Shown: positions 1 to 56,221 of the stretch, piece by piece
How the letters are laid out: the number at the start of each line of letters is the position of its first letter
How positions within the stretch are numbered: the stretch's first letter is position 1
Assembly: GCA_012271165.1 (NCBI GenBank)
Contig: JAAXGX010000116.1
Span: forward strand, 1,171 to 57,391
DNA from: Vicinamibacteraceae bacterium
GTDB taxonomy: Bacteria; Acidobacteriota; Vicinamibacteria; Vicinamibacterales; UBA8438
DNA length: 56,221 nt
Reading direction: 5' to 3'
Notes under the pieces: model-generated
Told to the model about the DNA's origin: nothing
The model's database searches: none
What the model saw: the letters and a program-made list of their open reading frames with translations, nothing else
Made by a program: the position numbers and the translations under genes

Positions 1-27
1 CCGGAGGCGACGATTGCCGGGCTAGGC
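1..27 (+). repeat. Tail of interspersed ~90-bp hairpin repeat (copy A, truncated by window edge)
   Basis: Bases 1-25 match the end of the full copy at 31069-31158 and of the inverted copy at 46379-46468; the shared core reads GGAGGCGACGATTGCCGGGC. Only the tail is inside the window; the hairpin head would lie upstream. It stops about 12 bases before the ATG of the zinc protease gene, much as the 31 kb copy stops just before another ATG. Confidence 0.7.
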
Positions 28-38
28 GGCCCGGACCG

Positions 39-695
39 ATGCGGCCGAGCAGTCGATGCGGAATCGCGGGCCTGCTCGCGGGCCTGTTGCTCGCGGCGGG
101 CGTGCCGCCGGCCCAGGCCGGCGAGCTTCCGGCCGAGCGGCGGGTAATCATCCTGACGCCCTCGCTCGACGACCCGCGCCTGGCAGCCGCCCGGGAGGCC
201 CTGGCGTTCTGGAACCGGACGCTGGCCGGGCTCGGCCTCGGCGTCCGGCTCACCGAGGCCGCCGTCATCACGGAATCGCCCCTGACCCGCCCGCTCGAGA
301 ACTACGCCCAGCGCCTGTGGCGGCAGGCGGGACGGATCTCGGCCGGGGAGAACGGACCCCGCCCCCCCGACGAGCTGCGCGGCATGGAGGGCGACATCGT
401 CCTCCTGCTCTCGCGGCAGCACCTGATGTCGTTCGCCTGGCCGGTGGACCGCACGGAGCGCTACTTCGTCGCCATCGGGACGCGATCGAACGATCCCGTC
501 AAGAGCCCGGTGGCGGTGCACAACGTCGTGGCCCACGAGCTGGGGCACGCGCTCGGGCTGGTCCACAACAACTTCCCGGCCGCACTGATGTGCAGCCCGT
601 GCCGCTCGTCGCTGATCGCGTCGTACAAGGAGCGGTTCCTGCCGCTGACGGCGAACGATCGCGCCCGGCTGCAGGCATTGTATTCGACACGCTGA
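39..695 (+). CDS. Secreted zinc metalloprotease (metzincin-like)
   Basis: A 218-residue exported protein. Residues 1-27 form a signal peptide ending at a PAQA-G type cleavage site. Residues 166-176 read HELGHALGLVH, the full HExxHxxGxxH zinc site of metzincins, and Met184 in ALMC sits where the metzincin Met-turn would be. The catalytic region shows no further domain, so this is a minimal protease that probably acts in the periplasm or outside the cell. The start is the first ATG after the repeat tail; no strong Shine-Dalgarno is visible. It lies 8 bases upstream of a LytS-type kinase and may be co-transcribed with it. The substrate is unknown; archaemetzincin-like or matrixin-like relatives are both possible. 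Confidence 0.85.
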   Translation: MRPSSRCGIAGLLAGLLLAAGVPPAQAGELPAERRVIILTPSLDDPRLAAAREALAFWNRTLAGLGLGVRLTEAAVITESPLTRPLENYAQRLWRQAGRISAGENGPRPPDELRGMEGDIVLLLSRQHLMSFAWPVDRTERYFVAIGTRSNDPVKSPVAVHNVVAHELGHALGLVHNNFPAALMCSPCRSSLIASYKERFLPLTANDRARLQALYSTR

Positions 696-703
696 TTCCA
701 TCC

Positions 704-1804
704 ATGACGTCGCAGCTCACGGCGTCGGTCGGGACGCACCCGGTGCGGTGGGGCCTGCTGCTGGGCTCCGTGTTCTGCGCCGCCATCGGGGCGATACTCA
801 GCCTGGCCATGGAAGGGGCGCTGGCCGGCGAGTACTTCGCGGTCAGCTACTGCATCGGGCTCTCGGTGCTGGCCTGCACCCAGCTTGGGGCCTCATACGG
901 GCCTGCGTGGCTGCCCCGCGAGGCGATCAGGTTCGTCATGGTCGTGTGCGGGCTGGTCATCGGCCTGGCTGTCGGCGGCTTCCTGATGGCGGGCAGCCCG
1001 GTGCTCCTGCTCGCGGACCCTGTGCGCGTCGTGATCGGGGCGCTGGTCTGTGCGGTTGCCGGTGTGGGATTCGAAGCGCTGAAGCAGGTCTGGAACGCGC
1101 GTGCCGGGCTCGAACAGGCGGAGCGGGACAGACTGACGCGCGAGAAGACGCTGGCGGAAGCGGAGCTCCGCGTGCTTCAGGCGCAGGTGGAGCCGCACTT
1201 CCTGTTCAACTCGCTCGCGAATGCCATCTCGCTGATCCGCCGGCATCCCGAGCGTGCCGCGCGGCTCCTGGAACGGCTGGCGTCGCTGCTGCGCGTCTCG
1301 CTGTCGCGGACCCGCCGCGCCGCCGGGACGTTGGGAGACGAGCTCGCAGTGGTGCGCGCCTACCTCGACATCCAGGTGCTGCGCATGGCCGGGCGCATGA
1401 CGTATGACGTGCAGGTGGACGCCGGTCTCGAGTCGGCGCCGATGCCGCCGCTGCTCGTGCAGCCGCTGGTGGAGAACGCGGTGCTGCACGGTATCGAGCC
1501 GTCGGCGGCGGGTGGGCGCGTCGTCGTTCGCGCGGAGGAGACCGGCCAGAACGTGCGCATCCGGGTGACCGACAACGGGGTCGGCTCGCATTGGGAGAGC
1601 TCGGGGCGCGCCGGCGGAATAGCCCATGTCCGGGAGCGGCTCCACGCCATGTTCGGCGAACGGGGCTGTCTGGTGCTCACGGAGATGCCGGGCGGAGGCA
1701 GCAGGGTGGACCTCCGGATTCCCCGGACATCGGCAGCGGGACGCGGTGGGGGGAGGACCCCTGTCCACGCGCCCGCACCGCTCGTTGCCGACGCCAAGCC
1801 CTGA
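704..1804 (+). CDS. LytS-type membrane sensor histidine kinase
   Basis: A 366-residue kinase of the LytS/YehU type. Residues 15-125 contain about four hydrophobic membrane segments, followed by a short charged coiled linker (130-160). The His_kinase domain has QVEPHFLFNS with phospho-acceptor His165. The ATPase part has the N-box PLVENAVLHG (Asn258) and the G-box DNGVG (290-294). The ATG at 704 was chosen because it opens with the first membrane segment and leaves the preceding protease gene intact; the same reading frame continues upstream only as an antisense-like shadow. The likely partner is the LytTR regulator starting at 2283. The two are separated by about 480 bases that include a degenerate second copy of this kinase's C-terminal half. 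Confidence 0.87.
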   Translation: MTSQLTASVGTHPVRWGLLLGSVFCAAIGAILSLAMEGALAGEYFAVSYCIGLSVLACTQLGASYGPAWLPREAIRFVMVVCGLVIGLAVGGFLMAGSPVLLLADPVRVVIGALVCAVAGVGFEALKQVWNARAGLEQAERDRLTREKTLAEAELRVLQAQVEPHFLFNSLANAISLIRRHPERAARLLERLASLLRVSLSRTRRAAGTLGDELAVVRAYLDIQVLRMAGRMTYDVQVDAGLESAPMPPLLVQPLVENAVLHGIEPSAAGGRVVVRAEETGQNVRIRVTDNGVGSHWESSGRAGGIAHVRERLHAMFGERGCLVLTEMPGGGSRVDLRIPRTSAAGRGGGRTPVHAPAPLVADAKP

Positions 1805-2097
1805 GGACGACCGTCCCGTCATTCCGCACGCCGACAACCGACCGCGGTGCCCGATCCGCCGTCGCGCGCAGAACCGGTGTCCGTTTCGCTCCCCTGCATG
1901 CAAGTTTCGGTCCGCAGACGGCGGCTTCTGTCGTTCCGGCGGGGCGGCGCTGGCGGAATCCTGGGACAATATGGGGTTGGCGCCGCCGCCGAAACGGGTT
2001 GCCTGCGGTGGGCGGGTTCAAGTTCCATTGGAAGCATGGGGTCGTCGGTGACCGCCCGGACTCTCCGGCATGCGGGACGTCGCGAGCTCGTGCGTCG
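1805..2097. other. Non-coding stretch between kinase and kinase remnant
   Basis: No convincing coding sequence was found on either strand. Open frames here have no recognisable motif and their composition follows the high-GC background. A short AT-richer patch near 1968-1978 (GGGACAATATGG) could hold a weak -10 element, but no -35 is apparent. The stretch most likely represents eroded sequence of the duplicated kinase whose recognisable part starts at 2098. Confidence 0.4.
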
Positions 2098-2286
2098 GTG
2101 CGTACCTATCTCGACGTCGAGGCGTTACGCATGGCAGGACGCATGACGTACCAGGTGTCCGCTGAGCCCGGGCTCGAGCGGGCGTCGATCCCGTCGCAGC
2201 TCGTCCGGCCGGCCGCCGGCGGACGCGTCACGGTGCGCGCGGAGCGCTGGATTCCCGCGGCCGTCCGGGAAGCGGTGGCTGGATGA
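2098..2286 (+). pseudogene. Remnant of a second LytS-type histidine kinase
   Basis: The translated frame from 2098 gives VRTYLDVEALRMAGRMTYQV and onward. It aligns without gaps with residues of the intact kinase just upstream (VRAYLDIQVLRMAGRMTYDV). The match continues through the SIPSQLVRP segment, then jumps directly to AAGGRVTVRAE: the 13 residues of the N-box (LVENAVLHGIEPS in the intact gene) are missing in frame. Nothing upstream of the match (sensor, His box) or downstream (G-boxes) remains. The frame ends in a TGA that overlaps the ATG of the response regulator as ATGA, as expected if this was once the translationally coupled kinase of that regulator. It cannot encode an active kinase. 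Confidence 0.75.
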
Positions 2287-3050
2287 GCAACGTCAACGGT
2301 GCCACGGCGTTGATCGCCGACGACGAGCCCGCGCTGCGCACGGAGCTCGAATGGCTGCTCGGCGACGCGTGGCCGGAGCTCGTCGTCACGGCGTCCGTCG
2401 GGGACGGGGCGTCCGCACTGGAGGCCATCGACCGCCTGCGGCCGGACGTCGCCTTCCTGGACATTCGCATGCCGCCCCCGTCGGGTCTCGAGGTGGCGAA
2501 GCGCGTCGGCGCAGGCACCGCCATCGTCTTCGTCACGGCGTACGACGATCATGCCGTCGAGGCGTTCGAATACGCGGCCGTCGACTATCTCCTCAAGCCG
2601 GTGCTCTGGCCGCGCCTCAAGGAGACCGTACGCCGCCTGAAGCGGTGGCTCGTGGGCGGTGGCCGGAGCCTGCTCGACCCGCAGACTCTCGAGTCCCTGG
2701 TCGGGCGCCTGGCGAACGCGCCGGCCTACCTGCGCTGGTTGCGGGTGGGACAGGGGGAGCGGATCGAGATCGTCGCCGTCGACGACGTCTCCTTCTTCCG
2801 GTCCGAGCGCAAGTACACCGCAGCCGTGACGAGCGAAGCGGAGCATCTCATCCGCACCCCAATCGCGGAGCTCGCGGCGCAGCTCGACCCCGAGCGGTTC
2901 TGGCGCATCCACCGCGGCGCAATCGTCAATGTCGGGGCGATCAGGGAGGCGCGCCGCGACCTGCGCGGCCGCTATCGGCTGGCATTGAAGAGCCGGCGGG
3001 AGGTGCTGCGCGTGAGCGCGACCTACGGACACCTGTTCCGGCGCATGTAG
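2283..3050 (+). CDS. LytTR-family response regulator
   Basis: A 255-residue two-component regulator. The receiver domain (about 8-120) has the acidic pair Asp13/Asp14, phospho-acceptor Asp60 in FLDIRMPPPSG, a conserved Thr in VFVTAYDD and Lys in YLLKPV. The LytTR DNA-binding domain occupies about 150-252, with FFRSERKYT and RIHRGAIVNVGAI typical of the family. LytTR regulators bind paired direct repeats upstream of target operons as dimers. The start ATG overlaps the stop of the kinase remnant (ATGA). The intact kinase at 704-1804 is the most economical partner. No following gene is close enough to be an obvious operon member; the next gene begins 102 bases later with its own ribosome binding site. 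Confidence 0.92.
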   Translation: MSNVNGATALIADDEPALRTELEWLLGDAWPELVVTASVGDGASALEAIDRLRPDVAFLDIRMPPPSGLEVAKRVGAGTAIVFVTAYDDHAVEAFEYAAVDYLLKPVLWPRLKETVRRLKRWLVGGGRSLLDPQTLESLVGRLANAPAYLRWLRVGQGERIEIVAVDDVSFFRSERKYTAAVTSEAEHLIRTPIAELAAQLDPERFWRIHRGAIVNVGAIREARRDLRGRYRLALKSRREVLRVSATYGHLFRRM

Positions 3051-3152
3051 GCGCGGGCCGCGCGGCCCGGCCGCCGGGAACCCCGGCGGTTGCCGGCGTT
3101 CGGGATAGAATCGCCGTCATCCGGGTTCACGGCATCCCAGGGAGGTGCAGCG

Positions 3153-3872
3153 ATGACGCTCTCACGACGCAAGGCGCTCTCGATCTCCGGGCTCACGCTC
3201 GCCGGCCTGTCCCTCGGCGCCGTGCGGCCCGGGCGCGCGGCGGTCCGGCCCCAGGAACAGGAGGACTGGCCCGACCGGCTGGTCGAGCGGCCGCTCCGCG
3301 AAGGCTTCCCCGCGCCGCTGCCGCTCAACGCGGACGGCTCGGCTCCCGAGCATCCGGAGAGCTCGGCCGGCCCGATCACGGATCCCGTGCTGTGGCGCAC
3401 GCCCGGCCGGGAGACCCCGCAGATCGAGTTCGACTACCGGCGGATGGCGATCAGGGTCGACACGCGCGGCCTCGCCCGGCTGGCGGGGACGCTGCGGTTC
3501 GAGGACCTCGAACCGCTGCCGCAGGTGTCGCACACGTTCCTGCTGCAGTGCGGCGCGCCGAATCCGCGCGGGATCGTCAAGTGGACCGGCGTCCGCTTCA
3601 GCGACTTCGCCGACATGCTGGGGCTCGTCCCGGGGGCGCACTACTGCCGCTTCGTCGGGTCCGACCGCTTCTACGCGGACGAGCCGCTGACCACGCTGCG
3701 CCGGCCGCAGGTGATGCTCGCCTGGCTGATGAACGACGAGCCGATTGCGCCGCGGCACGGTGCACCCCTGCGCCTGATCGTGCCGTTCCGCTACGGCAAC
3801 CGGAGCGTCAAGGCCATCACCGAGATGATCTTCAGCACGCCGGGCCCGCGGATGCCGCCGTTGCCGGCCTGA
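3153..3872 (+). CDS. Exported molybdopterin-dependent oxidoreductase (sulfite oxidase fold)
   Basis: A 239-residue protein with a twin-arginine style leader (SRRKALSISG, residues 4-13, then a hydrophobic stretch). This suggests folding with molybdenum cofactor in the cytoplasm and Tat export. The body is an oxidoreductase molybdopterin-binding domain; Cys133 in LLQCGAPNPRG is the expected molybdenum thiolate ligand, and KWTGVRFSDF follows as in the family. There is no dimerisation domain or heme domain, so it is closer in size to the MsrP/YedY-like catalytic subunits than to full sulfite oxidases. The start at 3153 is preceded by GGGAGGTG at good spacing. The physiological substrate (sulfite, sulfoxide or other) cannot be read from sequence. 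It converges on a nitroreductase gene. Confidence 0.85.
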   Translation: MTLSRRKALSISGLTLAGLSLGAVRPGRAAVRPQEQEDWPDRLVERPLREGFPAPLPLNADGSAPEHPESSAGPITDPVLWRTPGRETPQIEFDYRRMAIRVDTRGLARLAGTLRFEDLEPLPQVSHTFLLQCGAPNPRGIVKWTGVRFSDFADMLGLVPGAHYCRFVGSDRFYADEPLTTLRRPQVMLAWLMNDEPIAPRHGAPLRLIVPFRYGNRSVKAITEMIFSTPGPRMPPLPA

Positions 3873-3897
3873 GCGTCGCGAGCCGGCCTGACCGCTC

Positions 3898-3917
3898 CGT
3901 TGATCAACCGATCAACG
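3898..3917. terminator. Small hairpin between convergent genes
   Basis: A perfect 8-bp inverted repeat (CGTTGATC, loop AACC, GATCAACG) lies between the convergent molybdoenzyme and nitroreductase genes and overlaps the latter's stop codon. There is no T-run on either side, so an intrinsic terminator role is only suggested by position. Confidence 0.3.
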
Positions 3918-4502
3918 CCTCCCGAGGATGCCTCTGTGCGCGATCTCGGCAAGCGGCCTGCGATCGTCCCGCGGCTGCTCGCGCTCCTGCAGCTCGGGCG
4001 GCAGCGCCTCGCGCGGACCGATCCGGCCGGCGGCGAACGCGCACATCGCCGCGTAGTGCTCGGTATCGACGCCCAGCCTCGCGTGCGCGGCCTCGACGTC
4101 GATGCCGGCCATCGCGTGCGTCGACATGCCCATCGTGTGCGCCTGCAGCGCGAGCGACATCCACGCCGCCCCGGCGTCGAACTGCGCGGTGCGCGGCTCG
4201 CGGCCGTCCTCGGTCCGGATTCTGGCGAAGAGGAAGGCCAGCAGCGGCGCCTGCGCGGCCCAGACGCGGTTCCCGGGCTTGAGGATCGAGTCGAACACCG
4301 GCCGGTCCGGGCCGTCGGTCTCGTACAGGAAGAGCCACGGCTGCAGGTTGGAGGACGACGGCGCCCAGCGCGCCGCCTCGAACAGCGAGGCGATCTCGGC
4401 GGCCGTCAGCGGCTCCGGGGCGAACGACCGCGGCGACCAGCGGTCGATGAACTGCGCGTCGACGCGGGCCGTGGCCACGCGCGGATTCGGTGTCTGGGTC
4501 AT
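3912..4502 (-). CDS. Nitroreductase family protein
   Basis: A 196-residue FMN-dependent nitroreductase-fold protein. RWSPRSF (about residues 20-26) is the family's phosphate-contact RxSxRxF motif, followed by EAARWAPSSSNLQPW, the second conserved FMN-binding segment. A central stretch rich in Ala/Leu (AAWMSLALQAHTMGM) matches the helix that builds the dimer interface. Such enzymes reduce nitro groups, quinones or flavins using NAD(P)H in the cytoplasm; the native substrate is not predictable. The start is set at the ATG of MTQTPNPRV because upstream in-frame residues look non-conserved. It is convergent with the molybdoenzyme gene and about 100 bases downstream of the vapC start-side neighbourhood. 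Confidence 0.88.
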   Translation of the reverse strand: MTQTPNPRVATARVDAQFIDRWSPRSFAPEPLTAAEIASLFEAARWAPSSSNLQPWLFLYETDGPDRPVFDSILKPGNRVWAAQAPLLAFLFARIRTEDGREPRTAQFDAGAAWMSLALQAHTMGMSTHAMAGIDVEAAHARLGVDTEHYAAMCAFAAGRIGPREALPPELQEREQPRDDRRPLAEIAHRGILGRR

Positions 4503-4602
4503 GGGTTTGCCGTGTGCAGCGGTGGACCCGCCTGCCTGCAGGCCAGCTCGAACACCGCACTGGTCATCCACTGCTCGAGGCCCCGTTCGGAGGTGTCGGT
4601 GG

Positions 4603-5028
4603 CTATGTCCGCCTCCCGTGCTCGCGGAACGGGTTGATCGCGCGCACGCCGCCGTAGTCCTGCCCGTCGTTCAGATCCTCCGTGTATATGGCGTCGCAGC
4701 CGCAGGCCCGCGCAGCCGCGAGAATCGCCCCATCCCAGTACGACACCTTGAAGCGCCGACTGTTTGCGACGCCGGCCCGAAAGACGCCCAAGGTGACGTC
4801 CTGAACCGGAAACCCGCGAATCGAGTCGAGGAACTTCATCGCCTGCGAATGGGTCAACGGCACCGCGCGGTTGGAGCGCGTGATCTGCGAGTAGAACTCC
4901 TGCAGCACCTGAACGGATACCGCCAAGTCACCTTCCCGCAGCAGCTCCCGCGCACGGCGGCGTTTCCCCGCCTCCCCGGCCGACGGACTGACCGCATAGA
5001 TCAGCACGTTGGTATCAACGAATCGCAT
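4603..5028 (-). CDS. vapC: VapC-like PIN-domain toxin
   Basis: A 141-residue PIN domain, the usual size of VapC ribonuclease toxins. It opens with MRFVDTNVLIYAVS, in which Asp5 is the first catalytic acid. Further acidic positions occur in LQEFYSQ, in VSYWDGAILAAA and in IYTEDLNDG, giving the four-acid Mg2+ site of PIN nucleases. The start was chosen at this ATG because the PIN fold begins there. It overlaps the end of the upstream antitoxin gene by 14 bases, so the two are translationally coupled. VapC toxins cut specific RNAs, often initiator tRNA or rRNA loops, when free of VapB. The nearby hsdM fragment marks this as an accessory locus. Confidence 0.88.
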   Translation of the reverse strand: MRFVDTNVLIYAVSPSAGEAGKRRRARELLREGDLAVSVQVLQEFYSQITRSNRAVPLTHSQAMKFLDSIRGFPVQDVTLGVFRAGVANSRRFKVSYWDGAILAAARACGCDAIYTEDLNDGQDYGGVRAINPFREHGRRT

Positions 5029-5305
5029 TCCGGTCGTACAATGCCTCCCGACTGACGTTGTCAGCCGCCTTGAATCTGCTGCGGGTCGCGCAGACTTCCT
5101 CGAAGACCTCGTCCAGCAGCCGCTCTCGGCGTTCCGCTTCCGTCTCCCCGCCCGCCCCGTGTTCACCGCCATCGTCGGCCCCCTCTCGAACCAGGCGTTC
5201 GAGAAAGCCGCGCACCAGCGCCGACACCGACGTGTCTCGCTCCGCCGCCCGGACCCGGGCAAGCCGATACGTCTCGTCGTCAACCGATACCGTGATGTTC
5301 CTCAT
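5015..5305 (-). CDS. vapB: VapB-like ribbon-helix-helix antitoxin
   Basis: A 96-residue antitoxin. Residues 1-45 form a ribbon-helix-helix/CopG-like DNA-binding domain: ITVSVDDETYRLARVRAAER is the strand plus first helix and TSVSALVRGFLERL the second helix. The C-terminal part is acidic and charged (EAERRERLLDEVFEEV), as expected for a toxin-wrapping tail. It precedes and overlaps the PIN-toxin gene by 14 bases on the minus strand, the standard VapBC order. VapB normally dimerises, neutralises VapC and represses the shared promoter, which would lie just above 5305. Confidence 0.88.
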   Translation of the reverse strand: MRNITVSVDDETYRLARVRAAERDTSVSALVRGFLERLVREGADDGGEHGAGGETEAERRERLLDEVFEEVCATRSRFKAADNVSREALYDRNAIR

Positions 5306-5330
5306 CTCACAGTCTCACAGTTTCAGCGTA

Positions 5331-5594
5331 TCACAACTCTACGCCCCGCTCGAAGGCGAGGAACGTGTTGCAGATGCGGGCGACGTCGTCGGCGCCGAGC
5401 TCGCGGTTCTTCTTGCCGAGGTTCTCGCGAAGGGGCTGGAACCATTTCGCGGCGTCGATCAACTGGACCGCGCCCTGGCGATGCTCGGGCTCGCGGTGGT
5501 TGTCGAGGCCGGGATGCCGGGTGGAGCCGTCGGTGTTCTTCACCGGTTCCGGGCTGAGGTTGACGTCGGGCGAGGTGCCTCGTTGCGGCATCAT
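5331..5594 (-). pseudogene. hsdM: C-terminal fragment of a type I restriction-modification HsdM subunit
   Basis: The 87-residue frame includes HPGLDNHREPEHRQGAVQLI, then AAKWFQPLRENLGKKNRELG and ICNTFLAFE. I recognise this as a segment in the C-terminal third of HsdM-type N6-adenine methyltransferases. The SAM-binding and NPPF catalytic motifs are absent, no adjoining frame restores them, and the segment stops where HsdM proteins normally continue. It is therefore a leftover from a lost restriction-modification locus and not a functional gene. It lies 25 bases upstream of vapB on the same strand, consistent with a defence island from which the main genes were deleted. It carries no ribosome binding site. 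Confidence 0.7.
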
Positions 5595-5673
5595 ATACTT
5601 GCGAAGAGGATGCCGCGCGGCGGCGTCCTGTCGGGCGGCGCCGGTGGGTCGTGCGTCTCACGGGGGAGGGATC

Positions 5674-6888
5674 ATGGCGAAGACAGTCACCCGTCGGGAT
5701 CTGCTGGCTGGCGCGGCCGGCACCATCGGGGCGGCGGCGCTCGCGCCGGTCGGCGGCCGGGCCCTCGCGCAGGGGCGCGACACCACGAAGCTGCCCGGCG
5801 CGCCGGCGAGCGCGCTCGGCGCGCGCTCGCCCCACGAGCCGCTCGTGCGGGGGGCCGTGCGGGGGGCCGCGTCGCGCACGCCGCTGCAGGATCTGCACGG
5901 CATCATCACGCCTTCGGACGTTCACTTCGAGCGGCATCACGCGGGCATTCCCGCGGTCGACCCGGCTGACTACCGGCTCCTGATCCACGGCCTCGTCGAG
6001 CGACCGACGGTGCTCACGCTCGCCGACCTGAAGCGATTCCCGGCGACGTCGCGCATCTGCTTCCTCGAGTGCTCGGGCAACTATCCGCAGGAGGCGGGGC
6101 CGGAGACGAAGCCGGAGAACGTCTGCGGCATGACCTCCACGACCGAGTGGACGGGTGTCTCGCTCGCGACCCTGTTCCGGGAGGTCGGCGCCAGGCCGGA
6201 CGCCACGTGGTTCCTGGCCGAGGGGCAGGACGCGGCGGTGATGACGCGCAGCGTCCCGATGGAGAAGGCCTGGGACGACGCGCTGATCGCCTACGCGCAG
6301 AACGGCGAGGCGCTGCGGCCGGCGCAGGGCTATCCGGCGCGGCTGCTGCTGCCGGGCTGGGAGGGCAACTCGAACGTCAAGTGGCTGCGGCGCCTGGAGC
6401 TGGGCGACCGCCCGTTCATGACGCGCGAGGAGACGTCGAAGTACACCGATCCGCTGGCCGACGGGACGGCCCGCCAGTTCAGCTTCGTCTTCGACGCGCG
6501 CTCGATCATCACGTCGCCCGCGTATCCCGACGTGGTCGAGCCGGGCTGGATCGAGATCCGCGGCATCGCGTGGTCCGGCCGCGGCACGATCGTGCAGGTC
6601 GACGTCAGCACGGACGGCGGCCGGACCTGGCAGGCGGCGCGGCTCCAGGAGCCCGTGCTGCGGCAGGCGCACACGCGCTTCCGGCACCTGTGGCGCTGGG
6701 ACGGCGGACCGGCGGAGATCATGAGCCGCGCGACCGACGACAGCGGCTACGTGCAGCCGACGCGGGCGGCGCTGCGCGCCACGCGCGGGCGGCGGGCGCG
6801 GCGCTACCACCTCAACCCCATCACGGCCTGGCGGGTCGAGCGGGGCGGGCGCGTCGTCTACCGGGAGGAGCCGCCGTGGGACGCCTGA
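5674..6888 (+). CDS. soxC: SoxC-like sulfite/sulfane dehydrogenase molybdopterin subunit
   Basis: A 404-residue molybdoenzyme. The N-terminus VTRRDLLAGAAGTIGAAAL is a Tat signal. The molybdopterin domain spans about 75-260, with HHAGIPAVDPADYRLLIHG and Cys133 in ICFLECSGNYP as the molybdenum ligand; GYPARLLLPGWEGNSNVKWL is typical of the SoxC/SorA branch. A Mo-co dimerisation domain follows (about 270-390; FDARSIITSP, SGRGTIVQVDVSTDGG). It overlaps by 13 bases a cytochrome c gene resembling the N-terminal part of SoxD, so the pair should form a periplasmic dehydrogenase handing electrons to cytochrome c. GGGGGAGG precedes the ATG. No soxXYZAB genes are present here, so stand-alone sulfite oxidation is as likely as thiosulfate oxidation. 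Confidence 0.85.
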   Translation: MAKTVTRRDLLAGAAGTIGAAALAPVGGRALAQGRDTTKLPGAPASALGARSPHEPLVRGAVRGAASRTPLQDLHGIITPSDVHFERHHAGIPAVDPADYRLLIHGLVERPTVLTLADLKRFPATSRICFLECSGNYPQEAGPETKPENVCGMTSTTEWTGVSLATLFREVGARPDATWFLAEGQDAAVMTRSVPMEKAWDDALIAYAQNGEALRPAQGYPARLLLPGWEGNSNVKWLRRLELGDRPFMTREETSKYTDPLADGTARQFSFVFDARSIITSPAYPDVVEPGWIEIRGIAWSGRGTIVQVDVSTDGGRTWQAARLQEPVLRQAHTRFRHLWRWDGGPAEIMSRATDDSGYVQPTRAALRATRGRRARRYHLNPITAWRVERGGRVVYREEPPWDA

Positions 6889-7505
6889 CCCCGTGCCGGA
6901 CGCTCGCCGCGGCGCTGCCGGTCGCCGTGCTCCTCGCGGGCGGCGCCGGCCCGGAGGGCGCGGGCCGGGTGGCGGCGCAGGAGCCGGAGGCCGGCCAGGC
7001 GCCCGCGAGCCCCGAGCGGTTCGGCTTCGGCCGGGCGGCGACCGAGGCCGAGATAGCCGCCTGGAACATCGACGTCAGGCCTGACGGCGAGGGGCTGCCG
7101 GCCGGCGAGGGCACCGCCGCGAGCGGCGCGCCGATCTACGCGCGCGAATGCGCCTCGTGCCACGGTGCGGCCGGCGAGGGCGGCGTCGCGGACCCGCTCG
7201 TGGGCTACGAGCCGGAGAGCACACCGCCGTTCGGCCCGCGCTACGAGGCGTGGCGCGGCGCTGGCGACGACGTACGGTTCACGGTGGGCAACTACTGGCC
7301 GTACGCCACGACGCTCTACGACTACATCCTGCGGGCGATGCCCTCGGACGCGCCCGGCACGCTGCAGCCGGACGAGGTCTACGGCCTTGTGGCCTGGATT
7401 CTCGCCGAGAACGGCATCATCGCGCGCGACGCGGTGCTGGACGCCGCGACGCTGCCGGCGGTCGAGATGCCGGCCCGCGACATCTTCGTGCCGCAGGAAC
7501 GGTGA
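6876..7505 (+). CDS. soxD: SoxD-like monoheme cytochrome c subunit
   Basis: A 209-residue exported cytochrome with one CxxCH site (CASCH). The stretch FGFGRAATEAEIAAWNIDVR followed by DGEGLPAGEGTA strongly resembles the first domain of SoxD, but the protein is about half SoxD's length and lacks the second heme. The GTG start at 6876 sits 5 bases after GGGAGGAG and inside the end of the molybdoenzyme gene (13-base overlap), which implies translational coupling. The leader is hydrophobic (AAALPVAVLLAGG). It should accept electrons from the SoxC-like enzyme in the periplasm. The gene converges with the octaheme operon, leaving only 7 bases between stops. Confidence 0.83.
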   Translation: MGRLTPCRTLAAALPVAVLLAGGAGPEGAGRVAAQEPEAGQAPASPERFGFGRAATEAEIAAWNIDVRPDGEGLPAGEGTAASGAPIYARECASCHGAAGEGGVADPLVGYEPESTPPFGPRYEAWRGAGDDVRFTVGNYWPYATTLYDYILRAMPSDAPGTLQPDEVYGLVAWILAENGIIARDAVLDAATLPAVEMPARDIFVPQER

Positions 7506-7512
7506 CGGCGCG

Positions 7513-8010
7513 TCAGCGGCGCTGGCGCTTGCCGCCGGCGCCCTGGCGGGCGGGCGTCCGGTCGATGGCAGCGGTGGCGCGCGCGATGCCGTAGATCGCC
7601 GTGGCGAGCAGCGCCGCGCCGGCCGGGACAGCCAGGATGCCGAGCCCGGGGTCGCCGCCGTAGAAGGCCACCCCGCCCAGGAAGAAGCCGCCCGGCAGCA
7701 GGAAGCTGGCGCCGACGAGGCACGCCGACGTTGCCGGCAGCCGGCGCGACGCCAGCTCCGGCACGACGCGCAGGCAGAGGCCGAAGGCGACGTGGATCAG
7801 GCCCAGCAGGCCGCCGTGGGCGTGGGCGAGCCGCCACATCAGCCGCCGCGTCTCGTTCGAGGCGTCCAGGTACAGCCCCACCTTGAACCCGTGCAGCAGC
7901 TCGAGGACGAAGCCGAGGGTCAGGAAGACGAGGAGCGACCACCAGCCGAAGCGGAGGTGCCGGCGGGCGTAGCCGGGGGAGCCGAGCGGGTGGCTGCCGT
8001 CGGCTGGCAC
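7513..8010 (-). CDS. Four-helix integral membrane protein of unknown function
   Basis: A 165-residue membrane protein with about four hydrophobic helices: WWSLLVFLTLGFVLELLHGF, LLGLIHVAFGLCLRV, ACLVGASFLLPGGFFLGGVAF and ILAVPAGAALLATAIYGIA. Conserved-looking polar residues sit at helix ends (SNETRRLMWRLAHAHGG), where histidines could bind heme or metal. The GTG start overlaps the TAG stop of the multiheme cytochrome gene (TAGTG), and GGGAGT precedes it, so it is the last gene of that operon. A role as membrane anchor or quinone-side partner for the cytochrome is an inference from position. I do not recognise a named family. Confidence 0.75.
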   Translation of the reverse strand: MPADGSHPLGSPGYARRHLRFGWWSLLVFLTLGFVLELLHGFKVGLYLDASNETRRLMWRLAHAHGGLLGLIHVAFGLCLRVVPELASRRLPATSACLVGASFLLPGGFFLGGVAFYGGDPGLGILAVPAGAALLATAIYGIARATAAIDRTPARQGAGGKRQRR

Positions 8011-9989
8011 TACTCCCTCAGGAAGAGCGGCCGGTTGTCGCGCTGGTGGAGGATGCGCCGGAACTCGTCGATCCGCAGGCGGCCGTCGGCGTCGACCAGC
8101 AGCTCGGGCTCGCGCCGGCGCCGGGACAGGGTGCTGTTCTGCCAGGCCCGCAGGATGGGCAGCGCCGCGGCGACCCGTTCCTCGCGGCTGGCGACGTAAT
8201 CGTAGTCGACGCCGCCGTAGCCGGGCAGGGTGCGCAGCGAGCGGTAGGCGATGTAGCGCACCGCCTCGTAGGGGTCGTTGAGCAGCTCGGCGAGGTGCGG
8301 CACCATCCAGCTCGTGCCGGAAGCTTCCTGGGCCGGGGCCCACCCGAGCGCCCAGGCCGCCAGCGCCCGCTCGCCGGCGTCGCCCCGCATGGCCCACAGC
8401 AGCCCGGCCGCCACCGTCCGCTCATCGTCCGTCAGCGGCGGCGCGGGCAGGTCGTACCAGTCCTCGAGCGCCGCGCCCGTCCAGGCCAGCGTCCTGTCCA
8501 GATGGCAGAGGTTGCACGCGTTCGGCCGGCCGGCCGCTACGGTCTCGGCGACCGACGGGCTGCTGATGGTATGGCTGCGGATGGCCTTGAGCAGCCCGTA
8601 CGACGTGTACGGCATGTGGCAGTTGTAGCAGGTGCTGCCCGCCGAGTCCGGCGCATGGCGCGTGTGCGCCGCCGCGTCGTCGGCCACCGCCGCGTGGCAC
8701 TGCGTGCAGGCGGCGTTGCCGTCCATGCCCGGCGATACCTGGTGCGTGTCGGCCCACTCGGCGACCGGCCGCGGGTCGTCCGGCGGCTTGTGCATCGTGT
8801 GGCACGCGAAGCACGACAGCGTGCGCGCCGGATCGGCCGCGTTCTTGAAGCAGGGCGAGTCGATCAGGCCGTTGTACTCGCGTCCCGACACGCGGATCAT
8901 CCCGTCCGGCCAGAACGAGCCGGTGACGAACGCCGGGTCGCGGGCGACGAACGCCGCCAGCTCGGGCGAATGCCGCTGCTCCGCGGGCTGCGGCAGGAAG
9001 CGCGTGTCGCGCAGCTCGTCGCCCGGCCGATACGGAAAGCCCTGCGCGTTCGCCTGCCGCTCGCCGGCCGCGTCCTGGAACTCCCACACGCTGTGGCACT
9101 GGCCGCAGACCTGCGACGACCGTTGCGGATCGAGGCGGGTGGGCAGCACGATGGTCGGATCGGGCCCGTCGCCGAGGTGGCTCCCGTAGCGGCTCAGCGG
9201 GTTCCGATGCTTGCGGACGTGCTCGCCCCCGGGGCCGTGGCAGCCTTCGCAGGCGATGCCGAACTCGGCAGTCGTGGTATCGACCGACTGCCGGGCGATC
9301 GGCTCGGAGAGGAAGGGCGTGTCGAAGCGGGTCCGGGGGAACGTCGTGTGGCACGCCAGGCAGACCGCGTTCCAGTGGCCGTCGACGGTCGACACCGCCT
9401 GGTTCGGCGGGTGCAGGACCACGGCGCTGCGCGGGGCCCAGCGGTCGTCGGCAATCAGGTAGACGCCCGGCAGCACGTTGAGGGCGCGGTCGTGGCCGGT
9501 GGCGTACCAGTAGATCTGCTGGTGGTGCGAGCCGGTGATCATCACCACCTGCCGCGTGATGCGCGGGCGCTCGCTCTCCGGTCCCGCCGCGCCCGGGTCG
9601 TTGAACTCGGCCCAGAACTCGTTGCCGCGCCGCTCGAGCCGCATCGGCTCGCCGTGGACGTCGTCGATCCGCGCGCCGTCGAAGTCGGCGAGCACGGTTT
9701 CCGGCGTGGCCACCTGGGTCATCGTGCGGTGATACGAGCCGTACCAGGTGTCGTACTGCGAGGGATGGCAGGCCTTGCACGCGGCCGACGAGACGAACCC
9801 GTCGGTCGACACCTGGATCGGCCGGTTGGCGACCTGAGCCTCGGGCGTGACCGGCGCGCGCGTGAGCACGGCGGCCACGCCGAGCGCGACCGCCGCCGCC
9901 GCGATGGCGCCGATCGGCAGCAACTGCCGCACGGTCGCGCGCCGCTCTACAGTGCGGGCTCCCCGTCCAGAAGCTGTCGCTCGACCCAT
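8010..9989 (-). CDS. Membrane-anchored octaheme cytochrome c
   Basis: A 659-residue protein with one N-terminal membrane anchor (LLPIGAIAAAAVALGVAAVL) and eight CxxCH heme sites: CKACH, CLACH, CEGCH, CGQCH, CFACH, CTQCH, CYNCH and CNLCH. The spacing resembles the cytochrome c554/NrfA-like multiheme families found in acidobacterial genomes. The C-terminal 200 residues lack hemes and include a HEAT-like segment (VPHLAELLNDPYEAVRYIAY). The ATG at 9989 overlaps the upstream gene by 43 bases; a GTG at 9932 is an alternative start that would shorten the cytoplasmic tail. It lies between a secreted protein gene and a membrane protein gene with overlapping ends. Possible activities are nitrogen- or sulfur-oxyanion chemistry or electron transfer only; none can be assigned. 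Confidence 0.87.
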   Translation of the reverse strand: MGRATASGRGARTVERRATVRQLLPIGAIAAAAVALGVAAVLTRAPVTPEAQVANRPIQVSTDGFVSSAACKACHPSQYDTWYGSYHRTMTQVATPETVLADFDGARIDDVHGEPMRLERRGNEFWAEFNDPGAAGPESERPRITRQVVMITGSHHQQIYWYATGHDRALNVLPGVYLIADDRWAPRSAVVLHPPNQAVSTVDGHWNAVCLACHTTFPRTRFDTPFLSEPIARQSVDTTTAEFGIACEGCHGPGGEHVRKHRNPLSRYGSHLGDGPDPTIVLPTRLDPQRSSQVCGQCHSVWEFQDAAGERQANAQGFPYRPGDELRDTRFLPQPAEQRHSPELAAFVARDPAFVTGSFWPDGMIRVSGREYNGLIDSPCFKNAADPARTLSCFACHTMHKPPDDPRPVAEWADTHQVSPGMDGNAACTQCHAAVADDAAAHTRHAPDSAGSTCYNCHMPYTSYGLLKAIRSHTISSPSVAETVAAGRPNACNLCHLDRTLAWTGAALEDWYDLPAPPLTDDERTVAAGLLWAMRGDAGERALAAWALGWAPAQEASGTSWMVPHLAELLNDPYEAVRYIAYRSLRTLPGYGGVDYDYVASREERVAAALPILRAWQNSTLSRRRREPELLVDADGRLRIDEFRRILHQRDNRPLFLRE

Positions 9990-10810
9990 TCGCGAACCAC
10001 CCGCTGGCGCCGCGTGCTGAAGAAGATGCGCAGCTCCATGCGGAAGTTGTACAGCTTCGGGAGCCACACGTCGGGCTCGACGCGCTCGAACTCGAGGCTG
10101 CCCACGGCCTCGTTGAGCGTCGCCAGCCCCAGGAGGTAGCGCACCGGCGAGTCCATCCGGAACTCGACCCGGGCAACGCCGTAGTCGCTCTGGGCCACGT
10201 ACATCGTGCCGCTCGAGCGGTTCAGGGCCTTGTCGATGCGCGTCTTCTCCGGCAACCTGCCCGCGCGCGGCGTGAAGGCGATGGCCCAGCACGGCTCGCC
10301 GGCGATCGTCTCGACGCCGACAATCGAGGCCTCGTAGCGGCCGAGGAGCTCCGGGCCGAGGCGGACCTGGCGCTCGTCGTTCGTCTCGGCCCGGCCGCCC
10401 CCCTCGCGCGCCCGCTCCCGGGCTTCGCGGATGAACTCGGCGCGCTTCTCGCGCTCGTCGCGCTGCTGCCCGGCGTCGAGCGGCTGCCCGTCGCGGAGGA
10501 TCAGCTCCTCGTAGAGCTCGCCCTCGAGCGGGTAGCGCCGGTACTCGCGCGTCTCGGTCTCCGTGACCGCGCCCTCCTCGTCGAGCCGGTCGCTCGTCGA
10601 GACGATGCGCGACTCGTAGCGCAGCTCGGACTCGTTCTCGTCCTGCCGTTCCGCACGCTCGAGCATGCGCTCGATGATCTCTTCGAGCGGGGGCGCATCG
10701 CGGGCGGCGGGATCGGGCGCCGCCGCCGCGGGAGGCGCGGCCTCCTGGGCCGGAAACGCTGCGGCCGTCGCCAGGATGACGCCGGCCGCCATGGCTGCAA
10801 GGTGTCGCAT
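9947..10810 (-). CDS. Secreted LolA/MucB-like periplasmic protein
   Basis: A 287-residue protein with a signal peptide (residues 1-21, ending FPAQ-EA). The middle is highly charged (about 40-150), and the C-terminal part forms a predicted beta-rich sheet (CWAIAFTPRAG, SGTMYVAQSDYGVARVEFRM, VWLPKLYNFRMELRIFF). That part resembles the half-barrel fold of LolA and of the sigma-E regulators, which bind lipidated chains. It is first in the three-gene operon with the octaheme cytochrome, overlapping it by 43 bases. It might chaperone or anchor a lipidated component; this is inference from fold and position. The start ATG begins the signal peptide. Confidence 0.72.
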   Translation of the reverse strand: MRHLAAMAAGVILATAAAFPAQEAAPPAAAAPDPAARDAPPLEEIIERMLERAERQDENESELRYESRIVSTSDRLDEEGAVTETETREYRRYPLEGELYEELILRDGQPLDAGQQRDEREKRAEFIREARERAREGGGRAETNDERQVRLGPELLGRYEASIVGVETIAGEPCWAIAFTPRAGRLPEKTRIDKALNRSSGTMYVAQSDYGVARVEFRMDSPVRYLLGLATLNEAVGSLEFERVEPDVWLPKLYNFRMELRIFFSTRRQRVVREWVERQLLDGEPAL

Positions 10811-10882
10811 CGGATTGATGGTAGCACCGACGGCGCGCGTCCGCGCGGGGCGGGTCCGGCGCTATACTGCGGACCGTTGCCG

Positions 10883-11473
10883 ATGTCCGCCGCCAGCCCG
10901 CTCCCGGTGCTCGTCGTGAGCTGCTCGCTGAACGCGTCGAGCCGCTCCCACCGTCTGGCCTGCGCCGCCCGGACCGCGCTGCGGGCGCTGGACGTCGACG
11001 CCGAGCTGATCGATCTGCGGGAGTGGGAGCTGCCGTTCTGCGACGGCGGCGGCAGCTACGAGCACCCATCGGTCGCGCCGCTCGCGGGCCGCATCGAGCG
11101 GGCCGCGGCGGTGCTCGTGGCGGCGCCGGTCTACAACTACGACCTGAACGCGGCCGCCAAGAACCTCGTGGAGCTGACCGGCTCGGCCTGGAGCGAGAAG
11201 CCCGTCGGCTTCCTGTGCACGGCCGGCGCCCGCAGCAGCTACATGTCGCCGATCGGCCTGGCGAACAGCCTGATGTTCGACTTCCGCAGCCTGATCATCC
11301 CGCGCTTCGTCTATGCCGTGAAGGACGACTTCGAGGCGGACGGCGAGCCGGCGGAGCCGCTGCGGGCGCGCGTCGAGCAGCTCGCGCGCACGGCGGTCGC
11401 CCTGGCGCGCGCCCTGGCCCGGCTGCAGGCCTCGAACGGCACCGAATCCGAAGCGAAAACCGGCCCTGATTGA
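10883..11473 (+). CDS. NADPH-dependent FMN reductase family protein
   Basis: A 196-residue flavodoxin-fold reductase. LVVSCSLNASSRSHRLAC (about 9-26) is the FMN phosphate-binding loop of the SsuE/ChrR-like family. VLVAAPVYNYDLNAAAKNLV (about 80-100) is the PxYN segment that contacts the isoalloxazine ring, and the GFLCTAGARSSYMS stretch closes the site. Such enzymes supply reduced FMN to monooxygenases or reduce quinones and metals in the cytoplasm. The ATG at 10883 starts the first beta strand; upstream in-frame codons are unconserved. A TATACT -10-like element at 10863-10868 lies 15-20 bases upstream, which would make the 5' leader very short. The gene is divergent from the LolA-like gene. 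Confidence 0.85.
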   Translation: MSAASPLPVLVVSCSLNASSRSHRLACAARTALRALDVDAELIDLREWELPFCDGGGSYEHPSVAPLAGRIERAAAVLVAAPVYNYDLNAAAKNLVELTGSAWSEKPVGFLCTAGARSSYMSPIGLANSLMFDFRSLIIPRFVYAVKDDFEADGEPAEPLRARVEQLARTAVALARALARLQASNGTESEAKTGPD

Positions 11474-11515
11474 TCGGCATCCGGCGCCAGCGCCGGACGC
11501 CCCCGAGGTGCTCCC

Positions 11516-13264
11516 ATGATTCCAGTCCGCCCACGATCCGGCGCGCGCCGGCCCGGCCGCCGCGACCTCCTGCGGGTGGGGCCCGCCGCGCTCGCCGCCG
11601 GCCTGTGGCCCACGCCGGCCGCCGCGGGGCAGCGCGCCGCGGTGCAAGCGCCGAGCGACATCCTGGAATGCGCCGCAACGCTCGCGGACCTGGAGTTCAC
11701 CGCGGATGAGCGCAACCTGATGCGCTCCGACGTCGCGCGCAACCGGCGGCGGTACGCCGCGCTGCGGGAGGTGGACGTCACCCACGACACCGCGCCGGCC
11801 TTCGCCTTTCGGCCCTCCCCGGCGGGCAGACTCCCGGCGGGCCGGGCCACGCCGCACGCCGCCCTGCCGGTCCCGCGCCCGGAGCGCGTGGCCGTCCCGG
11901 CCAGCCTCGAAGCGCTCGCCTTCGAGCCCGTCACGACCCTGTCGCGGCTGATCGAGCGGCGGCTGGTGACGTCCGTCGACCTGACGCGGATGTACCTCGA
12001 CCGTCTCCGGCGCCACGGCGCCCGGCTCAACGCCGTGGTCACGCTCCTGGAGGACACCGCGCTGGCGCAGGCGGCGGCGGCCGACCGGGAGATTGCCGGC
12101 GGGCGCTACCGCGGGCCGCTGCACGGCATCCCGTGGGGCGCCAAGGACCTGTTCGCGACGCGCGGCGCCCGCACGACGTGGGGCGCCCGGCCCTACGAGC
12201 AGCAGGTCATCGACGCGGACGCGACCGTCGTCGAGCGTCTGGCCGAGGCCGGCGCGGTGCTCGTGGCCAAGCTGTCGATGGGCGCGCTGGCCCGCGGCAG
12301 CGTCTGGTTCGGGGGCATGACCCGCAACCCGTGGGCGCCCGGGCGCGGCTCGAGCGGCTCGTCCGCCGGATCCGGCGCGGCCACCGCCGCCGGCCTGGTG
12401 GGCTTTGCGCTCGGCACGGAGACCCTGGGCTCCATCATCTCGCCCTCGGCGGCGTGCGGGGTCACCGGCCTGCGGCCGACGTTCGGGCGCGTCAGCCGGC
12501 ACGGGGCGATGGCGCTCACCTGGACCATGGACAAGATCGGGCCGATGTGCCGCGGCGTGGACGACTGCGCGCTGGTGTTCAACGCCATCTACGGACCCGA
12601 CGGGCGGGACGACGCGGTGGTCGACGCGCCGTTCGCTTGGGATTCCGGGTTCGACCCGGCGCGCCTGCGCGTCGGCTACCTCGCGGACGAGTTCGAGCGG
12701 CCGCCGCTGGGGGCGCTGTTCCGCAACGCGCGGGCCGCCGAGGCCCGCCAGGCCGTGCTGCGGACCGCGCTCGACGATCTGCGGCGTACGGGCATGACGC
12801 TCGAGCCCATTGCGCTGCCCGAGTTCCCGGCCGAGGCGTTGCGCCTGATCCTCGAGTCCGAGGCGGCTGCCGCGTTCGACGACCTGACGCGCGGCGGCGG
12901 CCTCGACCAGCTCACCGAGCAGGGGCCGGACGCCTGGCCGAACGTCTTCCGTGCCTCGCGCCTGATCCCGGCCGTCGAGTACATCCGTGCCCAGCGCGCC
13001 CGCACGCTGCTGATGCGCGAGATGAACGCGCTGCTCGAGCGGGTCGATCTGTTCGTGAGCCCGACGCTCAGCGCCAGCCTGACGATGACCAACCTGACGG
13101 GGCACCCGGCCCTGGCGCTGAAGGCCGGCTTCAGCGGCGGCCTGCCGGTCGGGCTGATGCTGACCGGACGCCTGTACGACGAGTCGACCCTGCTGCAGGC
13201 CGCCCGCGCCTACGAGCGCGCCACCCGCTGGCACACGCTGCACCCCTCGCTCGACGCGCTGTGA
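11516..13264 (+). CDS. Exported amidase (amidase-signature family)
   Basis: A 582-residue amidase. The leader has RRPGRRDLLRVGPAALAAGL, a twin-arginine-type signal. The amidase-signature core has the catalytic Lys in IPWGAKDLF, the cis-Ser in RGSSGSSAGSG and the Ser nucleophile in GTETLGSIISPSAACG. The last segment departs from the common GTDTGGSIRIPA form and marks the subgroup with a TxGSIxSPS signature. Residues 45-130 form an unusual N-terminal extension before the core. The ATG has GAGGTG at suitable spacing. Export suggests hydrolysis of amides or peptides outside the cytoplasm, unlike GatA. The FMN reductase gene ends 42 bases before it. A minus-strand terminator lies beyond its stop. 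Confidence 0.88.
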   Translation: MIPVRPRSGARRPGRRDLLRVGPAALAAGLWPTPAAAGQRAAVQAPSDILECAATLADLEFTADERNLMRSDVARNRRRYAALREVDVTHDTAPAFAFRPSPAGRLPAGRATPHAALPVPRPERVAVPASLEALAFEPVTTLSRLIERRLVTSVDLTRMYLDRLRRHGARLNAVVTLLEDTALAQAAAADREIAGGRYRGPLHGIPWGAKDLFATRGARTTWGARPYEQQVIDADATVVERLAEAGAVLVAKLSMGALARGSVWFGGMTRNPWAPGRGSSGSSAGSGAATAAGLVGFALGTETLGSIISPSAACGVTGLRPTFGRVSRHGAMALTWTMDKIGPMCRGVDDCALVFNAIYGPDGRDDAVVDAPFAWDSGFDPARLRVGYLADEFERPPLGALFRNARAAEARQAVLRTALDDLRRTGMTLEPIALPEFPAEALRLILESEAAAAFDDLTRGGGLDQLTEQGPDAWPNVFRASRLIPAVEYIRAQRARTLLMREMNALLERVDLFVSPTLSASLTMTNLTGHPALALKAGFSGGLPVGLMLTGRLYDESTLLQAARAYERATRWHTLHPSLDAL

Positions 13265-13292
13265 GGGGCTACCGTAGTAAAGGGCCCGGAGC

Positions 13293-13340
13293 CAAAAAAA
13301 CGGCCCGGTTCACCACACGCGGTGGCGAAGACCGGGCCGT
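13293..13340 (-). terminator. Rho-independent terminator of the foreign secreted gene
   Basis: Read on the minus strand, the stem ACGGCCCGGT pairs with ACCGGGCCGT (arms 13331-13340 and 13300-13309), followed directly by seven T residues (complement of 13294-13300). This is a textbook intrinsic terminator and one of the few in the window with a T-run. It ends the gene at 13378-13914. Confidence 0.85.
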
Positions 13341-13377
13341 ACTTGCAAGTGTCCGGCCCGCAGGCCGGGCTCTGCGA

Positions 13378-13914
13378 CTATTCGGGGCTGAAGGGCAGCG
13401 ATGAATGATGAAGATTGATCTTCAAATCACCGTCAACAAGGACGTAGCCAAAGGTGTACTCAACCTTCGTCTCGTTGCCGTCCGGGTCCGTGAAGTAGTA
13501 GTTACCCATGGCCATTGCGGAGGCGTCATCCGTGTAGATGCCGTTGCTCTCCCACCGAACATTGGTCCAGCCTGAGATTGCGAACCCTTTGTCCTCCGTT
13601 CCGTCCTGCCCGATGAAATAGCTCAGAGCTTCGTCAAATGTTTCACGGAACTGATCTTCCGCTGCCATGGTCGGCTTGAACATGACGCTAGTCTCGCCAT
13701 ATGCATAAAGGTCATTGATGTGTTCCGTCGCACGGGCGGTGTAGTCGCCGCCATCGGCATGAACTTTGGCAATCGCGACAATACCCTCACCCCAGGTTTT
13801 CTGTGCATCAATGACAGTCTGTTCGGAGATCGGTTCCGCTGCAGCTGACGTAGCAATGGCGGCAAGGGCGAGGCCGCAGGCCGCGGTCAGAACAGGATGC
13901 AGTTGATTCTTCAT
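13378..13914 (-). CDS. Secreted SnoaL-like/NTF2-fold protein, probably horizontally acquired
   Basis: A 178-residue protein with a clear signal peptide (MKNQLHPVLTAACGLALAAI, cleavage after AAA). The mature part has AQKTWGEGIVAIAKV, TSVMFKPTMA, EDKGFAISGWTNVRWES and VEYTFGYVLVDGDLKINLHH. I recognise it as a secreted NTF2/SnoaL-like family common in marine Gammaproteobacteria and sometimes mislabelled phosphoribosyl-AMP cyclohydrolase. No catalytic function is established. The start has AGAGGA upstream. The gene and its 300-base upstream region are visibly less GC-rich than the neighbours, use A/T-ending codons, and have their own promoters and T-run terminator. All of this points to recent transfer as a self-contained transcription unit. 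Confidence 0.8.
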   Translation of the reverse strand: MKNQLHPVLTAACGLALAAIATSAAAEPISEQTVIDAQKTWGEGIVAIAKVHADGGDYTARATEHINDLYAYGETSVMFKPTMAAEDQFRETFDEALSYFIGQDGTEDKGFAISGWTNVRWESNGIYTDDASAMAMGNYYFTDPDGNETKVEYTFGYVLVDGDLKINLHHSSLPFSPE

Positions 13915-13965
13915 GATGGGTGTCCTCTCTTTCGCGAAATCGACGGGATCGTGGGCTCGGGGCCA

Positions 13966-13974
13966 ATTATAACA
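13966..13974 (-). promoter_or_regulatory. Extended -10 promoter for the secreted gene
   Basis: The minus strand reads TGTTATAAT, a perfect TATAAT with the extended TGn motif. It lies about 50 bases upstream of the ATG at 13914. No good -35 is seen at 16-18 bases, as is common for extended -10 promoters. Confidence 0.55.
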
Positions 13975-13994
13975 ACCGTTTTCACGCAGCCGTT

Positions 13995-14051
13995 TCAATG
14001 GCCGCGAAGCGATTTGCGGTAGAGATGCGATTCGGGAAGGGTCCAATTCAT
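13995..14051 (-). CDS. Eighteen-residue leader-like small ORF with strong ribosome binding site
   Basis: The frame encodes MNWTLPESHLYRKSLRGH and stops at TGA. It is preceded by AAAGGAG with a 9-base gap, the best Shine-Dalgarno in this neighbourhood. It lies between the upstream promoter (14108-14135) and the extended -10 of the secreted gene, on the same strand. It could be a regulatory leader peptide or the surviving start of a gene truncated during transfer. The peptide resembles nothing I know. Confidence 0.4.
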   Translation of the reverse strand: MNWTLPESHLYRKSLRGH

Positions 14052-14107
14052 GGCTTGCCGCTCCTTTCGGTTCTTCCCGTTCTTTTGCCGCGTCCGGCGA
14101 TTGGAAG

Positions 14108-14135
14108 AGTAAACGGAAAGCGGTTGCCTCGTCAA
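14108..14135 (-). promoter_or_regulatory. Sigma-70-like promoter upstream of the small ORF
   Basis: The minus strand has TTGACG (complement of 14130-14135), a 16-base spacer and TTTACT (complement of 14108-14113). This is a good -35 and a fair -10. It would start a transcript about 50 bases before the small ORF and could run on into the secreted gene. Confidence 0.5.
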
Positions 14136-14220
14136 GATCGTCGTCCGCCTTTCGGCCATCCTCACTCGCCCCGCGCCCAAGCTTCCACCCGATGGGCAGG
14201 ATAGATGTAGTTTCCCGAAG

Positions 14221-15870
14221 TTAGGGGGGCGCGCCGATCGCCTGCCGGGCCTGGAGGATGTCGGCGACGAGGCGCTCGACGTGCTGCTCGTCGATGAAGG
14301 GCGAGAGCATGAAGCTCTTGAGGCCGACCACGGGCTCGCCGTAGTCCGTGTGGCGGTAGCAGTCGGTCATCGAGATGTGCACCCCTTCGCCGCGCATCGC
14401 GCGGTCGTAGAGATAGCGGAACAGGCGCCGGTTGTACTCGTTGTGGCGCAGCAACTCGGCGCGCGCGGCGGGATCGGTGCGCTCGCGGTCCTTGATGGTC
14501 CAGGTGTCGACGCCGTCGGGGTAGACGCGGAACACGGTGACCGGCCCGACGCCGTCGTCGTTGAGCACGGTGGTCGAGTCGTGGCCTTCCAGATGCTCGC
14601 GCAGCAGCTCGGCCATCTCCACGAGGTGGCCGAGGAGCACGCGCAGGCCGACGCGGCCGAACAGGTGCAGGTTGGCGTAGGCGGAGAGGACGCCGCCGCC
14701 TCCGCGGGACGTCTCGAGCGTGTAGACGCCGGGATGGCGCTCGCCGCTCTGGAACAGGTAGGGCATCTGGTCGCGGCCGCGGACCAGGAGCTGCAGTTCG
14801 TCCCGCTCGCGGGCCAGGAACAGGCTTGAGATGTACGGCGTGAAGCCGGTCTTGTGGAAGTCGATGCCGATCGAGTCCGCGCGCGCGAGCTTCGAGATGC
14901 GGCGGCCCGCGGCCGCCAGCGCGCGCACCGTGCGGGGACGGAACCCGAGCGCATTGCCTTCGAAGTCGTAGTCGTTGAAGACGGACCAGGCCCAACCGAT
15001 GACCGCGTCGGCGTGAACGTGCGGCGTGTAGTCGAGCCCGTAGTCCGCCACCAGCCGGTCGCGCAGGTCGACGATGGCGTCGAGGTCGTCGACCCCGAAG
15101 GCGTCGGTGGTGCCCATCGTCGCCACCAGCGCGACGATGCGCCGCCCGTCGTCGAGCGCCGCGCGGGCCGCCGCCTCCAGCCGGTCGATGCGGATGTCGT
15201 TCCGCAGGTGCGTCGGCACCTCGATGACCTGCCTCTCGCCGAGGCCGAGCCAGCCGGCGACGTTCAGACGGCAGTAGTGGCTCTGCTCGGACGCCAGGAT
15301 GACGCCGTCGCCGCGGATGCCGTTGTCCATCGCGTCGGGAAACGCCTTCTCGATGCCGAGGCGGGCGCCGTAGAGCGTGGTGCCGGTGCCGCCGAAGGTG
15401 AAGATGCCGGCCGAGCGCGCCGGGTCGTAGCCGACGAGGCGGGAGGTCATGGCGGCGACGGCCGTCTCGGTCTCGGCGAGGCCGTAGGACGTGTCGTCCG
15501 ACACGAGGTTCGGGTTGTAGATGGCGGGCAGCAGCGCGCCGATCACGCTCGGGATCGACGGCGGCGGCACGACGTTGATCTGCGTCCGCGGATGCCCCCA
15601 GATCGGCATGCCTTCGAGCCTGCCGACGAGCTGGCGCGCCACGTCCTCCACGCTGCGCCCCTCCTCGGCCAGCGTCGCCTGCTCCGCCGCAGCATAGTCG
15701 AGCTGCTGCGGCTCCCCGAGCAGCGGCACCTCGGACTTCATGTCGTCGATCCGGTCGAGCGCCTGCATGATCGAGAACACGAAGTAGGCATCGCGCATCC
15801 GGTCGGAGACCGGCGCCGGGAAGGAGTCCCGCAGATGGGTCAGCCGTTCGTAGTAGGGGGGCTCGCTCAC
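14221..15870 (-). CDS. Group II PLP-dependent amino-acid decarboxylase
   Basis: A 549-residue pyridoxal-phosphate enzyme of the glutamate/aromatic decarboxylase superfamily. The substrate-side glycine loop is [17 protein letters not shown] (about 160-176). [13 protein letters not shown] carries the His and Asp that contact PLP, and [14 protein letters not shown] holds the Schiff-base Lys. The GTG start overlaps the stop of the upstream secreted-protein gene (GTGA), so the two are coupled. Length and motifs fit cytoplasmic decarboxylases, but the neighbours give no hint of the amino acid used. Tyrosine, glutamate or 2,4-diaminobutyrate decarboxylase relatives are all possible. About 300 low-GC bases with the foreign gene's promoters separate it from the next minus-strand gene. 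Confidence 0.87.
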
Positions 15871-16406
15871 TCGTATCGGACGCTGTCGATCAGGGCCGTG
15901 AAGGCCGGCTCCCAGCGGATGACCGTGGTTTCCGGGCCGGTCAGCTTGAAGAAGAACGGACCCCCCGGCGTCTCCACCACGGCCGCCTTCAGCCGGAACC
16001 CGCGCTTGTAGTACCGCATCCGGGAGCCGGGCAGGACCTCGGCCGCGAAGATCCCCGGCACATCGAGCAGCGTGATCTGCATGCCGCCCAGCTCGAAGCG
16101 GCTGGTGGTCGCCACGTCGGCGGACGGGCGGTTGTCGGGCTGGAGCATCTGGTTGGTCCAGCGCTCGAGGTTCAGCTCCACCGCGCCGCCTTCGCCGCCG
16201 AAGTGGAAGACGGCGCACTCGGCGTCCTCCGCGTCCTCGGCCGCGCGCGGCAGCACGAAGTGGGCGACCCCGGCGGGCGAGTCCGGCTCGACCGCAATCC
16301 AGCCGTCCGGGGTGTCGTAGCGGAGCGTGGCCTGCGCGCCCGCCGGGCTTGCAAGCAGCAGCAGGATGAGCAGGGGAAGCCCGATTGCCGGCAGGCGCCT
16401 GGACAT
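15867..16406 (-). CDS. Secreted protein of unknown function
   Basis: A 179-residue protein with a signal peptide ([22 protein letters not shown]). The mature part has [26 protein letters not shown] and [18 protein letters not shown], all beta-rich. It ends in a [15 protein letters not shown] helix, a pattern seen in small periplasmic proteins with a PsbP/Mog1-like fold; this fold assignment is tentative. GGAGG lies about 10 bases before the ATG at 16406. Its TGA overlaps the GTG of the PLP decarboxylase. No enzymatic motif is visible. Confidence 0.7.
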
Positions 16407-16484
16407 GTTCGGGAACACCTCCCTCCATGCTAGCACCCGGCGGGGGAGGGCGTCATGCCGCGTCGGTTTCCCTCATCGGCCGGC

Positions 16485-16493
16485 TGCTACAAT
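16485..16493 (+). promoter_or_regulatory. Extended -10-like element upstream of yjbQ
   Basis: TGCTACAAT (TGn plus TACAAT) lies 46 bases before the yjbQ start. No clear -35 is present at the usual distance. The same type of element precedes several other leading genes in the window. Confidence 0.35.
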
Positions 16494-16538
16494 GGCCTGC
16501 CCGTCGCGGGCGGCGTGTCCGCTCGCGCGCAACTCCCC

Positions 16539-16955
16539 ATGGTGACGATGGTCCGGCGCCGGATTCAGACGGCCGGTCAGGGTGACGTGCACGACGTCAC
16601 CGCCGAGGTGGCGACGGTGGTGTCCGGTTCGGGCCTGACGGCCGGCGTCGCGACGGTGGCCGTGGTCGGCTCCACGGCGGGGATCACCACGATCGAGTTC
16701 GAGCCGGGCGCCGTGGCGGACTTCAACCGCCTGTTCGAGCGGCTCGCGCCGCGCGACGGCCCCTACGCCCATCACGAGCGGTGGGGCGACGACAACGGCT
16801 CGAGCCATGTCCGGGCCGCGCTGCTCGGTCCGTCCATCGCGATTCCCTTCAGCGACGCGGAGCTGGCGCTCGGCACCTGGCAGCAGCTCGTGCTCGTGGA
16901 GTGCGACACCCGGGCGCGCACGCGCGAGCTGGTCATCCAGCTGGTCGGCGAGTGA
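16539..16955 (+). CDS. yjbQ: YjbQ/UPF0047 family protein
   Basis: A 138-residue protein matching the full length of the YjbQ (UPF0047) family. VVGSTAGITTIEFEPG, the HERWGDDNGSSHVRAALLG segment with conserved His and Asp/Asn, and LGTWQQLVLVECDTRART are diagnostic. Members form trimers with a metal-like His site and have been linked to weak thiamine-phosphate synthase activity; the true cellular role is uncertain. The ATG at 16539 fits the usual N-terminus, and a second ATG lies 9 bases downstream. Its stop overlaps the GTG of the M16 peptidase gene (GTGA), making this the first gene of a three-gene plus-strand operon. Confidence 0.88.
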   Translation: MVTMVRRRIQTAGQGDVHDVTAEVATVVSGSGLTAGVATVAVVGSTAGITTIEFEPGAVADFNRLFERLAPRDGPYAHHERWGDDNGSSHVRAALLGPSIAIPFSDAELALGTWQQLVLVECDTRARTRELVIQLVGE

Positions 16956-18271
16956 CTGCCGTGCAGATCGACTACGAGAAGGAAACGCTCGACAACGGGC
17001 TCGACGTGATCGTGCACGAGGATCACGGCTGCCCCCTCGTCGCGGTCAACCTCTGGTACCACGTCGGGTCGAAGGACGAGCGGCCCGGCCGTACCGGGTT
17101 CGCGCACCTGTTCGAGCACCTGATGTTCGAGGGGTCGGCGCACCACGACAGCAGCTACTTCTCCCCGCTGCAGGAGATCGGCGGCACGCTGAACGGGTCG
17201 ACGAACACCGATCGCACCAACTACTGGGAGGTCGTGCCGACCCCGGCGTTCGAGCGCGCGCTGTGGATGGAGTCGGACCGGATGGGCTTTCTGCTGCCGG
17301 CCCTCACCGCGGAGAAGTTCGAGACGCAGCGCGAGGTGGTGCTCAACGAGCGGCGCCAGAACTACGAGAACCGCCCCTACGGCCTCGTGCCCGTCGCGCT
17401 GATGGCGGCGCTCTACCCGCCGCGACATCCGTACCACTGGCTGACGATAGGCGATCCCGACGACGTGCGCGCGGCCGAGCTGGCTGACGTCAAGGCGTTC
17501 TTCGCCGCCTACTACCATCCGGCCAACGCGTCCCTGGCGATTGCCGGCGACGTCCGGACCGGCGCCGCGTTCGAGGCGGCCCGGCGGCACTTCGGAGACA
17601 TCCCGGCCGGCCCCCGGCCCGCGCCCCCGGCGCTGCCGGCCGAGCCCGCGCCTGCCGGCGAGCGGCGCCTGCTGCTCGTCGATCGCGTCGAGCTGCCGCG
17701 TCTGTACCTCGCCTGGCGCACGCCGCCGCTGTACGCGCCGGGCGACGCCGAGTGCGACCTGCTGGCCGGGATTCTCGGCGACGGCAAGTCGTGCCGGCTG
17801 TACCGCGCCCTCGTCCACGACCGGCAGATCGCGACGGACGTCAGCGCCGGCCAGAGCTCGCACGAGCTGTCGAGCAGCTTCGCCGTCGTGGCCACGGCGG
17901 CGCCCGGGCACGACCTGGCGGAGCTCGAGGCGGTCATCGCAGAAGAGCTGGAAACCCTGCGGACCGCCGGCCCCACCGCCGACGAGGTGGAGCGGAACCG
18001 CGCGTGCGTCGAGGCCGACTTCGTCTACCAGATGCAGACCGTGGGCGGGTTCGGCGGCCGCTCCGATCAGCTCAACGCCTACAACGTGCTCACGGGCGAT
18101 CCGGGCTACGGCCCGGCCGACCGCGCGCGGTACGCGCGCCTGACGCCGGACGCGATCGGACAGGTGGTCGACACCTTCCTGAACGCCGCCGGCCGCGTCG
18201 CGCTGAGCGTCGTCCCGGAGGGCCGGCCCGACGCGGCGTTGCCGGATTCCACACGGGTGCATCCGAGGTAG
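16952..18271 (+). CDS. M16 zinc peptidase, catalytic subunit
   Basis: A 439-residue peptidase of the pitrilysin/processing-peptidase family. The inverted zinc motif HLFEHLMFEG (HxxEH) occurs near residue 52, and the downstream glutamate lies in LNERRQNYENRPYG about 75 residues later; both are required for catalysis. Two M16 domains are recognisable (about 5-180 and 180-420). There is no signal peptide, so it is either cytoplasmic or exported without a leader, unlike the usual periplasmic versions. The GTG start overlaps the yjbQ stop; another GTG 9 bases on is possible. A second M16 protein lacking the zinc site follows, and together they would form an alpha/beta pair. Confidence 0.9.
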   Translation: MTAVQIDYEKETLDNGLDVIVHEDHGCPLVAVNLWYHVGSKDERPGRTGFAHLFEHLMFEGSAHHDSSYFSPLQEIGGTLNGSTNTDRTNYWEVVPTPAFERALWMESDRMGFLLPALTAEKFETQREVVLNERRQNYENRPYGLVPVALMAALYPPRHPYHWLTIGDPDDVRAAELADVKAFFAAYYHPANASLAIAGDVRTGAAFEAARRHFGDIPAGPRPAPPALPAEPAPAGERRLLLVDRVELPRLYLAWRTPPLYAPGDAECDLLAGILGDGKSCRLYRALVHDRQIATDVSAGQSSHELSSSFAVVATAAPGHDLAELEAVIAEELETLRTAGPTADEVERNRACVEADFVYQMQTVGGFGGRSDQLNAYNVLTGDPGYGPADRARYARLTPDAIGQVVDTFLNAAGRVALSVVPEGRPDAALPDSTRVHPR

Positions 18272-18275
18272 GGTC

Positions 18276-18311
18276 CTGGGAGTGTGCGCCGTAGAATGGC
18301 ACGGACTCCCA
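18276..18311 (+). repeat. Decayed hairpin head of the interspersed repeat
   Basis: TGGGAGTGTGCGCCGTAGAA followed by TGGCACGGACTCCCA corresponds, with a few mismatches, to the hairpin of the 31 kb and 46 kb repeat copies. The rest of the element is not recognisable downstream. The palindrome lies 5 bases after the M16 stop and could also act as a terminator-like or RNA-stabilising structure between the two peptidase genes. Confidence 0.5.
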
Positions 18312-18390
18312 AGGCGCGCACGGCGCGCCTCGGCGGAAGCGGCGCGGGGCGCAGGGGGCCCCGCGAGCGGACGCCGGGGGTCCGGGGCGC

Positions 18391-18404
18391 AGCCCCGTCT
18401 GATT
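18391..18404 (+). repeat. Short intergenic motif, copy 1
   Basis: AGCCCCGTCTGATT, preceded by GGGGCGC, lies directly before the ATG of the second M16 gene. The same 14 bases occur at 31052-31065 and, inverted, at 44474-44487. A partial copy is at 31840-31851. Confidence 0.55.
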
Positions 18405-18405
18405 G

Positions 18406-19764
18406 ATGCCTGATCGCACGCGCCTGCCCGCCGTCGGCGCCGACCCGACGTTCAGCCTGCCCGCGTTCGAGCGCACGACGCTGAGCGACGGCGTGCAGGT
18501 ATTGGCGGCCGGCCACCAGCGGGCGCCGGTGCTGACGCTCTTCCTCCTGCTGCCGGCCGGCGCGGCGGCGGATCCGCCCCACCAGGCGGGCCTCGCGGCC
18601 CTGACGGCGGATCTGTTCGACGAAGGCAGCGCCGCGCTGTCCGACGTCGAGCTGCACCGGGCGTTGATGCGCATCGGGGGGCGGCTGGGCACGGAGGTGT
18701 GGAGCGACGCGGCGGTCGTCGGGCTCACGACGCTGTCGCGGCACGCGCGGGAGGGGCTGCGGCTGCTGTTCGAGATTGCCGCGCGCCCGCGCTTCGATCC
18801 GGGCGACGTTGCGCGCGTGCGCGATCTGCGGATCAACCGCATCCGGCAGTTGCGGCGCTCGGCGGCGGCCGTGGCCGAGCGCGTGTTCGCGGAGGCCCTG
18901 TACGGATCCCATCCCTACGGGCACCTGGCCATCGGGACCGAGACCGCGTTGCGCGCGCTGGGACCGGCCGAGGTGGCCGACTTTCACCGCCGCCGGTACC
19001 TGCGCCCGCCCTGGACGGTCGTGGCCGTGGGCGACCTGGCTTCCGAGGCGCTGCTTGCCGAGGTCGCGCGGGCCTGGGACGAGGGCGTTCTCGGCGACGC
19101 GGGAACGCCGCCGGACGGGCTGCCGGAACCGCCGCCCCTGACCCGGCGCATGGTGTTCTCCGCCCGCGAGGGCGCCGTGCAGTCCGAGATCCGTCTCGGC
19201 CACCCCGGCGTGCCGCGCACGTCGCCCGACTTCTACGCCCTGAGCGTGCTGAACATGGTGCTCGGCGGACAGTTCGTGAGCCGCATCAACCTGAATCTGC
19301 GCGAGGAGAAGGGCTACACCTACGGCGCCCGGACGTCGTTCGACTGGCGCGTCGGGCGCGGGCCGTTCTGCCTGCAGGTCGGCGTGCAGACGGCGGCCAC
19401 CCTGGACGCGCTGCGCGAGGCGGTGCGCGAGATCGCGGAGGTGCGCGGCCCGCGTCCGCCCTCGCCGCGCGAGCTCGAGACGGCGCGGGCGGCGCTGACG
19501 CGCGGCTTTCCGCGCAGCTTCGAGACTGCCTATCAGGTTGCGCGCGCCGGGATGCGGATCGCGCTGCACGGGCTGCCGGACGACCACTACGCCCGGTTCG
19601 TGCCGCGCATCATGGCGGTCGGCGCCGACGACGTCCTGCGCGCGGCGCAGCGTCACCTGCGGCCCGACGAGCTGCTCGCCGTGGTGGTCGGCTCCCGGCC
19701 GGACGTGCTGGGGGATCTGGCCGGGCTGGGCTTCGGCGATCCCGTGGAGTGGCCGGCCGGTTGA
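18406..19764 (+). CDS. M16 peptidase-like protein, non-catalytic subunit
   Basis: A 452-residue M16-family protein. Where the HxxEH zinc site should be there is DPPHQAGLAALTADLFDEGS, so zinc ligands and the catalytic Glu are missing. Later regions are conserved, notably NLREEKGYTYGARTSFD, in which the Arg/Tyr pair of the second domain contributes to the active site of the partner subunit in two-chain M16 enzymes. This is the pattern of the beta subunit in bacterial M16 heterodimers. The ATG at 18406 was preferred; a TTG immediately before it is an alternative. It follows the catalytic subunit by 134 bases of repeat-like sequence on the same strand. Confidence 0.87.
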   Translation: MPDRTRLPAVGADPTFSLPAFERTTLSDGVQVLAAGHQRAPVLTLFLLLPAGAAADPPHQAGLAALTADLFDEGSAALSDVELHRALMRIGGRLGTEVWSDAAVVGLTTLSRHAREGLRLLFEIAARPRFDPGDVARVRDLRINRIRQLRRSAAAVAERVFAEALYGSHPYGHLAIGTETALRALGPAEVADFHRRRYLRPPWTVVAVGDLASEALLAEVARAWDEGVLGDAGTPPDGLPEPPPLTRRMVFSAREGAVQSEIRLGHPGVPRTSPDFYALSVLNMVLGGQFVSRINLNLREEKGYTYGARTSFDWRVGRGPFCLQVGVQTAATLDALREAVREIAEVRGPRPPSPRELETARAALTRGFPRSFETAYQVARAGMRIALHGLPDDHYARFVPRIMAVGADDVLRAAQRHLRPDELLAVVVGSRPDVLGDLAGLGFGDPVEWPAG

Positions 19765-19788
19765 CCGCGGCCGCGAGTCCCGGGTTCC

Positions 19789-20814
19789 CTACAGCGTCCG
19801 CGCCAGAAAACGCACCAGGACGTAGCCGTCCAGCCAGTTGAACGGGGCAATGCCCGTGGTGTAGTGGCCGCACGGCAGCGCGAACGCCCGATGCGGCACG
19901 CCGCAGCGCCGGAAGCGGGCCACGAGCCGGCGCGAGAGGCCGACCGGAAACGAGAGATCGTAGCGCGCGTAGACCAGCAGGACCTGGGTGTTGCGCAGGC
20001 GGTCGACGTAGGGCTGCGGGCTGATCGGCAGCCACAGCCGGCGCAGGCGGTCGAGATCGATGCGGCCGTCGAGCCCGGCGCGGACGTGGGCGGTCGACAG
20101 CCCTCGCCACACCACGTCCGCGAAGTACGGGGAGATGTGATTGAGGGCGGCGGCCCGGATGCGCGGTTCGTGCGCGGCCGTCAGCATGGCCAGGCAGGAG
20201 CCCAGGCTGGTCCCCAGGATCCCGATCCGCTCGTAGCCGCGCCCGCTCAGCCAGTGCACCGCGCGCCGCGCGTCGAGCACGGCCTGGCGGCATACCTGGA
20301 GCGTGCGCCCCAGATTGGCGCTGACGATGTAGTCGGCGCGGTGCAGCTCCGGCGGCATGCGCTGGTCGTGATACGGCAGGCTGAGCCGGACGCTGCTGAT
20401 GCCGGCGCGCGCGATCAGCCGGCTGAGGGCCACGTGGGAGCCGGCGTCGGCGTTCCATTGCGGCAGCACCACGACCGCGCGGCGCCCGGCGGCGCGGCCC
20501 GCCGCCGCGCGGCCGGCGGCGGGAAAGTAGAGCGCGTGGACCGTGTTGTTCTCGGGGTGCGGCGTGCGGAAGGCGCTGGGGAAGCTGAGGACGTTCCCGC
20601 GCAGCTCGTAGCCGTCCGTGGCGGGGGCGTGAAAGAACCGCTCCGAGTCGGCCACCATCCGGGCCGACCAGTCGCGCAGCTCCTCGTGCGGCGACGCGGC
20701 GGGGCCGTGCCGGTCGTCGAGCCAGTCGACTCCCCACTCGAACCCGCGCACGACGCGGTCCGTGGTGCGGGCGGCGAGCCGGCGCTCCCAAGCGTGAAAG
20801 AAGTGCGCGATCAT
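19789..20814 (-). CDS. Alpha/beta hydrolase
   Basis: A 341-residue cytoplasmic hydrolase of the alpha/beta fold. The nucleophile elbow is ILGTSLGSCLAML (Ser in GTSLG), the acid is probably Asp in LVYARYDLSFP, and the His is in LPCGHYTTGIAP near the C-terminus. An N-terminal extension of about 100 residues precedes the first core strand (RRAVVVLPQWNADAG). No signal peptide or lipid-specific motif is visible. It resembles acidobacterial alpha/beta hydrolases often annotated as dienelactone hydrolase or abhydrolase; the substrate is unknown. It converges with the M16 subunit and diverges from the rhodanese gene. Confidence 0.83.
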   Translation of the reverse strand: MIAHFFHAWERRLAARTTDRVVRGFEWGVDWLDDRHGPAASPHEELRDWSARMVADSERFFHAPATDGYELRGNVLSFPSAFRTPHPENNTVHALYFPAAGRAAAGRAAGRRAVVVLPQWNADAGSHVALSRLIARAGISSVRLSLPYHDQRMPPELHRADYIVSANLGRTLQVCRQAVLDARRAVHWLSGRGYERIGILGTSLGSCLAMLTAAHEPRIRAAALNHISPYFADVVWRGLSTAHVRAGLDGRIDLDRLRRLWLPISPQPYVDRLRNTQVLLVYARYDLSFPVGLSRRLVARFRRCGVPHRAFALPCGHYTTGIAPFNWLDGYVLVRFLARTL

Positions 20815-20847
20815 GGGCAGGTCCCGGGCGGGAGCGTCAGCGCGAAA

Positions 20848-20856
20848 TGCTACTAT
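20848..20856 (+). promoter_or_regulatory. Extended -10-like element upstream of rhodanese gene
   Basis: TGCTACTAT lies 24 bases before the rhodanese ATG and close behind the divergent hydrolase start. No matching -35 is seen. It has the same TGC-TAC layout as the element before yjbQ. Confidence 0.35.
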
Positions 20857-20879
20857 GGAGGCCGTCGCCGGGGGGAACG

Positions 20880-21323
20880 ATGGGGCTCAGGGACGTGGAC
20901 GTGAAGACCGCATTCGAGCTGCAATCGAGCGAAGGGTACACCTACGTCGACGTGCGCTCGGTGCCGGAGTACGAGAACGGCCATGCGCAGGGCGCGCACA
21001 ACGTGCCCCTCCTGCACCACGACCCGGCAACCGGCCAGATGCTCCCCAACCCCGAGTTCCTGGCCGTCATGCAGGCCAACTACCCGCCGGAGACCAGGCT
21101 CCTCGTCGGCTGCCAGATGGGCGGCCGTTCGGCGCGCGCGGCCCAGCTGCTGGCCGCGGCCGGCTACGAGGACGTCGCGAACGTGCGGGGCGGCTACGGC
21201 GGCGCCCGCGACCCGCGCACCGGCCAGGTGCAGGCCGAAGGCTGGGTCGCTGCCGGGCTGCCGGTCGAGCAGTCAGCGACGGCCGGCGGCGGCTACGAGG
21301 ATCTGCGCGGCAAGCTCCCCTGA
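20880..21323 (+). CDS. Single-domain rhodanese-like sulfurtransferase
   Basis: A 147-residue rhodanese domain. YVDVRSVPEYENGHAQGAHNVP (split strands around 20-42) is the CH2A segment. The active loop is LLVGCQMGGRSARA with the catalytic Cys at about residue 80, followed by AAAGYEDVANVRGGYGGA (CH2B). It lacks a signal peptide and should be cytoplasmic. Thiosulfate or persulfide sulfur transfer is the family activity. The neighbouring molybdoenzyme and SoxCD-like genes (15 kb away) hint at sulfur metabolism, but the link is weak. The ATG follows a G-rich ribosome binding site. Confidence 0.88.
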   Translation: MGLRDVDVKTAFELQSSEGYTYVDVRSVPEYENGHAQGAHNVPLLHHDPATGQMLPNPEFLAVMQANYPPETRLLVGCQMGGRSARAAQLLAAAGYEDVANVRGGYGGARDPRTGQVQAEGWVAAGLPVEQSATAGGGYEDLRGKLP

Positions 21324-21367
21324 CCGCCCGCATCCGGCCGGCGCCTTTCTTCAGCCCCCCGGGCCGT

Positions 21368-22759
21368 TCAACCCCTGAGCGCGTCTTCGCAGCGCGCCGC
21401 AAGCGCGAGCAACCGCCCGGTTGCGCCCCGCCGGCCGACGAGCTGCGCGGCGCAGGGCAGCGCGTCCGGGGTCGTTCCGCAGGGGATCGACACCGCTGGG
21501 TGGCCGGTCAGATTGAACAGTTGCGTAAGGCGCAGCGTCAGGCTCCGCACGTCGACCGTCCGGTCGCCGACGGCCACTTCCTCGGCGCCCAGCCGCGGCG
21601 CCGGAATCGCGAGCGTCGGAAGCAGGAGTGCGTGGCAGCCGGCCAGCGCCGCGTCCACCTCGCCCCGCAGCGTCTCCCGCATCTCCTGCGCCCGCGCGTA
21701 GTCGGCACGGCTCACGGAGCGGCCCAGCTCGAGCCGCCGGCGGACAGCCGGCGAGTAGTCGTTGCCCCGCGCCGCCAGCGTCGCGGCGTGCGCCGCGTAG
21801 GCCTCGCGCAACTGGGTGTGCCGGTAGGTCCGGGGGATCTCTGGCGCGTGCGGAACGTCCACTGTGGCGATCTCGGCGCCGTCGTTGCGCAGGCGGTCGA
21901 GGGCCGCCTCGAACGCGGCGCGCACGGCCGGGTCGAGCAGGTCGAGAAAGTAGCGGCGGGGCAGGCCGGTGCGGATCGTCGCGGGGAGCCCGCCGTCCTC
22001 GGTTGCCGCCGCCGCGCCGCCGGCCGCCAGCGCGCGATAGACCGCGGCCACGTCGTCGACGGTCGGCCCGAGCGGCCCCACGTGGTCGAGGGTCGGCGCC
22101 AGGGGCACCACGCCGTCGCACAACAGCTCGCCGAAAGTCGGCTTGAGACCGACCACGCCGCAGGCGGCGGCCGGGATGCGGATGGAGCCGCCCGTGTCGG
22201 TGCCGACGGACGCCAGCGCCATGCCTGCCGCGACCGATACGGCCGACCCGCCGCTCGAGCCGCCGGCGACGTGCGCCGGCGCGTGCGGATTGCGCGTAGG
22301 CCCGAAGGCCGAGTCCGCGCCGGTCGTGCCGAACGCGAACTCGTGCAGGTTGCACTTGCCCAGGAAGATCGCGCCGGCCCGGCGCAGGGCGGCGAGCGCG
22401 GGGGCGTCGGCCGCCGCCCGGTGTCCGGCCCGCGCGCGCGAGGCCGCGGTGGTCGGCAGGCCGCGCAGGTCGAGCAGGTCCTTGACCGAGACGGGAATGC
22501 CGTGCAGCGGCCCGAGCGGCCGGCCGGCCTCCCGCGCGCGGTCCGCCTGCTCGGCCGCGGCGCGGGCGTCGTCGGCCGTGACCGCGATGAACGCGTTCAG
22601 CTCGCCGTCCCGGCGCGCGATGGCGTCGAGGCAGCGCTCGACCAGCTCGACCGCGGTCGTCCGGCCGTCCCGCAGGCGCGCCGCAGCGTCGGCGATGGTC
22701 GGCAGCGCCGGCCCAGTCGTATCTCGGCCTGGTCCGCCAGGTACGCGGATGACGGTCAT
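21368..22759 (-). CDS. Amidase (GatA-like amidase-signature family)
   Basis: A 463-residue amidase without a signal peptide. The catalytic Lys is in IPVSVKDLLD, the cis-Ser in AGGSSGGSAVSVAAG and the nucleophile in VGTDTGGSIRIPAAACG, all in the canonical form. The length is close to GatA, but no gatB or gatC is nearby, so a stand-alone amide hydrolase is more likely. Its ATG overlaps the TGA of the small protein gene upstream (ATGA), which places it last in a minus-strand operon with two short proteins. It converges with the rhodanese gene. The substrate is unknown; the other amidase in the window (11516-13264) is of a different, exported subgroup. Confidence 0.9.
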   Translation of the reverse strand: MTVIRVPGGPGRDTTGPALPTIADAAARLRDGRTTAVELVERCLDAIARRDGELNAFIAVTADDARAAAEQADRAREAGRPLGPLHGIPVSVKDLLDLRGLPTTAASRARAGHRAAADAPALAALRRAGAIFLGKCNLHEFAFGTTGADSAFGPTRNPHAPAHVAGGSSGGSAVSVAAGMALASVGTDTGGSIRIPAAACGVVGLKPTFGELLCDGVVPLAPTLDHVGPLGPTVDDVAAVYRALAAGGAAAATEDGGLPATIRTGLPRRYFLDLLDPAVRAAFEAALDRLRNDGAEIATVDVPHAPEIPRTYRHTQLREAYAAHAATLAARGNDYSPAVRRRLELGRSVSRADYARAQEMRETLRGEVDAALAGCHALLLPTLAIPAPRLGAEEVAVGDRTVDVRSLTLRLTQLFNLTGHPAVSIPCGTTPDALPCAAQLVGRRGATGRLLALAARCEDALRG

Positions 22760-23235
22760 GCGCTGGAGCCCGCCGTCGCAACGCCCGTTCGATCGTGTCC
22801 GGCGATCGGAGATCTATCCGTGGCCCTCAGAAGCTCGTTTATCGCCTGCTCGATCGGTCGTTGGGAAGAAAAGAGGCCCTTGCTGTAGAGCCAGCCGCGC
22901 CGTCTGAGGCCCACGTCGACAAGGCCGGTACTGGTTGATTTCGACCGGGTGTCAACCGCGACTGTACCGTCGTCTCGGGCCTTCAATTCGTGTCTCCGGA
23001 CCGCACGCTTGATCTGAGGCTCCGGCATTCGAATGTCGTCCAGGACGAAGTACAGGCTGTCACTTGTTGCAACCAGCCAGGTGTGCTGCCTGGAGGTTTC
23101 GAAAATCAGGAGGCTATTCGTGTCATCCAACGGTTCGCTCGGCGCATCGCGGCCTCGCGACTTCATGATGCTCTCGCGGATCTCGAGCCCACTCGAGAAG
23201 GGCCGGTATCCAAGCAGGCTCTCGATCAGATTCAT
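22756..23235 (-). CDS. Small protein with possible bacterial PH-like domain
   Basis: A 159-residue cytoplasmic protein I do not recognise with certainty. The middle portion (SLLIFETSRQHTWLVATSDS, LYFVLDD) reads as alternating beta strands like bacterial PH/GRAM-type domains. The tail contains GWLYSKGLFSSQRPIEQAIN, a predicted helix closing such a fold. The ATG has AGAGGAGG 8 bases upstream. Its start overlaps the stop of the membrane protein gene before it, and its stop overlaps the amidase start, so all three are translationally coupled. The base composition is somewhat lower in GC than the amidase gene. A membrane-associated regulatory role is conceivable but unproven. Confidence 0.68.
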   Translation of the reverse strand: MNLIESLLGYRPFSSGLEIRESIMKSRGRDAPSEPLDDTNSLLIFETSRQHTWLVATSDSLYFVLDDIRMPEPQIKRAVRRHELKARDDGTVAVDTRSKSTSTGLVDVGLRRRGWLYSKGLFSSQRPIEQAINELLRATDRSPIAGHDRTGVATAGSSA

Positions 23236-23612
23236 CGCATATCCTCCTCTTCGTTCTGCTCTGCCTCCGGCGTGCCTCCGGAAGCCATCGAAAGGAGCCG
23301 CGGCAGCACGGTCGGCCAGCCGATTCCAACGATGACCCGCGCGTTGGTGCTTTCTGTATCGAACAGTTGCACGAGACCTCCGAGATAGGCGCCCAGCACC
23401 GCTCCGACACCCCACAGGAGGATCGACTGGAAGGTGCGCCAGCCGCCGAAGCCGACCCCCAGAAGACCGGGGCGGCCCAGCAGCAGCGTTCCCACCCAAT
23501 CGAGCACGCAGATGGCCAACGCGATGATTCCGCAGGCGAGCGCGAACGACAATACAGCCGGGTCGTACACGCTTTTCAGCGCGTTCTGGACAACATCCCC
23601 AATCGTCGCCAT
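23232..23612 (-). CDS. Small integral membrane protein
   Basis: A 126-residue protein with three predicted membrane helices: VLSFALACGIIALAICVLDW, ILLWGVGAVLGAYLGGLVQL and a shorter one around IVGIGWPTVLPRLL. The C-terminus is acidic (GGTPEAEQNEEEDMR). The GGGGAG before the ATG supports the start. It ends in ATGCGATGA, directly preceding the start of the PH-like protein gene. The family is unknown to me. Tight coupling to the next two genes suggests a membrane complex. Confidence 0.68.
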   Translation of the reverse strand: MATIGDVVQNALKSVYDPAVLSFALACGIIALAICVLDWVGTLLLGRPGLLGVGFGGWRTFQSILLWGVGAVLGAYLGGLVQLFDTESTNARVIVGIGWPTVLPRLLSMASGGTPEAEQNEEEDMR

Positions 23613-23734
23613 GATGGCTCCCCGCGACGGCTCTGTCCGGGCTGCGTCACGCGGTGAATGACGGGGCGCAAGCTCCGGCATAGGCCGGCGGTCGAACCGC
23701 ATGCAAGTGGTAAGCCATCCATGGTGTCCGGCCA

Positions 23735-24910
23735 TCAGTAGAGCAGGAAACGCGACCGGACGGCGGCGAACGCAGCGACGTCCGCGTCCCAGCCGGCCGC
23801 GATCTCTGCCGCCTCGACGTCCGCGTCGAGCTGCCGGCGCAGCGCGGCGGACCCGGCGAGGATGTCGATGGGCTGCTTCGTCCGCTCGTACTCGTAGGGC
23901 GGCTCGCGCCAGGCGAACCGCGCCGGGTCCGCCCGGCGCATCGCCTGCAGGACGGCGACCGCCGTCAGCACGGGCCGGAAGGCCTCGCGGTCGGTCACGT
24001 GGAGCTGGCAGCCGCCGCAGGGCCGGCCGGCATGCTTCTGGAAGGTCGGCTCGAAGTGCGCGGCCCGGGCCACCACCCCCGGCAGCGCGGCGTCCGTGAT
24101 GCGCCCGGCCAGGGCCTCGCCGTCGATCCACGGCGCGCCGAGCAGCTCGAACGGCCGCGTGGTGCCCCGGCCCTCCGAAAGGTTGGTGCCCTCGAACAGC
24201 ACCGCGCCCGGGTAGACGACGGCGCTGTCGAGGGTCGGCAGGTTGGGCGACGGCATGACCCACGGCAGCCCGGTGGCGTCGTGGTAGGCCGGCCGCTCCC
24301 AGCCGTCCAGACGCGCCACCTGCAGCTCGGCGCCGAGGCCGAAGTGTTCGTTGAACAGGCGCGCCAGCTCCCCGATCGTCAGGCCGTGCCGCAGCGGAAT
24401 CGGGAACTGCCCGACGAACGACTCGTGGCCCGGCGCGAGCAGGGGACCCTCGACCTGCGTGCCGCCGATCGGGTTGGGCCGGTCGCAGACCACCACCGGC
24501 AGCCCGAGCCGGCCGGCGGCCCGCAGGCAGTTGGCCATCGTGTAGATGTAGGTGTAGACGCGCGTGCCGACGTCCTGCAGGTCGATGACGAGGACGTCGA
24601 GGCCGTCGAACATGGCCGCGGTCGGCTCGCGGAGGTCGCTGTACAGGGAATGGATGGGGATGTCCCAGGCCGGATGCCGCGCGTGCGGCGTCTCGACCAT
24701 GTTGTCCTGGACGTCCGAGCGGAACCCGTGCTGGGGGCCGAACAGGGCCGCCAGCGTGAGGTCGGGCGCGCGCCGCAGCCGCTGCGCGGTGTGCCGGTAC
24801 GCCGCGTCGATCGAGGCGGGGTTGCAGACGAGGCCGACGCGGCGCCCCGCGAGGTCCCCGGAGGCCAGCAGCCGGTCGATCCCCGGCGACGTCTCGGACG
24901 TCCGCCGCAT
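23735..24910 (-). CDS. namZ: NamZ-type exo-beta-N-acetylmuramidase (DUF1343)
   Basis: A 391-residue protein covering the DUF1343/GH171 family. Diagnostic segments are VGLVCNPASIDAAYRHT, FGPQHGFRSDVQDN, DVLVIDLQDVGTRVYTYIYT, VVVCDRPNPIGG and FEGTNLSEGRGTTRPFE. Family members release terminal N-acetylmuramic acid from cell-wall fragments. Conserved Asp/Glu/His in these blocks form the active site. No signal peptide is seen at the chosen ATG, so it would act on muropeptides taken into the cytoplasm, or the true start lies elsewhere. It is divergent from the MaoC gene, with about 37 bases between, and follows no obvious recycling partner such as murQ or nagZ. Confidence 0.88.
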   Translation of the reverse strand: MRRTSETSPGIDRLLASGDLAGRRVGLVCNPASIDAAYRHTAQRLRRAPDLTLAALFGPQHGFRSDVQDNMVETPHARHPAWDIPIHSLYSDLREPTAAMFDGLDVLVIDLQDVGTRVYTYIYTMANCLRAAGRLGLPVVVCDRPNPIGGTQVEGPLLAPGHESFVGQFPIPLRHGLTIGELARLFNEHFGLGAELQVARLDGWERPAYHDATGLPWVMPSPNLPTLDSAVVYPGAVLFEGTNLSEGRGTTRPFELLGAPWIDGEALAGRITDAALPGVVARAAHFEPTFQKHAGRPCGGCQLHVTDREAFRPVLTAVAVLQAMRRADPARFAWREPPYEYERTKQPIDILAGSAALRRQLDADVEAAEIAAGWDADVAAFAAVRSRFLLY

Positions 24911-24947
24911 GCGTTAGAGTGTACCGGCTGAGCCAGGGAGGCGCCCG

Positions 24948-25466
24948 ATGGGGACCAAGGCAGGCTGGAGCGGCCGCGTCTACGAGGACTTCGAGGTGGG
25001 TGACGTCTACCGCCACCCGCTCGGACGGACGGTGATTGCGGCCGACAACATCTGGTTCACGCTGCTCACGCAGAACAGCAACGCGATTCACTTCGACGCG
25101 GCGTACGCGGCGAACACCGAGTTCGGCAAGCCGCTCGTCGACTCCACCTTCACGCTGGCGCTCGTGACCGGCCAGTCGACCATCGACCTGTCGTGGAACG
25201 TCATGGCCAACCTCGGGTGGGACGAGGTGCGCCTGCCGCATCCCGTCTTCGAGGGCGACACGATCTACTCGCAGAGCGAGGTGCTCTCGACGCGGGAGTC
25301 GAAGTCGCGGCCGAACGTGGGCATCGTGACGGTGAAGACGGTGGGCTTCAACCAGGACGGCACGGTGGTGATCGAGTACAAGCGCACCTTCATGGTGTAC
25401 CGGCGCGGGCACGTGCCGCCGGCCGGGCCGGTGACGCCGAAGCTGCCCGAGAAAGGACAGTCGTGA
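24948..25466 (+). CDS. MaoC-like (R)-specific enoyl-CoA hydratase, mesaconyl-CoA hydratase-like
   Basis: A 172-residue hot-dog-fold hydratase. The catalytic dyad region is LLTQNSNAIHFDAAYAANTE (Asp/His placement as in MaoC), and ADNIWFTLLT plus VFEGDTIYSQSEVLSTRES match the mesaconyl-CoA hydratase/acyl dehydratase branch. GGGAGG lies 7 bases before the ATG. Its TGA overlaps the GTG of the amidohydrolase gene. The operon ends in a CitE/HpcH-like lyase. A MaoC hydratase next to a malyl-CoA-type lyase is the arrangement of the beta-methylmalyl-CoA steps in the ethylmalonyl-CoA and 3-hydroxypropionate routes, so this pair may interconvert mesaconyl-CoA, beta-methylmalyl-CoA and glyoxylate plus propionyl-CoA. 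The substrate is an inference. Confidence 0.85.
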   Translation: MGTKAGWSGRVYEDFEVGDVYRHPLGRTVIAADNIWFTLLTQNSNAIHFDAAYAANTEFGKPLVDSTFTLALVTGQSTIDLSWNVMANLGWDEVRLPHPVFEGDTIYSQSEVLSTRESKSRPNVGIVTVKTVGFNQDGTVVIEYKRTFMVYRRGHVPPAGPVTPKLPEKGQS

Positions 25467-26848
25467 CCAGCATGCGATGGGGCGCGTGGCCGGCCGCAGC
25501 CCTCCTGGCAATGGCCGGCTGCGGAGGCGGACCGGAGACCGTGGTCGAGGGCGACATCGCGTTCGTCAACGCCAACGTGCTGCCGATGGACGCCGAGCGG
25601 GTGCTCGAGGGCCGGACCGTGGTGATCGCCGGCGGACGCATCGCCGCCATTGGCCCGTCGGCCGAGATCGGGCCGGCCGAGGGCGTCGAGATCATCGACG
25701 CGGCGGGCGGTTTCCTACTGCCCGGGCTGGCTGAGCTGCACGGCCACCTGCCGACCCCGCGCATGGCCGACCGCGACGCGCAGAACCTGTTGTTCCTGTA
25801 CATCGCCAACGGGGTGACGACCGTCCGCGGCATGCAGGGGCACCCTTCGCAGTTCCGGTTGCGGACGCGGGTCGACAGCGGCGCGGTCGTCGGGCCCCGG
25901 CTGCTGCTCGGCAGCGTGTCGATCAACGGCCGCGACGTGTCGACGCCGGAGCAGGCGGAGCAGGCGGTGCGCGAGTACCAGGTGGCGGGCTACGACCTGA
26001 TCAAGATGCTGGAGGGGGTGAGCGTCGAGGCGTACGACGCCGCGGCCCGGACGGCGGCGGAGCTGGGCATCCCGCTCGCCGGCCACGTCCCGGACAGCGT
26101 CGGGTTGCGCCACGCCCTCGCGGCGGGGCAGGCGTCGATCGACCACCTGGACAACTACGTCGAGGCGCTCGTCCCGGACGACGAGCTGCCCGACGACCTG
26201 CCGGCCATCGTCGGCCTCGGCGGCCTGCTGGAGCGCGTGGACGAGTCTCGCCTGCCCGAGGTCGTGAACGCGACGCTGGAGGCCGGCGCCTGGGTCGTGC
26301 CGACGATGGTGCTGTGGGAGACGGGCATCTTCGCCGCGCGCCCCGCCGCGGAGGTCGAGGCCGAGCGGCCGGAGGTGCGCTACATGCCGCCGGAGACGGT
26401 CGAGCGCTGGCGGCAGGCCGTCGCGGGCAGCCTCGCGCGGAGCGACGTCGCGACCAACCGGCAGATCGCCGAGCTCCGCCGCGCTATCCTGCTGGCGCTG
26501 TACGAGGCCGGCGCCAACATCGCGCTGGGCACCGATTCGCCCCAGACGTTCAGCGTGCCGGGCTTCTCGGCCCACCGCGAGCTGCGCTACTACGTCGAGC
26601 TGGGGATGACGCCCTACGACGCCCTGGTGATCGGCACCCGCAAGCCGGCCGAGTACTTCGGCGCGGACGACGAGTTCGGCACGGTGGCGGTCGGCCGCAG
26701 CGCGGATCTGATCCTGCTGACGGCCGACCCGCTCGCGGACATAGCCAACACCGAGCGTCGCGCCGGCGTGATGGTCCGCGGGCGCTGGTTCCCGGAAGAG
26801 GAGATCCAGCGGCGGCTGGAGGAGATCGCGGTCTTCTATGGCAACTGA
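25463..26848 (+). CDS. Exported amidohydrolase-family lipoprotein
   Basis: A 461-residue metal-dependent hydrolase. The leader WGAWPAAALLAMAGC ends in a lipobox-like site, suggesting a lipoprotein. Metal ligands are visible as HGH in LAELHGHLP, His in IPLAGHVPDS, His in SIDHLDN and Asp in IALGTDSPQTF, the usual amidohydrolase set. A Lys in YDLIKMLEG may be the carbamylated bridging residue. The final block GTVAVGRSADLILLTADPL is typical of imidazolonepropionase/prolidase-like members. The GTG start is 5 bases after AGGA and overlaps the MaoC stop (GTGA). An ATG at 25472 is the alternative. It overlaps the lyase gene by 11 bases, so a periplasmic enzyme is embedded in an otherwise cytoplasmic operon. 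Confidence 0.85.
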   Translation: MTSMRWGAWPAAALLAMAGCGGGPETVVEGDIAFVNANVLPMDAERVLEGRTVVIAGGRIAAIGPSAEIGPAEGVEIIDAAGGFLLPGLAELHGHLPTPRMADRDAQNLLFLYIANGVTTVRGMQGHPSQFRLRTRVDSGAVVGPRLLLGSVSINGRDVSTPEQAEQAVREYQVAGYDLIKMLEGVSVEAYDAAARTAAELGIPLAGHVPDSVGLRHALAAGQASIDHLDNYVEALVPDDELPDDLPAIVGLGGLLERVDESRLPEVVNATLEAGAWVVPTMVLWETGIFAARPAAEVEAERPEVRYMPPETVERWRQAVAGSLARSDVATNRQIAELRRAILLALYEAGANIALGTDSPQTFSVPGFSAHRELRYYVELGMTPYDALVIGTRKPAEYFGADDEFGTVAVGRSADLILLTADPLADIANTERRAGVMVRGRWFPEEEIQRRLEEIAVFYGN

Positions 26849-27716
26849 GCCAGGCGACGAGCGGATACGCCGGAGCCTGCTCTTCGTTCCCGCGGTTCGC
26901 CCGGACCGGTACCCCAAGGCGCTCGCGACCGGCGCCGACGCCGTCTGCCTCGATCTCGAGGACGGCGTGGCGTTCGCGGCGAAGGAGACGGCGCGCGAGC
27001 AGGCGTTCGCGCTGCTGGCCGGCCGCGAGCCGACGGTGGCCGAGGTCAGCCTCCGCATCAACGACGTCAAGACCGAGCTGGGCCGCAGCGACTTGGCGGC
27101 GCTGGCCGCGGCGGGTGTCCGTCCGGACGCGCTGATGCTGCCCAAGGTGGCCGGCGCCGGCGAGATCCGGGAGGTCGAGGCGGCCCTCGCTTCGCTGGGC
27201 GCCGCCCTGCCGCTCATCGTGCAGCTCGAGACCGCGGCCGGCGTGCTGGCCGCGGAGGAGATCGCGGCGGCGTCGCCCAACGTGTCGGCGGTGTTCTTCG
27301 GCGCCATCGACCTGTCGGCCGACCTCGGCTGCGCCGTGGAGTGGGAGGCGCTGCTCTACGCGCGGTCGCGCGTCGTGCTGGCGGCCGGGGCGGCCGGCGT
27401 CAGCGCCCTCGACTCCCCCTTCATGGACGTGCCGGCGGTCGAGGCGCTGGCCGACGAGAGCCGGCGCGTCCGCCGTCTCGGCTTCGCCGGCAAGGCCGCC
27501 ATCCATCCCACGCAGGTACCGGTGATCCAGCAGGCGTTCTCGCCCTCGGACGAGGAGCTGGCCTGGGCGCGGAAGATCGTGGCGGCCTACGAGAGCCAGC
27601 AGGGGGGCGTGCTGCTGGTCGACGGCAGGCTCATCGAGCGCCCGGTCATCCGGGCCGCCCGCCGCAACCTGCGGATCGGAGCCCGGCTCGCGGGCGAAGG
27701 CGCGCCGGGCCGCTGA
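26838..27716 (+). CDS. CitE/HpcH-family CoA-ester lyase (malyl-CoA lyase-like)
   Basis: A 292-residue TIM-barrel lyase. RSLLFVPAVRPDRYPKA (about 11-27) and CLDLEDGVAFAAKETARE hold the CoA/acid-binding Arg and the Asp-Glu-Asp segment. LPLIVQLETAAGVLAAEEI supplies the Mg2+ Glu and AVFFGAIDLSADLG the Mg2+ Asp. GFAGKAAIHPTQVP is the C-terminal family motif. This set fits malyl-CoA/beta-methylmalyl-CoA lyases and stand-alone citrate-lyase beta-like proteins; no citrate lyase alpha or gamma genes are present. It overlaps the preceding gene by 11 bases. A long perfect hairpin follows, separating it from the convergent TonB receptor. Confidence 0.87.
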   Translation: MATEPGDERIRRSLLFVPAVRPDRYPKALATGADAVCLDLEDGVAFAAKETAREQAFALLAGREPTVAEVSLRINDVKTELGRSDLAALAAAGVRPDALMLPKVAGAGEIREVEAALASLGAALPLIVQLETAAGVLAAEEIAAASPNVSAVFFGAIDLSADLGCAVEWEALLYARSRVVLAAGAAGVSALDSPFMDVPAVEALADESRRVRRLGFAGKAAIHPTQVPVIQQAFSPSDEELAWARKIVAAYESQQGGVLLVDGRLIERPVIRAARRNLRIGARLAGEGAPGR

Positions 27717-27743
27717 GGCCGGCCGGCGGCCGTACACCGGGAG

Positions 27744-27771
27744 GCGGGCGGAGGCCGGGGCCTCCGCCCGC
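27744..27771. terminator. Perfect GC-rich hairpin between convergent genes
   Basis: GCGGGCGGAGGCC pairs with GGCCTCCGCCCGC across a 2-base loop: a 13-bp perfect stem. It lies between the stops of the lyase (27716) and the TonB receptor (27783, minus), so it can end transcription from both sides. There is no T-run. Confidence 0.6.
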
Positions 27772-27782
27772 GGGTCCTGCCC

Positions 27783-30700
27783 CTACCAGTCGTACTGGCC
27801 GCCGACCTTGAACAGGCGGCCGTTCATGATCTGCGTGATGCGCGGGAAGTTGTCCGCGTAGTTGTCGTCCACGAACGAGACGTAGTTCGCGTTGAAGATG
27901 TTGAAGATGTCGAACCAGGCGCGCACGCGGGCCCCGCCGAAGTTGATGATCTTCGTGAACCGCAGGTCGAGCTGGTTGAGCCGCGGCTCGTGCTGCGTGG
28001 AGATGGTGTTGAACGTCTGCGAGGCCACCGCTGCGCTCGTGGTCGGGTACGACGTGAAGAACCCGGTGCCCGCCGGGAGGAGCTGCACGTTTTCCTCGCC
28101 GACCGCCACCGGCCGCCCGAGCATGGCCTCTGCAAAGGCCCGCTCCGCCGGGTCCGCGAGCGCGTCGTACTCCGCCTCGTGCAGGATTCCGGCGATGTTC
28201 TGGTAGACGAACGAGACCTCGGTGTCGTACGGCAGCGGATAGCTGCCGTTGATCTTGAACTGCGTGCCGGCCAGCCACGGCTCCGAAACCTGACAGTACC
28301 CCGGCCGGTTCTGGGTCGGGTTGTCCACCACGAAGCACTCGCTCCAGGTCTGCGAGCCGGTGGTCAGCCCGCCGGCCAGCGTGGCCCCGTTGGGCAGCCG
28401 CCCGCTGAAGTTGAAGTCGACCCCGTTGAAGTCCATCCACTTGTCGCCGAAGTCCGAGGCCGGCACGGTCACGAGGTCCTCGCCGCGGTCGAGCCCGGCC
28501 TGCGTAATGGTCCAGAGGTTGCAAAGCTGCGTCCCGCTGACGCTGCGGAGCCCGGGATCGGTCGGGGCGGTGATGCAGTACTCGCCGTAGTCGTCCGGGG
28601 TGACGTTCAGGTTGTCGATGACCGTGAAGCCGTCGAACTTCGTGCGGTAGTAGCCGACCTCGATCGTCCAGCCCTCGGCCAGCTCGTGCTGGACGGCGAA
28701 CGACGTCTGCCACTGGCCCTGCCGCGTGCCCCAGCCGCGCAGCAGGTCGTCGCGGTAGCGGTTCACGATGACGGGGGTGCCGAAGTTCGGGTCGCGGATC
28801 GCCCCGCACTCGCCGTTAGCCTCGAAGTTGTCGAAGTCGCAGTCGGGGTTGAGGTCGCCGTTGCCCGGGGGGAGCCCCAGGAACGGGAACAGGTTGTCGT
28901 TCCACGGGCGGGACGCCTGGACCGAGAACGACTCCATCGGGTTGACGTCCTGCGCGATGTTCGTGCCGATGCCCAGCACGTAGCGGCCGAACGATCCCTT
29001 GATGGCGGTCCGGCCGTCCCCGAACAGGTCGTACGCCGCACCCACCCGCGGAGCGATGTCGTGATAGTACGGGGCGCCGTCGATCGCCGCGACCGTGAAC
29101 GAATCCGTGAACCGGCCCTGGGGGTGGGTCTGCTCGGGGATGTAGCCGTTCAGGTGGTCCCAGCGCACGCCCAGGTTGAGCGTCAGCCGGTCGATGGTCC
29201 ACTGGTCCTGCGCGAACACCGCGACCTCGTGCGCCCGCTGATCCGACAGGCGCGGCGTGGCGTACTGGTTGACCCCGAACGAGACGCCCGGCGCGACGAA
29301 GTCGTACGACAGGTCGTTGTGGATGTACACGTTGAGGTGCGCCTCGCGCAGCCAGAGATGCGAGTAGCCCACCTTCAGGTTGTGCGAGCCCGTGACGTAC
29401 GACACGGACGCCCGGCTGCTGAAGTTCGGGTGCTGCTCCTCCCCGTACAGGCACGGCGTCGCGTCGCAGACCACCTGGGTGTTGTGGACGAAGAAGAACG
29501 GGGTGAAGGTGCGGATCCCGACGTCGTCCGGGCGCACCGTGGGCTGCAGCTTGGGCGAGGCGCGCGTCTTGAGCATCGACGCCCCGGCCTGGAACAGCAG
29601 CCGGTTGGTGACCGGCATGGTCCAGGACGCCTGCGACAGGTTCACCGGATCGAACGTGTAGAGCGCCGACGCGTCCTTGTCGACGAAGCCGTACTGCGAC
29701 CAGAAGTTGCAGAAGCAACTGCTCTGGTCGCTGCGCGAGAAGTTGAACTTGTGCCGCTCGCTCGCCTGCCAAGTCAGCCGCAGGCTGTTGTCCCGCTGGT
29801 GGATGTCGAAGTCCACCGGCTGGTCGTAGTCGGGGGTGTAGATCGAGCTGTGCGGCGTCAGGTTGACGAAGCTGCTCGGCTGATACGACTGCGAGCCCCA
29901 CCAGCGGTGCGCCGTGTAGAACCACAGCCTGTCGCGCACGATCGGGCCGCCCACGCCGATGCCGTAGTCCCAGATCTTGCGGATCCCGTTGACCTGGCGT
30001 TCCAGCATGCCCCGCCGCCCCAGCTCCTCGTCCCAGTTCAGGTTCTGCATGTGCTCGTTCGTGCCGCTCATGTTCACGTAATAGCTGAACTGGTTGCCGC
30101 CCTCCTTCGGTATCGAGTTGACCCCGACGCCGCCGGTCCGCGACTCGGCGTCCATGGCGGCAATGGTCATCACGGTCTCCTGGATGGCCGCCTGGTTCGG
30201 GAAGTACAGCCGCGACGTGCCCGTCCCGGTGCCGATCCCGTTCGTGAAGTAGAAGCCGTCCCACTTGATGTCGCCGTCGGTGTCGTCGCTGCCGTGGATC
30301 TTGATGTGGCCCCACGTGTCGCCGATGCTGCCGCCGACGTCGTGCCCGCCGCCCAGGATCTCGGACGTCGCGCCCGGGGTCAGCGCGGCGTAGCCCCAGT
30401 AGGTCTTCCCGGTCGGGAGCGCGTCGAAGCGCTCGCGCGTGAAGGTGTCCTGGGTCGTCACGTTCTGGACGTCGATGATCGGGCTCGCACCCGACACGGT
30501 GACCGTCTCCTCGATGGAGCCCACGGTCATCTGCGCGTCCACGTTCGCCGCGAAGCCCGAGCTGAGCTCGATGCCTTCGCGGACGAAGGTCGAGAAGCCG
30601 GGCAGGGTGAAGGTGACGCTGTAGGTCCCGGGCCGCAGGGCCTCGATGGCGTAGAGCCCCGCGCCGTCGCTGATGCTCGTCCGCACTCCCTCGATGAGGG

Positions 30701-30860
30701 CGGGACTCCTGGCCTCCACCGTCACGCCGGGGAGGACGCCGCCGGTCTCGTCTGTCACGGAACCGGCGATGCTGCCGGTCTGGGCCGCGGACGCGGCCGG
30801 GAGCAGGAAGGTAGTCGCGAACGCCAGACACGCCGTCCGAACGCCTCTTCGCCTCTGCAC
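27783..30860 (-). CDS. TonB-dependent outer-membrane receptor with N-terminal carboxypeptidase-regulatory domain
   Basis: A 1025-residue outer-membrane receptor. The signal peptide (ACLAFATTFLLPAASAAQ) is followed by a carboxypeptidase regulatory-like beta-sandwich (about 28-115: GSIAGSVTDETGGVLPGVTV, GLYAIEALRPGTYSVTFTLP). A plug region follows with SIEETVTVSGASPIIDV and the long 22-strand barrel. The C-terminus ends in FKVGGQYDW, with an aromatic last residue as needed for BAM recognition. This Oar-like architecture is abundant in Acidobacteriota, where the proteins are thought to import oligosaccharides or peptides. The gene stands alone; no SusD-like partner is near. The start is the first ATG with a signal peptide and a G-rich upstream region. 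Confidence 0.92.
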   Translation of the reverse strand: MQRRRGVRTACLAFATTFLLPAASAAQTGSIAGSVTDETGGVLPGVTVEARSPALIEGVRTSISDGAGLYAIEALRPGTYSVTFTLPGFSTFVREGIELSSGFAANVDAQMTVGSIEETVTVSGASPIIDVQNVTTQDTFTRERFDALPTGKTYWGYAALTPGATSEILGGGHDVGGSIGDTWGHIKIHGSDDTDGDIKWDGFYFTNGIGTGTGTSRLYFPNQAAIQETVMTIAAMDAESRTGGVGVNSIPKEGGNQFSYYVNMSGTNEHMQNLNWDEELGRRGMLERQVNGIRKIWDYGIGVGGPIVRDRLWFYTAHRWWGSQSYQPSSFVNLTPHSSIYTPDYDQPVDFDIHQRDNSLRLTWQASERHKFNFSRSDQSSCFCNFWSQYGFVDKDASALYTFDPVNLSQASWTMPVTNRLLFQAGASMLKTRASPKLQPTVRPDDVGIRTFTPFFFVHNTQVVCDATPCLYGEEQHPNFSSRASVSYVTGSHNLKVGYSHLWLREAHLNVYIHNDLSYDFVAPGVSFGVNQYATPRLSDQRAHEVAVFAQDQWTIDRLTLNLGVRWDHLNGYIPEQTHPQGRFTDSFTVAAIDGAPYYHDIAPRVGAAYDLFGDGRTAIKGSFGRYVLGIGTNIAQDVNPMESFSVQASRPWNDNLFPFLGLPPGNGDLNPDCDFDNFEANGECGAIRDPNFGTPVIVNRYRDDLLRGWGTRQGQWQTSFAVQHELAEGWTIEVGYYRTKFDGFTVIDNLNVTPDDYGEYCITAPTDPGLRSVSGTQLCNLWTITQAGLDRGEDLVTVPASDFGDKWMDFNGVDFNFSGRLPNGATLAGGLTTGSQTWSECFVVDNPTQNRPGYCQVSEPWLAGTQFKINGSYPLPYDTEVSFVYQNIAGILHEAEYDALADPAERAFAEAMLGRPVAVGEENVQLLPAGTGFFTSYPTTSAAVASQTFNTISTQHEPRLNQLDLRFTKIINFGGARVRAWFDIFNIFNANYVSFVDDNYADNFPRITQIMNGRLFKVGGQYDW

Positions 30861-31051
30861 GGTCTCCCCCTTTCCGGAAAAGAACGCCGACTGACGATTG
30901 AGCCGCCGACCGCGCCGTCCTGTTGCACGCTTGCTACATGCCCGCGATTATCCCTCCCCGTGACGGCTTTCTCAAGCACCGTTCGGGCCCGCGGAGCCGC
31001 CGGGATCGGCCGTGCGGGGCGCCGGGGGGGCGCGTCCACTATGATCCTCGC

Positions 31052-31065
31052 AGCCCCGTCTGATT
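31052..31065 (+). repeat. Short intergenic motif, copy 2
   Basis: AGCCCCGTCTGATT, identical to 18391-18404. It immediately precedes the hairpin of the long repeat and is separated from it by a few bases, so the two element types can occur together. Confidence 0.55.
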
Positions 31066-31068
31066 GCA

Positions 31069-31158
31069 GCCGGGAGTCCGCGCCGTAGAACGGCGTAGAC
31101 TCCTGGTGAGGGCTGGTTGGGCGGCAACCGAAGCCGGAGGCGACGATTGCCGGGCTGG
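31069..31158 (+). repeat. Interspersed ~90-bp hairpin repeat (copy B, complete)
   Basis: The element starts with an imperfect palindrome (GGGAGTCCGCGCCGT, short loop, ACGGCGTAGACTCC) and continues with GGTTGGGCGGCAACCG, itself a small palindrome, then GGAGGCGACGATTGCCGGGC. It aligns along its whole length with the inverted copy at 46379-46468 with only about 7 differences. It ends 2 bases before the ATG of a membrane protein gene, so it forms that gene's entire 5' leader. Confidence 0.8.
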
Positions 31159-31160
31159 TC

Positions 31161-31826
31161 ATGACCGACGACACACGGCGCGCGGCCGCCCTCCGCACCG
31201 CAGGGCTGTTGTTCATCCTGGCGGCGGTCGCCACGATCGCCGCGGTCGTCGGACGCGTGTCCGCCGGCGCCGACCAGGACACCGTGGCGGCCTCGCTCGC
31301 GGCCATCGCCGCCAGCCAGGGGCGCTACGCGGCCGGCGGCGCCGCGCGTTTCGTGTCCGGGATCGCCCTGGCCGCCGCGGCGTGGTGCCTGCGCCGGGCG
31401 CCGGGCGAGCGAGGGCCGGAAGGCTCGGTCCCCGTCGCCGGTCTGCTCGCCGCGGCGGGGGTGCTCACGGCCTGTTCGGGCGCGGGCGCGGTCGTGCTGG
31501 CAGCCGGCGTGCCGACCGGCCTGGATGCGGCGGGCCTCGACGCGCTGGCGCGCGAGCTCGAGACGACGGCGTCGCTGCGCCGGGTGACGGGCGCGGCCGG
31601 CTTCGCGCTGGCCGGGCTGGCGATCGTGGCCGCCGCCCGCCGCCAGTGGGGCGCCGGCGGCCTGCTGCGGCGAATCGCCCCCGCCTCGGCAGTACTGGGC
31701 CTGGCGATGCAGCTCGTGTGGCTCGACGCGGCGACCGACGTGCACCGGATCACCGGCACCGCCTTCGTCATCTGGCTCGCCGCCGCCGGCGGCAGCCTCC
31801 GGAAGGGCAGGAACTGGTGGGGCTGA
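31161..31826 (+). CDS. Integral membrane protein of unknown function
   Basis: A 221-residue protein with about six hydrophobic helices (for example LLFILAAVATIAAVVG, FVSGIALAAAAWCL, AGVLTACSGAGAVVLAAGV, FALAGLAIVAAAR, SAVLGLAMQLVWL and GTAFVIWLAAAGG). The Ala-rich layout resembles DUF4386-like membrane proteins, but no signature motif secures that. It starts 2 bases after a complete interspersed repeat and has no Shine-Dalgarno other than repeat sequence. Expression might therefore be controlled by, or be an accident of, the repeat. It is followed by a partial copy of the short intergenic motif and the NIPSNAP gene. Confidence 0.68.
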   Translation: MTDDTRRAAALRTAGLLFILAAVATIAAVVGRVSAGADQDTVAASLAAIAASQGRYAAGGAARFVSGIALAAAAWCLRRAPGERGPEGSVPVAGLLAAAGVLTACSGAGAVVLAAGVPTGLDAAGLDALARELETTASLRRVTGAAGFALAGLAIVAAARRQWGAGGLLRRIAPASAVLGLAMQLVWLDAATDVHRITGTAFVIWLAAAGGSLRKGRNWWG

Positions 31827-31839
31827 CGCCGCAAGGCGC

Positions 31840-31851
31840 AGCCCCGTCTAA
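31840..31851 (+). repeat. Short intergenic motif, partial copy 3
   Basis: AGCCCCGTCTAA shares its first 10 bases and the GGCGC context with the other copies, then diverges. It lies 33 bases before the NIPSNAP start. Confidence 0.4.
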
Positions 31852-31883
31852 ACTTAGGATCCGGCAACGACAAGGAGACGGAC

Positions 31884-32324
31884 ATGCGCATCGATGTACG
31901 GTACGGCGTGATGGTTCTGGCGGCGGTCTTCGCGGGCGGCGTGTTCCTCGGCCTGGCGCTCGACGGCGGGAAGGTTGCCCGGGCGCAGTCGAGCTCGGTG
32001 TTCGAGCTGCGGACCTACACGGCCAACGAGGGCAGGCTCGAGGGGCTGAAGGAGGAGTTCCGCGGCTACGCGGCCCGCATCTTCGAGCGTCACGGGATGA
32101 AGAACGTCGGCTACTGGGTGCCCACCGACGCGCCGTTGTCAGACGATACGCTGATCTATATCCTGCAGCATGACAGCCGGGAGGCGGCGCAGCAGAGTTG
32201 GGACGCGTTCCGCAACGACCCGGAATGGCGCGCGGCGTTCGAAGAGCTCAACCGGGACGGCCGGCTGGCCGCGTCGGTCGAGTCGGTGTACATGGAAGCG
32301 ACCGATTTTTCGCCGCTGCAGTAG
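31884..32324 (+). CDS. Exported NIPSNAP-family protein
   Basis: A 146-residue protein. Residues 1-35 contain a hydrophobic leader (YGVMVLAAVFAGGVFLGLAL, then RAQSS), suggesting export or membrane anchoring. The rest is one NIPSNAP dimeric alpha/beta-barrel domain: FELRTYTANEGRLEGLKEEF, HGMKNVGYWVPTD, TLIYILQHDSREAAQQSW and FRNDPEWRAAFEE. NIPSNAP folds resemble EthD/antibiotic-monooxygenase barrels, but no catalytic function is established. AAGGAGA precedes the ATG. It lies 32 bases before the aldolase and opens the plus-strand block that includes the PQQ and copper enzymes. Confidence 0.85.
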   Translation: MRIDVRYGVMVLAAVFAGGVFLGLALDGGKVARAQSSSVFELRTYTANEGRLEGLKEEFRGYAARIFERHGMKNVGYWVPTDAPLSDDTLIYILQHDSREAAQQSWDAFRNDPEWRAAFEELNRDGRLAASVESVYMEATDFSPLQ

Positions 32325-32356
32325 CGAGCGACCCGGCCACGGAAGGAGATCGTGCG

Positions 32357-33352
32357 ATGAGTGAGCGACCCCCGCAGGATACCGCTGCGGGACATTGGGT
32401 CTCGTACCGCCCCGAGATCAGGGTGCTGGACTGCACCATCCGCGACGGCGGTCTGATGAACGACCACCAGTTCGGCGACGAGACCGTGCGGGCCGTGTAC
32501 CGGGCGTGCGTCGACAGCGGCATCGACTACATGGAGATCGGGTACGTCAATTCGCGCCGGCAGTTTCCGCCGGGCCAGTTCGGGCCCTGGAAGCACTGCG
32601 TGGAGAGCGACATCCGCCGCATCGTGGGCGACAACGACACGGCGCTGAAGCTGTCGGCGATGGCCGACGCCGAGAAGAGCGACTACCGGGAAGACATCCT
32701 GCCCAGGTCGGAGAGCGTCGTGGACCTGATCCGGGTGGCCACCTACATCCACCAGATCCCCCTGGCGCTGGACATGATCAAGGACGCCCACGACAAGGGC
32801 TACGAGACGAGCCTCAACCTGATGGCCCTGTCCACGGTGCCCGACGGCGAGCTGCACGAGGCGCTGGCGCTGGCGGCCGAGTCCGAGGCGGACGTGGTCT
32901 GCATCGTCGACAGCTTCGGCGCGCTGTACGGCGAGCAGATCGACGGCTACGTGAAGACCTTCCAGAGCTATACCGCGGGGAACGGCAAGGAAGTGGGCAT
33001 GCACGCCCACAACAACCGCCAGCTGGCGTTCGCCAACACCGTGCAGGCCACGGTCAAGGGCGCCAACCGGCTCGACGCCAGCATGGCCGGTCTCGGCCGG
33101 GGCGCGGGCAACTGCCCGTTGGAGCTGCTGCTCAGCTTCCTGCACAATCCCAAGTTCCGGCTGCGGCCCGTGCTGCACTGCATCCAGCACCACATCGAGC
33201 CGATGCGCGAGGCCCTCAAGTGGGGCTTCGACTACCCGTACATGTTGACCGGGGTGCTCAATCAGCACCCGCGGGCCGGGATGGCCTTCAACGAGTCGGC
33301 GGACCGGGGCGACATCATCAAGTTCTACGACTCGCTCGAAGATCCGGATTGA
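32357..33352 (+). CDS. DRE-TIM metallolyase / HMGL-like aldolase
   Basis: A 331-residue TIM-barrel enzyme of the HMGL/isopropylmalate-synthase-like superfamily. LDCTIRDGGLMNDHQF supplies the catalytic Arg-Asp pair (the DxxRDG motif), VGMHAHNNRQLAFAN the HxH metal ligands, and AGLGRGAGNCPLELLL the glycine-rich loop near the active site. It is close in layout to 4-hydroxy-2-oxovalerate aldolases and the aldolase-catalytic-domain proteins found in polysaccharide loci. The ATG is preceded by GGAAGGAG. It is the only plainly cytoplasmic enzyme in a row of exported redox proteins. It may process the carbon skeleton released by them, which is inference. Confidence 0.87.
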   Translation: MSERPPQDTAAGHWVSYRPEIRVLDCTIRDGGLMNDHQFGDETVRAVYRACVDSGIDYMEIGYVNSRRQFPPGQFGPWKHCVESDIRRIVGDNDTALKLSAMADAEKSDYREDILPRSESVVDLIRVATYIHQIPLALDMIKDAHDKGYETSLNLMALSTVPDGELHEALALAAESEADVVCIVDSFGALYGEQIDGYVKTFQSYTAGNGKEVGMHAHNNRQLAFANTVQATVKGANRLDASMAGLGRGAGNCPLELLLSFLHNPKFRLRPVLHCIQHHIEPMREALKWGFDYPYMLTGVLNQHPRAGMAFNESADRGDIIKFYDSLEDPD

Positions 33353-33415
33353 CGGAGCCGATCGCGCGCCGCGCCCCGGCGCGCGGCCGGCGCTCGCGCT
33401 GAACGGAGGGTGCCG

Positions 33416-35509
33416 ATGCATCGACGACGACGTGGGCGGCGTCCGGACGGGCTCGTTGGCGGAACCATCGCCGCCGCGGTTGCGCTGGCGCTGGCGCCGT
33501 CCTCCGCGCCGGCGCAGCTCGCTTCCGCGGCGTACACCGCGGCCGAGGCCGAGGCGGGCCGCGCGGTGTACGACCAGTCCTGCGCGTCGTGCCACATGCC
33601 CAACCTGAGCGGGCAGTTCGAGGCGCCGGAGCTGGCCGGGCCGAGCTTCCGCGGGACGTGGGGCGATCGGCCGGTCGCCGAGCTGCTCGACCTCGTGCGC
33701 GCGACGATGCCGACCGGGGCGCCCGGCTCGCTCGCCCCGGATGCCTACAGCAGCGTGGTCGCCTACCTCCTGCAGGCGAACGGCGTGGCGGCCGGGAGCG
33801 TGGCGCTGGGCGGCGCCCCGGCGTCCATGCCGGCCGGCGCGCCGCCGGCCGCGGACGCGCGCGCGGGAACGCGGGTGTTCCAGCCGATCGCCGACCGCGC
33901 GCCCGTCACCGACGCGATGCTGCTGGACCCCGACCCGGCCGACTGGCTCATCTACCGGCGGACCTACGACGGGTGGGGCCACAGTCCGCTGGACCAGATC
34001 ACGCGCGAGAACGTCGGCCGGCTGCAGCTCGCCTGGGTCTGGGCGATGGACGACGGGCGCAACCAGCCGACGCCGCTGGTCTACGACGGCGTGATGTACC
34101 TCACCAGCCCCGGCAACGTCGTGCACGCGCTCGACGCCGCCACCGGCACGCTGCTCTGGGAGTACCGCCGGCCGCTGCCGGAGGCGCTGCGGGGCGCCAA
34201 CAGCCGCAATCTGGCCATCTACGACGACAAGCTCTTCATGGGGACGCGCGACGCGTTCGTCGCGGCGCTCGACAGCCGCACGGGCGAGCTGGCCTGGGAG
34301 ACCCGGATGGCCGACTACAACGACGGCTACTCCAACACCAGCGGGCCGATCGTCGCCGGCGGGCGCGTCATCAACGGCATCAACGGCTGCTCGCGCTTCA
34401 TGCCCGACAGCTGCTTCATCACGGCGCACGACGCGGCGACCGGCGAGGAGCTGTGGCGCCGGCTCACCATCGCCGCGCCGGGCGAGCCGGGGGGCGACTC
34501 CTGGGGCGATCTGCCGCTGGCGCTGCGCGGCGGCGGCGACTCGTGGATACCCGGCAGCTACGATCCCGAGCTGGATCTGCTGTTCTGGCCGGTCGCGCAG
34601 GCCAAGCCCTGGGTGCCCGCCAGCCGCGGCCTGACGGTCCACGACCCGGCGCTGTACACGAACTCGACGCTCGCGCTCGATCCCCGCGACGGCACCATCC
34701 GCTGGTACCGGCAGCACGTCCCCGGCGAGGCGCTCGACCTCGACGAGGGCTTCGAGCAGGTGCTCATCGACAGCGGCGGGCGCAAGGCCCTGTTCACGAT
34801 CGGCAAGCACGGCGTCCTCTGGAAGCTCGACCGCGAGACGGGCGCGTTCCTCGGGCACGTCGAGACCGTCTTCCAGAACGTGTTCGAGCGCATCGATCCG
34901 GACACGGGCATCGTGACGTACCGCCAGGACATCGCGGACGCGGGCATCGGCGACTGGGTTTCCGTGTGCCCGAGCACGGCCGGCGGCCACAACTGGCACG
35001 CGACGGGCTACAGCCCCGAGACGCGCCTGCTGATCATCCCGCTGAGCCAGAGCTGCCTGGAGATCGCGGGCCGCGAGGTGGCGCTCGAGATCGGCTCGGG
35101 CGGCTCGCAGGCCGACCGGACGTGGTTCGAGATGCCCGGCACGAACGGCAACCTGGGCAAGCTGGCCGCATACGACGTCGATACGCTGGAGGAGCGCTGG
35201 AGCATCGAGCAGCGCGCCGCGTTCGCGACGGCCGTGCTGACGACCGCCGGCGGGCTCGCGTTCGCCGGCGACGTGGACCGCTACTTCCGGGCGCTCGACG
35301 CCGCCACCGGCGACGTGCTGTGGGAAACGCGGCTGGGCACGTCCGTGCAGGGGTTCCCCGTCTCGTACGCCGTCGGCGGCACGCAGTACGTCGCCGTGTC
35401 GGCCGGGCTGGGCGGCGGCAGCCCCCGGCGGGTGCCGATGCTGCTGAGTCCGGACATCGTGCACCCGGACACCGGCAACGCGCTGTACGTCTTCGCGCTG
35501 CGCGAGTAG
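33416..35509 (+). CDS. Quinohemoprotein: N-terminal cytochrome c fused to PQQ-dependent dehydrogenase
   Basis: A 697-residue periplasmic protein. The leader ([19 protein letters not shown]) is followed by a cytochrome c domain (about 40-125) with heme site CASCH at 56-60 and Met in [10 protein letters not shown] as probable sixth ligand. An eight-bladed PQQ propeller follows from about 165, with W-motif strands such as [15 protein letters not shown]. The catalytic Asp is Asp441 in ALDLDEGF, with Asp443 two residues on, the pattern of lanthanide-dependent enzymes. The N-terminal rather than C-terminal heme domain is unlike classical quinohemoprotein alcohol dehydrogenases. There is no vicinal Cys pair. 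GGAGGG precedes the ATG; a GTG 6 bases upstream is less likely. Substrate unknown. Confidence 0.88.
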
Positions 35510-35647
35510 AGTAGGGGACGCCGCTCGGCCGCGCTCAAAGAACGCTTGGCGAAAGACGCCGACTGGTTCACACTAGGGGATTACCGGCCACGCCTGTCGC
35601 GGCCGGCGCGTTTCGTTGTCACACGCGGGGATCTGGAGGCTTACACG

Positions 35648-36943
35648 ATGTCACGCACCACTGGGTTCGGTCTCGTCGCCACTCTGGCGGTCGCACTCGG
35701 CGTCCTGGCCGCCGGGCCGGCCGCGGCGCAGGAAGCTGCGGCGCAGCCCACGTTCACCAAGGACGTTGCCCCGATTCTGCAGCGCTCGTGCCAGCACTGT
35801 CACCGGCCCGGCTCGATCGCCCCGATGTCGCTGCTGACGTACGAGGAGACGCGGCCCTGGGCGCGGTCCGTCAAGGACAAGGTCGTCACCCGCACGATGC
35901 CGCCGTGGTACATCGACAAGAACATCGGCATCCAGGAGTTCAAGTACGACTACTCGCTCAGCGACGAGGAGATCGCCACGATCGCCGCCTGGGTCGACGG
36001 CGGCGCGCCGCGCGGCAATCCGGCGGACATGCCGCCGCCGCGCGAGTTCCGCGACATCGCCGAGTGGCAGATCGGCGAGCCCGACTGGGTGGTGGAGCTC
36101 CCCGAGCCGTTCGTCGTGCCCGCCGAGGCGCCGAACTGGTGGGGCAACCTCGAGTCCGACTCCGGGCTGACCGAGGACCGCTGGGTCAGGGCGGTCGAGA
36201 CCAAGCCGTCGATCGAGGGCTTCCCGGTGGTGCATCACGCCGTGACCGGCGTGGTGGCCCCGGATGCCGAGGATGTCGACGGCATCGGCGAGTTCCTCAA
36301 CGAGTACGCGCTCGGCAAGAACGGCGACATCTACCCCGAGGGCACCGGCCGCCTGATCCCGGCGGGGTCGAAGATCCGCTTCAACATGCACTACGCCGCG
36401 ATCGGCGTCGAGACGACCGACCGGACGCGCGTCGGCCTGCAGTTCTATCCGCGGGGCGTCGTGCCGGAGCGCAAGATCATCGCGTCGCACGTGGGCGACG
36501 AGGAGGACCTCGACATCCCGGCCGGGGCGTCGAACGTGCGCCACGACGGGTACTACCGGCTCAAGGAGAACTCGCACATCACCGGCTTCCAGGCGCACCT
36601 GCACAACCTCGGCAAGCGCCAGTGCCTCGAGGCGATCTACCCCGACAACCGCGTGGAGACCCTGAGCTGCGCCGATTGGGACTTCGGGTGGCACATCGTC
36701 TACAACTACGAGGATCACGTGGCGCCGCTGCTGCCGAAGGGCACCATCCTGCACGTGATCAGCTGGCACGACAACTCGGAGGCCAACCGCTGGAACGACG
36801 ACCCGACCAACTGGACCGGTTTCGGCCAGCGGTCGAGCGATGACATGAGCTTCGCCTGGGTGAGCTGGTACGAGCTCGACGACGAGGCGTTCGAGAAGGA
36901 GCTCGAGGAGCGGCGGGCGCTGACTGCCAACAACGACGACTAG
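35648..36943 (+). CDS. Cytochrome c fused to copper type II (PHM/DBM-like) monooxygenase
   Basis: A 431-residue exported protein. The signal peptide (ATLAVALGVLAAGPAAA-QEA) is followed by a cytochrome c-like domain with heme site CQHCH at 48-52. A copper monooxygenase part then has His196-His197 (VVHHAV), His248 (FNMHY), His317-x-His319 (FQAHLHN) and Met400 (SDDMSFAW). These six match in order and kind the HH/H and HxH/M ligands of the CuH and CuM sites in peptidylglycine and dopamine monooxygenases. Such enzymes hydroxylate C-H bonds with O2 and a one-electron donor; here the fused heme could replace ascorbate. It follows the PQQ dehydrogenase by about 140 bases. Confidence 0.85.
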   Translation: MSRTTGFGLVATLAVALGVLAAGPAAAQEAAAQPTFTKDVAPILQRSCQHCHRPGSIAPMSLLTYEETRPWARSVKDKVVTRTMPPWYIDKNIGIQEFKYDYSLSDEEIATIAAWVDGGAPRGNPADMPPPREFRDIAEWQIGEPDWVVELPEPFVVPAEAPNWWGNLESDSGLTEDRWVRAVETKPSIEGFPVVHHAVTGVVAPDAEDVDGIGEFLNEYALGKNGDIYPEGTGRLIPAGSKIRFNMHYAAIGVETTDRTRVGLQFYPRGVVPERKIIASHVGDEEDLDIPAGASNVRHDGYYRLKENSHITGFQAHLHNLGKRQCLEAIYPDNRVETLSCADWDFGWHIVYNYEDHVAPLLPKGTILHVISWHDNSEANRWNDDPTNWTGFGQRSSDDMSFAWVSWYELDDEAFEKELEERRALTANNDD

Positions 36944-36969
36944 AACCGCGTCGTCGCGGGAAGAGCATC

Positions 36970-37836
36970 ATGAAGGGGCATAGTCGCATCGTCGGGGCGG
37001 CCGGTCTGGTTGCCTGGCTGGTCGTGTCGCTGGCAACGCCGGGGGCGGCGCAGGAGCGCTGGAACCGGGGCCAGAACATCCAGCCGGTCTTCGAGGGCTG
37101 GGAGCGGAACGACGACGGGTCGTTCACCATGGTCTTCGGCTACCTGAACCGGAACTACCAGGAGCAGCCGGTCGTCCCGGTCGGACCGAACAACTTCTTC
37201 GAGCCGGGTCCGGCCGACCGGGGCCAGCCGACGCACTTCTACAACCGGCGCCAGCAGTTCGTCTTCGAGGTGCGCGTGCCGGCTGACTGGGGGCGGGAGC
37301 AGGATCTGGTCTGGGCGGTGACCCACAACGGTCGGACCGACCGGGCCTTCGGCCACCTCTGGCCGGTGTGGGAGATCGACAACGTCGTCCGGCGCCAGAA
37401 CCGCGGCACGGGGTTCGCCCAGGGCTATTCCGACAACCAGCGGCCGAGCATCCGCCTGGCGGGCGCCGACCAGCTCGAGGTCACGTTGCCGGACACGCTC
37501 GAGATCGCCGTGCTCGCCGGCGACGACGGCATCCCGCCGCCGAACCCGGACATCCTGAAGCGGACGCTGCGGCCGGGTCCCAAGATGCAGGCCATGGTCA
37601 GCCCGCGGGACGCGGCCACGACGGGTCTGGCGGTGACCTGGCTCCACTGGCGCGGGGCCGGCGAGGTGTCGTTCGAGCCGCGGGTCCTGACGCTCGACGA
37701 GCAGGGGCAGGCCGTCACGCGCGTCAGCTTCAGCGCGCCGGGCACGTACGTTCTCCAGGCCGTGGCCGACGATACGGTCTTCACCACCCCCGTCAACGTG
37801 ACCGTGACCGTGAATCCGCAGGTCGCGGCGCCGTAG
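36970..37836 (+). CDS. Secreted beta-sandwich protein of unknown function
   Basis: A 288-residue protein with a signal peptide (VGAAGLVAWLVVSLATPGAA-QE). The first part has IQPVFEGWERNDDGSFTMVF, GYLNRNYQEQ and a conserved-looking GPNNFFEPGPADRGQPTHF. The C-terminal 80 residues (VSFEPRVLTLDEQGQAVTRV, SFSAPGTYVLQAVADD) look like an immunoglobulin-type or cadherin-like domain. I know this arrangement from acidobacterial genomes as an unnamed family. It begins 27 bases after the copper monooxygenase stop and ends 14 bases before the FG-GAP lipoprotein, so it belongs to the same transcript. A role as accessory or docking protein is inferred only from position. Confidence 0.78.
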   Translation: MKGHSRIVGAAGLVAWLVVSLATPGAAQERWNRGQNIQPVFEGWERNDDGSFTMVFGYLNRNYQEQPVVPVGPNNFFEPGPADRGQPTHFYNRRQQFVFEVRVPADWGREQDLVWAVTHNGRTDRAFGHLWPVWEIDNVVRRQNRGTGFAQGYSDNQRPSIRLAGADQLEVTLPDTLEIAVLAGDDGIPPPNPDILKRTLRPGPKMQAMVSPRDAATTGLAVTWLHWRGAGEVSFEPRVLTLDEQGQAVTRVSFSAPGTYVLQAVADDTVFTTPVNVTVTVNPQVAAP

Positions 37837-37849
37837 GGGCGGGGCGGGG

Positions 37850-39297
37850 ATGCGGCGGGGCCCGGGCGTCGCGGTCGTGGTCGCGCTGGCGGCCGCGGCC
37901 GGCTGCTCGGGCCCGGCATCCGGGAATGCGCCGGCCGCCGGGCCGCCGGCCGACGGTCCGCCGACCGTCGCGGACACGCCGACGCGCGCCCGCGCGGCGG
38001 ACGGCTCGTACATCTCCTGGCGCGAGCACATCATCGACGACCTTGCCGTCGGCGGGGTCGCCCTCGCGGGCAGCGACGGGCTGGCCATGGCCGACCTCGA
38101 TCGGGACGGCCACCTCGACGTCGTGTCCGTGCACGAATCCGACACGACCTACGACGGCGTTCCCGACGGCCACGTGCGGATCGCGTACGGCGCGGCCGAT
38201 CCGGACATCTGGGAGCGCTACACCCTGGCCGAGGGCCCCGAGGCGGGCGCCGCGGAGGACGTCGCCGTCGGCGACATGAACGGCGACGGCTATCCGGACG
38301 TCGTCGTGGCGTGCGAGCTCGCCCACCTGATCTACCTCGAGAACCCCGGCGCGGCAGGGCGAGCCGCGCACTGGAAGCGCGTGATCCCGTCCGCGGCGCG
38401 CGGGCGCGGGTCGTACATCCGCGTCTTCCTGGCGGACTTCGACGGCGACGGGCGGCCGGAGGTCGTCGCCGCCAACAAGGGCGCCCAGAACCCGGCGCGG
38501 GACACCGCCGAGACGCATCCGATCGCGTGGTTCGCGCTGCCCGCCGATCCGCTCGACGGCGACGCCTGGGTCGAGCACGAGCTCGCCCGCGTCATCGTCC
38601 CCATCAACGCACAGCCGGTCGACCTCGACGGCGACGGAGACCTCGACGTCGTCGGCGGCTCGCGCGGGGAGCAGCGGATCTTCTGGTTCGAGAACGTGAG
38701 CGCGGCCGACATCGCGTTCGTGGAGCACCGCATCGAGATCCGGCCGGCGTCGGCGGTCACGGGCTTCAACATGGACTTCGCCGATCTCGACGGCGACGGC
38801 CGCCTCGACATCGCGCTGCGGGACGAGGGTCGCGGTCTCGTCTGGCTGGCGCAGCCGGCCGAGCCGGGCGGCGCGTGGCGAGCCCACGCGATCGGCGACC
38901 TCGCGCCGGACCGGCTGGTCGGCTTCGTGCTCACGGACCTCGACGGCGACGGCCGCCGCGACGCGTTCACGGGCGCCTACAGCCAGGCACCGCGCGACGT
39001 CGACGCCGCCGAGCCGTCCGTCTCGCACCGGGCCGGCCGTCTGGCGTGGTTCCAGCAGCCGGACGATCCGGCCGGCGCCTGGACGCGCCACGACGTGTCC
39101 AGGCGCATCCGGGGCATCTTCGACAAGTTCGTGGCCCGCGACATGGACGCCGACGGTGACGTCGACCTGGTCGGCACGCGCGGCAACTCCGTGCCGTACG
39201 ACGGGTCTTCTGGCTCGAGCAGGTGCGCAGCGCCGAGCCGCTGCCGGCCTTCGACCAGGCCCGCGAGCGCGAGAGCCGCCAGTTGCCGCTGCCGTAG
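37850..39297 (+). CDS. FG-GAP/VCBS repeat lipoprotein, with frameshift near its end
   Basis: An exported protein with a lipobox leader (VALAAAAGCSG). At least six FG-GAP-like repeats carry Ca2+-binding DxDxDG loops (ADLDRDGHLDVV, GDMNGDGYPDVV, ADFDGDGRPEVV, VDLDGDGDLDVV, ADLDGDGRLDIA and TDLDGDGRRDAF), forming a beta-propeller. At 39203-39205 the frame breaks: GACGGGTCTTC gives GSSGSS, but one added G gives DGVFWLEQVRSAEPLPAFDQ and a TAG at 39295-39297, which clearly continues the repeat. The uncorrected frame runs on as nonsense to 39508. The cause is a one-base loss in a G-run, either real or an assembly error. It ends the redox gene block. Confidence 0.82.
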
Positions 39298-39361
39298 CAG
39301 CTCGCCCGTCCGCCGTACAAGGACCGCCGGCGCCCCCCGATCATCGCGGCGAAGGGCGGGT

Positions 39362-39900
39362 ATGCCCTTGATCTGGCGGCTTCTCGGCACGGTCGTGGGA
39401 CGGGCTGACTACCGCAACGACAACCCGTGTGACCGGTACTTTCTGGAATTCTCCAAACTGCAGCGCAACGGCCGCGTCACGATTCCCACCCGACGAACAG
39501 CTGTCTGAATTGGAGCAGTCGCTGAGTCCGCCGGAACTCCTGGAAGCCGCAGCAGAACTGGCGGAATTGACGTTTCAGCACTACGAAGATGCCACGGTTC
39601 ACGGGTGGTGGTGGACCGTATCGACTCCTTCCGAGAACGGGTTCCTGGCCAGCGTCGGTGAGCACTTCCTGATCACGCTGCACATTGCAGACCTCACCCC
39701 GGCCCACCGGAATGACCCGAACCTGCTCTATCAACTGCTCCGATGGCAGAACGAAATGGCATGGTGCAGATTCAGGATAGACGAGGACAATGCATTGTTT
39801 CTCGGATACCTTGCTGGGGATGTCGAAGGCGGTGGATTCGTACCTGCCGCCACTTGAGGAATACGTCAACACTCCTCAGAAGAGGGGTTGGTTTCGTTGA
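39362..39900 (+). pseudogene. Hypothetical cytoplasmic gene broken by two apparent frameshifts
   Basis: Three consecutive frames read as one protein. Frame one starts at ATG 39362 (MPLIWRLLGTVVGRADYRND and on to LQRNGRVTIPT). Removing one C near 39490 continues it as DEQLSELEQSLSPPELLEAA through WWWTVSTPS and LLYQLLRWQNEMAWCRFRID. Another one-base shift near 39820 gives SKAVDSYLPPLEEYVNTPQK and RGWFR before TGA at 39898-39900. The middle frame alone (39429-39857) is what a naive reading shows. The layout is loosely like YbjN/CesT-type proteins, but I would not assign it. Its GC content is lower than its surroundings. Together with the nearby FG-GAP break this suggests gene decay or locally poor sequence. 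Confidence 0.6.
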
Positions 39901-39953
39901 AGAATCGCGTGAGCGAAGCGAGCAATCATGGCAAGAGGTTGACTACCTCATCT

Positions 39954-40271
39954 TCAGACAGCAACCTCCACGAAAGTTCCGGGACGGGTCCGCCGGACGG
40001 CCGCGCGGATGTCATCGACACGCAGCCGGATGCGCGGCCATGACGTCGTGAGCAGAATCACCACTCCAAGCCGTCTGTGGCCAAGGCGCTGCTGATGACG
40101 GAGACTCTGGTCCGTCGTGATCAGCAACCGGTAGCCGTCAGCTTCCGCACGATCGAGCAGTTCCCCGTTGCGCAGATTCGACCAGCCTCGCTCGAAGGCC
40201 GTGTCCACCGTGTGTCCGATCAGATGATCCCGCAACGGCGCCGGGGTGCCCTGGTCGAACAGTATTGTCAC
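39954..40271 (-). CDS. DUF5615 PIN-like toxin
   Basis: A 105-residue protein of the DUF5615 PIN-like family. It begins VTILFDQGTPAPLRDHL, with the first acidic residue in LFDQG. It continues with DTAFERGWSNLRNGELLDRA and LLITTDQSLRHQQRL, which contains the TD motif of the PIN-like active site. The GTG start overlaps the TGA of the upstream DUF433 gene (GTGA). DUF433/DUF5615 pairs are known as toxin-antitoxin-like modules; the toxin is presumed to be an RNase. The pair lies on the minus strand between the broken gene and the FAD oxidase. Confidence 0.83.
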   Translation of the reverse strand: MTILFDQGTPAPLRDHLIGHTVDTAFERGWSNLRNGELLDRAEADGYRLLITTDQSLRHQQRLGHRRLGVVILLTTSWPRIRLRVDDIRAAVRRTRPGTFVEVAV

Positions 40272-40495
40272 GAACGAGCCGACTCCATGAGGGTCTCCCG
40301 CTCGTGGTCCAGTACGGCCAGGAGTTGATCTCGTTCCACGCCCGGGAACCACTCCAGGAACTGGTCGATCGTGGCGCCGTCCCGCAGATTGTCGAAGAGC
40401 GCGGAAACCGGCACGCGAGTGCCGCGGAACACCCAGGCGCCGCTCACCTTGTCCGGGTCGCGTTCGACGGCCGGGCAGGTCTTCCATGTGCCCAT
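40268..40495 (-). CDS. DUF433 antitoxin
   Basis: A 75-residue protein matching the DUF433 family: DPDKVSGAWVFRGTRVPVSA, LFDNLRDGATIDQFLEWFPG and LLAVLDHERETL, a small winged-helix-like DNA-binding unit. It precedes the PIN-like gene with a 4-base overlap. GGCGAG and AGGAG lie upstream of the ATG at slightly long distance, and TATAGGAT near 40525-40532 (minus strand) could be a -10. As with other type II antitoxins it would bind the toxin and repress the operon. Confidence 0.83.
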   Translation of the reverse strand: MGTWKTCPAVERDPDKVSGAWVFRGTRVPVSALFDNLRDGATIDQFLEWFPGVERDQLLAVLDHERETLMESARS

Positions 40496-40591
40496 GGTCT
40501 CGCCTGCTCTCCTGTCCTCTTGCCGATCCTATACGTACATGCTCTGCGTGTCGGACAGAAGGCCCCGTCCGTCTCTCGGCCTGTAGAACCC

Positions 40592-41776
40592 TCAGATCAG
40601 CGCATCGTCGTGGAACGCCTCGCCGCGGGCGAAGCGTCCGGGGTCGAAGGCGCTGATGTCGAGGCGCGACGAGGCGCCGGTCGCGAGCAGGTCGGCCAGG
40701 GCCGCCCCGGTCGCGGGCGCCAGCATCAGCCCGTGGCCGCTGAAGCCGTTGGCCAGGTAGAAACCGGCCAGCTCGGGGTGCTCGCCCAGGAGCGGGTTGT
40801 GGTCCGGCGTCATCTCGTACAGGCCCGCCCAGCCCTCGACGAGCTCGGCCGCGGCGAAGGCCGGCAGCCGTGCGACGAGCGGCGGCCGGAAGTCGCTCGC
40901 CCAGCGCGCGCGGTCGCACTCGAAGTTCTCGCCGGGGGGTTCGTCGTGCCGCGTGCGGGCCACGATGATCCGATCGGGGTCGCCGGGGTCGAGCGGATCG
41001 TCGTGGCGCCAGTGGACGCCACCCGGATCGATCACCACCGGGAACCGGTGGGGCCAGCGCCGCGGCAGCGCACACCGGAAGAGGTGTTGCCGGACCGGCG
41101 TTACGGGCAGGTCGAGATCGGCGAGCGCGGCGAGCCGCGCGGCGAACGGGCCCGCGGCGTTGACCACCGCGCGGGCGTCCATCGACGCGCCGCCGGCGAG
41201 CGTCACGCCCCGGACACGGCCGCCCATGGTCCGCACGCGGGTGACTTCGCCGCTGACGTACGTCGCGCCGGCCGCCGCCGCCGCGTGGCGGAAGCCCGCC
41301 AGCACCTCGCGCGGGTTGGCGTAGCCGTCGTCAGGCCCGAAGAGGCCGAAGCGGATGTCGTCGAGGGCGAGGTCGGGCACCAGGGCGCGGATGGCGGCGA
41401 CGTCCAGGCGCTCGACGCGCGCCCCGAGGGCCCGCTGCCGCGCGTAGCGCCGCTCGAACCGCTCCGCCGTCGCGTCGTCCGCCAGGAACAGGTAGCCGCG
41501 CTGCCGGAACCAGGCCCGCGGCCGATGGCCCGGCGCCTGCATGGCGGCGTCGAAGCGCTCGTAGAACCGCACGCTGTGCTGGGCGAGCCGGATGTTCGCG
41601 GCAGAGCTGAACTGCTGGCGGATGCCGCCCATGGCGAGCCGCGACGAGGCGCGCCGGTAGGTCGGATCGCGCTCGACGACCGTCACCTCGGCGCGGCAGC
41701 CGCCGGTCCGCAGGTGCCAGGCGATGCTGGATCCGACGACTCCGCCGCCGACGATCACGATGCGCTCGGCGGCCAT
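40592..41776 (-). CDS. FAD-dependent amino-acid oxidase (DAO/sarcosine oxidase family)
   Basis: A 394-residue flavoprotein. The N-terminal Rossmann motif is RIVIVGGGVVGSSIAWHL (GxGxxG at about 10-15), followed by the acidic ribose-binding VVERDPTYRRASSRLA. RAVVNAAGPFAARLA is the second FAD segment, and GLYEMTPDHNPLLGEHPEL with NGFSGHGLMLAPATG is the C-terminal DAO signature. The family oxidises D-amino acids, glycine, sarcosine or dimethylglycine with O2 or a quinone. The substrate is not predictable, and no folate domain is attached. The ATG starts the Rossmann strand. The upstream M1 peptidase gene ends 15 bases before it on the same strand, so the two may share a transcript. Confidence 0.88.
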   Translation of the reverse strand: MAAERIVIVGGGVVGSSIAWHLRTGGCRAEVTVVERDPTYRRASSRLAMGGIRQQFSSAANIRLAQHSVRFYERFDAAMQAPGHRPRAWFRQRGYLFLADDATAERFERRYARQRALGARVERLDVAAIRALVPDLALDDIRFGLFGPDDGYANPREVLAGFRHAAAAAGATYVSGEVTRVRTMGGRVRGVTLAGGASMDARAVVNAAGPFAARLAALADLDLPVTPVRQHLFRCALPRRWPHRFPVVIDPGGVHWRHDDPLDPGDPDRIIVARTRHDEPPGENFECDRARWASDFRPPLVARLPAFAAAELVEGWAGLYEMTPDHNPLLGEHPELAGFYLANGFSGHGLMLAPATGAALADLLATGASSRLDISAFDPGRFARGEAFHDDALI

Positions 41777-41790
41777 GGGTGGGGCCGGAC

Positions 41791-44442
41791 CTACCGGACG
41801 TGGGCCAGCACCGCGTGGCGCCAGTTGAACTCCACGTCGGTGGGCTCGGCGGGCAGCGGGATCTCCACGTCGACCGTCTCCGCGTCGACGAGGACGCGGT
41901 AGACCTCGGGCGCCCGCCCGGCGAACTCCACCCGGATGGGGACCGGCATCCGGAACGTGTCCGGCACGTCCTCCTGGCGGATGGTGCCGTGCAGCACGTA
42001 CGGGGACGGCCGGTCGAGCAGGCGGGTCGTCCGCAGGTCGGGGCGGTAGGTCGGCACGTCCACGCCGTAGACCCACTGGTCGAAGAACCAGTCCATCGGC
42101 TCGCCGAACGCCCGCGTGACGGCGGTCTCGAACGTCCGCGTGCTGGCCGGCCGCTGGCGATGGTCGCGGACGAAGCGGCGCATCAGCTCCCGGAACCGCG
42201 TGTCGTCGCCGGTCTCGAGGTCGGCCAGCATCATCCGCAGCATGTGCAGGATGAACGCGCCCTTCTCGTACACGAGCAACTGATAGTCGACGGGCGTCTC
42301 GCTCGAGTTCAGGCGGTAGCCCGCCACGACCGGGCCGGACTCGTGCCCGTCGCTGCGCCGGATGACCTCCGGCCGGGCGCCGAAGTGCACGAGGCCGGTG
42401 CCCTGGCCGACGTTCACCTCGCCGAGCACGTCCAGCCGCCAGGCGTCGAGGATGTCCTGGAACTGGTCCGCGTCGTCCAGGCCGGCGAGCACGTACAGCG
42501 CGGCGGCGTAGTTGGAGAACCCCTCGGAGATCCACTGGTCGCGGTAGTCCTCCCAGTGGACGGCGGCGCCCCACCACTGATGCGCCACCTCGTGCGCGCG
42601 GAAATGCTCGGCGACCCCGGTGTTGAGGGGGCCGAACGCCTGGAACGAGAGCAGGACGAGCCCCGGGAACGCCTGGCCGGTATAGGTGACGATCTCCGTG
42701 GCGTTCAGGACGCGGTACGGATAGGGGCCGAAGTAGTCCGTGTAGAAGCGGATCGAGCCCTCCAGGTCCTCGATGGTCTTCTCCAGGTTGCCGGGGGCGA
42801 ACCCGGTCTCGTAGCGGTTCTCGTAGACCGTGATCGGCAGGCGGCCCGCCTCGTCGACTGTGGTGACGTCGAAGCGGCCGAGGCTGAAGGCCATGCCGCG
42901 GACGGGCTCGTCCGACACCCACTCCGCTATGCGCGTGCCGTCGGCGACGCGCTCGTCCACCCGCGTCATCCCGCTGGCGATCTCGAGGCCCTCCGGGACG
43001 CGGTAGGTCAGGTGCAGCAGGCTGCGCCGGTTGTCGAGATGCATCGGGATCCAGTGCACGGTGTCCTTGAGCAGGTAGCCGCGCGCCGAGCGGAGGCGCT
43101 CGACGAGCTCTCCCTCGTAAGCGATCTCGAGGACGAAGCGCTCACCGGGGGCCACCGCGCGGGGCAGGGCGATCGTCACCCACGGCTCGTAGAAGTCGTC
43201 GCCGAGCAGCCGGCCGTGGGTCTCCTGGACGTAGTGCAGCCGCTCGCCGGTGAGGGGCGCCGGCTCCGATGGATCGGGCGGCTCGGCCGGAGGCGCGGAG
43301 TCCTCGGCGCCGGGTTGCGCGGCGCCGAGGAGGCGGCCTTCCAGGACGTTCCCGGCGCCCGCCGGCGGGGTGGTCCGCCAGCGCACGTCCGTCACCTCGA
43401 GGACCCGCGAGATGCGGATGCGGAACGCCGTCAGCGTCTCGAGCGGCTCGATCAGCAGCGCGGCGCTGGCCGTCGCGTCGCCGTCGCCCTCCAGGGCCAG
43501 GTCGACGTCGATGCGCGGCACCGCAACCCGCTGCGTCCACCCTTCGCGGTCGGGCACGAGCGTGCGCGGCAGCAGGCCGAGGTCGCGGGCGTCCCAGTCG
43601 TCGGGATCGTCCTCGTTGCCGAGGCCGCCCTCGACCTCCGGGTCGCGCGGAAAGCCGCGCAGCGCCTGCGCGGCGACGTCCTCGCCGAACTCGGCAAGGG
43701 CGTGAAACCCCAGCCACGTGTTCCGGTAGTTGCGCCGGTCGCGCCGCCGGAAGCGGGAGACGGAGACCTCCTCCCGCGCGCGCGGCTCGATCTCGATCGA
43801 GAACCAGTCCTCGTCGTCCCCGTCGACCTGGGCGTAGAAGTACGCGGGCCGCCGGGGAGCGGGATTCGTCGCGGCCGGAGCGAGGATGTCGAGCAGCAGC
43901 CGGCTGTCGGGATTCTCGTGCCGGCGCTCCAGGAGCGCTTCCCGCCGATCCTCCAGGAGGTCGTTCGCGCGGCCGGCCTGCCGCCCCGGCGGGCCGGCCG
44001 CCAGCGCGCGCAGCTCGCGGCCGGCCGGACCGGCCAGCCAGAACACGAACCGGTCGAACTCCTCTTCCAGAAAGTCCTCGTCGAGGAACTTCTCGACCTG
44101 CTGGTGCTCCACGCCGTCGGGCGGGTAGCAGCGCACGACGCCGTCGCCGAGATACACGGCGACAGTGACCCGCTCGTCGGCGCGCGGCAGCAGGTACAGG
44201 TCGCCGCCGGTCAGCTCGAACTCGAAGCGGTCGATCTGCAGCGAGGCGCCGTCGATGCGGCCCGCGGGCTCGAGGCGGGTCTCGACGAGCGCCTCGTAGG
44301 CGGGCGGCGGGCCGAGGGCGTCCTCGTCGTCGCCGCGCGCGCCGGCGGCGAGCACCAGGGCCGGGAGGGCGGCGAGGGCGGCGGCCAGCCGGAGCGCCGG
44401 GCGAGGGCCGCGCCGTGCCGCCGGGTCGTGCGGTGCCGCCAT
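41791..44442 (-). CDS. Secreted M1-family metallopeptidase
   Basis: An 883-residue exported peptidase. The leader (LRLAAALAALPALVLAAGA) precedes a long N-terminal beta-rich region (about 40-480) without catalytic motifs. The M1 catalytic domain has the zinc site HEVAHQWWG, with the third ligand Glu in WISEGFSNYAAALY 18 residues later and a Tyr in VYEKGAFILHML that fits the transition-state tyrosine. The usual GAMEN exopeptidase motif is replaced by VTYTGQAFPG, so exopeptidase specificity is doubtful. The start at 44442 is the second of two in-frame ATGs; the first (44469) would add nine residues. A short intergenic motif lies upstream. It is divergent from the MBL-fold gene. Confidence 0.86.
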   Translation of the reverse strand: MAAPHDPAARRGPRPALRLAAALAALPALVLAAGARGDDEDALGPPPAYEALVETRLEPAGRIDGASLQIDRFEFELTGGDLYLLPRADERVTVAVYLGDGVVRCYPPDGVEHQQVEKFLDEDFLEEEFDRFVFWLAGPAGRELRALAAGPPGRQAGRANDLLEDRREALLERRHENPDSRLLLDILAPAATNPAPRRPAYFYAQVDGDDEDWFSIEIEPRAREEVSVSRFRRRDRRNYRNTWLGFHALAEFGEDVAAQALRGFPRDPEVEGGLGNEDDPDDWDARDLGLLPRTLVPDREGWTQRVAVPRIDVDLALEGDGDATASAALLIEPLETLTAFRIRISRVLEVTDVRWRTTPPAGAGNVLEGRLLGAAQPGAEDSAPPAEPPDPSEPAPLTGERLHYVQETHGRLLGDDFYEPWVTIALPRAVAPGERFVLEIAYEGELVERLRSARGYLLKDTVHWIPMHLDNRRSLLHLTYRVPEGLEIASGMTRVDERVADGTRIAEWVSDEPVRGMAFSLGRFDVTTVDEAGRLPITVYENRYETGFAPGNLEKTIEDLEGSIRFYTDYFGPYPYRVLNATEIVTYTGQAFPGLVLLSFQAFGPLNTGVAEHFRAHEVAHQWWGAAVHWEDYRDQWISEGFSNYAAALYVLAGLDDADQFQDILDAWRLDVLGEVNVGQGTGLVHFGARPEVIRRSDGHESGPVVAGYRLNSSETPVDYQLLVYEKGAFILHMLRMMLADLETGDDTRFRELMRRFVRDHRQRPASTRTFETAVTRAFGEPMDWFFDQWVYGVDVPTYRPDLRTTRLLDRPSPYVLHGTIRQEDVPDTFRMPVPIRVEFAGRAPEVYRVLVDAETVDVEIPLPAEPTDVEFNWRHAVLAHVR

Positions 44443-44473
44443 GGGTTGCCGAATGGTAGCAGCTTCCATCGGA

Positions 44474-44487
44474 AATCAGACGGGGCT
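44474..44487 (-). repeat. Short intergenic motif, copy 4 (inverted)
   Basis: The minus strand reads AGCCCCGTCTGATT, identical to 18391-18404 and 31052-31065. It lies just upstream of the M1 peptidase start and on that gene's strand, within a GC-rich palindromic stretch (GCCGAGGCGCCTCGCGCGCC nearby). Confidence 0.55.
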
Positions 44488-44534
44488 CCCGCCGAGGCGC
44501 CTCGCGCGCCTCTGGCCGCGGCAATCGGGTGCGC

Positions 44535-44540
44535 TACAAT
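44535..44540 (+). promoter_or_regulatory. -10-like element before the MBL-fold gene
   Basis: TACAAT, within GCGCTACAATC, lies 30 bases before the ATG. A matching -35 is not visible. Confidence 0.3.
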
Positions 44541-44569
44541 CACCGCACTTTGCGCGAGGGGGGGCTGCG

Positions 44570-45502
44570 ATGAGACGAACGGTACTGCTGGTCGTGCTGC
44601 TCGCGGCGGGCGGGTTCGCGATGGCGGCCGCCGGCCAGGACAACGACAGGCCGCGGGTCCCGGCGATCGAGCAGGTGCGCGACAACCTGTACGTCATCAT
44701 GGGCGGCGACCCGACCGACCGGGCGACCTTCAGCGGCGGCAACGTGGCGGTGTACGTGATGGAGCAGGGGGTGGCCGTCGTCGACTCGAAGCTGCCGGGC
44801 TACGGCGGGCAGATCATCGAGCAGATCAGGACGGTCACGGACAAGCCGCTCCTGGCCATGTTCCATACCCACACGCACAACGACCACGCCGGCAGCACCC
44901 CCGAGTTTCCCGCGACGATCGAGGTCATCACGCACGAGAACATCGAGGCCAGCCTGACCCGCGAGACCTGCCTGCCGGTCACCAACTGCCAGACGTTCCA
45001 GGGGGACGGCGCGCGGTACCTGCCGCAGACGACGTTCTCGGAGCGGATGTCGGTCAGGTTCGGGCCGGATCGCGTCGACCTCTACCACTTCGGGCCGGCG
45101 CACACGAACGGCGACACGCTGGTGGTGTTCCCCGCCGTGCGCGCCATGCACTCGGGCGACATGTTCTCGCTCAAGCGCCCGCCGTTCGTCGACACCAACA
45201 ACGGCGGCAGTGCGCTCCGCTACCCGGAGACGCTGGCCGGGGCCGCGGCCGGCATCGACGGCGTCGACACCATCATCCCCGGGCACACCGCCGGGCTGTT
45301 CACCTGGGCCGAGCTGGAGGAGTACGCCGACTTCCACCGCGACTTCGTGGCCCAGGCGCGAGCCGCGCGCGAAGCGGGCAAGACGGCCGCGGAAGCGGCG
45401 GCCGACTACGCGATCCCCGACCGGTTCACGGGCTACAACCGGGCCGATCCGGGGCGCATCGAAGCCAACATCCAGACGATCTACGACGAGCTGGGCCAGT
45501 AG
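44570..45502 (+). CDS. Secreted metallo-beta-lactamase-fold hydrolase
   Basis: A 310-residue exported protein. The leader (VLLVVLLAAGGFAMAAAGQ) is followed by an MBL domain. The HxHxDH metal motif occurs in MFHTHTHNDHAGSTPEF, a further His in YHFGPAHTNGDTLVVF, the Asp region in AMHSGDMFSLK and the last His in IIPGHTAGLF. The spacing fits the broader MBL-fold family seen in cyclase/hydrolase-like secreted proteins of Acidobacteriota rather than true class B beta-lactamases, but lactamase activity cannot be excluded. The C-terminal 70 residues are helical. A G-rich stretch (GGGGGGGC) serves as ribosome binding site. It is divergent from the M1 peptidase. Confidence 0.87.
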   Translation: MRRTVLLVVLLAAGGFAMAAAGQDNDRPRVPAIEQVRDNLYVIMGGDPTDRATFSGGNVAVYVMEQGVAVVDSKLPGYGGQIIEQIRTVTDKPLLAMFHTHTHNDHAGSTPEFPATIEVITHENIEASLTRETCLPVTNCQTFQGDGARYLPQTTFSERMSVRFGPDRVDLYHFGPAHTNGDTLVVFPAVRAMHSGDMFSLKRPPFVDTNNGGSALRYPETLAGAAAGIDGVDTIIPGHTAGLFTWAELEEYADFHRDFVAQARAAREAGKTAAEAAADYAIPDRFTGYNRADPGRIEANIQTIYDELGQ

Positions 45503-45824
45503 GGCGCCGCGGGCTGCTTTTCAGCAACTCGACTTTATATTTGTCAGGATAATCGTCAACTACGCGAGCATCTCGCGCGAGGGTCAGCCTCTCGGTGCCG
45601 ACCGTCTGTTCACCGGCATCCGGATTCCCGCCTGGTCCGGCGGTCCGCCTCGGGCGCTGCTCTCCACGCCGCGTTTCGTGCTGTACCTCGTGGTCTGCCG
45701 CTGTCCCGGCCGATGTACCTGACTCCCCACGTCACGGCCGTTCCCTGGTCGGCGCTGTAGGAGGAGGCTATTGGCTGGACGTCCTCCGCGAGGCTCGCAA
45801 GTGCGCCGGCGGGGCCGACCTGGC
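45503..45824. other. Intergenic region before the acetyltransferase
   Basis: About 320 bases without a convincing gene. It begins with an AT-richer patch (TTTATATTTGTCAGGATAAT, 45534-45553), which may hold a promoter. It ends with AGGAGGAGG at 45759-45767, the strongest Shine-Dalgarno-like string in the window, placed ideally for a TTG at 45771 that is in frame with the acetyltransferase. Between these I see nothing recognisable. Confidence 0.45.
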
Positions 45825-46304
45825 ATGGCCATCGAACCCGTGATCCGCCCGGCGCAACGGTCGGACATTCCGGCGATCAAGTCCGTGGCGGAGGATGCCG
45901 AGCTCTTTCCCCCGGAGATGCTGGAGGACATGATCGCCGGCTATCTCGAGAAAACCACCCGGGACATCTGGTTTGTCTCGGTCGCGGACGGCCGCGTCGT
46001 CGGCTTCGGCTATTGCGAGCCCGAGCGCATGACCCGCGGGACCTGGAACCTCCTCGCCATCGGCATCCTCGCCGAGCGCCGCGGGCGCGGTATCGGCGGG
46101 GCGATGATGCGGTATCTGGAGGACCGTCTCCGGTCCGGCGGTGAACGAATCCTCATCGTCGAAACGATGGGGACGCCGGCGTTCCTGCGGACCCGGGCCT
46201 TCTACAGAGCCAACGGCTACGCCGAGGAGGCGCGCATTCGGGAGTTCTACGAGCCCGGTGGCGACAAGATCGTCTTCTGGAAGCGACTCCGAGAACTGGC
46301 GTGA
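45825..46304 (+). CDS. GNAT-family N-acetyltransferase
   Basis: A 159-residue acetyltransferase from the ATG at 45825. EPVIRPAQRSDIPAIKSVAE is the first strand and helix of the GNAT fold, and LAIGILAERRGRGIGGAMMR the acetyl-CoA pyrophosphate loop (RxxGxG as RGRGIG). MGTPAFLRTRAFYRANGYAE is the conserved C-terminal helix with FYRANGY. The domain begins at this ATG, but no ribosome binding site precedes it. A TTG at 45771, just after AGGAGGAGG, would add 18 Arg/Pro/Gly-rich residues and may be the true start. The substrate is unknown. It converges on the LVIVD gene, with a complete repeat copy between. Confidence 0.86.
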   Translation: MAIEPVIRPAQRSDIPAIKSVAEDAELFPPEMLEDMIAGYLEKTTRDIWFVSVADGRVVGFGYCEPERMTRGTWNLLAIGILAERRGRGIGGAMMRYLEDRLRSGGERILIVETMGTPAFLRTRAFYRANGYAEEARIREFYEPGGDKIVFWKRLRELA

Positions 46305-46378
46305 TTCGACCCGACGAAGCGTGCCATGCGGACGGGACGAGCGCGCCGGCAACCGGCGGCGGGTCTGATAGCGCGACG

Positions 46379-46468
46379 GCTAGCCCGGCAATCGTCGCCT
46401 CCGGCTCCGGTTGCCGCCCAACCAACCCTCACTAGGAGTCTACGCCGTTCTACGGCGCAGACTCCTAG
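46379..46468 (-). repeat. Interspersed ~90-bp hairpin repeat (copy C, complete, inverted)
   Basis: The reverse complement matches the 31069-31158 copy along its length. The hairpin head spans 46432-46468: CTAGGAGTCTACGCCGT, loop TCT, ACGGCGCAGACTCCTAG, a 17-bp stem with one mismatch. The end of the element supplies the TAG stop codon of the LVIVD gene (46465-46467). Its position between convergent genes means it may also serve as a bidirectional terminator. Confidence 0.82.
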
Positions 46469-47502
46469 CCGTCCAGGCGCAGAATCAGGACGCCGGGCGC
46501 CTCGGAGGGATCGTCGCCGGCGCCCACGGCCACGAAGACCAGCGGGCCGGCGACGGAGACGTCGCGCGGCGGACCGTACGGCTCGTGGACGGCCGCGAGC
46601 GCCGGCCGCGCCGGGTCCGAGATATCCACGACCTGCACCAGGAAGGGCGGAAAGATGTCCGCGATGTAGGCGAGCGATCCGGCGAACCGCACGCGCGGGG
46701 CCGCGATGTTGCGCCCCACAGCCGGCCGGTCCGGGTGGCGGTAGACGCCCACCGCGGCCGGGGCCGACGGATCGGTCACGTCGAACATCTCCAGCAGCGA
46801 ATCGGTCGTCACGATGGCGGCCAGGGTCGCGCCGGGTGCGCCCGGATCCCGGCTGACCGCGGCAGTGGTCGCCGGCCGCTCGGTGGAGCCGTGCGTGCCC
46901 GCGGCGGCCATGTCGTCGCTGGCCTGCGCGAGGTCGAGGACCGACAGCCCCCCGGGACGGTCGACGACGTAGGCGAACGAGCCGACCGCGTTGACGTCGA
47001 TGGCGTAGCCCTCGGTGAAGTAGACCCCGCTGGAGACGGGCGCCGCCGGGTCGGACACGTCGATGAGCTCGACGCCCGACAGGCGGTTGGCCACGGCGGC
47101 GGTCGTGCCGGTGATGTCGACGCTCAGCGCCTGGCCGGCGGTCTGGAACGACCCGAGGAATGCGGGCGCCGCCGGGTCCGACACGTCCAGGATGCCGAGG
47201 CCGTAGAAATCGACCGCCGCGTAGGCGATCGAGTCGGCGACCCGGACGCAGTAGATGTTTTGCGGGAACGTGTACGAGCCGCGCTCGGCCGGCGCCGCCG
47301 GGTCGGACACGTCGACGAGGCGCAGGGTCGGGCCGTCCGAGACGTAGGCAATCGATTCGTGGACATGGACCGTCGTGGCCGGTCCCGGAATGAAGCCCAC
47401 CGCGTCGAGCGTCCCCGTCTGGGCCGCGGCGGGGGCGGCAAGGATGGCGAGGACGGCGCCGCTCCACGCCGGCACGAGTGCGCGCGCGAGCCGGATCGAC
47501 AT
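46465..47502 (-). CDS. Secreted LVIVD-repeat beta-propeller protein
   Basis: A 345-residue exported protein with a signal peptide (AWSGAVLAILAAPAAA-QTG). It is built of about seven repeats of the LVIVD type, each ending in a DVSDPAAP or DISDPARP turn (LRLVDVSDPAAPAERGSYTF, LGILDVSDPAAPAFLGSF, VELIDVSDPAAPVSSGVY, VQVVDISDPARPALAAV), and should fold as a propeller. Such proteins are surface or periplasmic with no known enzymatic activity. It starts 3 bases after the quinoprotein gene on the minus strand, so they are co-transcribed. Its stop codon lies inside the hairpin of the interspersed repeat, so the original C-terminus may have been altered by the insertion. Confidence 0.87.
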   Translation of the reverse strand: MSIRLARALVPAWSGAVLAILAAPAAAQTGTLDAVGFIPGPATTVHVHESIAYVSDGPTLRLVDVSDPAAPAERGSYTFPQNIYCVRVADSIAYAAVDFYGLGILDVSDPAAPAFLGSFQTAGQALSVDITGTTAAVANRLSGVELIDVSDPAAPVSSGVYFTEGYAIDVNAVGSFAYVVDRPGGLSVLDLAQASDDMAAAGTHGSTERPATTAAVSRDPGAPGATLAAIVTTDSLLEMFDVTDPSAPAAVGVYRHPDRPAVGRNIAAPRVRFAGSLAYIADIFPPFLVQVVDISDPARPALAAVHEPYGPPRDVSVAGPLVFVAVGAGDDPSEAPGVLILRLDG

Positions 47503-47505
47503 CGG

Positions 47506-48870
47506 CTAGCGCTGCTCCGCGATGCGGTAGAGGTGGGACGCGGTCCGGATGATCAGGCTCCCGTCGGCGACGGCCGGCGTCGCCATGGCCATCTCGTCGA
47601 GGTCGTTGCTGCCGAGCAGCTCGTACTCCGGGCCGGCCTGGATGACGAATGTCTCGCCCTCCTCGCTCAGCGCGAACACCTTGTCGTTGTACGCCCACAG
47701 CGAGGCGGTGAAGGCCGTGGCGCGGCGCGCGATGCGCTTGCGCGAGTACACCTCGCGGCCGGTGCGCGCGTCGGTGCAGATCAGGAAGCCGCGGTCGAGC
47801 AGCGTGTAGTGGAAGTCGCCGTAGACGAGTGCCGAGGTGCTGTAGGTGCCGAGCTTCGGGTTCGACCAGGCGATGTACTCGTTGCGCGTGCGCCCCTCCT
47901 GCAGGGTGATGTCGCCGATGGCGCCCGGGAGGATGGCATAGACGGGGCGCACGGCGTCGGCCAGGAAGCCGGAGCTGACGTACAGCAGCCCGTGGGCCGC
48001 GAACGGCGTCGGGGCGGTGATCCACGTCATGCCGGTCAGCTCCCACAGCAGCTCGCCGTCGAGGCCGTAGGAGCGCACCTTGTCGGTGCCGGCGGTCACG
48101 ATCTCGGTGCGGATGTCGTTCTCCCACACGAAGGGCGTCGACCAGTTGCTGCCCTCGTCGCGATTCACCCGCCACAGCTCCTCGCCGGTGTACTTGTCGA
48201 AGGCGGCGATGTACGACTGTCCCTCGTTGTCGTTGACGACGTAGAGGCGATCCTCGTGCAGCACGGGCGACGCGGCGCTGCCCCAGCCGTGGCGGTACTC
48301 CAGCGGCGCCATGTCGTGCGACCAGACCGGGTTGCCGTCGAGGTCGAAGGCGTACAGGCCGATGCCGCCGAAGTAGACGTAGACGCGTTCGCCGTCGGTG
48401 ACCGGCGTCTCCGACGCGTAGGTGTTCTTGCCGTGCCGCGCGATGGGCGGCGCGGAGCTGTGGACCTCCCGGGCCCAGCGAACGCTTCCGTCGTGCAGGT
48501 CGATGCCGTAGACCATCCACTGGTGAATCGCGGTCGGGATGGCGTTCGACGAGTGGCCGTCGTAGAGGCCGAGCTGCGCCCCCGGGCCCGGATCGTCGCT
48601 GACGGCCGAGGTGACGACCACCAGGTCGTCCCACACGATCGGTGAGCTCCAGCCCTGTCCGGGCACCTCGATCTTCCAGACGACGTTCTCGGTCGGGCTC
48701 CAGGTGTCCGGCAAGGTTGGGCTATCCTCAGCCACACCGGCGCGGAGGCCGCGGAACTTCGGCCAGTTGTCCTCGGCCGCCGCAGCCGAAGCGTTCGGCA
48801 GACCGGATACCGTGAGAACCGCCGCGGCCAGATACGCCGCACCGGCGGTGGTCATCGACTGAAACTGCAT
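47506..48870 (-). CDS. Secreted PQQ-like beta-propeller protein
   Basis: A 454-residue exported propeller. The leader AAYLAAAVLTVSGLPNASA is followed by DNWPKFRGLRAGVAEDSPTL, the WPxFRGP-type opening of the PQQ-like/BamB-related family common in Planctomycetes and Acidobacteriota. W-motif repeats follow (YAFDLDGNPVWSHDM, AAFDKYTGEELWRVN, RSYGLDGELLWELTG). The catalytic Asp pair and metal-site Asn of true PQQ alcohol dehydrogenases are not recognisable, so a binding or scaffold role is as likely as catalysis. AGGAGG lies just before the ATG. It is divergent from the DUF5916 gene (54 bases) and heads a two-gene operon with the LVIVD protein. Confidence 0.86.
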   Translation of the reverse strand: MQFQSMTTAGAAYLAAAVLTVSGLPNASAAAAEDNWPKFRGLRAGVAEDSPTLPDTWSPTENVVWKIEVPGQGWSSPIVWDDLVVVTSAVSDDPGPGAQLGLYDGHSSNAIPTAIHQWMVYGIDLHDGSVRWAREVHSSAPPIARHGKNTYASETPVTDGERVYVYFGGIGLYAFDLDGNPVWSHDMAPLEYRHGWGSAASPVLHEDRLYVVNDNEGQSYIAAFDKYTGEELWRVNRDEGSNWSTPFVWENDIRTEIVTAGTDKVRSYGLDGELLWELTGMTWITAPTPFAAHGLLYVSSGFLADAVRPVYAILPGAIGDITLQEGRTRNEYIAWSNPKLGTYSTSALVYGDFHYTLLDRGFLICTDARTGREVYSRKRIARRATAFTASLWAYNDKVFALSEEGETFVIQAGPEYELLGSNDLDEMAMATPAVADGSLIIRTASHLYRIAEQR

Positions 48871-48924
48871 GGCGCCTCCTGCCCGCACGAGTCGTTTGCG
48901 GATCTTCTCGCAAGGCCCCCGAAA

Positions 48925-51186
48925 GTGCAAGGTCGACCGCCCCGGCTGAGGCGTGCCGCCGCCGTCGGGGCCTGCCTGCTCGGCTCGCTCGGGGCCTGGA
49001 GCTCCGGGGCCCGGGCCCAGACCCAGACCCAGGGGCAGGTTCATGCCCTCCAGGCCCGCGGGCAGGCTCGCGTCCTCGAGGCCGTGCGGCTGGCGCCGGC
49101 CGAGCACGTGGCGCTCGACGGACGCCTCGAGGAGGTGCTGTGGCGGCGGGCGCCGGCGGCGGACGCCTTCCTGCAGCAGGAGCCGGTGGAGGGCCAGCCG
49201 CCGACCGAACGGACCGAGGTGCGCGTCGTGTACGACGCCGACAACCTCTACATCGGGGCCCTGCTGCACGACAGCGACCCGGACGGCATACTCGGCTACC
49301 AGCGGCAGCGCGATCAGGAACTGGACTCCGACGATCGCTTCATGGTCGTTCTCGATACGTTCCTGGACGGCCGCACGGCGTACTACTTCGAGACCAACCC
49401 GGCGGGGCTGATGGGCGACGGCCTGGTGCGCAACACGGGCTACGCACGGGTCAACAAGGCGTGGGACGGTGTCTGGGAGGCGCGGACGGCGCGCGGCGCG
49501 TTCGGCTGGTCGGCCGAGATCCGCATCCCGTTCCGCACGCTCAACTTCGACGAGTCGTCCGCCGCGTGGGGCATCAACTTCCAGCGGACCGTGCGCCGCA
49601 AGAACGAGGAGCTGGTCTGGTCCGGCCACCGCCGCAACCAGGGTCTGCTGCGGCCGATCCATGCCGGCCGGCTCATCGGCCTGCGCGACCTGACGCAGGG
49701 GCTCGGTCTCGAGGTCGTGCCGTACGGTGCGGCAACCTGGCGCACCGGGGCCGGGATTCCCACGGCCATTCCGCTCGACGCCGGCGTCGACATGAACTAC
49801 AGCGTCACCTCCAACCTGCGCGCGGCGGTGACCGTCAACACGGATTTCGCCGAGGCCGAGGTGGACCGGCGGCGCGTCAACCTGACCCGCTTCCCGCTGT
49901 TCTATCCGGAGCAGCGCGACTTCTTCCTGGAAAACGCGAGCCTCTTCGAGTTCGCGCCGCTGAACGCCGTGAACCCGTACTTCAGCCGCCGCATCGGCCT
50001 GGACGAGGGGCAGGTGATCCCCATCGAGTACGGCACGCGGCTGGCGGGACAGGCCGGCGCCAACGACCTCGGCTTCCTGCAGATCCGCACGGGGCCGGTC
50101 GGCGGCCGCCCGGCCGAGGACTTCACGGTCGCCCGCGTCAAGCGCAACTTCTTCGCCCAGTCGAGCATCGGCTTCCTCTACACGCGCCGCGCCGCGGGCG
50201 CCGGCGTGGGCGAGCACGGTCCGGCGGCGCCCGACCGCCACACCGTCGGCGTCGACCTCGACCTGTTCACGTCCACGTTCCTCGGGGACAAGAACCTGCA
50301 GTTCCAGACCTTCTACGTCGTGCACACCGACCCGGAGCGGGGCGGGATAGCGGGCGGCGCCGCCGACCGGGCCTCCCGCGGATTCCGGATCAACTATCCG
50401 AACGACGTGTGGCAGGCGCACCTCTCGTTCCGCGAGTTCGGCGAGCAGTGGGATCCGGCCGTGGGGTTCGTGCAGCGGCGCGGGTTCCGCCGCTCCAATC
50501 CGATCGCGACGTTCGCGCCCCGGCCCGACTGGTTCGAGAGCGTGCGCCACCTCGAGTTCCGCTTCTACTACGAGCACCTGACGGACCTGGACAACCGGCT
50601 GCTGACCCAGCACACGGGACTGACGCTGCTGGGCGTCGTGTGGGAGAGCGGCGACCGCTTCGACCTGCGCCGGAACTTCCGCTTCGAGCTGCTCGAGGCC
50701 CCGTTCGAGATACATCCGGGGATCGTGCTGCCGATCGGCGCCTACGAGTTCGACGACTGGGAGCTCAACGTGGAGACGGCCAGCCACCGGCGCCTCTCCG
50801 GCAGCGTGACGGTCGCGGTCGGCGAGCTCTGGTCGGGCGACCGTGCCACCCTGCAGCTCGGGCTGACGGTGCGGCCGTACCCGGGCGTGACCGCGACCAC
50901 GGAATGGGAGCACGAGGACGTCGATCTGCGCCAGGGGCGGTTCCGGACCAACCTCGTCCGGATGCTCGGGAGCTGGCACGCGAGCCCCTGGATCGCATTC
51001 GACGGGAACCTGCAGTACGACACGGTGACGGCCGTGGCCGGCCTCTACACGCGCCTGCGCTGGATTCTGCGGCCCGGCAGCGATTTCTACTTCGTCTACA
51101 CCGAGAACTGGCGCTCCACCCGCGACCGGTTCCACACGCTCTCGCGCGGCGCCACCACGAAGATCAACTACACGCACCGCTTCTGA
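48925..51186 (+). CDS. DUF5916 protein: carbohydrate-binding-like domain plus outer-membrane barrel
   Basis: A 753-residue exported protein. After a leader (AVGACLLGSLGAWSSGARA-QT) comes a family-9 carbohydrate-binding-like domain (about 55-230: HVALDGRLEEVLWRRAP, TEVRVVYDADNLYIGALLHD, FGWSAEIRIPFRTLNF). DUF5916 follows, with FPLFYPEQRDFFLENASLFE, FFAQSSIGFLYTRR and many amphipathic strands ending in KINYTHRF, a C-terminal aromatic as in outer-membrane barrels. The start is GTG at 48925. Function is unknown; the family is widespread in Acidobacteriota and Bacteroidota and is thought to be an outer-membrane glycan-associated protein. It precedes the diheme cytochrome and PQQ dehydrogenase on the same strand. 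Confidence 0.88.
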   Translation: MQGRPPRLRRAAAVGACLLGSLGAWSSGARAQTQTQGQVHALQARGQARVLEAVRLAPAEHVALDGRLEEVLWRRAPAADAFLQQEPVEGQPPTERTEVRVVYDADNLYIGALLHDSDPDGILGYQRQRDQELDSDDRFMVVLDTFLDGRTAYYFETNPAGLMGDGLVRNTGYARVNKAWDGVWEARTARGAFGWSAEIRIPFRTLNFDESSAAWGINFQRTVRRKNEELVWSGHRRNQGLLRPIHAGRLIGLRDLTQGLGLEVVPYGAATWRTGAGIPTAIPLDAGVDMNYSVTSNLRAAVTVNTDFAEAEVDRRRVNLTRFPLFYPEQRDFFLENASLFEFAPLNAVNPYFSRRIGLDEGQVIPIEYGTRLAGQAGANDLGFLQIRTGPVGGRPAEDFTVARVKRNFFAQSSIGFLYTRRAAGAGVGEHGPAAPDRHTVGVDLDLFTSTFLGDKNLQFQTFYVVHTDPERGGIAGGAADRASRGFRINYPNDVWQAHLSFREFGEQWDPAVGFVQRRGFRRSNPIATFAPRPDWFESVRHLEFRFYYEHLTDLDNRLLTQHTGLTLLGVVWESGDRFDLRRNFRFELLEAPFEIHPGIVLPIGAYEFDDWELNVETASHRRLSGSVTVAVGELWSGDRATLQLGLTVRPYPGVTATTEWEHEDVDLRQGRFRTNLVRMLGSWHASPWIAFDGNLQYDTVTAVAGLYTRLRWILRPGSDFYFVYTENWRSTRDRFHTLSRGATTKINYTHRF

Positions 51187-51211
51187 GGGACCCGGACGGC
51201 GGGGCAGGATC

Positions 51212-51217
51212 TATAAT
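51212..51217 (+). promoter_or_regulatory. Consensus -10 before the diheme cytochrome
   Basis: A perfect TATAAT lies 38 bases before the ATG of the cytochrome. No -35 hexamer is evident in the GC-rich sequence upstream. It probably drives the cytochrome and PQQ-dehydrogenase pair. Confidence 0.45.
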
Positions 51218-51255
51218 CGGACCGTCAAGCACGCTTTTCTCGAGAGGACAAGACC

Positions 51256-52032
51256 ATGAATCGACTGGTGCTCGCACGACGCCTTTCCGTCTGCGCGGTG
51301 CTCTGCCTGTTCGGGCTCGTCGGCCCGAGCGACGCGCAGGATCACACCGAGTACTCGCCCACCGACATCGAGTACGGCATCTCGGTGTACCGGGCGCAGT
51401 GCGCCGTCTGCCACGGCGAGAGCGGGGACGAGATCGCGGGCGTCGACTTCCGCAGCGGCCAGTTGCGCCGGGCCTCGTCCGACCGCGAGCTGCGGCAGCT
51501 CATCCAGGACGGCATTCCCGGCACCGGGATGCTGGCCTTCGACCTCGACACGGCCGAGATGACCGGCGTGGTGGCCTATCTGCGGAACTGGAACTACGAG
51601 GTCGACGCCATCTCGCTGGGCGATGCGGCGCGCGGCCAGTCGATCTTCGAGGGCAAGGCCGACTGCCTGAGCTGCCACCGCGTGAAGGGGCGCGGACCGC
51701 GGGTGGCGCCGGACCTGACGGCCATCGGCACCGGGCGCCCGCCGAGCTCGCTGCAGCGCACGCTGCTCGACCCGACCGGCACGATGCGGCCCATCAACCG
51801 TCCGGTGGAGCTGGTGCTGGCCGACGGCACGCGCGTCACGGGCCGCCGCCTCAACGAGGACACCTACACCGTGCAGATCATCGACGACCAGGAGCGCCTG
51901 CGGTCGTTCGACAAGGACCAGCTCCAGGAGTTCACGGTGCTGACCGAGTCGCCGATGCCCGCCTACGGCGACCTGCTCGACGAGCAGGAGCTGGCGGACC
52001 TGCTGGCGTATCTCGTTTCCCTGAAAGGCTGA
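51256..52032 (+). CDS. Diheme cytochrome c
   Basis: A 258-residue exported protein with a signal peptide (SVCAVLCLFGLVGPSDA-QDH). Two cytochrome c domains each carry one CxxCH site: CAVCH (about 49-53) and CLSCH (about 136-140). LIQDGIPGTGMLAF and TESPMPAYGDLL supply candidate Met sixth ligands. Between the second heme and the C-terminus is an inserted beta segment (PVELVLADGTRVTGRRLNED), as seen in cytochromes attached to PQQ or heme-binding membrane proteins. GAGAGGACA precedes the ATG. It ends 7 bases before the PQQ dehydrogenase gene, so it is the likely electron acceptor of that enzyme. Confidence 0.9.
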   Translation: MNRLVLARRLSVCAVLCLFGLVGPSDAQDHTEYSPTDIEYGISVYRAQCAVCHGESGDEIAGVDFRSGQLRRASSDRELRQLIQDGIPGTGMLAFDLDTAEMTGVVAYLRNWNYEVDAISLGDAARGQSIFEGKADCLSCHRVKGRGPRVAPDLTAIGTGRPPSSLQRTLLDPTGTMRPINRPVELVLADGTRVTGRRLNEDTYTVQIIDDQERLRSFDKDQLQEFTVLTESPMPAYGDLLDEQELADLLAYLVSLKG

Positions 52033-52039
52033 TATCACG

Positions 52040-53740
52040 ATGCGGGGAAACGCAGCGGCGCAGCGGATCGTGCTGGCGGTGGTCGTGAGCGTCATGGTCG
52101 CCGCCGGCCTGTCGGCGCAGGTGCCGTTCGAGCGCCTGCGCGAGGCGGCGGCCGAGCCGCACAACTGGCTCACCTACTCGGGCACCTACTTCAGCCAGCG
52201 CTACAGCGAGCTCGACCAGGTCACGCCGGAGAACGTCGACGATCTCCAACTGCAGTGGGTGTATCAGAACGCGGTCGCCGGCCCGTGGCAGTCGACGCCG
52301 CTGGTGGTCGACGGCGTCATGTATGTGACGCAGCGGCCCAACGACATCATCGCGCTCGACGCGCGGACGGGCCGCGTCTTCTGGATCTACCGCTACAACC
52401 CCTCGCCCAACCACCGGGCCTGCTGCGGATCGAACAACCGCGGCGTGGCCGTGCTGGGCGACCGCGTCTTCATGGCGACGCTCGACGCCCACGTCGTGGC
52501 CATCGACGCCACGACGGGCGTGGAGCTCTGGGACGTCACGCTGGCGGACATGGACCTCGCGTACTCCTTCACGCTGGCGCCGCTGGCCATCGAGGGCAAG
52601 GTGATCGTCGGCACGGCCGGCGGCGACCGAGGCGTCCGCGGGTTCATCGCGGCGCTCGACGCCGAGACCGGCGCGGAGGTGTGGCGCTTCCACACCATCC
52701 CGGGGCCGGGCGAGCCGGGGCACGAGACGTGGGAGCCGTGCCCGCCCGATCCGGTGACCTACTGCGATCCGGAGGCCTGGATGCACGGCGGGGCGGCCGC
52801 CTGGCTGACCGGGTCGTACGACCCGGAGCTGAACCTGATCTACTGGGGCACCGGCAATCCCGGACCGGACTTCTACCGCGAGCAGCGCCCGGGCGACAAC
52901 CTGTACTCGGACTCCGTGGTCGCGCTCGACGCCGACACGGGCGAGTTGCGCTGGTACTTCCAGTTCACGCCGGCCGACCCCTACGACTACGACGCCGTGC
53001 AGATCCCGGTGCTGGCGAACATCGAGCGCAACGACACCGAGTTCAAGGTGATGTTGTGGGCGAACCGCAACGGTTTCTACTACGTGCTGGACCGGGCCAC
53101 CGGGCGCTTCCTGACCGGGCTGCCCTTCATCGACCTCAACTGGGCGGAGGGGCTCGACGACAGCGGCCGGCCGGTGGAGACGCCGCAGCCGCCGGGCGAG
53201 CCCACGTTCCCCGGCGTGCAGGGCGGCACGAACTGGTACTCGCCGGCCTACAGCCCGCGGACCGAGCTGTTCTACATCCCTGCCTGGGAGAACTACGGCT
53301 CCGTCTTCGTGGGCGAGCCCCAGGAGTACCGGCCAGGCGAGTCGTTCATCGGTGGCCGGCCGACGACCTACGAGCCGGTGCCGGACGCGCCCACGCCCCC
53401 GGGCCTGACGCGGGGGCCGATCAACGACTGGACGGAGGAAGCCGGGCAAGGCGCGGTCATCGCGCTCGACGCGCTGAGCGGCGCGCAGCGCTGGAAGTTC
53501 GAGATGACCGACGTCATCAGCAGCGGCATCCTGACGACCGCCTCGAACGTGCTGTTCACGGGCGCCCGGTCGGGCTACTTCCAGGCGCTGCACGCCGAGA
53601 CCGGCGAGCTGCTGTGGAAGGCCAGCCTCGGCGGCCAGATCGTCAACGGCCCGATGACGTACGAGGTCGACGGCCGGCAGTACGTGGCCGTCATCTCGGG
53701 ACACTCGCTGTCGGCCTTCGCGCTGCGCGGGAGCGAGTGA
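52040..53740 (+). CDS. PQQ-dependent alcohol dehydrogenase (lanthanide-type signature)
   Basis: A 566-residue periplasmic quinoprotein. The signal peptide ends near VMVAAGLSA-QVP. Propeller W-motifs are clear (IIALDARTGRVFWIYRY, VVALDADTGELRWYFQF). Adjacent Cys128-Cys129 (ACCGSNNRG) form the vicinal disulfide above PQQ. Asn273 in WGTGNPGPDF is a metal ligand. The catalytic Asp316 is in DPYDYDAVQ, with Asp318 two residues on, where calcium enzymes have Ala or Thr and lanthanide enzymes have Asp. The position of the metal-ligand Glu (GAELGVRG in relatives) reads GGDRGVRG, so Asp196 replaces Glu. It follows the diheme cytochrome by 7 bases. Alcohol specificity is unknown. Confidence 0.92.
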   Translation: MRGNAAAQRIVLAVVVSVMVAAGLSAQVPFERLREAAAEPHNWLTYSGTYFSQRYSELDQVTPENVDDLQLQWVYQNAVAGPWQSTPLVVDGVMYVTQRPNDIIALDARTGRVFWIYRYNPSPNHRACCGSNNRGVAVLGDRVFMATLDAHVVAIDATTGVELWDVTLADMDLAYSFTLAPLAIEGKVIVGTAGGDRGVRGFIAALDAETGAEVWRFHTIPGPGEPGHETWEPCPPDPVTYCDPEAWMHGGAAAWLTGSYDPELNLIYWGTGNPGPDFYREQRPGDNLYSDSVVALDADTGELRWYFQFTPADPYDYDAVQIPVLANIERNDTEFKVMLWANRNGFYYVLDRATGRFLTGLPFIDLNWAEGLDDSGRPVETPQPPGEPTFPGVQGGTNWYSPAYSPRTELFYIPAWENYGSVFVGEPQEYRPGESFIGGRPTTYEPVPDAPTPPGLTRGPINDWTEEAGQGAVIALDALSGAQRWKFEMTDVISSGILTTASNVLFTGARSGYFQALHAETGELLWKASLGGQIVNGPMTYEVDGRQYVAVISGHSLSAFALRGSE

Positions 53741-53759
53741 GCCTGCGCGGGAGGATGTG

Positions 53760-53792
53760 ACGGGCAGGCCGCCCCCGCGGCGGCCTGCCCGT
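53760..53792. terminator. Perfect hairpin between convergent PQQ genes
   Basis: ACGGGCAGGCCGCC pairs with GGCGGCCTGCCCGT across a 5-base loop: a 14-bp perfect stem. It lies between the convergent PQQ dehydrogenase genes and can act on both. There is no T-run. Confidence 0.65.
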
Positions 53793-53800
53793 GCATCCCG

Positions 53801-55501
53801 TCAGGGGAGGGCGAACACGTAGACCGCGTTCCCGCCCTGCGGCCGCCGCTTGTCGGGCAGCAGGTCCGCCGGGATCATCCCGCCCCAGCTTCCGCCGCCG
53901 GTGCCGGTCGGCGCCGCCAGGTACTGCCGCCCGCCCGCCTCGTAGGTGATCGGAAAGCCCTGCAGCGACTGCGGCAGGCGCGTCTGCCACAGGATGTCGC
54001 CGTCCCCGGCGTCGAACACGTACAGGTTGCGGTCCCAGTCGCCCGCGACGACGATGTCGCCCGCGGTCGTCAGCGCCGCGGTGTTGATGGGCGTCCGCGT
54101 GCGGAAGCGCCAGTGGACCTCGCCCGTGCGCATGCTCATCGCCAGCAGCTCGCCGAGCTGCTCGGGGCTGTCGGGGTGCACGTGGTTCGTCCGCCGCACC
54201 GGCCCGGTCCCGCCCCCGCCCGGGACAAGATCGACCGGCCCGAACACGGCCGTCTCGCAGTTGAGGTTGATCGGGATGTAGAAGGTCTCGCGCGCAGGGT
54301 GGTACGACATGGCGCGCCAGCTCTTGAACCCCGCGGTGCTCGGGCACCAGAAGACCGGCTCCCCCAGCACCGGGTCCATCCCTTCGCGGTAGGTGACCTG
54401 GCCGGTTGCCGGGTCGACGTCGGCGAACGTCTGGTAGCCGAGATCCTTCGCGCTCCGGAACTGCCCGGTCTCGAGCGCGAGCTCCCACAGCACGGCCATC
54501 TTGCCCATGGTGAAGACCGACCGCTGGCCGTCGTAGTCCACCAGGATGCGCTCGAAGACCTCGTCCATGTCGAGCGTCTCGCCCGGCAGGTGCTGGTAGT
54601 ACCACTTCATCTCCCCGGTGTCGGGGTCGAGCGCGAGGGTGGAGTTCGTGTACAGCACGTCGCCGTCGGTCCCGCGGGCCGCCCGCGCCCAGGGCTTGGC
54701 CTGCGAGGTGCCGTGGAAGAGCGTCCGCGTAATCGGGTCGTAGCTGCCCGGGATCCACGAATCGCTGCCCGCCCGGAACATGAGCGGGAGGTCGCCCCAC
54801 GAGTCGCCGCCGCGCTCGCCGGGCCGGGCGATGGTGGACGTGCGCCACAGCTCGCGGCCCGTCGCCGCGTCGAGGCCGACGATGTAGCACGTGTCGTCGC
54901 GATAGCGGCCGCAGCCGGTCAGGCCGGACACCACGCGGCCGTCGGCGACGATGGCACCGCTCGAGAACTGGAAGCCGACGCCCTGCCCCACGTCGGTGTC
55001 CCAGACCACGTCGCCGCTGCGGGCGTCGAGCGCGATGACGTGCGCGTCGGCCGTGTTCAGGTAGATCATGTTCTGGTAGATGGCGATGTTGCGGTGCGCA
55101 CGGCCCGGGGGCGGCCCGCCGTAGCTGTCGCCGGGTGGTGGGGCGTCGCGGCGGTACTCCCACAGCAGCTCGCCGCTGGCCGCGTCCAGCGCGTGCACGA
55201 TCTCGCCCGGGTTCGCCAGGTACATCACGCCGTCGTAGACGAGCGGCGTCGTCTGCTGGGAGCCGTTGGCCAGGGCCCAGCTCCAGGCCAGGCGCAGGCC
55301 CGCGACGTTGTCGGTCGTGATCTCGTCGAGCGGGCTGTGGGCCTGGGCGTCGAGCGTGCGCCGCCAGTTCAGCCAGTCGGCCGGCGCCGGATTCTGCAGC
55401 GTCGCGTCGGTCACGGGCGTGAAATCGTCCACCTGGGCCAGCGCGGGGGCGCCCGCGAGCAGCAGGATGACAGTCAGGGAGGCCAACAGCCGGCAGGTCA
55501 T
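53801..55501 (-). CDS. PQQ-dependent dehydrogenase (heme-free relative of the 33 kb fusion)
   Basis: A 566-residue exported quinoprotein. The signal peptide is SLTVILLLAGAPALA-QVD. The propeller closely parallels the C-terminal part of the 33416-35509 fusion: ADWLNWRRTLDAQAHSPLDE, GSYDPITRTLFHGTSQAKPW and [20 protein letters not shown] have near-identical counterparts there, so the two are paralogues. Asp311 and Asp313 in ETLDMDEVF give the Asp-x-Asp pair. No heme domain and no vicinal Cys pair are present. The start at 55501 follows AAAGGAG with a 6-base gap, better than the ATG 6 bases upstream. It converges with the other PQQ dehydrogenase across a perfect hairpin. Confidence 0.9.
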   Translation of the reverse strand: MTCRLLASLTVILLLAGAPALAQVDDFTPVTDATLQNPAPADWLNWRRTLDAQAHSPLDEITTDNVAGLRLAWSWALANGSQQTTPLVYDGVMYLANPGEIVHALDAASGELLWEYRRDAPPPGDSYGGPPPGRAHRNIAIYQNMIYLNTADAHVIALDARSGDVVWDTDVGQGVGFQFSSGAIVADGRVVSGLTGCGRYRDDTCYIVGLDAATGRELWRTSTIARPGERGGDSWGDLPLMFRAGSDSWIPGSYDPITRTLFHGTSQAKPWARAARGTDGDVLYTNSTLALDPDTGEMKWYYQHLPGETLDMDEVFERILVDYDGQRSVFTMGKMAVLWELALETGQFRSAKDLGYQTFADVDPATGQVTYREGMDPVLGEPVFWCPSTAGFKSWRAMSYHPARETFYIPINLNCETAVFGPVDLVPGGGGTGPVRRTNHVHPDSPEQLGELLAMSMRTGEVHWRFRTRTPINTAALTTAGDIVVAGDWDRNLYVFDAGDGDILWQTRLPQSLQGFPITYEAGGRQYLAAPTGTGGGSWGGMIPADLLPDKRRPQGGNAVYVFALP

Positions 55502-55636
55502 GCGCATCTCCTTTGGGAAGCGTCGCTGGCCGCACGGTACGTGACGGCTCACGGCGAGTCAAGCGACGGCCTGCCGCGGGGTCGGCGGCCGAGCGACGGC
55601 TAGACATACCGCGATGGATCGGGCCGTTCTCGACGC

Positions 55637-56173
55637 CTACGGCTGGCGCGAAGGGTACAAACGACGTCGAGGAAACTGCCGGCGAACCTCGCCGGTCCCC
55701 ACGAACTGCGAAAGCAGCCGGTAGTTCCGTCGCTCGTACCGGACCCGGCCGGCGACGATTGCCGGGTGCACGTGCAGGGCCTGTGCGAGCTCCAGCACTG
55801 TCATCGGCGTAGGGTGCTCCCGAACCGTGCTTGTTTCCCAGATCGTGCGCGGGAGGAGCGCTTCCTCGGCCCATTCGTCGGCCTGCGCCTCCCGCGGATC
55901 CTGCCGTCCCTCGTCGAGGCTACGCAGCGTCAGGTCGTCGACGAAGGCGTCGCCGTCGTTGTGGTCCATGTGCGGGCCGACGTGGGCCAGCTCGTGCGGC
56001 AGGCAGAACCAGAAGTTGTCGAGCCGGTCGTAGCGCAACGTCAGCGCGACCACTGGTCGACCGTCGCCGAGCCTGAGCGCGGCGCCGTCGAGATAGGTCC
56101 GCACGTAGATGCGGTACGCTTGTTTGATCCTGACGACCAGTCGGTAGGCGTTGCCCTTCACGTTGAAGACCAC
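55637..56173 (-). CDS. Chimera of a HigB-toxin segment and an ImmA/IrrE-type metallopeptidase domain
   Basis: A 178-residue frame of two origins. Residues 1-22 (VVFNVKGNAYRLVVRIKQAY) match the central strand of HigB toxins. The frame stays open upstream to about 56197 with SILGDDR, as in HigB, so the beginning is lost. From about residue 26 (YLDGAALRLGDGRPVVALTL) to the end it matches the DUF955 domain of antitoxin-type XRE-ImmA proteins. This part includes the zinc site HELAH (60-64), preceded by RYDRLDNFWFCLP, and QADEWAEEALLPR. The HTH part of such an antitoxin and most of HigB are missing, as if a deletion joined toxin and antitoxin genes in frame. The GTG start is arbitrary. Confidence 0.7.
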   Translation of the reverse strand: MVFNVKGNAYRLVVRIKQAYRIYVRTYLDGAALRLGDGRPVVALTLRYDRLDNFWFCLPHELAHVGPHMDHNDGDAFVDDLTLRSLDEGRQDPREAQADEWAEEALLPRTIWETSTVREHPTPMTVLELAQALHVHPAIVAGRVRYERRNYRLLSQFVGTGEVRRQFPRRRLYPSRQP

Positions 56174-56196
56174 GCGGTCGTCGCCGAGAATGCTAG

Positions 56197-56221
56197 CTAG
56201 GAGTCTGCGCCGCAGGAGTTT
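56197..56221 (+). repeat. Head of interspersed hairpin repeat (copy D, cut by window edge)
   Basis: CTAGGAGTCTGCGCCG at 56197-56212 is identical to one arm of the copy C hairpin; the following bases (CAGGAGTTT) diverge. The HigB-like reading frame is recognisable exactly up to this junction and no further, so the repeat or a recombination at it truncated the toxin gene. Confidence 0.55.

Follow-up and report, generated by a model that had tools for sequence, protein, structure and literature searches.

In the present study, the conserved unit in the analyzed region of the window (the whole 56,221-nucleotide stretch of Vicinamibacteraceae DNA) was found to be a two-gene cassette, which differs from the six-gene layout originally predicted. 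It comprises a copper enzyme gene and the adjoining gene for a protein previously described only as a secreted unknown. Based on its predicted model, the copper enzyme is best read as a secreted PHM/DBH-fold monooxygenase with two copper sites and an N-terminal c-type heme domain. We consider it probable that the cassette encodes a heme-fed, secreted C-H hydroxylase of the PHM/DBH type together with a secreted beta-sandwich/PKD partner, and that it has been multiplied into copies of probably different specificities. In one lineage only, the copper enzyme may plausibly be coupled to a PQQ dehydrogenase. Dozens of copies of the heme-copper enzyme, usually beside the secreted partner, point to an unexplored bacterial extracellular oxidation of organic matter.

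Gene organization of the locus

Six open reading frames (ORFs), all on the forward (+) strand, were confirmed in the region 31884–39297; ORF calls and domain matches agreed with the original prediction on their number, strand, and positions. The first encodes a secreted NIPSNAP-domain protein (31884..32324; PF07978, 49.1 bits, cut-off 22.3) and the second an HMGL-like/4-hydroxy-2-oxovalerate aldolase-like enzyme (32357..33352; PF00682, 86.3 bits, cut-off 29), the top NCBIfam score of which (126.9 bits) was under the cut-off of that model (229). Neither gene is conserved with the copper enzyme. The gene for a cytochrome c (N-terminal)-PQQ dehydrogenase (33410..35509; PF01011, 209.3 bits; PF13442, 31.2 bits, cut-off 27) precedes the two core genes. 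Core gene 1 (35648..36943) was assigned to a cytochrome c-PHM/DBH-fold copper monooxygenase from its predicted fold and ligand conservation, and core gene 2 (36970..37836) to the partner of this enzyme, a secreted two-domain beta protein, from adjacency and an AF2 model. The last gene, an accessory gene resembling an FG-GAP repeat lipoprotein (37850..39298; PF13517), is frame-shifted near 39206 in this assembly, and its ORF as read extends to 39508. Four FG-GAP orthologues continue unbroken with the pattern found in the other frame of the window up to 39298, and the end coordinate of the original prediction is consistent with the unshifted reading of this gene. A promoter and terminator scan gave three promoter-like sites, one of which was on the strand of the genes, within the NIPSNAP gene (32136).

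Predicted fold and copper ligands of the copper enzyme

Pfam did not match the window protein as a copper monooxygenase; a weak cytochrome match was obtained alone (18.9 bits, cut-off 27). Therefore, the PHM/DBH assignment rests on the predicted structure and on intermediate relatives. A direct sequence search against solved structures retrieved no PHM/DBH chain, nor did a profile of 78 relatives, which gave two weak matches at the heme site (E 0.016 and 0.017). The AF2 model (pLDDT 92.5, pTM 0.88) exhibited the two-domain fold of the PHM catalytic core. It was matched to DBH (4zel_A; VIA Z 21.1, rmsd 2.8, 266 aligned) and, as the best PHM entry, to 6ala_A (VIA Z 20.5, rmsd 2.8, 244 aligned), with the next different fold far under both (Z 8.5). 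Foldseek also connected the model to DBH (E 9.7e-12).

Numbered from the ATG at 35648, which is the assumed start, the enzyme has a heme site at C48xxC51H52, with conserved M60 and M84. Conservation indicates H196, H197, and H248 as the CuH ligands and H317, H319, and M400 as the CuM ligands. These six ligands and the three heme-site residues were invariant columns in alignment A1 (35 of the 41 own-genome copies), and with this start the residue numbers originally predicted were exact. All six ligands were present in 172 of the 178 distinct relatives aligned (183 of 189 rows, duplicates included); the remaining six comprised three truncated genes and three with substituted ligands. We regard it as quite improbable that the heme, instead of admitting electrons, is a peroxidase or sensor site in a secreted copper protein that senses redox state or O2 or is driven by peroxide. 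Other roles are open to a c-type heme that has conserved Met candidates, and the use of O2 or peroxide can be uncertain in LPMO chemistry. However, these 172 relatives keep both mononuclear copper sites, for which a simple sensor or peroxidase would have no use, and none of the 12 families listed across 35 paralogues is a sensor or signaling domain.

Relatives of the dicopper monooxygenase provided a bridge to DBH. PF03712 (Cu2_monoox_C) had no match in the own-genome DNA at E 1e-5 and was weakly matched in five of 35 own paralogues (best E 0.0037). In contrast to the window protein and these paralogues, which fall below the cut-off or the E limit, distant relatives in four of 60 genomes (G048, G075, G082, and G092) exceeded the PF03712 cut-off. 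The four such relatives that were read and aligned also carried a CxxCH domain. The G075 relative matched human DBH at E 1.7e-7, and its HYH, HMH, and EMC motifs fell on their DBH equivalents; the copper ligands of DBH are described as H262, H263, and H333 and H412, H414, and M487 (PMC4846438). In its alignment with the window protein, H248, H317, H319, and M400 coincided and HH196/197 were invariant. Residue correspondence to DBH was thus reached for four of the six ligands via this relative. The predicted fold, the conserved ligands, and the bridging relatives bear out the original claim that the enzyme is of the PHM/DBH type, with a heme domain in addition to its two sets of copper ligands.

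The enzyme resembles human DBH (4ZEL) in its catalytic fold, its equivalent two-site ligand set, and the presence of an N-terminal accessory domain ahead of the core. However, it has a c-type cytochrome where DBH has DOMON, the accessory domain described as N-terminal to the catalytic core (PMC4846438); moreover, it is bacterial, has an adjoining partner gene, and shares 15 percent identity with DBH across the structural alignment. Rat PHM (1PHM, 6ALA, and others) has a similar catalytic core fold (Z 16.0–20.5 over the entries listed) and two copper-ligand sets, whereas the window enzyme has a fused heme domain, a secreted partner, and dozens of paralogues.

The secreted partner protein

The secreted unknown, left aside in the original prediction, was the most conserved neighbor of the copper enzyme. 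The own genome has 41 copies of the copper enzyme, with a partner homologue no more than 400 bases away in 30, and 28 of its 29 partner genes adjoin a copper enzyme. The partner also adjoined 35 of the 54 copies in the same-genus genome G001, and lay within 400 bases of 83 of 94 copper-enzyme genes in the genome_contigs loci, some of which are G001 again. Copies with no adjacent partner numbered 11 of 41 in the own genome and 19 of 54 in G001, contig-end copies included. Enzyme distances correlated with partner distances within each genome (Mantel r 0.713 for 28 own pairs and 0.667 for 34 G001 pairs; p 0.0005 each), a correlation that can arise when the two genes are duplicated as a unit, with no contact between their products.

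The AF2 model of the partner (pLDDT 94.3) has a C-terminal PKD/Ig-like domain, and PKD gave weak matches to 14 of 26 paralogues. This model matched generic Ig/PKD-like domains only (best Z 9.5 over 101 residues), with the N-terminal domain barely covered. No invariant His, Cys, or Met was detected across 70 aligned sequences (alignment A4; 69 of 85 genome_contigs sequences and the window protein), which disfavors a copper chaperone or redox protein. The partner has no conserved metal ligand; we speculate that, instead of carrying electrons, it recruits the substrate or holds the copper enzyme.

PKD/Ig-like domains often accompany the catalytic parts of polymer-degrading proteins. Together with the weak PKD matches and the tied fold matches to PHM and DBH (Z 20.5 vs 21.1), this would fit an action on peptides or other polymers, either amidation as in PHM or cleavage as in LPMOs, in which the PKD-bearing partner would serve as a polymer-binding module. 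However, no peptidylamidoglycolate lyase was incidentally noted next to the gene, and the copper enzyme lacks the N-terminal histidine brace of LPMOs; the first invariant His in alignment A3 (77 of 94 genome_contigs sequences and the window protein) was His25 of the heme CxxCH, counted from an assumed mature start. We consider such substrates unlikely.

The PQQ dehydrogenase and other neighboring genes

In classical quinohemoprotein alcohol dehydrogenases, the heme c domain is C-terminal to the PQQ propeller. Unlike these enzymes, and as originally predicted, the neighboring dehydrogenase has its heme domain first (residues 45–120, PF13442) and its propeller from residue 179 onward. Its catalytic propeller resembles PQQ alcohol dehydrogenases of the sorbose dehydrogenase type, of which 4cvb was the best solved relative (E 1.2e-111), with 4MH1 at E 3.5e-99; however, the neighbor adds an N-terminal cytochrome c, and the two alignments begin downstream of this domain, at query residues 160 and 164. 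Scores were under both NCBIfam subfamily cut-offs (TIGR03075, 376.8 against 480; TIGR04528, 295.3 against 650). Because TIGR04528 describes "empty" acidobacterial quinoproteins, the binding of PQQ by this dehydrogenase is not certain. The own genome has pqqC (331.3 bits, cut-off 240).

Gene content was compared across 12 loci that match closely and belong to other genomes of the family, namely, those of 20 in which the copper enzyme scored above the nearest own paralogue (694.7 bits). Three loci left out do have the partner: L139 (684.6 bits), which has neither a PQQ nor an FG-GAP gene, L134 (670.0 bits), and L135 (646.4 bits). Also left out were L132 of G002 (386.2 bits), in which PQQ-like hits but no partner gene were detected, and the paralogue loci L130, L131, L133, and L136. 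A PQQ dehydrogenase gene was on the strand of the copper enzyme in eight of the 12 loci, adjoining it in five and lying approximately 1, 3, and 4 kb off in three; an FG-GAP homologue was also found in eight. NIPSNAP and aldolase genes were absent from all 12 (two of which end short of the place) and from the full set of 20 loci. Among the best 79 genome_contigs loci of a longer list, which favor close relatives and include G001 contigs so that counts are not independent, NIPSNAP occurred in one, the aldolase in none, and a PQQ homologue in 15. We rejected the six genes as a conserved operon, and the proposal that they form one system was not supported.

The link between the copper enzyme and the PQQ dehydrogenase is recurrent in one lineage, which is supported by these loci. 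As a general rule for the copper-enzyme family, a PQQ neighborhood is weak: a PQQ match was found in 10 of 83 scanned neighbor ORFs (172 selected) of the own-genome copies, and this genome is rich in PQQ genes. The matching locus of G001 has neither the PQQ nor the FG-GAP gene, and no pqqC over the cut-off was detected in G001.

These findings bear on a possible dedicated pathway running as a closed loop. In such a pathway, the copper enzyme would form an alcohol, the heme-PQQ dehydrogenase would oxidize it and return two electrons via the hemes, and the NIPSNAP and aldolase proteins would process the product. The stoichiometry of hydroxylation followed by oxidation balances, which is established chemistry, and the dehydrogenase gene recurs on the same strand as described above. 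In the seven of the compared genomes that were also searched for pqqC, this gene and the PQQ gene of the locus were both present in G006, G010, and G012 and both absent in G001, G005, and G009, while G011 had pqqC only. A precedent is described in fungi, where a cytochrome-bearing PQQ dehydrogenase powers copper LPMOs (PMC5960967). However, NIPSNAP and the aldolase are missing from every closely matching locus, the PQQ gene is missing from four of the 12, among them the locus of the same genus, and most other copies have no PQQ gene nearby (10/83 and 15/79). We find a dedicated loop doubtful.

Two known systems are functional analogs of the electron supply considered here. The Coprinopsis cinerea AA12 PQQ pyranose dehydrogenase is described as having an N-terminal cytochrome and feeding a copper monooxygenase (PMC5960967); however, this cytochrome is heme b (PMC4332668), and the acceptors, as described, are LPMOs, which are separate fungal proteins without PHM/DBH sites (PMC5960967). 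CjX183 of Cellvibrio Cbp2D, a c-type cytochrome domain, is described as a reductant of a bacterial copper monooxygenase; however, this cytochrome sits on another protein and the monooxygenase is an LPMO (PMC8981238).

Proposed role and distribution

We speculate that the copper enzyme hydroxylates C-H bonds of organic substrates with O2 outside the cytoplasm, and that its paralogues differ in their substrates. PHM and DBH have become known mainly as hormone-making enzymes of animals, and the electron route to their two copper sites has long been debated. In the bacterial enzyme, the heme domain may accept electrons from periplasmic donors and hand them to the copper sites, replacing ascorbate, which DBH is described as using in animals (PMC4846438). 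In the lineage of the window gene, the heme-PQQ dehydrogenase may oxidize either the alcohol formed or a related one, and the two electrons released could fund the next hydroxylation.

The copper enzyme was present in at least 13–54 copies per genome in 25 family genomes searched (54 being G001, recounted separately); since at most 43 candidates per genome were scored in one survey and at most seven in another, the counts from these surveys are lower bounds. Reciprocal best matches in G001 were found for 30 of the 41 own copies, 29 of which were closer than the nearest own paralogue. Judging from these sequences, the paralogues appear to be old. We tentatively raise the possibility that, in a family of Acidobacteriota, much of the oxidative metabolism outside the cell has come to depend on a large and old set of heme-wired dicopper monooxygenases of the PHM/DBH type, many of them paired with a cognate partner that sets specificity. 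Such a set would be a periplasmic counterpart of cytochrome P450 radiations, in which electrons are gated by a c-type heme in lieu of ascorbate.

With its built-in heme and its dozens of paralogues, such a bacterial clade may offer an independent route to study electron delivery to two copper sites, as well as many natural variants for C-H hydroxylation. The assignment would put a name to an extensive set of poorly annotated oxygenases in uncultured Acidobacteria, with possible relevance to the turnover of recalcitrant organic matter, and the partner predicts cognate enzyme-partner pairing. A search of PubMed Central, with subscription papers outside its scope, gave no paper on this bacterial family among the top matches listed.

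According to record titles, the loci were from soil, groundwater, and open water. A few genome_contigs loci bear non-Acidobacteriota names (Acidimicrobiia, Chloroflexi, Proteobacteria, and Bifidobacterium). L058 (genome G275), which bears such a name, has match places and scores identical to those of the same-order genome G250, and L113 (genome G276), likewise non-Acidobacteriota by name, has 35 copies.

Results

The copper enzyme (35648..36943, +) and the secreted protein that follows it (the partner; 36970..37836, +) recur together as a two-gene cassette. A partner homologue was located within 400 bases of the copper enzyme for 30 of the 41 copies in the genome of origin, and beside 35 of the 54 copies in G001, a genome of the same genus. 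The distance-correlation count gives 29 of these 41 copies rather than 30, as one gene lies partly in locus L011 and partly in L012. In the best 79 loci of a longer list of contigs from other genomes, which favours close relatives and includes some G001 contigs such that the counts are not independent, the partner was beside 83 of 94 copies (82 on the same strand). Eight of the 11 partner-less copies in these loci were close to a locus end, and in some cases, one partner gene was common to more than one copper-enzyme copy. Conversely, 28 of 29 partner genes in the genome of origin adjoined a copper enzyme. The exception was a partner-like gene (G000:C95:3882-4538) on a contig without a copper enzyme among the matches listed.

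The pairwise distances of enzymes and partners correlated in the genome of origin (r 0.713, 28 pairs, permutation p 0.0005) and in G001 (r 0.667, 34 pairs, permutation p 0.0005). Species history is excluded as the cause of these within-genome correlations. Joint duplication of the two genes could produce this correlation.

The partner model (pLDDT 94.3) contained a PKD/Ig-like C-terminal domain, and none of the matched families assigned a function to the protein. Its sole Pfam match in the window was a weak PKD hit (14.8 bits, cut-off 23.5). Eleven positions were invariant over 70 partner sequences. His, Cys, and Met are absent among them, so a role in structure or in substrate binding would fit better than the carriage of copper or electrons.

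The window copper protein had only a weak cytochrome match in Pfam (18.9 bits, cut-off 27), and PHM/DBH were not found from it by sequence alone. Its AlphaFold2 model (78 sequences; pLDDT 92.5, pTM 0.88) matched human DBH at Foldseek E 9.7e-12 and VIA Z 21.1 (266 aligned residues, rmsd 2.8). The best PHM match reached VIA Z 20.5 (244 aligned residues, rmsd 2.8), and the first different fold followed at Z 8.5. PF03712 had zero matches in the genome of origin at E 1e-5. Among 60 Acidobacteriota genomes searched, family members in four exceeded the PF03712 cut-off (G048, G075, G082, and G092), and these genomes were also matched by the profile of the copper-enzyme copies from the genome of origin (best E 4.7e-129, 6.1e-81, 3.2e-92, and 2.5e-92, respectively). 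The G075 protein found human DBH (E 1.7e-7), with its HYH, HMH, and EMC motifs on the DBH equivalents; in its alignment with the window protein, H248, H317, H319, and M400 were in common columns and HH196/197 was invariant. These members form a sequence bridge from the window protein to PHM/DBH. In DBH, the ligands are H262, H263, and H333 for CuH and H412, H414, and M487 for CuM (PMC4846438). The window enzyme therefore belongs to a known type in both its fold and its copper sites.

The copper-ligand and heme-site residue numbers originally predicted were exact when counted from the ATG at 35648, and fall in invariant alignment columns. All six copper ligands were kept in 183 of 189 aligned rows (41 from the genome of origin, 54 from G001, and 94 from the contig loci), or 172 of 178 after the removal of duplicates. 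In three of the six exceptions (L012, L034, and L060) the gene was cut short by the end of a contig or locus, and the other three (L039, L194, and L080) had substituted ligands. No row that was ungapped at these sites departed from the heme CxxCH or from the MPPW methionine. In a distant paralogue present in both species (L039:9180-10343, -, in the genome of origin; L194:687-3230, +, in G001), five copper His were replaced by R, S, Q, E, and D; this is possibly a non-copper copy.

The 41 copies were found in an assembly of 3.7 Mb (72 percent complete) and the 54 of G001 in 4.2 Mb (94 percent complete). The 24 other family genomes searched each held at least 13 copies. G006, a family genome in three contigs, held 22, so assembly fragmentation does not account for the high copy numbers. 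In other families of the order, four of 15 genomes carried the enzyme (1, 6, 11, and 14 copies), and 59 of 247 genomes in a phylum-wide sample had at least one copy. Reciprocal best matches in G001 were obtained for 30 of the 41 copies (69-95 percent identity), 29 of which were closer than the nearest paralogue in the same genome. Therefore, much of the repertoire was already in place before these two species diverged and was retained, which suggests different roles for the paralogues.

The six genes originally proposed to act together were present on the + strand with small intergenic gaps, and a domain search bore out the NIPSNAP, HMGL-like aldolase, cytochrome-PQQ dehydrogenase, and FG-GAP assignments. 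A comparison with four orthologues placed a frameshift near 39206 in the FG-GAP gene (37850-39508). We read 20 loci of other family genomes, and 12 (L120-L129, L137, and L138; one per genome), in which the copper enzyme scored above the nearest paralogue of the window gene in its own genome (694.7 bits), were taken as the closest counterparts by match score. The partner was present in all 12. Eight had a same-strand PQQ dehydrogenase, which adjoined the copper enzyme in L120, L121, L122, L128, and L129 and lay approximately 1, 3, and 4 kb from it in L123, L124, and L125. An FG-GAP homologue was also present in eight (L125 is cut by a contig end), and NIPSNAP and the aldolase in none, with L121 and L122 ending short of the relevant place. 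The matching G001 locus held the enzyme and partner alone. In the best 79 contig loci, many of which are cut, homologues were found in 15 (PQQ), two (FG-GAP), one (NIPSNAP), and zero (aldolase) at phmmer thresholds of 1e-20, 1e-5, 1e-5, and 1e-10, respectively. Among 83 neighbour ORFs scanned at loci L009-L034 of the genome of origin (alignment A6), five encoded DUF1592/1588/1585/1587/1595 planctomycete-type proteins and two DUF1552.

The best solved relative of the PQQ dehydrogenase was 4cvb, an alcohol dehydrogenase (E 1.2e-111; the alignment starts at residue 160); the heme domain is N-terminal. pqqC scored above the cut-off in eight of 26 genomes, including the genome of origin. The pqqC search covered seven of the 12 counterpart genomes: pqqC accompanied a PQQ gene at the locus in G006, G010, and G012, neither was found in G001, G005, and G009, and G011 had pqqC but no PQQ gene at the locus. 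This pattern, in small numbers, points toward a functioning PQQ link.

Discussion

Set on the known PHM/DBH fold, the fused heme domain, the linked partner, and the extent of gene multiplication are new. A full-text literature search found no paper on this bacterial copper-enzyme family among the top-ranked results, which does not imply absence from print.

In each turnover, PHM/DBH enzymes use one O2 together with two electrons to form an alcohol, with water as the other product. In the copper enzyme, which may be periplasmic or extracellular given its signal-peptide-like N-terminus (by eye), heme c would be the electron entry, and organic substrates would differ between paralogues. The PQQ dehydrogenase would oxidise the alcohol and give back two electrons, and thus the hydroxylation-oxidation loop of the original prediction balances. 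We consider this loop plausible for the one lineage of the window gene. Related wiring is known from fungal LPMOs, which are driven by a PQQ dehydrogenase that carries a cytochrome domain (PMC5960967), and from LPMOs reduced by a bacterial c-type cytochrome (PMC8981238).

Two more PQQ-propeller dehydrogenases are encoded in the window (52025-53737, +, and 53804-55558, -); their Pfam matches at 1e-5 include no heme domain. The genome has many further PQQ homologues. Upstream of the six genes, on the opposite strand, lies an outer membrane beta-barrel protein that begins with a carboxypeptidase-regulatory domain at its N-terminus (27783-30860, -) and appears TonB-receptor-like by eye. A large protein that matches both cytochrome c552 and cytochrome c7 (8010-11069, -) is likely a multiheme cytochrome.
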